Part shown: piece after piece, positions 1 to 24,769 of the stretch
How the letters are laid out: the number at the start of each line of letters is the position of its first letter
Position numbering within the stretch: the first letter of the stretch is position 1
Source: a virus
IMG/VR virus record: IMGVR_UViG_3300043543_000413
Coordinates: 1-24,769 of that record
DNA: 24,769 nt
Reading direction: 5' to 3' (one strand)
Made by a program: the position numbers and the translations under genes
The notes under the pieces: model-generated
What the model was told of the DNA's origin: nothing
Database searches by the model: none
What the model saw: only the letters and a program-made list of their open reading frames with translations

Positions 1-1535
1 TAGTCGGCGAAGAGGATGGCCCCCGGTTCCTCTGGTGCACTGCTCGGGGCACGGAAGACGATGTGCTTCCCCAAAGCCATGGTGAGGTGACCAGTCATCG
101 CCCCACCGCCGATATCGAGGTAGTTGGCATGCGCGTGTGAGGCGGAAGCGAAACTGGATGCATGGTAACCATCCACCATGTCGGCGTTGAGGTTGGTGCA
201 GAGGGTTCCGTTGGAGACCGCCACCTGGTTGCCCGCGTTCCCCGCATGGTAGCCATCCACCATGTCGGCATTGAGACCGCTGGCATCGACGGCAATCGTC
301 ACCGTCTTGGTGCTGGTGTCCGCCGCGAGACTGATGTTGCTCCCCGCCGAGAACTGCAGCGTATCCGTCTTGCTGGTGGCAGAGATGGTCGTCGATCCCA
401 CCGTCACATTGGAGAAGGCGTTCTGGTTCACCTCGGCTCCCGCTTGGATACCGTCCAGCTTGCTCTTGTCGGAGCTCGACATGAAACCAGCACTGCCCGA
501 GGTCGCATTGGGGTGCGTATGGGTTGCCGAGGCGAAGTCACTGGCGTGCTGACCATCCACGGTGTCCGCGTCCAGACCGGAACTAGAACCCTGGTTGAGG
601 GCGAAGGTCACGGTCTTGGTCGTCGTGTTGGGAGTGAGAGTCAGTTGCGTCGTGGAGCTCGCCAGCGTCAACCTGTCGTTCCCCTCCGTCGCCTCGACGT
701 CAGTGGTCCCGACGCGAACCTTGCCGAAGTTGATGAGGCCAGAAGAGGACGAGAGCTCATCCAAGAGGCTCTTGTCCGCCGCACTCATGAAACCCGCACT
801 ACTGGTCGTCGCCACCGGGTGCGTGTGGTCAGCTGCTGCCGCACCGATAGCCCCCGGAGTCAGTGCATCAGGACCTTCCGCCGCATGGCGACTGGCATGA
901 TTGGTCAGAGCTGACAGGGTGATGGGAACCGCATCGGACCAGTTGGTGGTGCCCAGGATCTCGCGGATGCGCTTGACGATCCAGGAGAGGATCTGTGTCA
1001 AGCTTCCCGTATTCGCGTAGGATGTACCGGTCCCCTGGTCCACAGTGCGATCCCCGATCTTGGCATCGCTGACGGCACCATCAGCGATCTTGGAAGTTCC
1101 CACTGCTCCACCGGCGATCTTGGCCCCCGTCACCGCGCCATCGGGGATCTTGACAGTCGTCACCGCACCATCGGCGATCTTGACAGTGGTCACGGCGCTG
1201 TCAGCCAGCTTGGCCGTCGTTACCGATCCATCCACCAGCGGCGATGCTCCCCCAGGGCCGAAGAGCGAGAGGACCTGAAAGCGGATCCCGCTCTTGATCC
1301 AGCGCACCGTCCCGGTAACAGGATCCAGGAGCTCGATATCGTAGCGACCCGTCGGGGAGGACAGCGTCTCGGTATTGACCGACAACTCCCAGTAGCCCGT
1401 ACCGGAGGCACTGCTGGTCTCGACGTAACTCGTACCCACTGTCCCATCCGTGTTCACAGGATAGGCACGGACACGCACCCCTCCGAGAGGAAACCCCTCC
1501 CGGAAGGCATAACCACTGAAGACCAGAACCGCCAT
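1..1535 (-). CDS. Tail fibre protein, C-terminus cut by the window edge
   Basis: An open frame of 511 complete codons runs from ATG at 1535 to the left edge, where the last partial codon is TA, so it could be Tyr or a stop. The start has GGAGGAG five bases upstream. Residues 1-90 form a beta-rich domain (starts [11 protein letters not shown]). Residues 101-160 are six ten-residue repeats. Next come NHASRH, paired HTHP/HAHA motifs followed by SAGFMS-DKS, three copies of a L(D/N)AD(T/M)VDG(Q/Y)H motif, and [11 protein letters not shown]. These short motifs are typical of phage tail fibres, where the shaft trimerises and the distal end binds the host surface. The receptor-binding tip should lie beyond the window. 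It is the last gene visible in the operon, 24 bases after the nuclease-like gene. Confidence 0.9.
161..275 (-). repeat. 31-base direct repeat within the tail fibre gene
   Basis: Bases 161-191 and 245-275 match at 29 of 31 positions and lie 84 bases (28 codons) apart in the same frame. Both encode [11 protein letters not shown]. The unit looks like a recent in-frame tandem duplication in the distal fibre. A diverged third version ([11 protein letters not shown]) lies further upstream in the gene. Confidence 0.85.
1056..1235 (-). repeat. Six tandem decapeptide repeats in the tail fibre
   Basis: Residues 101-160 of the fibre consist of six exact-length ten-residue units with consensus [10 protein letters not shown], for example [20 protein letters not shown] and [10 protein letters not shown]. 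The 30-base period is also visible in the DNA. Repeats of this kind (GAVT-AKI) are common in fibre shafts and probably form a regular trimeric beta structure. Confidence 0.9.
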
Positions 1536-1559
1536 CGTCACTCCTCCCGACCCCTGCTC

Positions 1560-2102
1560 TCACCCTGCTCTCCGCAACTTCGAGTGGTCATTCCCTTGCA
1601 GCGCTTCCCTCACGTAGTAGATGGGGTCGCGGATGGCGTCATCCTCGTCGATGAAGACGATCCGGATGCCACGCTCCGCGAAGTACAAGAGGCGGAAGAG
1701 GTCACGCTCTTGCCTCTCCCATCCCAGCACGTAGTGCCAGTAGAGACCGCTGACCTCGATACCGATACCGAGGTCAGGCAAGAGGAAGTCCACCTGAGAG
1801 TAGAAATTCCGTCCCACTCCCGGAAGCTGGGCGTGCACGAAGAAGTCCACCTCCGGCTGGTGTCCCAGCTGCACCAGGGCCCAGTAGACCGCCCACTCCG
1901 GCTTGGTTCCACCCGGATAACGCTGGAGCCACCAGGGTGGCGGCTCTCCAGCGGGCTCCTGCACGCGGAAGCTCTCCACACCACGCATCCCGCGGGGGAT
2001 GAGCGTCACCTCGCTCCTGCCGAAACCACGCGGCTCCCGCGGTATCCCAGGAAGGCGCGGTACGATACCGCGCCGCGGCAGTTTCCAGGAGATCTTCACC
2101 AT
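1560..2102 (-). CDS. Small PD-(D/E)XK nuclease-like protein (Vsr/DUF559-like)
   Basis: 180 residues. The C-terminal half resembles the Vsr/DUF559 type of restriction-endonuclease fold. It has E69 in a helix (TKPEWAVYWAL), a strand with V104-D105-F106 (QVDFLLPD), then I115-E116-V117-S118-G, H123, a charged helix (ERQERDLFR) and a last strand (GIRIVFIDEDD). In classical PD-(D/E)XK enzymes the third site is ExK; here it is E-x-S, as divergence in Vsr/DUF559 relatives allows. The first 60 residues are basic and Pro-rich with no recognised domain. The gene starts two bases after the beta-propeller gene stops and is followed closely by the tail fibre, so it is co-transcribed with tail genes. It could be a virion-carried nuclease, a free-standing homing-type enzyme, or an inactive structural derivative. 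The fold call is moderate and activity is unproven. Confidence 0.6.
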   Translation of the reverse strand: MVKISWKLPRRGIVPRLPGIPREPRGFGRSEVTLIPRGMRGVESFRVQEPAGEPPPWWLQRYPGGTKPEWAVYWALVQLGHQPEVDFFVHAQLPGVGRNFYSQVDFLLPDLGIGIEVSGLYWHYVLGWERQERDLFRLLYFAERGIRIVFIDEDDAIRDPIYYVREALQGNDHSKLRRAG

Positions 2103-2104
2103 CG

Positions 2105-3931
2105 TCAGGACTCCAGCTCGATGAGGGAAACCGTGTACCGCCCCTCCCGCCGCGGTCCTTGGACCTCGCTAGCCACCAGCTCCGTGATGAAGACGCGCTT
2201 CTCGACGATCCTCTCCTCGTCGTGGTAGCGGAAGGTTCCCGCCACGCGAGAGGTGGTGGCTTCCTCGAGACGCCGGATCAGTTCATGTGCCGGGACCCCC
2301 ACCGTTTCCCGGCAGGAGGGATCGGTGAGCTGCAGCGCAACTTCCCACCCCCACAGGAGTCGCGGTACGCGGAGATACGTCAGCACACAACTCCGCAGCA
2401 GGGGTGCCACCGATGGATCATCGCCGCGGCGCATGGCGATGAGGAGACGCGAGGCACGGAAACGGTGTCCTTGGATGCCGCCGATGCGAAAACGATGCTT
2501 CCCAGTGGTGGTCACGCTCCCGACGTAATCCCACTCCTCACCGTAATCCCATCCCACGTAGACCGCGACCTCACATCCCCCCGGCACGACAGCATCCACC
2601 ACCAGACCGAGAGCCAGCTTGTCCAGCTCCGACCACCCCATATCCCACCAGGAGGTGATGAGCGCTCCCTCGGGTGCGTAGCGTTGCGTCGGATTCTGGA
2701 GCGGATTGTGCAGCCCTACCGGAAGGTCCACGGACCAGACACCCGAGGAGTCGCTCCCCCAGAGGCGATAGGTGCCATCACCGGTGAGCGCTGCCACGTC
2801 ACCCATCTCGGTGATCCCGGTCCGCTGCGTCAAGAGATGGAAGGCGGTGCCCGGGCTCATGAGGACTCCCCCCGTCACCGAGACACCCGGGAAGAGCGGC
2901 GTCTCGATGGGAAGCCCTGTCTCCGGTGCCGGTGAACCACCCGCCTCCTCGGCGACAGCGATGACGGCGAACCAGAGACCATGCCCCGCTACCACCTGCT
3001 GCACCCGTCCCGAAAGATGCGCCGGGAGACCATCGTCGCGATCCGGACCGACTACCAGAACCGCGTTGGTGTTGTACTTGTAGATCGACAATCCCACCGG
3101 TACGTAGAGTTCCCCACGCCAGACAGCAGCCCTCCCGGCGAGATCCGTCTCGGGATACTGGAGCCCCGTCGGGTAGAAGCGCTGCGCCGCGAAGTCGTAG
3201 GCATAGAGCCCATCGCGGGCTACCGCATGCAGAACGATCTCGCCAGAAGCGTCGAAGTAGGGGATGATCTGCCGCGTGTAACCTGGTGGAGCCGGGAAGC
3301 GCCCCGCCGCTTGCCAGGAGGAAGCATCCTCCGGATCCAGCGTCCACCACATCCGGTTCTGCATATCGAGCCGGAAGAGCTTGTCATCCCAGACGCCGAG
3401 AGCGAAGCCACCCGCCCCCGTTCCATGCGTCCAGCTCCCATGATCCGCATCGTAGACCGATATGCCAGTCGTGGTGAGAACCACGATCTTCCCGTCGTAG
3501 ATGGCGACGTCGCTGAAGGCACCGGATACGGAGTCCAGGTTGTCCCAGGATTGCCCCTCCTCATCCCAGCGGTAGAGCGTCTCGGCAGCGATGGCATAGA
3601 TCCGGCCCGCGAAGCTGAAGAAGCGCTGCACCACCGGGAGCTCACCGCGGCTCTCCACCAGTGGCGGAAGCGTGAGGTAGCGGTACCGACCATCCAGGGT
3701 TCCGAACCAGTAGCGGTCCAGGTGACGCGTCGGGTCGGCGAAGAGGACACCCAAACCACCCGTGAAGTCGCTGGAAACCCACTCGGACTCCACCACATGG
3801 TCGCTGCGACGGTAGTCCCCGGTCACGACCTTCTGGGGAAACGGTGTGATGCCCCGGCGCACCAAAGGACGCTGCGCGAGTGGGTAGTTGACGCCGTAGA
3901 GGGAGATCACGCCCTCGCGGGTTTTGTCCAT
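2105..3931 (-). CDS. Beta-propeller-like tail or virion surface protein
   Basis: 608 residues, ATG with GGAGGAGGGAGAG directly upstream. Residues about 60-330 contain recurring strand-turn-strand units with aromatic ends: FFSFAGRIYAIAAETLYRWDE, VAIYDGKIVVLTTTGISVYD, ALGVWDDKLFRLD, AAVWRGELYVPVGLSIYKY. This pattern is typical of Kelch-like or other beta-propellers. A second beta-rich part follows (about 350-510), then a shorter C-terminal region rich in charged residues. It lies between a structural protein and the nuclease/fibre genes, which suits a tail adaptor or host-contact protein. Propeller domains in phage tails often bind other proteins or sugars. I cannot assign a family or a ligand. 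Confidence 0.65.
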   Translation of the reverse strand: MDKTREGVISLYGVNYPLAQRPLVRRGITPFPQKVVTGDYRRSDHVVESEWVSSDFTGGLGVLFADPTRHLDRYWFGTLDGRYRYLTLPPLVESRGELPVVQRFFSFAGRIYAIAAETLYRWDEEGQSWDNLDSVSGAFSDVAIYDGKIVVLTTTGISVYDADHGSWTHGTGAGGFALGVWDDKLFRLDMQNRMWWTLDPEDASSWQAAGRFPAPPGYTRQIIPYFDASGEIVLHAVARDGLYAYDFAAQRFYPTGLQYPETDLAGRAAVWRGELYVPVGLSIYKYNTNAVLVVGPDRDDGLPAHLSGRVQQVVAGHGLWFAVIAVAEEAGGSPAPETGLPIETPLFPGVSVTGGVLMSPGTAFHLLTQRTGITEMGDVAALTGDGTYRLWGSDSSGVWSVDLPVGLHNPLQNPTQRYAPEGALITSWWDMGWSELDKLALGLVVDAVVPGGCEVAVYVGWDYGEEWDYVGSVTTTGKHRFRIGGIQGHRFRASRLLIAMRRGDDPSVAPLLRSCVLTYLRVPRLLWGWEVALQLTDPSCRETVGVPAHELIRRLEEATTSRVAGTFRYHDEERIVEKRVFITELVASEVQGPRREGRYTVSLIELES

Positions 3932-3949
3932 CTCTCCCTCCTCCCCTTC

Positions 3950-4981
3950 TTACGGTAGAACCGCGACGGCACCGTGAGGAACCCGTCCCACCAGGCGATG
4001 GAGCGAACCATCCGCGACCTGCAACGCCACCATGAGGCGACGCAGGTGCTCCTCCACGTCGATGCCAGGCCCGCGGCTCCGCGCTGCATGCAAGAAGACC
4101 GAAGCCAGGCTCACCAGCGACAGCGGCTCCACCGGAAGACGCGAGTGCGGCTGGATGGGTGGAGTCAGCGGGCCGAAGCCGCGCAGCAGAATCTCTTCCA
4201 CTCCCGCCGGAACCCAGAGCCGTCTCCCCGGAGCCGGTGCCCAGGCATCGTCAGGCAGTAGACCATCCGCAACATGCACCTCGTAGATGTGCGTGAAGCC
4301 AGAGGGGATGCGGACCTCCCCGCGCTCCGCACCCGCGGGTGCGGTTACCGGGAGACCGGGTGCATCCAGGCGAACCCGTGCCAGGTTGGTGTACTCGGCC
4401 ACCGTAGAACGGATGGCGCGCAGCACCTCGGAAGGCGCGATCTCCAGCAAGATGTATCGGGTACCGGGTACCACCGGAGCGGGGAAGGGGGAGACCAGCG
4501 TCAGCGTCCCTCCCACCGAGGAGCTCACGACGCGGCTCACGAGACCATTGGCCAGATCATCCTCGGGGTGGATCACCAAGTGGTGCTGCACCCAGGTGTC
4601 GCTCCCACCCGGTAGGTTGTCGTCGCGGATCTCGGTTCCGTCTACCGACACATCGTGGATCTCTCCCTCGATCACCGGAGCATGGTGCGATGCCACCTGG
4701 GCGAGGAGGTCATAGAGGGTGAGCATCGGAACCGGAGTTGGATTGCCGACGAAGGCCGGTATCACCCGCTGGAGAGATCCTCGCTGGAACGTCACCTCCC
4801 AGAGCCCTGGAACCGTCACGCGACTCGCCGGAACCGTCACCGCAAAACGGTTCCCTCCGAGAAGGGAGGCCGACAACCCTGTGACCTCCTCCCCCAGGGA
4901 GTCATGGACCGTCACCACGACGCCCTCGGCCCCCGGAAGGTCCGCCACCACCGTGAGGTCAGCTCCGATGAACCCCTCCAT
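3950..4981 (-). CDS. Probable virion structural protein with Ig-like N-terminus
   Basis: 343 residues, ATG with GGAGG and AAGAGG upstream. Residues 1-75 read as an immunoglobulin-like beta sandwich (VVVTVHDSLGEEVTG, then NRFAVTVPASRVTVPGLWEV), similar to accessory domains of phage head and tail proteins. The middle part is mixed (LTLYDLLAQVASHHAP, then a beta-rich stretch). The C-terminal third has helices (SLASVFLHAARSRGPGIDVEEHLRRLMVALQV). It follows the 164-residue gene by about 16 bases in the post-capsid cassette, where head-completion and tail-connector proteins are usual. No family is recognised; the role is inferred from position and composition. Confidence 0.55.
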   Translation of the reverse strand: MEGFIGADLTVVADLPGAEGVVVTVHDSLGEEVTGLSASLLGGNRFAVTVPASRVTVPGLWEVTFQRGSLQRVIPAFVGNPTPVPMLTLYDLLAQVASHHAPVIEGEIHDVSVDGTEIRDDNLPGGSDTWVQHHLVIHPEDDLANGLVSRVVSSSVGGTLTLVSPFPAPVVPGTRYILLEIAPSEVLRAIRSTVAEYTNLARVRLDAPGLPVTAPAGAERGEVRIPSGFTHIYEVHVADGLLPDDAWAPAPGRRLWVPAGVEEILLRGFGPLTPPIQPHSRLPVEPLSLVSLASVFLHAARSRGPGIDVEEHLRRLMVALQVADGSLHRLVGRVPHGAVAVLP

Positions 4982-4997
4982 GACCTCTTACCCTCCG

Positions 4998-5492
4998 CTA
5001 GCTCGTCTTCTTCCCCTTCTCCGGCTGCGCCTCGGCGGTCTCCACCTCCTCCACGATGTGCGTCAGGTAATCGTCGAGGAAACGGATCTGCGACTCATCG
5101 TAGAGGGCGCGGATCTCCGGCTTGAGGGTGGTCCACTGCAGGCGCGTGAAACCGGTGGCCTGGTCTCTGCCACGGTAGAGCCCTCGCTCCCCGAAGTTCC
5201 AGAGGAGGTCGATGGCTACTTGACGCGGCACCCTTCTTCCCTCCGCACCGAAGGTCCACTCCCGCCCCTGGTAGCGGAGGACCAGTGGACGCCCCGAGGC
5301 GGGTGCGATCCGCACCCTGCCGTCACCCAGATGATCCGCATCCACCCAGGCGCGGAGAAGCTGTGTCCGCTCCGGCTCCTCGGTTCGGAACAAGATGTCG
5401 TCCAACCGGAGGTTGGCAACCTGCGCGGGATCGGGTACCCGCACTCCCTGCGAAACCAGAACCGGTGCCTCTTCCTGTATCCGGACAGTCAT
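4998..5492 (-). CDS. Unrecognised protein, probably head-tail connector or minor structural
   Basis: 164 residues. The start is placed at ATG 5492 because AAGGAGG lies just upstream and the ATG overlaps the previous stop as ATGA, a sign of translational coupling. The protein has a beta-type start (TVRIQEEAPVLVSQGVRV), an acidic middle and a helical, charged C-terminus ending in a Lys/Ser tail (KGKKTS). The stretch VANLRLDDILFRTEEPERTQLL is reminiscent of short head-completion proteins but not diagnostic. Coupled to the zinc-ribbon-like gene and close to the 343-residue gene. Confidence 0.55.
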   Translation of the reverse strand: MTVRIQEEAPVLVSQGVRVPDPAQVANLRLDDILFRTEEPERTQLLRAWVDADHLGDGRVRIAPASGRPLVLRYQGREWTFGAEGRRVPRQVAIDLLWNFGERGLYRGRDQATGFTRLQWTTLKPEIRALYDESQIRFLDDYLTHIVEEVETAEAQPEKGKKTS

Positions 5493-5791
5493 GTTCCCTC
5501 CTTGGCCAACTTGCACAAATCTCGGAGTTCCGCCGCATCGACGATATCGGGACCCTGCGCCGGTGCGATCTGACAGGGAAGGTACTGCGGATCTTCATGA
5601 ATCCCCCGCCAGTAGACAGGATCCGTCGGCGAGGCCGAGTAATGGGAAGGCCGCATCACGATGACCGGACTCGTGAAGACCCGCTCTGCTGGCTTCCCGC
5701 ACACGCACCGCTGTGGCTTGCCTGCTTCCGCCATGGGAAGCTTCACGAGATACCGATACCCTCCTTGGCAACGGAAGATGTACCAGGGCAT
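5489..5791 (-). CDS. Degenerate FmdB-type zinc-ribbon-like protein
   Basis: 100 residues, ATG at 5791 with GGAGGTGACC upstream. The start MPWYIFRC and the later RCVCGKPAERVF follow the plan of FmdB/zinc-ribbon proteins (MPxYxYxC..C, then CPxCG...RVF). The metal site is incomplete: Cys8 is not followed by the partner Cys two residues later (CQGG), and the second knuckle is C29-V-C31 instead of CxxC. Two more Cys lie near the C-terminus. It is the first gene after the capsid terminator and is coupled by ATGA overlap to the next. Possibly a small structural or regulatory protein that has lost or changed its metal site. Family call moderate, function unknown. Confidence 0.55.
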   Translation of the reverse strand: MPWYIFRCQGGYRYLVKLPMAEAGKPQRCVCGKPAERVFTSPVIVMRPSHYSASPTDPVYWRGIHEDPQYLPCQIAPAQGPDIVDAAELRDLCKLAKEGT

Positions 5792-5809
5792 GGTCACCTC
5801 CAGGAGGAG

Positions 5810-5839
5810 AAAAGGGGGAGGGGGAGATCCCCCTCCCCC
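5810..5839 (-). terminator. Rho-independent terminator after the capsid gene
   Basis: On the minus strand an 11-bp perfect stem (GGGGGAGGGGG against CCCCCTCCCCC, 5829-5839 with 5814-5824) closes a 4-base loop and is followed at once by TTTT. It begins eight bases after the capsid stop. The short T run may allow partial read-through to the tail genes. Confidence 0.85.
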
Positions 5840-5846
5840 ATCAGGA

Positions 5847-6809
5847 TCACGTCGTCTGGAGATCGCGGATGGCCCCCTGCCGACCCGGGTGACGGCAGAT
5901 CAGGTTCGCATAGGTCTTGATCACGAACTCCTTGCGGTCCGTGTTCACCGGAACCTCTTCCGTCTCGAAGGGCAGGAGTACCTCGTAGCTCCAGTCACGC
6001 TTGTCGATCCAGAACATGGCACCGGGTGCCATGCGCGGGATCACCATGACCGGGATCGAGTCGTACTCCAGAGCCTCGAAACCGCCATCAGCCTTGGTCA
6101 CGTTCACCCAGCGCCGCCGGTCCTCGAGAAGGTTCCCATACTGGTCGAAATGGACGCGGCTGGTCAGGATGAACGAGATCTCGGCCTCCCGCTCCGGTTG
6201 CTCGAGCTGGGCCCGCATCTGCTGGAAGAGGCCCATCGTGAGGGCTCGCGGCGTTCCACCGTTGGACAGCACCACGCTCCGCCACCACGTCGCCGCGGTG
6301 CGGTTGATCGTGGCGTAGACACCGGTATCCCGGATGATGTCCCCCAGGGAGTCCATCTCGACGCGGGCATACTCGTCGGAGACGGTGTTGGGGTTGATGT
6401 TCAGAAGATGCCCATCGATCCGGTACAGGAGGTCCAGCGATGCACGGCGGGCCTCCTCAGCCAGGACGCGCACCAGAGCCGCTTGATCCGAATTGGTCGC
6501 CGCGATGGCCAGACCAGATGCACCATAGGTGATGCGGGCCATCTTGAACGGCTTGCGCGCCCTCTCGTAGGCCTGCTTGCCGGGCTCGTCGATCACGTCG
6601 TCTTCCTTGTAGAAGACGGCGCTGTTGTTTCGGTCATAGTGGACGATCCACTGTGCCTCGTGACCAGTACAGCTCTTCGTCCCGAAGAGCTTGACCAGCG
6701 TTACCCGCTCCCCGAGAGCACGCACAAACGGTTTCTCGAAGTGCTCCCGGAAGATCTTGGCGAGATCGGTGAGTGCACCTGCCCCGGTATAGACTCGCGG
6801 ACTAGCCAT
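5847..6809 (-). CDS. Major capsid protein
   Basis: 320 residues, ATG with GGGAGGG upstream. The length, the position right after a scaffold-like gene, and the sequence character all fit an HK97-fold major capsid protein. There is an N-terminal helical arm (ALTDLAKIFREHFEKPFVRAL), an acidic loop with YKEDDVIDEPGK, and a long spine-like helix (DQAALVRVLAEEARRASLDLLYR). Near the C-terminus come MVIPRMAPGAMFWIDKRDWSYEVL and a final beta strand (RKEFVIKTYANLICRHP). No N-terminal delta domain and no prohead protease gene are seen, so a separate scaffold is likely used. A strong hairpin terminator follows, as expected for the most abundant product. Confidence 0.85.
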   Translation of the reverse strand: MASPRVYTGAGALTDLAKIFREHFEKPFVRALGERVTLVKLFGTKSCTGHEAQWIVHYDRNNSAVFYKEDDVIDEPGKQAYERARKPFKMARITYGASGLAIAATNSDQAALVRVLAEEARRASLDLLYRIDGHLLNINPNTVSDEYARVEMDSLGDIIRDTGVYATINRTAATWWRSVVLSNGGTPRALTMGLFQQMRAQLEQPEREAEISFILTSRVHFDQYGNLLEDRRRWVNVTKADGGFEALEYDSIPVMVIPRMAPGAMFWIDKRDWSYEVLLPFETEEVPVNTDRKEFVIKTYANLICRHPGRQGAIRDLQTT

Positions 6810-6844
6810 CGTTTCCCTCCCATCGAATCATCGCTCTCCAGCGA

Positions 6845-7522
6845 TCAGCGTCCCTGGAGCGTCCTCACGATGGCCTCCACCGCCTCGTCGAATGTCTCGA
6901 CGGAGCGTGGACCAGCGCCACCCGCCGTACCCTCGAATTTGTCGGCTCGCTCCGCCTTGCGCTGGCTCTTGGCAGCCTGCCGCCGGATCTGAGCCAGTTC
7001 GCGGGCTACCATCTCCATCGCGTAGGGATCGTTGATCTGATACAGCCGCTCCGCCGGTACGCCGTAGCGCTGCGAGAGCGTCATGACCACCAGATGTTTG
7101 GCGAGTTCCTGCAACTGCTGCTCCGCGTAGGAGAGCTGTGCAGCCTTCTCGCGCATCATGAGATCCGCGTAGAGCTGCTGCGCTACCTGAGGGCGCTCCT
7201 CCTCGGGCACCTGCTCCAGCTGCTGCTGGAGGATGTACTGCTGGAGTTGCGCCTCCAGCCGCCCCTTCTCGAGTTCCAGGGCCCGGCGCGCCTCCACTTC
7301 GCGCTGGATCCGCGCCTGCAAACCCTTGAAGCGTCGTTCCCACTCCTCTGCCCGCTTCCGGTACACCTCGGGATCGGCTGCCTCCTCTCCCGCGGCAGCT
7401 TCCATCTCCTCCGGTGTTTCGGAAACACCCGTTCCAGCGAGACCCTCGTCCTCGAGGGGAAGCGCTTGGCTTTCCTCGGGATCCAGGGCTCCGGTGACGG
7501 CGGGGAACGTCATCTCGTCCAT
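6845..7522 (-). CDS. Scaffolding protein
   Basis: 225 residues, ATG with AAGGAGG eight bases upstream. Residues 1-50 are acidic and low-complexity. Residues about 52-135 form a long Glu/Gln/Arg-rich coiled coil (EVYRKRAEEWERRF, then QLQQYILQQQLEQVPEEE). A further helical part and a C-terminal basic segment (KSQRKAERADKFEG) follow, then a short amphipathic tail. Acidic start, coiled coil and basic end are usual for scaffolds, whose C-terminus binds the capsid shell. It sits directly upstream of the major capsid gene, and the pair is bracketed by hairpins. Confidence 0.8.
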   Translation of the reverse strand: MDEMTFPAVTGALDPEESQALPLEDEGLAGTGVSETPEEMEAAAGEEAADPEVYRKRAEEWERRFKGLQARIQREVEARRALELEKGRLEAQLQQYILQQQLEQVPEEERPQVAQQLYADLMMREKAAQLSYAEQQLQELAKHLVVMTLSQRYGVPAERLYQINDPYAMEMVARELAQIRRQAAKSQRKAERADKFEGTAGGAGPRSVETFDEAVEAIVRTLQGR

Positions 7523-7562
7523 GCTCTCATCCTCCTTGACCTACTGCACTACCACGGTGAGC

Positions 7563-7588
7563 GGGAGGGAGGAGAGCTCCTCCCTCCC
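7563..7588 (-). other. GC-rich perfect hairpin upstream of the scaffold gene
   Basis: Bases 7563-7573 and 7578-7588 form a perfect 11-bp stem (GGGAGGGAGGA against TCCTCCCTCCC) with a 4-base loop, eleven bases after the stop of the giant gene. No T run follows on either strand, so it is not a textbook terminator. It could pause polymerase, stop 3' decay of the upstream message, or protect the 5' end of the scaffold-capsid message. Confidence 0.7.
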
Positions 7589-7599
7589 CCTTCCGCATC

Positions 7600-10500
7600 C
7601 TAACGCTGTGTCGCATACCAGTACGCCTCGGGAGTTCTTCGGATTCCAGGCGGTTGCTGTCGCACCCACTCGAAGTAGCGGCGCAACTCCGGATCCTTCT
7701 GGATCATCTCTTCCTGCATCCCCGGCGGCATGAGCGAGAGCGCTTGCACCTTGGCGACGAGTCTCTCCGGACCCGGCTTCCAGGAGAGCGGTGCGTAGGC
7801 CGCCCCGATCCACCCCTGCTGGGCGAGCCCGCTCATGGTTCCGCGGGGGAGTTCACTGGTGGGCGGGAGCTTAGCCCGCTCCCCGCGGACCCGCCGCTCC
7901 GTCTCGCCCAGGAACTTCACCGGTACCGGGAGCGTCATCCCCACCAGTTCCTGCGCCAAGAGCTGCCGCCGGACATCCGCCCAGGCGCGCTGGAAGATGG
8001 GGCTCTCGGGATCGTCGAGAGCTGCCAGATACGCCGGGTCGGCAGCCCTCCCGGTCTCCTCCACCGACAACTCCAGGATCCGTTTCTTGACCAGGTAGTC
8101 GGTATAACCGGATCCCGTCAGCGTCTCAGGCTTGCCGCGGAGTCTCCGGATCCCCTCCCGCAAAGGCTGCTCCACGTCCAGGCCCGTCACCTGCGTCACC
8201 ATCCCCGAGTGCCGGAGCAACCGCATCGGCTCCCACTCCTCACCCAGGACTCCGGCGATCCCTAGCGGGATCTCCGCCCAGGGAGCCAGCCCGAGTCCCA
8301 CTCGCGAGGCGTGAGCCTCCAGGCGCGCCAGGAGCGGTGCATCATCCGGGATGTACCGGTACTTGAGCTGGTCCGCGATGGAGAGCGCCACTATCGGATT
8401 GGCATAGGCCACCCCTGGACCGAAGAGCCACCCCAGGAGTGGCACCGGCATGGTATCGGTGAACCGCCTCGGCAAGCCCAGGCGCTCCCGCTCATCCTCG
8501 GCGATCTGGTGGTAGCTCTCCCAGGCTCTCAGGAGCCAGGGATGCTGCCCCAAGGTCTCCAGGTAGAACGGGACGTTCCTCGTCGCCCAAAAATGGAACG
8601 GCGCCCAGGCGCGGATACCCAGCCACCTCTCGATGTTCTTCTCGTCTCCGTAGTCGAAGAAGAGGCGACGCGCCAACTCCTCGCCACGGCTCGAGGACAT
8701 CGCCTGCACCCGGCTCCAGGCCGCTGCCAGCTCCGCTGCCTGCTCCGGAGTTCCCCCCACCCGGCGCACTGCCTCCTCCAGTTGCCGCACCGAGAAGACC
8801 ACCCCGTGCTCCGTCGCATCCAACATCCGGATGAGACGGTTGCCGCGGCTGGTTCCCAGCGCCTGGCGCACCAGCCCATCGAAGGCTGGTCTAGCCTCGC
8901 GCAGCTGGCGCAGCGTCTCGCTGATCCAGGCCGCGCTCCGGAAGCTGGACTCCACCGCTTGCCCGATGCGGCGGTTGAACTGCACCAGCTTCTCGGCTCC
9001 CGCACCGAGGCGGCGGGAGAACCGCGAGAGGAGCGTGCCCAGCGCCGTCTCTGCCTGCGGGGAGGCGAACTCCTCCCAGACGGTGGTCTGCGGCCTCCAG
9101 AGCACCGAGTCCGGGATCGGGATGCCCAGACGCTCCGCAAGGGTGAAGGCGCTCCGCCCTACCGCTGGATTGACGCCGTGGAGCACTGCCTTCACCGTCG
9201 AGTCGAGAATGTTCTGGGCATGGTAGCGCGGCGTCAGCAATGCCTGCTCCCGCCAGGCTCGGAGCGGCAGCGATTGCCCGATGCGACTCAGAGCGCGCAC
9301 CACTACCGGATCCTTCCCGACGCGCAGGATCTTGCTCATCTCCTCAGCATAAGCCTCGATGAGCCCTTCCCGGCGCGCCTGCCCGACGGTCCGCCCCAGT
9401 ACATCCTCGCTCACCTCGTCAGGCTTTACCCCGATCATCTCGAGGAAGTTGTCGATGACGCGGCGCTGGTTCTCGTCAGCGAACCGCCTGGCCACCAGGA
9501 CGTCGCGGAGCGTCGCTGCCGGTGCAGTCAGATCGGGAGCCATCGGCTCCCTCTCTGCGATGCGCTGCCCGATATCCGAGAGAGCCTGCCTCGCCTCCTG
9601 GAACGTCTCCTCGAGTTTCCGCACCTGCGGCAGCGCTCCTGCCTCGCGGAGAACCCGGACCATCTCGTCAGGCAGGACGCTCCCGTACCAGCTGCGCGCC
9701 AAACCCCCTTGCACCTGGCTGCGGAGGCGGCGAGTGCGCGGAAGCAAGCGGTCCAGGAGGCGCTGCGCTACCGGGAAGCGGACTCCGAAGGCCGCCCAGG
9801 TATCGCCGACCTCCCGGAGCAGCGCTGCCACCTGATTGCGCGCCTCCGCCGGTGTGCGAGCTCGCAGAGCCTTCACCACCATTGGACGGAGGTGCGGAAG
9901 CCAGAGCGAAACCGCCGCCAGTGGCTGGTTCTCGTCCCCGAAGGTCCTCCTCAGGAGATCCGCCACCATGTCCAGGTTGCGGTCCGGTAGGCGCTCCTCG
10001 GCCACGATTTGCGACAAGACCTCGCGGAGATCCTCCCCTGCCAGAGGGCGGATGGCCGGTCCCGGCTTGCGCGTCGCCAGGCGCGCCGCCTCGACGGTAG
10101 CCTCCTCGGATACCTCCTGTGCGATCCGGTCTCCGAAACGAGCCTGGACGACGAGCCCAGCATCGGGCCCCAGGACACCCGCCTTCTCGAGCAACCACTC
10201 CAGGTGCCCGAGTTCCCGCTGGGAGAGGCTGCGCAGCTTGCCGTCGGATCCCACGCGGCCCAGGATCTGCTCCACTCCTGGTGCCCAGTCGTTCCCCGAC
10301 AAGATGTAGCGCACCGCCTTGTCGAAGAGCGCTCCCTTCATGCGCGGGTTGAAGTCGAGTGGCCCTCTACCCTCGGCGTCGAAGAGGGGACGACCTGCTA
10401 CCTCCGGGTTGGGATCACCCGCCTCGTAAGCGAGACGCTTCGTCTTCCGGATCTCGCGTAGTGTCTTCCGGATCTCCTCCTCGCTACGAGGGCGGACCTC

Positions 10501-13500
10501 CTCCCAGAGCTCTCGCTGCTCCGCACTCTTCCGGGTTCTCGCCAACGCAGACTGCACTGCCTCCTCGGCTGCGCGGAGCTGCTCAGGTGAAGCCGGTACC
10601 AGAGATCCCGGTTCCACCTCGAAATCCTTGGGCCAGGTTCCATCGTCCAACCGCACCGAGAACTTGACGACACCCTCAGGGGTATCGACCTCGGTGAAGT
10701 AGAGACGCTCCGGACCTTGTATCGACGTCTCTCCTGTCGCCTGGACCACATGCCCGCGGTGAGGACCGCTGGTGTAGACCAGACCCTTCTTCCCGACGAG
10801 AACCGACTCCTGGTCGTACTTGGCCCCCAGCTCCAAGGCATCCCGCTCACGCATACCGGGAACCAGGAACGAGTGCTCGACGACACCCTCCTCCGAGTAC
10901 CTCCCCCGCACCGGGATAGCCTCGTATCCGCGGCTCCGGAGATCCTCGAAGAGGTCCTGGCGCCGCCGGATCAACTCCTCCTCGGGGAGACCGGTCTTGT
11001 CGGAGGTCAGGACCACGTAGTCTCCGCTCTCCAGAAGTTCCCGCAGCCGCTTCGGTACCGGAGCTGCGGGGAGAGCGAGATCTTGCAAGAGCTCCCTGGC
11101 CACCTCCGGCGTCAGTTCCTCGCGAGGAAGACCGCGACGATAGGCGACCTCGGCGATGCGCCGGTAGCGCTCCAGCGTCTCCCGCAGAGGCTCCGGTATT
11201 GCACCCGTGGCCAAGAGTCTCTCGAAACCGCGAGCAAACGCCTCCTCTTGCGGTGCAGCCTCTTCGGCGAAGATACCAGCCCCTCGCGTCACGTAACGCA
11301 AAAGGTGCGCGAGCTCATGCGGGAGCGTCGTGATGTCGGCTCGCGGCGTCAAGTAGATCACCGGACCATCCGGAGTCAGCTCCAGGAAACCGCGCACCCG
11401 CTGCAACCCCTGGTAGAGCCGCGGGTAGAGGGCATCGACGATGGTACTCGCATCGTCGCTCCGGAGAATGCCGCGCTCCGCTACCCGCGAGAGTGCCTCC
11501 CGGATCTGGGCATCCCGCTGGGCGATGTCGCTGGGCATCCAGAGGTCCCATTTGGACAGGATCTTCCGGATGCCGCTGGCATCACCCTCGAGGAGGGACC
11601 GCACCACCTCACCGAGACCGCGTTTCACCCCCTCTCCCTCGATGCGGATGATCTGCCAGAGACCGGCTTGCAGGGCCGCCAGGTTGGGGTAGAGCTGGGA
11701 GAGAACCGGATCGCGTTGCACACGCCGCCAGAGCTCCCGCAGGAGAACCCGCTCCGCCACAGCCCGGATGGGTGATGCTGCGCTCTCCGCCTCGGCCACC
11801 GCCTGTTCATAGGGAATCCCCGAGAGGAGCGCGATGTCGCGGCGGATCCAGCGATCCAGCGCTGCCGCCTCGATCTCCCGCTCAGCACGCTTGATGAAGT
11901 CCAGAACCTCCTTCTCGGGAACCCCAGCTTGCCGCATGGCCACAGCCTGGTCGAAGATGTCGGCGTAGCGGTCCACCACCCAGGTGTAGTTCATGAGCTT
12001 GTCGAGGTAGGGAGACGGTTGCCCCGGCTTGGGAACCAGGCGCGCTAGATCCGGTGCCCGCCTCCAAAACGGCTCCGCGAAGTTCGTGACATCGGCGAAG
12101 GCGCTGTCCGGCAAGAGACCTGGGAAGCCCAACAAGAGGAAGCGCCGGAACTCGTCGAAACCGCTCTGCAACATACCCGCTGGGTGACGCCCCTCCGAGA
12201 GCTGGTCCAGCCAGCCCGCGACGGCCCGGAGATTGAGGAGCGGGCTCGCACCCTTGCCACCAGCTGCCCAGGGCGCTAGCGCGAAGTCGCGGGTATCGCG
12301 GTTCTCGAGAAGATGCCGCACCAGCTTGGCCGCTTCCTCGGGAACCAGGTAGCCAGCCTCATCGGCGCGGTTGAGGTCGATGCCCAGACGCTCCGCGAGA
12401 GCAGGATCCACGCGATCTGCCCGCGTGATCCCCAGCGTCCTCGCCGCATCCAAGAGTGGGTTCACTGGCTGCTCCGGGATGACGAACTTGGTCACCCCGG
12501 TGAGACGGTTCACGGAACGCTGCCGCGGTGGACGGTAGGGTACCTCCCCGATGCGTGCCATCGCCTCGCGGAATACCGGTTCCGGTATCGCTTCGGTGGG
12601 ACGGAAGCGATACCCCATCTCCTTGAGAACCTCGTTCAGGCGCTTGGCCTCAGCCTCGGAGAGGTACACTGCGCGCCGATAGGCGGGATCGACGTTGCTG
12701 GGATCCGCCAGGCGCTGGATGGCTTCCGAGGGGAGACCTTGTCCTCGCGGGAAGAGCCGCGAGAACCAGGCGCCAGCATCCCGATACCAGGCCCCGGCCT
12801 CCTTGGCCATCTTCTCGCCCATGGCCTCGGAGCCGACTCGCAAGCGGCGCAGCCAGCGCTCCACCGCATCGGGTGGGTGGCTGAGATGCTGGAGAGCCGA
12901 AGCGACGAGCTCCTCGTCAGGATGCTCCGGGACGTAATCGGGATCCTCCAGCATCTTCCGCGTGACCTCTTCGACGGTCTGGAAGAGCTTGGCAGCACCC
13001 CGCTCACCCTCCTCGAAGGAGGGGCGGATCTTCATCATCCCGTAGACCTCGTCGAGGTCCTTGAACTTCCCAGGATTCTGGGCAAAGGTCGCCACCGCTA
13101 TCGAGTCGAGGAGACGGTGCAGCGTCTCGCGTGCCGGGGTGGGGAACTCCCGGGTGAGGAGCGCGTCGTCCAGCTCCAGGTGCACGCGCATCCGCTCCGA
13201 TGGACGCAGGGTGATCCGGTTTCCCTCGCGAACCTCCTGGAGCAATCCGCGTTCCAGGAGCTCACGCTTCACCTCGATGAGCGGTTCCCTCGCCTCGGGG
13301 CGCAAGGAAGCCTCCCGCGAGAGCGCATCCCAGGCCCGCGTCACGCTCACGCTGTCTGTCCCGCGGATGATGTCGCGCACCTGCTCCCGCGGTTGCCCCA
13401 CCAAACGCTCTGCCCACTCTTCCCGGGCTATCCGCGCAACTTCCCCTTCCGGTTCCAGAAAGTGCTCGATTCCACGGCTCTCCGCCTCTTGGAGAGCGCG

Positions 13501-14190
13501 CCGGAAGCGCTGGACATTCTCGCGGAGCTGGGCAGCAGGCGATTTTGCGAAGAGCGGCTTTCCCGTGATCCGCTCCAGGGCACGGGCTCCGCGGCGGAGA
13601 CCGGCCAGCGGCACCGTCACCGGGAGTGCCAGCACGCGTCCCGAGAGCTCGTCGGTAGCCGTCGCCACGTCGAAGACCTTGGCGAGGGCTGGTGACCTCT
13701 CGAGGAGGCGCGCTACCTTGGGGACCTTCCCGACCTTGCCGACCAAACCCACCCCGGCCAGGTTCAGGGGGTCGAAGATGATCTCCGAGGCCAGCTTGAG
13801 CCAGGGGTGACCTTCCATGGCGATGTTCCAGGCCTCGGTGAAGCTTTCGGCCTCGCGGACACGGGGATCCTCCGAGATCTGCTTGACGTACCACCCCAGC
13901 GCTGGGCGCGTCACGAACTTGTTGCCGACATCGAGGATCCACCCCGCAGCCGAAAGAGCCGCCGAAAGCGGGTTCTTCTGTGTCGGCTCTGGCTGCACTG
14001 GGCTCGCCGCTGCTACCGGTGTCGCTCCCCTCGTTGCCGCACTCGTCGGAGAGACGAAACTCGGTAGCTGTGGTTGCGGTGAGGGCACTGGCCGCAACCG
14101 TGGAGCGGTTTCCAGACCACTCGGCTGCGCAGCGCTGCCTCTCACCTCCGAGAGAGCCTCTGCGAAGAGGCGACGTTCCAGTTCCCCCAT
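7600..14190 (-). CDS. Giant multidomain virion or polyvalent protein with zincin domain
   Basis: 2196 residues. The ATG at 14190 is chosen for its AAGGAGG; an in-frame GTG lies 21 bases upstream. Residues about 20-72 are a Pro/Ala/Ser linker. Residues about 920-990 hold a metallopeptidase (zincin) signature: VIYLTPRADITTLP then H958-E-L-A-H962, with E982/E983 as possible third ligand. Residues about 1055-1140 resemble the DUF3293-type domain (D1057-YVVLT, then SFLVPGM and YDQESVLVG). Around 1650 is LLTPRYHAQNIL, and near 1863-1872 PFHFWATRN, both like the C-terminal domains of large phage polyvalent proteins. The rest is mainly helical. Such proteins are known from phages and conjugative elements and are thought to enter the recipient cell with the DNA. 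Position between lysin and scaffold suggests packaging in the capsid. Alternative: a purely structural internal core protein. The zincin motif is clear; the other domain calls are moderate. Confidence 0.7.
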   Translation of the reverse strand: MGELERRLFAEALSEVRGSAAQPSGLETAPRLRPVPSPQPQLPSFVSPTSAATRGATPVAAASPVQPEPTQKNPLSAALSAAGWILDVGNKFVTRPALGWYVKQISEDPRVREAESFTEAWNIAMEGHPWLKLASEIIFDPLNLAGVGLVGKVGKVPKVARLLERSPALAKVFDVATATDELSGRVLALPVTVPLAGLRRGARALERITGKPLFAKSPAAQLRENVQRFRRALQEAESRGIEHFLEPEGEVARIAREEWAERLVGQPREQVRDIIRGTDSVSVTRAWDALSREASLRPEAREPLIEVKRELLERGLLQEVREGNRITLRPSERMRVHLELDDALLTREFPTPARETLHRLLDSIAVATFAQNPGKFKDLDEVYGMMKIRPSFEEGERGAAKLFQTVEEVTRKMLEDPDYVPEHPDEELVASALQHLSHPPDAVERWLRRLRVGSEAMGEKMAKEAGAWYRDAGAWFSRLFPRGQGLPSEAIQRLADPSNVDPAYRRAVYLSEAEAKRLNEVLKEMGYRFRPTEAIPEPVFREAMARIGEVPYRPPRQRSVNRLTGVTKFVIPEQPVNPLLDAARTLGITRADRVDPALAERLGIDLNRADEAGYLVPEEAAKLVRHLLENRDTRDFALAPWAAGGKGASPLLNLRAVAGWLDQLSEGRHPAGMLQSGFDEFRRFLLLGFPGLLPDSAFADVTNFAEPFWRRAPDLARLVPKPGQPSPYLDKLMNYTWVVDRYADIFDQAVAMRQAGVPEKEVLDFIKRAEREIEAAALDRWIRRDIALLSGIPYEQAVAEAESAASPIRAVAERVLLRELWRRVQRDPVLSQLYPNLAALQAGLWQIIRIEGEGVKRGLGEVVRSLLEGDASGIRKILSKWDLWMPSDIAQRDAQIREALSRVAERGILRSDDASTIVDALYPRLYQGLQRVRGFLELTPDGPVIYLTPRADITTLPHELAHLLRYVTRGAGIFAEEAAPQEEAFARGFERLLATGAIPEPLRETLERYRRIAEVAYRRGLPREELTPEVARELLQDLALPAAPVPKRLRELLESGDYVVLTSDKTGLPEEELIRRRQDLFEDLRSRGYEAIPVRGRYSEEGVVEHSFLVPGMRERDALELGAKYDQESVLVGKKGLVYTSGPHRGHVVQATGETSIQGPERLYFTEVDTPEGVVKFSVRLDDGTWPKDFEVEPGSLVPASPEQLRAAEEAVQSALARTRKSAEQRELWEEVRPRSEEEIRKTLREIRKTKRLAYEAGDPNPEVAGRPLFDAEGRGPLDFNPRMKGALFDKAVRYILSGNDWAPGVEQILGRVGSDGKLRSLSQRELGHLEWLLEKAGVLGPDAGLVVQARFGDRIAQEVSEEATVEAARLATRKPGPAIRPLAGEDLREVLSQIVAEERLPDRNLDMVADLLRRTFGDENQPLAAVSLWLPHLRPMVVKALRARTPAEARNQVAALLREVGDTWAAFGVRFPVAQRLLDRLLPRTRRLRSQVQGGLARSWYGSVLPDEMVRVLREAGALPQVRKLEETFQEARQALSDIGQRIAEREPMAPDLTAPAATLRDVLVARRFADENQRRVIDNFLEMIGVKPDEVSEDVLGRTVGQARREGLIEAYAEEMSKILRVGKDPVVVRALSRIGQSLPLRAWREQALLTPRYHAQNILDSTVKAVLHGVNPAVGRSAFTLAERLGIPIPDSVLWRPQTTVWEEFASPQAETALGTLLSRFSRRLGAGAEKLVQFNRRIGQAVESSFRSAAWISETLRQLREARPAFDGLVRQALGTSRGNRLIRMLDATEHGVVFSVRQLEEAVRRVGGTPEQAAELAAAWSRVQAMSSSRGEELARRLFFDYGDEKNIERWLGIRAWAPFHFWATRNVPFYLETLGQHPWLLRAWESYHQIAEDERERLGLPRRFTDTMPVPLLGWLFGPGVAYANPIVALSIADQLKYRYIPDDAPLLARLEAHASRVGLGLAPWAEIPLGIAGVLGEEWEPMRLLRHSGMVTQVTGLDVEQPLREGIRRLRGKPETLTGSGYTDYLVKKRILELSVEETGRAADPAYLAALDDPESPIFQRAWADVRRQLLAQELVGMTLPVPVKFLGETERRVRGERAKLPPTSELPRGTMSGLAQQGWIGAAYAPLSWKPGPERLVAKVQALSLMPPGMQEEMIQKDPELRRYFEWVRQQPPGIRRTPEAYWYATQR

Positions 14191-14223
14191 CGCCCCTCCT
14201 TCCCTGTTCACGATGGTCCAGCA

Positions 14224-15402
14224 TCAGAAGACGAGGTAGTTCCGTGGGTCGATGATCTTCCCGCTTGCATCTCGCATCTCGAGATGGACATGCGGTCCTG
14301 TCGAGTATCCGGTGTTGCCGGAGAGCCCCAGGAAGGCTCCCGCATCGACGCGCTGCCCAGGGCGAACCGCCACCGCGGAGAGGTGACCGAGGAGCAGGAT
14401 CTTGCCATCGTCCAGCCGGATGGTTACCGATTGGCCGTAACCACCGTTCCAACCTGCCTGGACCACCACCCCGCGGAAGGGGCTGAAGAGGCGCATCCCA
14501 CTGGGTACACCGATGTCGATACCGGTGTGATAACCGGATTTGTACATCGACGGGTTGTGGTTCGCATACTCCTGGGTGATGGGGAAGCGCTGGCCACCGA
14601 AGATCGACCACACGCTTCCAGCCTTCACCATGCCGCTGGGTTGCCCGAGGTTATCGAGTTTGGTCAACGTGTTGCGGAACTTCTCGACGTACTGGTATCC
14701 CGTGGTACCCAGTGCGTCGCGGGCACCGGTGACGTTACCGCGGGCATCGACAGCACCGAAATAGGCCGCGGCTGCCCTCTCCCAGGAGCCGTAGCGACGG
14801 TACAGCTCCGCCAGGAAATCGGCTGCCGTGAAGACATTGACCCGCGGATCCCAGAGGTCGCCACCATACTTGGCTGCCCTCCCGGCATGGTAATTGGGCA
14901 TGACCTGCATCAACCCCACCGCTCCCTGGGGTGAGCGCACCTTCGGGTTTCCACCGCTCTCGATGGCCATGATGGCACCCAGGACCTGCCAGGGAACCCC
15001 GAACTTCCGCTCCGCCTCCTCCAGCAACGGCTTCCACTGGAGGATACCGCCGATATCGGCACCGTACTCTGGATTGCCGGTGGGGAGACGCTTCATCCCC
15101 GGCAAACGCTCTCGCGCTGCCAAGAGCAGGGCATCGCGGAGGCGCTGTTCTGGGCTCTTGCGGATCCCGTAGGCCACATCGTAGCCGATGCCGTAGCGCG
15201 ACAACGGTGCTACCGGCTCGCGTATGCCATAGAGGACATCGTAGCCAGCCGGTGCCCTCTGCGAGAACGGTGTCAGCATGCCCTGGCGACTGAGCTCCGC
15301 TTGCATGAAGGGCGGAACTCCACGGTCCCCACGCAGGAAGGGTGACACCGGGGGGAGCAGGACCGCGTCGCCAAATGGCTTGACCCGATCCCCGAACAGC
15401 AT
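14224..15402 (-). CDS. Virion-associated lysin: transglycosylase fused to M23 peptidase
   Basis: 392 residues, ATG with GAGGTG upstream. Residues about 125-250 form a lytic transglycosylase (SLT, goose-lysozyme-like) domain with catalytic E148 in AIESGGNP, followed by GAVGLMQVMP and AAAAYFGA. Residues about 280-385 form an M23 (LytM/gp13-type) endopeptidase domain with zinc ligands H292 and D296 (HTGIDIG) and H371-V-H373 (GPHVHLE). The first domain cuts glycan strands and the second cuts peptide cross-links. The N-terminal 100 residues have two similar YGI(R/G) stretches and no signal peptide, so delivery in the virion is likelier than secretion. Neighbouring genes are presumed inner virion proteins. 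All key catalytic residues of both domains are present, so it should be active during DNA entry, and could also help lysis. Confidence 0.88.
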   Translation of the reverse strand: MLFGDRVKPFGDAVLLPPVSPFLRGDRGVPPFMQAELSRQGMLTPFSQRAPAGYDVLYGIREPVAPLSRYGIGYDVAYGIRKSPEQRLRDALLLAARERLPGMKRLPTGNPEYGADIGGILQWKPLLEEAERKFGVPWQVLGAIMAIESGGNPKVRSPQGAVGLMQVMPNYHAGRAAKYGGDLWDPRVNVFTAADFLAELYRRYGSWERAAAAYFGAVDARGNVTGARDALGTTGYQYVEKFRNTLTKLDNLGQPSGMVKAGSVWSIFGGQRFPITQEYANHNPSMYKSGYHTGIDIGVPSGMRLFSPFRGVVVQAGWNGGYGQSVTIRLDDGKILLLGHLSAVAVRPGQRVDAGAFLGLSGNTGYSTGPHVHLEMRDASGKIIDPRNYLVF

Positions 15403-15414
15403 GGTGTCACCTCA

Positions 15415-16134
15415 TCATCTGCCGAAGTAGCGGTCTATGAAGCCGGTGCCGGTCAGGAACTCGAGGAAACTCATGCCTTGCGCATTGGCGCTCCCGTAGT
15501 AGCGGATGTAGTCATCCAGCTTCTGTGCCAGGTCCTGGCGAGCAACCCGCTGCCAGGTCGGTGTCAACCACAGTGGCCCCAGGTTCTGCAGGATGTCATC
15601 GACCAAGCGGTACTGATCCTCGAAGTCGCCGTATTGCTCACCTGGCACGAAGTTGCGCAAGGCTTGCCCGATGGCTCGGCGCGACAACTGCGTTCCCACC
15701 AAGCTACTCGGGCTCTGCAGCAAGAGTTGCGGGAGCTGCTGGGCGAAGGCCAAGAACCCTGCCGCTTGCGACTCCTGGTTCGCCGAAGGCGGATTCAAGA
15801 TGTCGTAGACGAGACGGAGCCCCGGCGCCACGCTGGTGGCGAAGCTCGTGAAGGGGTTGGTCACATGCGTCGAGTACCCCATCTCGGCCAGGCGCTGCGT
15901 GATCGCCGCCGTCGGGTACCGGTAGAACCAGCTCTGTTGCCAGATGTTCCCGGTGATCGGGCCGAAGAGCGGAGCACCGCGTGGATTGACCTGGAACTGT
16001 GCACCGTACACCGGCCTGCCAGCTTGCGTGACCTGCTGGAACAGCTGTTGCTGCTGTTGCTGCGCCTGTGCTCCAGCCTGGAGCGCACTCGGATCGTAGG
16101 GATTGTACCACGGTGAACCCAATTGACCCGGCAT
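15415..16134 (-). CDS. Unrecognised virion-type protein, Gln-rich N-terminus
   Basis: 239 residues, ATG with AGGAGGAG upstream. Residues 20-40 contain a run of six Gln after an Ala/Gln segment (GAQAQ), followed by a Pro/Gly/aromatic-rich part (GPITGNIWQQSWFYRYP). The rest is helical with Gln and Leu (FLAFAQQLPQLLLQSP), and the protein ends LTGTGFIDRYFGR. No signal peptide and no recognised domain. Gln/Ala-rich helical proteins next to a virion lysin are typical of inner core or ejection proteins of short-tailed phages, and this is my inference from context only. Confidence 0.6.
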   Translation of the reverse strand: MPGQLGSPWYNPYDPSALQAGAQAQQQQQQLFQQVTQAGRPVYGAQFQVNPRGAPLFGPITGNIWQQSWFYRYPTAAITQRLAEMGYSTHVTNPFTSFATSVAPGLRLVYDILNPPSANQESQAAGFLAFAQQLPQLLLQSPSSLVGTQLSRRAIGQALRNFVPGEQYGDFEDQYRLVDDILQNLGPLWLTPTWQRVARQDLAQKLDDYIRYYGSANAQGMSFLEFLTGTGFIDRYFGR

Positions 16135-16147
16135 CGTCTCCTCCTGT

Positions 16148-16507
16148 TCACACGAATGCGAACCAGCGCAATGGTCGCTGGTAGAGTCTCAGCTCCAACC
16201 CTCGCATCGCTGGCGTCAGCGTCGCCAGCAGCCGGTTGGGATCCAATGTGCTCAGATACTCCACCCAGTCGGGTGCCGTCGGTCCCTCGAGGGCACTCCG
16301 TGCCTGGTAGCCGCGGTAGATGATGGGAAAGAGCCGCTCCAGCCCGGCCCGCTGCGCTAGGCTGGGAGCGAGCTCCCGCAACCACAGCTCATAGGCTGCC
16401 TGCGGCTCCTGCTCCAGATACCCTCTCGTGAAGATGGCGTAGAGCGGTACTTGACCAGCCCAATCTGCGGCGGAGAGACGGGGAAGGCGTACCGCGTAGT
16501 TGGCCAC
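16148..16507 (-). CDS. Unrecognised small protein in the inner-virion cassette
   Basis: 119 residues, starting at a GTG with GGGGAGG about nine bases upstream. It is mainly helical and rich in Leu, Ala, Arg and aromatic residues (QAAYELWLRELAPSLAQRAG, LRLYQRPLRWFAFV at the end). It has neither a membrane segment nor a known motif. Spacing to its neighbours is 13-22 bases, so it is a real member of the operon between portal and lysin. Confidence 0.6.
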   Translation of the reverse strand: MANYAVRLPRLSAADWAGQVPLYAIFTRGYLEQEPQAAYELWLRELAPSLAQRAGLERLFPIIYRGYQARSALEGPTAPDWVEYLSTLDPNRLLATLTPAMRGLELRLYQRPLRWFAFV

Positions 16508-16529
16508 GACTCACCACCTCCCCTCGCGA

Positions 16530-16946
16530 TCAGAACGGTCTCCCCGGCATCAGGGATGAAGGTGGAATCATCCGCATCTCGGATGGCCACACCCGATCCC
16601 GGATGGAGGGTGGTAGCATGGAGGGGTCGATCCGCCGACGGTTGGTCAAAACCCGCTGCACCTGCTCCACCAGGTCGCGGAAGGATTCAGCACCCGCTTG
16701 CTCCATCGAAGCCCCCGGGAACTCGGGTACCATCATGGGCGCTGGAGCCATGCTAACTCGTGGCCCCTGCTCCATCACCTGTTGCAGCAGCATCGCCAGA
16801 TGGTTCCACACCCCCTCGGTACCCAACATCTCTTGGTTCTGCAGCAACCAACGGATGAACGGCGAGGAGATCATCCGCCCCGGCATATCTGGTGTCATGG
16901 TGCCGAGGTAGGGAGCGCTCCCACTGGTGGGTGTCATGCGAAACAC
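16530..16946 (-). CDS. Unrecognised Met/Pro-rich small protein
   Basis: 138 residues. The GTG at 16946 is preferred because AAGGGGG lies seven bases upstream; an ATG three codons later is possible. The sequence is unusually rich in Met and Pro (MTPDMPGRM, MAPAPMMVPEFP, MLPPSI, MRMIPPSSLMPGRPF at the end), with one helix (FRDLVEQVQRVLTNRRR). Such composition is seen in flexible virion linkers, but I do not recognise the family. Confidence 0.55.
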   Translation of the reverse strand: MFRMTPTSGSAPYLGTMTPDMPGRMISSPFIRWLLQNQEMLGTEGVWNHLAMLLQQVMEQGPRVSMAPAPMMVPEFPGASMEQAGAESFRDLVEQVQRVLTNRRRIDPSMLPPSIRDRVWPSEMRMIPPSSLMPGRPF

Positions 16947-16968
16947 AGTCGATCCCCCTTTCGCGAGG

Positions 16969-18096
16969 TCAGGCTAACGGATCATACCCGACGTTCCACA
17001 GGAACTCGGCGAAGTCCTGGAGCTGCCCATAGCTCCTCCACTGTCGCTCCAGCTCCCTGAGCCCCTCCCGCTTGCGCCGCATCTCCTCCTCGCTCACTCC
17101 GTACCGTCGCAACAGCGGCTCGATCCCCTGCTCCCAGTAGAGTTCCGCTACCGACGCTCCCGGCGTCGCAGCAGCTCGCCGGGCTGCCAAACGCAGCGCT
17201 TGCCCCCTCTCGGTGGTCACACCCAACACATCGAGAACATCTTGTTGCTTGCGATAGAGGGCGATCCAGTCGGGTGCGCGAGAAGGAGTCGTCATGACCT
17301 GGCTGGCGGGGGCGCTGACACCAGCGCGGTTCTGGTAGAGCTGCCAGAGCGCGTAGGTCGGCTGGACACCCACCGCTTGCATCGCCTCCGGACTCGGGTA
17401 GTAACCCAGGAGCACCTGGTCCGGTATCGGCTTCCCATCCGCCAGTGCCTCGGTAGCCTTGCCCACATTGGGTGGTTTGCTCCCGATCAGTGGCCGGTCC
17501 GCATTGGCCACCACCTCGGCAGGAGCCAGGAAGTAGGTGGGATCGAGACCACTCTTGCGGAGATCCTCGATGGTCGGTGCCATGCCCATCGCTATCTGGT
17601 CCGGAACCGGTGTCACCGGTATCGGCTCCTGGTAGAGCGAGGCGCTCCGAGGACGTTGACCATTCGCTCCCTGCATCGTGTAGGTAGGGCGCATGCCGCG
17701 CTGCGTCAGCTCTTGCAGAGTGCGCGCTTGGCCGGTCAGAACCTGATCCGGAACCGGCTGCGCTGCAAACGGTTCCGCCAGCGAGGCTCGCGGCGGTGTC
17801 GGAGCCGCTTGCACTGCCGGAGCGCGCCCCATTGTCCGCTGCGCGGCGACGAAGTTGGGATCGCTCCAGGGATCATAGGGGCGAAACTCCGGTACCTCCG
17901 CTGGCTCGCCAGTCAGGAACGAGGTCAGCAAGGCACCCGGGTAGGAGAGACCGACGTTCAATCCCTGCAGAACCGCCGATGCCCCCTGGTGGGTACGCCC
18001 TGCCAACGAGACTGCGCCAGCCCCCGTCTGCTCGGCCAGCCACTTCAACCAGTTCCCCACATCCCTCGCCGTGATCGGCGCCATGACCGTCGGCAT
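16969..18096 (-). CDS. Repeat-containing protein next to the portal, probable inner virion protein
   Basis: 375 residues, ATG with GGAGGTAGCGT upstream. Residues 1-65 are helical with small hydrophobic residues (LNVGLSYPGALLTSFLTG). Residues 114-139, 163-188 and 223-248 are three 26-residue repeats with consensus P(V/I)PDQ(V/I)--G--PT-E-L---G--PTY. A possible decayed fourth (APDWIAL...LGV) lies near 274-293. The C-terminal 80 residues are charged and helical (SEEEMRRKREGLRELERQW). It starts twelve bases after the portal stop. Position suggests a portal-bound or ejected protein, while the repeats look like short linear binding modules joined by flexible linkers. No known family. Confidence 0.65.
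   Translation of the reverse strand: MPTVMAPITARDVGNWLKWLAEQTGAGAVSLAGRTHQGASAVLQGLNVGLSYPGALLTSFLTGEPAEVPEFRPYDPWSDPNFVAAQRTMGRAPAVQAAPTPPRASLAEPFAAQPVPDQVLTGQARTLQELTQRGMRPTYTMQGANGQRPRSASLYQEPIPVTPVPDQIAMGMAPTIEDLRKSGLDPTYFLAPAEVVANADRPLIGSKPPNVGKATEALADGKPIPDQVLLGYYPSPEAMQAVGVQPTYALWQLYQNRAGVSAPASQVMTTPSRAPDWIALYRKQQDVLDVLGVTTERGQALRLAARRAAATPGASVAELYWEQGIEPLLRRYGVSEEEMRRKREGLRELERQWRSYGQLQDFAEFLWNVGYDPLA
17353..17757 (-). repeat. Three 26-residue P-[VI]-P-D-Q repeats
   Basis: Units lie at 17680-17757, 17533-17610 and 17353-17430. They start PVPDQVLTG, PVPDQIAMG and PIPDQVLLG and end MRPTY, LDPTY and VQPTY. Each is exactly 26 residues with linkers of 23 and 34 residues. The DNA has diverged more than the protein, so selection is acting on the protein motif. 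Confidence 0.85.
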
Positions 18097-18107
18097 ACGC
18101 TACCTCC

Positions 18108-20027
18108 TCACACCAACCCCGGAATCTCCCCCGCTCCCGGCAGTGGCTCCACTCCCGCGACACCCGGCGGCGCTTGCTCACCTTGACCACCAGCTACCGA
18201 GGCCTGCGAGTGCTGCAAGAGGTTCATGAGTGTCGCCATCTGTGGGGGCAAGACCTGCGGCGGCGGTGTCGCCACTGAACCCGCTGTCGGGGGAGCGCCG
18301 GTCTCCGCAGCCGGTACAGTTGCACGCTTCTCTCGTTCTCGCAACTCCTTTTCGAGTTTGGCCTGTCTCCAGAGTTCGTAGAGCACCGGGTCAGTACGCG
18401 CCAGAGCCCAGGGAACCAGGACCTCGCGGGTGACCTCGGGATCGAGGTACGCGAGATCCGCCAAAACCCTCTCGTTTTCCCGCTGCGGATTCTCGATACC
18501 CAGGAACTCGTCGCGTGCCGTCTCCAGCGAGATCAACTTCTTGTCGGTAAGCAATGCCGCCAACTGAGCCATCTGGACACGATCCCGCGGAGCCACCTTG
18601 CGGAAGCGGACTACGGTGCGCGTTCCCACCGCTGCCACGAGATCCGGGGTGATGGCGTTGCCCGCTACCAGGCGGCCCGTCAGGGGATCGCGCACCAGGT
18701 AGCCGACAGGACCGTCATGGAGATCCCGGATCAACTCCAGTGCACGCTGGTTCACCTGCTCGATCACCTGCTCCAGGACACGCGTGAGCGGGTGCAGCGT
18801 ATCCATGGCCGCGTCGGTCTGGAGCGTCAGCGCGAAACCAGAACCCTGGCCGACACCCCACAAGACTCCGGGGAGACCACCCTTCTCCACATCCTCCAGA
18901 AGAGCTTGCATCACCGGAGCCGCATTGGCCGGGTTCGGTGTCACCTGCAAGACCTCGACGCGCTCTCTGTCGAAGTACAAGAAGTTGGTGGCTCCCGCCG
19001 AGAGCTTGATGGGCTGCGGATTCTCGGGGCGAGCCGGGTCGTAGTAGTAGACGGTAGGCGGGTTGGCTACCCTCGCCACCTCCGTCGCCAGCTGCGAGAT
19101 CAAGCGATTCAGCTGGCGATAAGCACGCTTGATCCCATGGAAGATGGAGACGCCCACCTCTTGCGTCCAGTGCAGCTGGTCGCGGGTGGTGGCCCGGATG
19201 GGTGCTCCCAGCCCCGTAGCCACGATCCAGGGAACGAAACCATAACCGTGCTCCGTCGGTGGCTTGATCTCGATACCGTCCACCTCCAGCGTGTGCCACC
19301 AGTCGTCGTAGTAGGCCATGACCTCGACGATATCTTCCTCGTCTCGCCCCTGGAGTGCCTTCTCCGCCTCCGGCCACTCGTCCAGGATCTCTCCTGCCGT
19401 CGCCCAGTAGCGGTGCACCACGTAGCGGAGACCGTTGGCTCCCAGCTGCGGGTAGACCTGACGCGGATCGCAGACATAGAGATCCACCGGAAGCTCACCC
19501 GCCGGTGCATCCGCGTTGTAGGAGATCCGGATCGTCACCCAGCCGCGGAGACAGAGGAAGTGCGCGATGTCGCGCAACAGTGGGCCATGCAGGGCCTGCA
19601 TCCAGCGGCGATCCCAAACCTCCCACGCGTAGCGCAGGAAGTCCTCCACCGCTTGCGCCGCTTCCCGCAAACGGTTGTCGGGAGGAACCGTATCGATGGA
19701 CGGTAACTGCTTGGAGAGGATCGAGGATGCCTTCTCCACCAGAACCCAGGGGATGTTGCGGGTCACCACCTCGCCCTCGCCCTGGGGGATCTCGCTCATG
19801 CGATAGAGAGCCAGATCTTCGTCCATCCGCTGGTCACGCAGAGACCAGAACTCGGTAGCACGTTGCACCAGCGTCTGGATCTGTTCCCGCTTCGGCTTGC
19901 GCCTTCGTGGACGCCGCTCTCCCTCGGGGATCGATGGCTCCATGAGATCCTGGACCTCGGCCATCCCCTCGGCGATCCGCCACAAACCCTCCGGGTTCTC
20001 TTCCTCTCGCTGCGGGGGCAGTACCAT
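18108..20027 (-). CDS. Portal protein
   Basis: 639 residues, ATG with AAAGGAGGG upstream. It lies directly after the large terminase, where portals usually lie, and its sequence fits. An N-terminal charged region (RRPRRRKPKREQ) leads into FWSLRDQRMDEDLALYRM, the alpha/beta wing with DPRQVYPQLGANGLRYVVHRY, and a long clip/stem part (IKRAYRQLNRLISQLATEVARV). PGVLWGVGQGSGFALTLQTD and a helical crown region follow. From about residue 568 the tail is disordered and Pro/Ala/Gly/Gln-rich. Twelve such subunits would form the ring through which DNA enters and leaves the capsid and to which TerL docks. Length is within the usual portal range. Confidence 0.85.
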   Translation of the reverse strand: MVLPPQREEENPEGLWRIAEGMAEVQDLMEPSIPEGERRPRRRKPKREQIQTLVQRATEFWSLRDQRMDEDLALYRMSEIPQGEGEVVTRNIPWVLVEKASSILSKQLPSIDTVPPDNRLREAAQAVEDFLRYAWEVWDRRWMQALHGPLLRDIAHFLCLRGWVTIRISYNADAPAGELPVDLYVCDPRQVYPQLGANGLRYVVHRYWATAGEILDEWPEAEKALQGRDEEDIVEVMAYYDDWWHTLEVDGIEIKPPTEHGYGFVPWIVATGLGAPIRATTRDQLHWTQEVGVSIFHGIKRAYRQLNRLISQLATEVARVANPPTVYYYDPARPENPQPIKLSAGATNFLYFDRERVEVLQVTPNPANAAPVMQALLEDVEKGGLPGVLWGVGQGSGFALTLQTDAAMDTLHPLTRVLEQVIEQVNQRALELIRDLHDGPVGYLVRDPLTGRLVAGNAITPDLVAAVGTRTVVRFRKVAPRDRVQMAQLAALLTDKKLISLETARDEFLGIENPQRENERVLADLAYLDPEVTREVLVPWALARTDPVLYELWRQAKLEKELREREKRATVPAAETGAPPTAGSVATPPPQVLPPQMATLMNLLQHSQASVAGGQGEQAPPGVAGVEPLPGAGEIPGLV

Positions 20028-20040
20028 GTGCCCTCCTTTC

Positions 20041-21585
20041 TCACCAGGCGTCGTAAGCCATGCGCTGGATCACCGGATCGGGACGCTCCAGACGCCGGAA
20101 CGGTGGCAAGTTCACGAAGAAGTACTCCGCCGCGCTCCTGAGATGGGAGGTGCCGTCGTGGATGGGCCTGCCTCGCTCATCCTTGCGGGCACGGCTCATC
20201 GCCTCATCGACGATGGAGGCATCGACGGCACCGCCAGGGTTCACGTTGACCACCACGCGGCGGATCCCGATCTCCGTCAGCTGCTTGCGCGTCAAGTAAT
20301 CCCGCGCCTTCTGATTGGTGAAGACGTAGATGCCATGCTGCTTCAGGATATCCAGAACCGAGAGCCCGGTACCGACATGACGGTTTCCACCCGCCGGATC
20401 ACCGAAGTGGATCGGCTTTGCCCAGCGGCGGTGGGCCCGGATCTTCGCTTTTTCGTCCTCCGTGTAGAGATGCTCCCGCTCTGGCTCCAGCTCCCCCGTC
20501 ACGAAGGGGATGAACCAATCGACAGGCCTGTCGCGGCGCTGGATGGCATCCAGGCAGACCACCTCGTCGTTTTCGCGGTCTACCTGCCACCAGATGATGC
20601 AGGTGGTATCCAGCCCGAAATCCCAGCTGCAGTAGAGCAGGCGGTTGGGATCGTAGTCGCGCCGCTCACGAAGGACTCCCTGCCAACCTGGGTAGACCAG
20701 ATCCCCTCGGTCCACGTAGGGATCCATCTCGAGTTCCTGCAAGATCTCCTCGCGTGTCTTTCGCTCCAGCTGCCGCTGGTACCAGGCTTCATCCTTGCGC
20801 GGGTGCAAGCGCCAGTGGAGCTGCAACCGCGGGATCTGCCCCGACTCCCAGAGACGCCAGAACAGGTTGTCGGCTCCGTTGACGGTGGAGACAGCGATGC
20901 GACAACGCGAAGCCTCGGAGGCGGAGCGCCAGGCCCTCTCCTGCGTGTTCTTCTCCCAGTGCGCCAGCTCGTCGATGAAGATCACCGAGAACCGTCCCTG
21001 GCGCCCAAAATTCCCCTGCGAGGACTCCCCTTTGATGGCCGAACCGTTCTCGGGATTGAGGAGCTTCATGTGGAAGCGATGCTTCTTGGGCTGGAATCCC
21101 TGCGGCTTGAGCCAGGAGGGGAGACGCTCCAACATGTAGTCGATTCTCCCGAAGTGGGAATCGACCAAACGGTTGTCCACCAGATCCTCGGTTCGGGAGC
21201 CGATGAGGGCCTGGAAACCGTCGTCGAAGAGCCAGTGCCACAGGATCCAGGCCATCGCTACCCAGCTCGCACCCATGTCGCGAGACTTCAGGACGATCCC
21301 GTCCTCCTGGTTGCGATAACGCTCCTCGTACCAGCGGATGAGATCCACCTGGTAACCCCAGAGGATGAACGGAAGATGCGGAGTCCTGCCACTGTCCAGT
21401 TCCCGCGGATCGAAGGTCCACAGCGCGAAGTTGCAGAACCAGGCTGGATCCTCCCGGCAACGGCGACGGATCTCCTCGCGCAGCATCGGATCCCGCTGCG
21501 CTTGCACCGTGAGCAGAGCACGCTCACGGAGATCCGGAGGACGCTCCGGGATCAGGATCCGACCTCGTGGAGACGCGCTAGCCAC
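20041..21585 (-). CDS. terL: Terminase large subunit
   Basis: 514 residues from the GTG at 21585, chosen because GAGGAG lies eight bases upstream; another in-frame GTG is at 21594. The ATPase domain has a terminase-type Walker A, VLKSRDMGASW (K100), and Walker B, FSVIFIDELAHW (D205-E206), with a coupling motif near AVSTVNGADN. The C-terminal nuclease domain has acidic residues D322 (SWDFGLDTT) and D396 (HFGDPAGG), and a further candidate in the region of VDEAMSRARKD. It translocates DNA into the prohead through the portal and cuts the concatemer. The start overlaps the small terminase gene by about 34 bases, so the two are coupled. All motor and nuclease motifs are intact. Confidence 0.95.
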   Translation of the reverse strand: MASASPRGRILIPERPPDLRERALLTVQAQRDPMLREEIRRRCREDPAWFCNFALWTFDPRELDSGRTPHLPFILWGYQVDLIRWYEERYRNQEDGIVLKSRDMGASWVAMAWILWHWLFDDGFQALIGSRTEDLVDNRLVDSHFGRIDYMLERLPSWLKPQGFQPKKHRFHMKLLNPENGSAIKGESSQGNFGRQGRFSVIFIDELAHWEKNTQERAWRSASEASRCRIAVSTVNGADNLFWRLWESGQIPRLQLHWRLHPRKDEAWYQRQLERKTREEILQELEMDPYVDRGDLVYPGWQGVLRERRDYDPNRLLYCSWDFGLDTTCIIWWQVDRENDEVVCLDAIQRRDRPVDWFIPFVTGELEPEREHLYTEDEKAKIRAHRRWAKPIHFGDPAGGNRHVGTGLSVLDILKQHGIYVFTNQKARDYLTRKQLTEIGIRRVVVNVNPGGAVDASIVDEAMSRARKDERGRPIHDGTSHLRSAAEYFFVNLPPFRRLERPDPVIQRMAYDAW

Positions 21586-22136
21586 CGTGCCCACTCCTCT
21601 TCCGAGGCATCATCCGGTGGGAGTGCTCCCATGATCTCCGCCTCCCGCTCTTGCCGTTGCTCCGTCTCGCGCAGGACCTCCCGCGTCATCGTGGTGGTGG
21701 AGAGCCTCACGATACCGACACGATCAAGCCAGGTCTCGATAGCCTTGAGCCTGATCTCTTGTCTCCCCTCGCGGAGCAGCGTTTCCAGTTGCTCCACCAC
21801 CAGCGGTGCCAGAACCGCCAGGTCCTCCAACACCCGCCCCCGCAGGGTGGAGAGGTTGCGGAGCTCTCGCTGCTGTTGCTCCGCATCGTATGCCTGCGCC
21901 TGCTCATACCAGCGATCCTCGCGAGACCACCGGTACAGGAGCTCCTTGTTGGTCGTGGGAATGTCCCGGCGCAGCCCGAGGCTGCCATCGGGATCGCGTC
22001 GGCGACGACTCACGTACTCCCGCCACAGGCTCTCCACGCTGCGCCGAGGGCCCATGGCGAGGAAGTCGGTGAGGGCACGCTGTCGCCGCAGATACTCCTT
22101 GGTTCCCGGATTGGCTCCGTAGATCTGAACCATCAT
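21552..22136 (-). CDS. terS: Terminase small subunit
   Basis: 194 residues, ATG overlapping the previous stop as ATGA, with GGAGG upstream. The N-terminal part (RSVESLWREYVSRRRRDP, then TTNKELLYRWSREDRWYEQAQAY) has the look of a helix-turn-helix that recognises phage DNA. It is followed by long helices for ring assembly (LEDLAVLAPLVVEQLETLLREGR) and an acidic C-terminus (DDASEEEWARWLARLHEVGS) of the kind that contacts TerL. Similar terminase proteins read WxxREDRWxxRxxxY. Its position directly before terL supports the call. Confidence 0.85.
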   Translation of the reverse strand: MMVQIYGANPGTKEYLRRQRALTDFLAMGPRRSVESLWREYVSRRRRDPDGSLGLRRDIPTTNKELLYRWSREDRWYEQAQAYDAEQQQRELRNLSTLRGRVLEDLAVLAPLVVEQLETLLREGRQEIRLKAIETWLDRVGIVRLSTTTMTREVLRETEQRQEREAEIMGALPPDDASEEEWARWLARLHEVGS

Positions 22137-22450
22137 GGTTCATCCTCCCCCCGGTTCGTCGCCAGCTTGGCCCCCTGCACCAGAGCCTCTTCGACCAGAC
22201 TCTGGATCTGGCTCTTGGGCGTGAAGTCCTGGTGGTAGTATCCCAAGAGCACCGCTCCGGGAACCGCATCTCCCCAGATCAGGGCAGGACCAGGTGCATC
22301 CGCCCCCTGGGACGCTGTCGGTTCGCCAGGAACGATGCTCCGCAGGGTGTTCTCATCCAGAGCCCAGAAGGTCAGCGGAAGGATCAGTCGATAGGGTTGG
22401 CGCGGTAAGGCATAGACCGCGAACCAACCTGCTGCCGGAAACAGCTTCAC
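22133..22450 (-). CDS. Unrecognised small protein before the terminase genes
   Basis: 105 residues, GTG start with GGAGGTGA upstream. The N-terminus is hydrophobic but interrupted by Pro and Arg (AAGWFAVYALPRQPYRLILPLTFWAL), unlike a clear membrane helix. A Gly/Pro/Ala linker precedes VPGAVLLGYY (residues 63-72) and a C-terminal helix (SQIQSLVEEALVQ). The VPGAVLLGYY stretch closely matches IPDQVLLGYY in the third repeat of the protein at 16969-18096. Coupled to the small terminase by an ATGA overlap. Function unknown. Confidence 0.6.
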   Translation of the reverse strand: MKLFPAAGWFAVYALPRQPYRLILPLTFWALDENTLRSIVPGEPTASQGADAPGPALIWGDAVPGAVLLGYYHQDFTPKSQIQSLVEEALVQGAKLATNRGEDEP

Positions 22451-22482
22451 GGCTCACCTCCGCGTGAGCGCGCTGCGCGGAT

Positions 22483-22704
22483 TCACGAGTACCCCTCGCT
22501 CTCCTGCTCCAAGCGGCGCAGGAGAGCCAGGACCTCCACGAGAGAGCGACGCAGCAGGAGGAGAAGATCCCGCAACGCTTGCTCCTCATCGTAGACCGCT
22601 TCCAAGAGGTCATGCCGGATCCCCCGGCACTCGTCCTGGACGTCGTCACAGATCCGCAGGATCTCCTCGTAGAGCCCCGACACCGGATGGATCCCTTTCA
22701 CCAT
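22483..22704 (-). CDS. Short acidic coiled-coil protein
   Basis: 73 residues from ATG 22704, with a weak GGAAG upstream; the GTG one codon before is the alternative. It is one long helix of Leu, Glu, Asp and Arg with heptad character (YEEILRICDDVQDECRGIRH, then DLLLLLRRSLVEVLALLRRL). No known family. It begins directly after the tRNA gene. A structural adaptor or regulatory oligomer is possible, but nothing in the sequence decides it. Confidence 0.55.
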   Translation of the reverse strand: MVKGIHPVSGLYEEILRICDDVQDECRGIRHDLLEAVYDEEQALRDLLLLLRRSLVEVLALLRRLEQESEGYS

Positions 22705-22720
22705 CACCGCTTCCCAGAGG

Positions 22721-22793
22721 CAGCCGGGGCAGGATTCGAACCTGCGTCACAGGGGGTCAACCACCCCTCGCTCTACCCTGGAGCTACCCGGCT
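22721..22793 (-). tRNA. tRNA gene with abnormal anticodon loop (anticodon uncertain, GTT possible)
   Basis: The minus strand folds as a cloverleaf: acceptor AGCCGGG/CCCGGCT (7 bp), D stem GCTC/GAGC with a 7-base loop, T stem GCAGG/CCTGC with loop TTCGAAT, discriminator G, no encoded CCA. The anticodon arm is odd. AGGGG/CCCCT encloses an 8-base loop TGGTTGAC. A 7-base loop TGGTTGA needs an A-C mismatch at the stem base and would give GTT (Asn), at 22759-22761. In both cases position 33 is G instead of the near-universal T, and position 14 is C instead of A. It could be a modified-function tRNA, a frameshift-type tRNA, or a decaying gene. It lies between two protein genes, eight bases after one stop, so it must be cut from the operon transcript. 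Confidence 0.75.
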
Positions 22794-22801
22794 GTGTCGC
22801 T

Positions 22802-22948
22802 TCACCGCTTGGAACCCCGCTTCGGCTTCGGTTTGGGCTTGGCTTTGTGCTCCTCCTGCAGCGCTTGACCAGTCTTCTTGGCGTACTCCATCGCCTCGCG
22901 GATCCCCTTCTCCGTGTAAGGGAACCGACGCTTTCCCACCTTGGGCAT
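22802..22948 (-). CDS. Small basic phage protein (MPKVGK family)
   Basis: 48 residues, ATG with AAGGAG seven bases upstream. It starts MPKVGKRRFPYTEKGIREAM and ends in a Lys/Pro run (KAKPKPKPKRGSKR). Very short proteins beginning MPKVGKKHFPYT...G are frequent in tailed phages, often near terminase or head genes; their role is unknown. The basic tail suggests nucleic-acid binding. It sits between the 72-residue gene and the tRNA. Confidence 0.75.
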   Translation of the reverse strand: MPKVGKRRFPYTEKGIREAMEYAKKTGQALQEEHKAKPKPKPKRGSKR

Positions 22949-22950
22949 CC

Positions 22951-23169
22951 TCAGTCTCCCTTCCTCCGCTTCGGATACTTGATGTTCACCAGCTTGGTGC
23001 GGCCACCCCGCGGCCCTCGGCCACGCAAAACCGCGAAGGTCAAGACGGTACCGTCTTCCAGCTTCTCGCTCCGGTAGCGCAGCACCTGCTTCTGGGGCGG
23101 ATCCTTGTAGTCCTCGACGATGAAGTTCTCCGTCTCCTCGATTTTGAGAGGACGGCGCTTCTTGGCCAC
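22951..23169 (-). CDS. Small basic protein, unrecognised
   Basis: 72 residues, GTG start with GGAGGAG three bases upstream. It is Lys/Arg-rich at both ends (MAKKRRPLKIEE, IKYPKRRKGD) with a central beta-like part (KQVLRYRSEKLEDGTVLTFAVLRG), which would suit a small nucleic-acid-binding barrel. No family recognised. It ends two bases before the next start. Confidence 0.6.
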   Translation of the reverse strand: MAKKRRPLKIEETENFIVEDYKDPPQKQVLRYRSEKLEDGTVLTFAVLRGRGPRGGRTKLVNIKYPKRRKGD

Positions 23170-23187
23170 TGGCTCCTCCCGCTCCGT

Positions 23188-23415
23188 TCATTCGCCCCTC
23201 TCGGGCCCAGCGCTTGGACGGTATCCCCACCAGGTGGGAGACAGCCGCTCCCACTCGCGACGGCACTCGTCAGGATCGGTTCCCATCACCCAGACACCAC
23301 GCTCCGGATCCGGGGTGCCGATGATGTAGGGCGTCCCGGGTACTGCCTCGAAGATCCAGCCATCGGACTCTACCCAGGATACCGGTACCTCAGGCGTCGC
23401 TTCGCTTCTCTCCAT
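23188..23415 (-). CDS. Small unrecognised protein
   Basis: 75 residues, ATG with GAGGTGG six bases upstream. It is rich in Trp, Pro and acidic residues (SWVESDGWIFEAVPGTPYII, then DECRREWERLSPTWWGY). No membrane segment and no known motif. Its start lies 26 bases inside the preceding gene, so translation of the two is probably coupled. Confidence 0.6.
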   Translation of the reverse strand: MERSEATPEVPVSWVESDGWIFEAVPGTPYIIGTPDPERGVWVMGTDPDECRREWERLSPTWWGYRPSAGPERGE

Positions 23416-23767
23416 CCCGAACCACCTCGAAATCCGTCAGCACCATTGCCCAGAGCGGGCTCGCGTCCAGAACCTGGTTGGCATCCCAGATGGTCTCCAT
23501 GAGTTCTTCAACCACCCGATCATCGTCGTAGGAGGGAAGGCGCACTACCAGAACCGGATACTCGTCTCCCGAGACCTCGGGATCCACGTACCAGCGCAGG
23601 AGCAGCACCGCCATCGGGAAGCGCTGCCTGATGAGCTCCGCCGCATCGACCAGGAGCTTGACCACCTCCGGGTACTCGTGCAGGACGATGCACAGTTCAC
23701 GGCTCTTCGAAACGACGACGCCAGCCTGCTGCAGAACCATTGAACCGCTGCACAGATCTCGGCCCAT
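23390..23767 (-). CDS. Conserved-looking small alpha/beta protein, function unknown
   Basis: 125 residues from the ATG at 23767, which shares one base with the upstream stop (TGATG) and has GGGGAGG eight bases upstream. The frame is open further upstream, but that part is Gly/Arg/Gln-rich and overlaps the MAKK gene. The core reads LRWYVDPEVSGDEYPVLVVR then LPSYDDDRVVEELMETIW. This pattern (xxxDPExxxDEYLVLVVR) recalls small uncharacterised proteins of thermophilic bacteria and archaea. No catalytic motif is visible. Confidence 0.6.
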   Translation of the reverse strand: MGRDLCSGSMVLQQAGVVVSKSRELCIVLHEYPEVVKLLVDAAELIRQRFPMAVLLLRWYVDPEVSGDEYPVLVVRLPSYDDDRVVEELMETIWDANQVLDASPLWAMVLTDFEVVRDGEKRSDA

Positions 23768-23934
23768 CAGTTTTTCCTCCCCTTCTTGGCCAGCTCCTGG
23801 AAACGACGCTTCCCATACTTGTGCCTGCCGATCCAGGCTGCCAGGGCTTCCGGATTCTCGACACCCTTCCGCCTGAGTTCCCGCGTCAGCTGCTTGAACC
23901 GTTCTCCACTGCCCAACGGTGGTTTCTTGGCCAT
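23767..23934 (-). CDS. Small basic phage protein (MAKKPPLGSG family)
   Basis: 55 residues, ATG with GAGGGG upstream. MAKKPPLGSGERFKQLTREL followed by ALAAWIGRHKYGKRRFQELA is a recognisable small family in phage and mobile-element clusters. It is basic and helical, with a Lys/Arg-rich C-terminus, perhaps nucleic-acid-binding. The frame is open far upstream, in the same frame as the exported protein's N-terminus, but its own ribosome binding site and family start fix it here. Confidence 0.75.
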   Translation of the reverse strand: MAKKPPLGSGERFKQLTRELRRKGVENPEALAAWIGRHKYGKRRFQELAKKGRKN

Positions 23935-23945
23935 CGTGCATCCCC

Positions 23946-24266
23946 TCAGGTGTCCTCGCCGAAGTTCCAGGACTCCGGTGGTTGCTCCAGTTCCGCGATA
24001 CGCGAGTAGGCCAGAGCCCGGAGATCCGCCAGCGTCGCCAAAAGGCTCCGCCAAACTATGGCCTGCTCCGGCTCTCGTCGCACACTGGCCAGATGCAGTG
24101 CCAGCTCGCTTTCCAGCGCTTCCAGCTCTCGCTCCCACGGGATACGCTTCCCGAGCACTGCCGCATCCTCTCCGATACCGGCATCCCAGTAGAGGGTGGT
24201 GCACCGAGGGCCGGTGGGATCCCCCAGCGTTACCCCTCCTGCCGACGAGGGCGCTACGCTCCGCAT
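23946..24266 (-). CDS. C-terminal part of a possibly frameshifted protein
   Basis: This frame gives sensible protein from about 24237 to the stop: VTLGDPTGPRCTTLYWDAG, then WERELEALESELALHLASVR and LLATLADLRALAYSRIAELE, a helical, Leu/Glu/Arg-rich region ending ESWNFGEDT. The ATG at 24266 has no ribosome binding site. A GTG at 24158 has GGAGAGG eight bases upstream and would give a 70-residue protein. The third possibility is that this part is read as a continuation of the upstream frame after a +1 shift near 24235-24240. Function unknown. Confidence 0.5.
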   Translation of the reverse strand: MRSVAPSSAGGVTLGDPTGPRCTTLYWDAGIGEDAAVLGKRIPWERELEALESELALHLASVRREPEQAIVWRSLLATLADLRALAYSRIAELEQPPESWNFGEDT

Positions 24267-24537
24267 CGGTGATACTCGACGCACCGCTCTGCCGCCCCAT
24301 GGAGAGCTGGTTCGTGATGAGGTTGCCCGTCAGGGGATATGCGACTGTGGCACCTTGGCAGGGAGCTTCCGATCCCACACGCACCACGTCACCCAGGAAC
24401 GGAGCAGTGAGCCCTATCTGCGTATTCGACGCCGCCTGTGCCGACGGAACCTCTCGCTTCGAAACCGGCACCAGGGCCAGCGACGAGAGGACGATGACCA
24501 GAGCCAGCAGGACTGAACCGATGCGGTGCGACGGCAC
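24238..24537 (-). CDS. N-terminal part of an exported or membrane-anchored protein, probable +1 frameshift
   Basis: From GTG at 24537 (AAAGGG upstream) the frame encodes a basic start, a hydrophobic segment (SVLLALVIVLSSLALVPVS), and SAQA-AS, which looks like a signal peptidase site. About 70 further residues follow (TQIGLTAPFLGDVVRVGSEA, then TGNLITNQLSMGRQSG and SITDAERSALVG). After codon 100 the frame turns into Arg/Gly/His-rich nonsense-like sequence without a stop, while good coding sense continues in the +1 frame. It is the first gene after the promoter at 24701-24730. No family recognised. Confidence 0.5.
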
Positions 24538-24700
24538 TCTCGTGGCCCTTTCGCCAACTCCGACACGACTCCTACACCAGCGGGTCCACCGGGAGCAGGT
24601 CCTTGCACCCAAAGGGGCGCGGGCAGCGCCAGGAGGCTACGAGAACCGGCCTCTGGAACAGGAGCGGGTGCTGATCCGCCCTGCCCCCTGACCCGACAGG

Positions 24701-24730
24701 AGCATACCACAACCGACAACCGAGTGTCAA
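24701..24730 (-). promoter_or_regulatory. Sigma-70-type promoter driving the leftward operon
   Basis: On the minus strand TTGACA (24725-24730) is followed after 18 bases by TATGCT (24701-24706), with TG one base before the -10, an extended -10. Transcription would start near 24694, leaving a leader of about 160 bases before the first GTG at 24537. I see no gene or clear hairpin in that leader, nor in 24731-24769 beyond the promoter. Confidence 0.75.
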
Positions 24731-24769
24731 GCGGAAACGACAGCATCCGCTGTCCACCGGAACCAGCGG

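Follow-up and report, generated by a model that had tools for sequence, protein, structure and literature searches.

A SAM-lyase-fold domain adjoins a zincin-type domain in a giant, probably ejected protein of a temperate phage

The stretch of DNA analyzed (the window) comprises the 24,769 nucleotides of IMG/VR record IMGVR_UViG_3300043543_000413, and all genes described below lie on its minus strand. The ORF under study (positions 7600–14190) codes for a 2,196-residue protein, hereafter termed the giant. It starts with an ATG at 14190, with GGAGG upstream, and its stop codon occupies 7600–7602; an alternative GTG start upstream of the ATG, at 14211, would add seven residues. The late genes are arranged in the order terminase, portal, lysin, giant, scaffold-like, capsid. 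The terminase large subunit is encoded at 20041–21594 and the portal protein (phrog_156, E 2.2e-4) at 18108–20027, followed by four small cysteine-free proteins of 239, 119, 138 and 375 aa (15415–18096) and by the virion lysin (14224–15402), also cysteine-free, which combines transglycosylase SLT (E 1e-19) with peptidase M23 (E 1.9e-25). On the other side of the giant lie a scaffold-like gene (6845–7522), assigned by position and whose product gave no family match above chance, and the gene of an SU10-type major capsid protein (5847–6809). The original prediction had located the giant between a lysin and a scaffold gene, and both neighbors were found there, the latter by position.

The giant contains no cysteine along its 2,196 residues. 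Together with five neighboring genes it accounts for 3,459 residues without a single cysteine, versus 19 cysteines in 3,918 residues elsewhere in the phage, and the cysteine-free block is repeated in two relatives. When known ejection proteins were used as controls, the same composition was obtained: 0 cysteines in 4,294 residues for N4 gp50-52, and 0 in 2,065 for T7 gp15-16. The use of a cysteine-free composition as a mark of ejection proteins is proposed here and does not correspond to a published criterion. In addition, the giant adjoins the lysin and its small partners in the late block, as ejection proteins of short-tailed phages do, and the four small cysteine-free proteins are candidate ejection partners. 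Gene position and the cysteine-free block hence support the ejected or internal virion role that had been suggested for the giant.

Two relatives of the giant (L002 and L110) show 75% identity to it. With the whole protein as query, tblastn against 50,697 phage records gave no match and phmmer none that was believable; profile searches of PDB sequences yielded nothing believable either.

Residues ~895–1035 (11086–11508) correspond to a zincin-type metallopeptidase domain, as determined with a Bbp10-family HMM, hhalign and alignments A5 and A6. HELAH occupies residues 958–962 (11305–11319) and is followed by E982-E983 (11242–11247), exactly as previously reported for this sequence; both elements are identical in L002 and L110. 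As the composition of the giant predicts only 0.025 HExxH motifs, HELAH is unlikely to occur by chance. In alignment A6 and across 80 loci, the Glu of the E-x-[FW]-A-R motif, which is conserved in Bbp10 and the Nostoc giants, is matched by E983, the predicted third zinc ligand. As in zincins, in which HExxH is followed by a Glu in the next helix, HELAH in the giant has this Glu downstream of it. HExxH is kept in all 80 Bbp10-like polyvalent-protein loci of phages that were examined. The HMM built from these 80 zincins scores the giant with 16.0 bits (at most 1.9 bits for 200 shuffled sequences), and hhalign of the window and L002 sequences against them gave a probability of 95.1 (P 3.3e-8). 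The presence of a zincin domain is thus borne out by homology. The AF2 model of the zincin and lyase segment, obtained from two sequences only, has a pLDDT of 47 overall and of ~26–45 in the zincin, where the helix/strand order alone is as expected. Mixed alignments of zincin and lyase domains (A7 and A8) were discarded, as the zincins fell on lyase columns.

Directly downstream of the zincin, residues 1049–1182 (10645–11046) make up a SAM-lyase-fold domain of the PF23780/DUF3293 superfamily, which was identified by HMM, AF2, PDB fold match and Pfam. An HMM built from the corresponding domains of other phages, with the window and L002 excluded from training, scores the window domain with 96.9 bits (E 1.5e-29), while shuffled sequences reach at most 1.6 bits. 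Pfam DUF3293 gives 35.9 bits (cut-off 25). The S-AdoMet_lyase model PF23780, with a cut-off of 28, gives 26.0 bits for the window and 28.1 bits for L002, and it is matched by 11 of the 12 aligned members of the lyase-domain set. In the AF2 model of this domain (pLDDT 83.7), residues 1049–1182 adopt the SAM-lyase fold (ferredoxin-like/PII-like). Upon comparing the model with 350,542 PDB chains, the best match was the T3 SAM lyase 8bb1 (Z 12.5, 119 residues, rmsd 2.9); a second T3 SAM lyase structure, 7ock, had a Z of 11.7, and the next unrelated chain 7.2.

All the SAM-lyase invariants are kept in the window domain. In alignment A4, and according to the Svi3-3 residues described (PMC7877911), G1096 and Y1098 of the G1096-R-Y1098 stretch (10897–10905) correspond to Svi3-3 G56 and Y58, E1105 (10876–10878) to the catalytic E69, and Q1127-E1128 (10807–10812) to Q104-E105. 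The G, Y, E, Q and E/D positions are retained in 11 of 12 lyase-domain members, T3 SAMase (deposited record) among them; the remaining member, L019, carries S and W in place of G and Y. The lyase domain is also the 134-residue stretch of the giant with the lowest dN, its dN/dS being 0.059 versus 0.165 for the zincin and 0.167 for the giant overall. The original prediction had missed this domain, which is the better supported enzyme of the two and a more specific clue to function than the zincin.

The relationship to stand-alone lyases has clear limits. T3 SAM lyase (gene 0.3) and Svi3-3 (6znb), which share all the conserved catalytic positions with the giant, are small independent proteins, whereas the domain described here is embedded in a late-gene giant; the T3 enzyme is the first viral protein made after infection. 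Rescue of an E. coli ilvA deletion, as obtained with Svi3-3, is the established in vivo sign of SAM lyase activity. Identity is ~20%, and the Y-to-E loop is shorter in the window domain (7 residues) than in T3 and Svi3-3 (11 residues), so that the substrate may differ from theirs. T3 SAM lyase was reached by fold comparison only. SAM-AMP lyases and the candidate AcrIIIB4 belong to the same superfamily and have the catalytic Glu and Gln (PMC12255297), but they are stand-alone or small fusion proteins with a T-loop longer than that of the giant.

Lyase-type domains were also found in other phage proteins. One of these is gp21 of the cultured podovirus Flavobacterium phage elemoA (3,694 aa, annotated "Structural protein; DUF3293"), which contains no cysteine and in which the lyase domain adjoins a zincin; the order is reversed (lyase, then HEIFH), the remaining architecture differs, and there is no homology elsewhere. 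In L011 a lyase-type domain coexists with LPD23, in Mx1 and L016 it is located beside the tail sheath gene, and a Nostoc phage copy apparently has no catalytic Glu. Bbp10 of Bordetella phage BPP-1 and its relatives resemble the giant in their homologous zincin, size (2,052 aa) and late-gene position, but Bbp10 carries LPD22 and PBECR1 instead of a SAM-lyase domain, and outside the zincin no clear homology was apparent. N4 virion RNA polymerase gp50 is likewise giant, ejected and cysteine-free, with HExxH in its C-terminal domain; its enzyme is an RNA polymerase and, unlike in the giant, a SAM-lyase domain is absent. The N4 gp50 zincin was also considered as a Bbp10-type domain and rejected (profile score 1.0 bit). 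Outside the zincin and lyase domains, the giant showed no convincing homology to any other giant retrieved.

As described for polyvalent proteins (Iyer et al., 2017), the giant combines unrelated enzymatic domains, zincin and SAM-lyase fold, in one chain, and it is encoded among virion (late) genes. None of the Pfam polyvalent-domain models (LPD, PBECR etc.) matched in the window at E 10. Assignment to the polyvalent class was right by association, since LPD22 and PBECR1 accompany the zincin in Bbp10 and LPD23 accompanies the lyase domain in L011. No SAMase or lyase appears in the main text of the polyvalent-protein study (PMC5512222), and no mention of DUF3293 was found in the literature searched.

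We consider it fairly probable that the giant is a polyvalent protein that is ejected and delivers a lyase of SAM (or of a SAM derivative), the zincin perhaps processing the giant. It would be an ejection-type protein of a temperate hot-spring phage, a close relative of which is a prophage of the hot-spring bacterium HR28, and the enzyme is probably thermophilic. Stored in the capsid, the giant would leave it together with the lysin and the small partners, either before the DNA or at the same time. Inside the cell the lyase domain would split SAM or a SAM-derived molecule, and SAM-dependent defence (restriction-modification, DISARM or BREX type, SAM-AMP signalling) would be weakened before phage genes are expressed. 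Since the known SAM lyases form trimers whose active site lies between subunits, the 2,196-residue chain would have to trimerise or be cut. In the least supported step of the model, the zincin would cut the giant and free the lyase domain, which could then form the required trimer more easily.

The cellular SAM pool is roughly 1e5 molecules. N4 packs about four copies of its giant (PMC12633501), and Svi3-3 turns over ~9.5 times per second (PMC7877911). We estimate that the few copies injected would take the better part of an hour to use up such a pool, even without resynthesis. Bulk SAM depletion is therefore doubtful, and as a few copies could hardly drain the whole pool, they may act locally or on a rare signal derived from SAM. 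With respect to the host, the HR28 genome includes a DrmMI/type IIG-like methylase, and no PglZ indicative of BREX was found in it. It also encodes a type III-B system in which the effector beside Cas10 is of the CARF-HEPN Csx1/Csm6 type, suggestive of cyclic oligoadenylate and not of SAM-AMP. Phage DNA methyltransferases, which would themselves suffer from SAM loss, were searched for as PF01555 and PF00145 in two, possibly incomplete, phage records, and none was found.

The low copy number also bears on what the lyase domain does. Because catalytic depletion by few copies is hard on turnover grounds, the domain could instead be a PII-like ligand-binding or regulatory module, or a poison of SAM synthetase, in a giant that is mainly channel-forming like T7 gp16. 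The PII-like group, to which the SAM-lyase fold is assigned, consists of binding proteins (PMC7877911), T3 SAMase is also reported to inactivate SAM synthetase through heteropolymers (PMC8406200), and T7 gp16 and N4 gp50 occupy comparable gene positions. We regard this as unlikely, since all the catalytic positions are retained and the domain has changed more slowly than the remainder of the giant, as a catalytic site should; few copies, moreover, could poison only few synthetase molecules. We likewise regard it as unlikely that the domain, like the phage candidate AcrIIIB4, removes a rare signal made from SAM (SAM-AMP, for instance) and not SAM. Such a substrate suits the few copies that an ejected protein provides, SAM-AMP lyases have the same fold together with Glu and Gln (PMC12255297), and the T-loop length is unlike that of T3 and Svi3-3, but the HR28 type III-B effector argues in the opposite direction.

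That the zincin itself acts as the effector on entry was the view of the original prediction. We found nothing in favor of a peptidase cutting a host defence or transcription protein, no substrate is indicated, and the constraint on the zincin is weaker than on the lyase domain. Three relatives and at least 80 Bbp10-like giants retain the zincin, and a study of polyvalent proteins suggests that they target host proteins; its authors, however, favor processing of the own polypeptide as the role of such zincins (PMC5512222). An effector role thus appears rather improbable, and the zincin may process the giant itself by putative self-cleavage. We find it very improbable that the giant is not ejected at all, but is a tape-measure-like tail or assembly protein with both domains as relics. 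Its place in the structural operon, the proximity of some lyase-domain relatives to tail sheath genes in contractile phages and the seeming loss of the catalytic Glu in the Nostoc phage copy would agree with this, but strong purifying selection, intact catalytic residues in three relatives and the cysteine-free block in common with known ejection proteins speak against it.

The preferred reading, delivery of a lyase by an ejected giant, turns a vague guess of a "polyvalent zincin" into a specific enzyme hypothesis. We tentatively extend it, at somewhat less than even chances, to unrelated tailed phages, which would carry a pre-made SAM (or derivative) lyase in giant cysteine-poor ejected proteins and hit SAM-dependent immunity at DNA entry, ahead of any transcription from the phage. 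If true, the T3 SAMase strategy would have a counterpart delivered with the virion, with DUF3293 as its signature. T3 SAM lyase must first be transcribed and translated before it can act; a lyase carried in the capsid would shield the incoming DNA earlier. It would also account for DUF3293, a functionally uncharacterised domain that several phages carry in their giants, and the cysteine-free block may provide a simple and general sequence-only marker for ejected phage proteins.

The window (24,769 b of a virus record) carries on its minus strand an ORF running from an ATG at 14190 to a stop at 7600, which encodes a giant protein of 2,196 aa (residues are numbered from ATG 14190). Along that strand the genes follow the order terminase small and large subunits, portal, four small proteins (375, 138, 119 and 239 aa), lysin (SLT plus M23), giant, scaffold-like gene, SU10-type capsid protein, tail genes and fibre. 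Portal, terminases, lysin, capsid and fibre were assigned from family matches, and the scaffold by position alone. A 180-aa protein encoded at 1560-2102, amid the tail genes, is similar to phage HNH/homing endonucleases (phrog_559, E 1.9e-5). Two whole-protein relatives of the giant were found, both 75% identical to it: one in L002 (IMG/VR 3300020567_000320, 54 kb), where all 18 window genes tested have counterparts in the same order, and the other, L110, in contig BEIE01000004.1 of bacterium HR28, which we take to be a hot-spring bin from the HRbin series. The HR28 contig is 277,650 bases long, and the phage occupies approximately 3-59 kb of it, between a formate-tetrahydrofolate ligase gene and genes for acetyl-CoA carboxylase and transporters. 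As this phage is flanked by host genes, and as a tyrosine integrase is present on the L002 contig, we conclude that phages of the window's group are temperate and that one of them resides in HR28 as a prophage. This prophage of about 56 kb, lying between metabolic genes of contig 4 (L110, L115-L117) and of the same phage group as the window, looks complete.

The two best Pfam matches of the giant, DUF3293 and, more weakly, S-AdoMet_lyase, fall at one common place. An HMM was built from nine such lyase domains of other phages, the window and L002 being left out, and was run against the six frames of the window. A single significant place was obtained, residues 1049-1182 of the giant (96.9 bits). 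Among 12 aligned members of the domain, 11 match PF23780 and 10 match DUF3293; judged from this alignment, the two entries are one superfamily among these members. A stand-alone DUF3293 gene was seen in a Sulfuricurvum plasmid (L107, 2905-3312) near type I restriction-modification genes, a location in keeping with a SAM-related role of DUF3293. The conserved residues of the SAM lyase Svi3-3 are G56, Y58, E69 and Q104, with E105 (PMC7877911), and their equivalents in the giant are G1096, Y1098, E1105, Q1127 and E1128. T3 SAMase occupies the same alignment columns, its Glu lying 11 residues past the Tyr, as in Svi3-3.

The AlphaFold model of the domain (pLDDT 83.7) was compared by Foldseek with 350,542 chains. 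T3 SAM lyase came first (8bb1) and second (7ock), and no other chain had E <0.001. With VIA-align, Z was 12.5 (8bb1) and 11.7 (7ock), 7.2 for the next unrelated chain and 6.1 for Svi3-3. In a viral structure library, phage SAM hydrolases ranked below the top matches, which were an ART-PolyVal-like giant and an elemo structural protein. The 164-aa protein H6VUC5 of Escherichia phage phiKT (BFVD) also matches the SAM-lyase fold, and its name, 'tail tape measure protein', is probably wrong. Between window and L002, dN/dS is 0.059 for the lyase domain, 0.165 for the zincin and 0.167 for the whole giant; of 207 stretches tested, the 134 residues from 1051 show the lowest proportion of non-synonymous change. 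Being under the strongest constraint in the giant, the lyase domain is important to the phage, whatever its role.

The original prediction had described a polyvalent-type protein with a HELAH zincin, and on both counts it was right. HELAH (958-962) and E982/E983 are kept in the window, L002 and L110. The giant scores 16.0 bits (shuffles <=1.9) with an HMM of 80 zincin loci of the Bbp10 family from which the window was excluded, and hhalign against Bbp10-like zincins gives P 3.3e-8. Aligned with Bbp10 of phage BPP-1 and the Nostoc phage giant, it shares the pattern A-D-x-x-T-x-x-H-E-x-x-H followed by E-x-x-A-R-x-x-E-x-x-L-x-x-G-x-x-P, which makes E983 the likely third zinc ligand; the predicted structure of the region is of low confidence. 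Bbp10-type zincins were found in 528 IMG/VR stretches. HExxH and E-x-[FWL]-A-R occur in all 80 fetched loci (ORFs of 1,336-3,202 aa), a conservation that is not fully independent, these loci having been picked partly via the same motifs. For the idea that the peptidase serves as a weapon, nothing speaks beyond the motif.

The lyase domain recurs in other phages: beside an HExxH domain in elemoA gp21 (Flavobacterium phage, 3,694 aa, annotated structural), with two HExxH and LPD23 in the giants L011-L013, and in the giants L014, L015 and L018 and those of Nostoc and Microcystis phages. In Myxococcus phage Mx1 and L016 it lies beside tail sheath genes, and Aeromonas phage Atoyac15 encodes it as a gene of its own. 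Because the window giant shows no clear match to the other fetched giants outside lyase and zincin, the lyase-bearing giants look, from their sequences, to have been assembled independently of one another. The Nostoc and Microcystis giants (L021 and L022; 3,960 and 3,954 residues read) are annotated as 'lysin' with a beta/gamma crystallin motif, a label that looks misleading. Both combine a zincin of the Bbp10 type with a lyase fold that seems to have lost its catalytic Glu (GVDDGPSF). Bbp10 itself (L020, 5769-11927), which combines LPD22, PBECR1 and a zincin, is a polyvalent protein and not the 'crystallin' or 'lysin' of its names.

Residue counts show that in the giant (7600-14190) and the adjoining minus-strand lysin and four small proteins (14224-18096) none of 3,459 residues is cysteine, vs 19 in 3,918 for the window's other genes (Fisher P 6e-6), and this absence is repeated in L002 and L110. 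As controls, the ejection proteins N4 gp50, gp51 and gp52 (0/4,294) and T7 gp15 and gp16 (0/2,065) lack cysteine and T7 gp14 has one, while most other N4 and T7 virion proteins have cysteine, except N4 capsid protein and T7 gp9. The Nostoc giant, elemoA gp21, L011 and L015 likewise lack cysteine, whereas counts reach 8 in some Bbp10-like giants. A literature search found no published statement of this trait in ejection proteins. By this indirect argument, the six-gene block may be taken for an ejection set.

Our results show the anatomy, fold, catalytic residues, constraint and block composition. In the working that we propose, the giant and its block would be packaged in the capsid and ejected, and the lyase domain would cleave SAM or a SAM derivative before phage gene expression. 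At the weakest step, self-cleavage by the zincin would free the lyase to trimerise; self-cleavage is the role preferred for zincins of this type by the authors of the polyvalent-protein study (PMC5512222). Svi3-3 turns over 9.5 times per second (PMC7877911). An N4 virion holds about four copies of its giant, which we used as copy-number analogue. The cellular SAM pool is of about 1e5 molecules. Against four copies at that rate, it is estimated to last most of an hour, which leaves three options: a much higher turnover at the enzyme's own temperature, local action, or a scarce substrate.

HR28 encodes a 1,413-aa methylase (L118, 1200-5441), adjoining a helicase-C gene, with DISARM DrmMI as best match and type IIG second, which is a candidate SAM-dependent defence. 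The same bacterium has a type III-B CRISPR system (L114, 3530-10041) with Cas10/Cmr2, RAMP proteins and a CARF-HEPN Csx1/Csm6-type effector, and no BREX PglZ was found in its genome. These defence genes show only that possible targets exist. Polyvalent ejection proteins are already known as a kind; what is new is a SAM-lyase-fold enzyme domain inside the giant of a proposed ejection block. The absence of cysteine may prove a general marker for ejected phage proteins.
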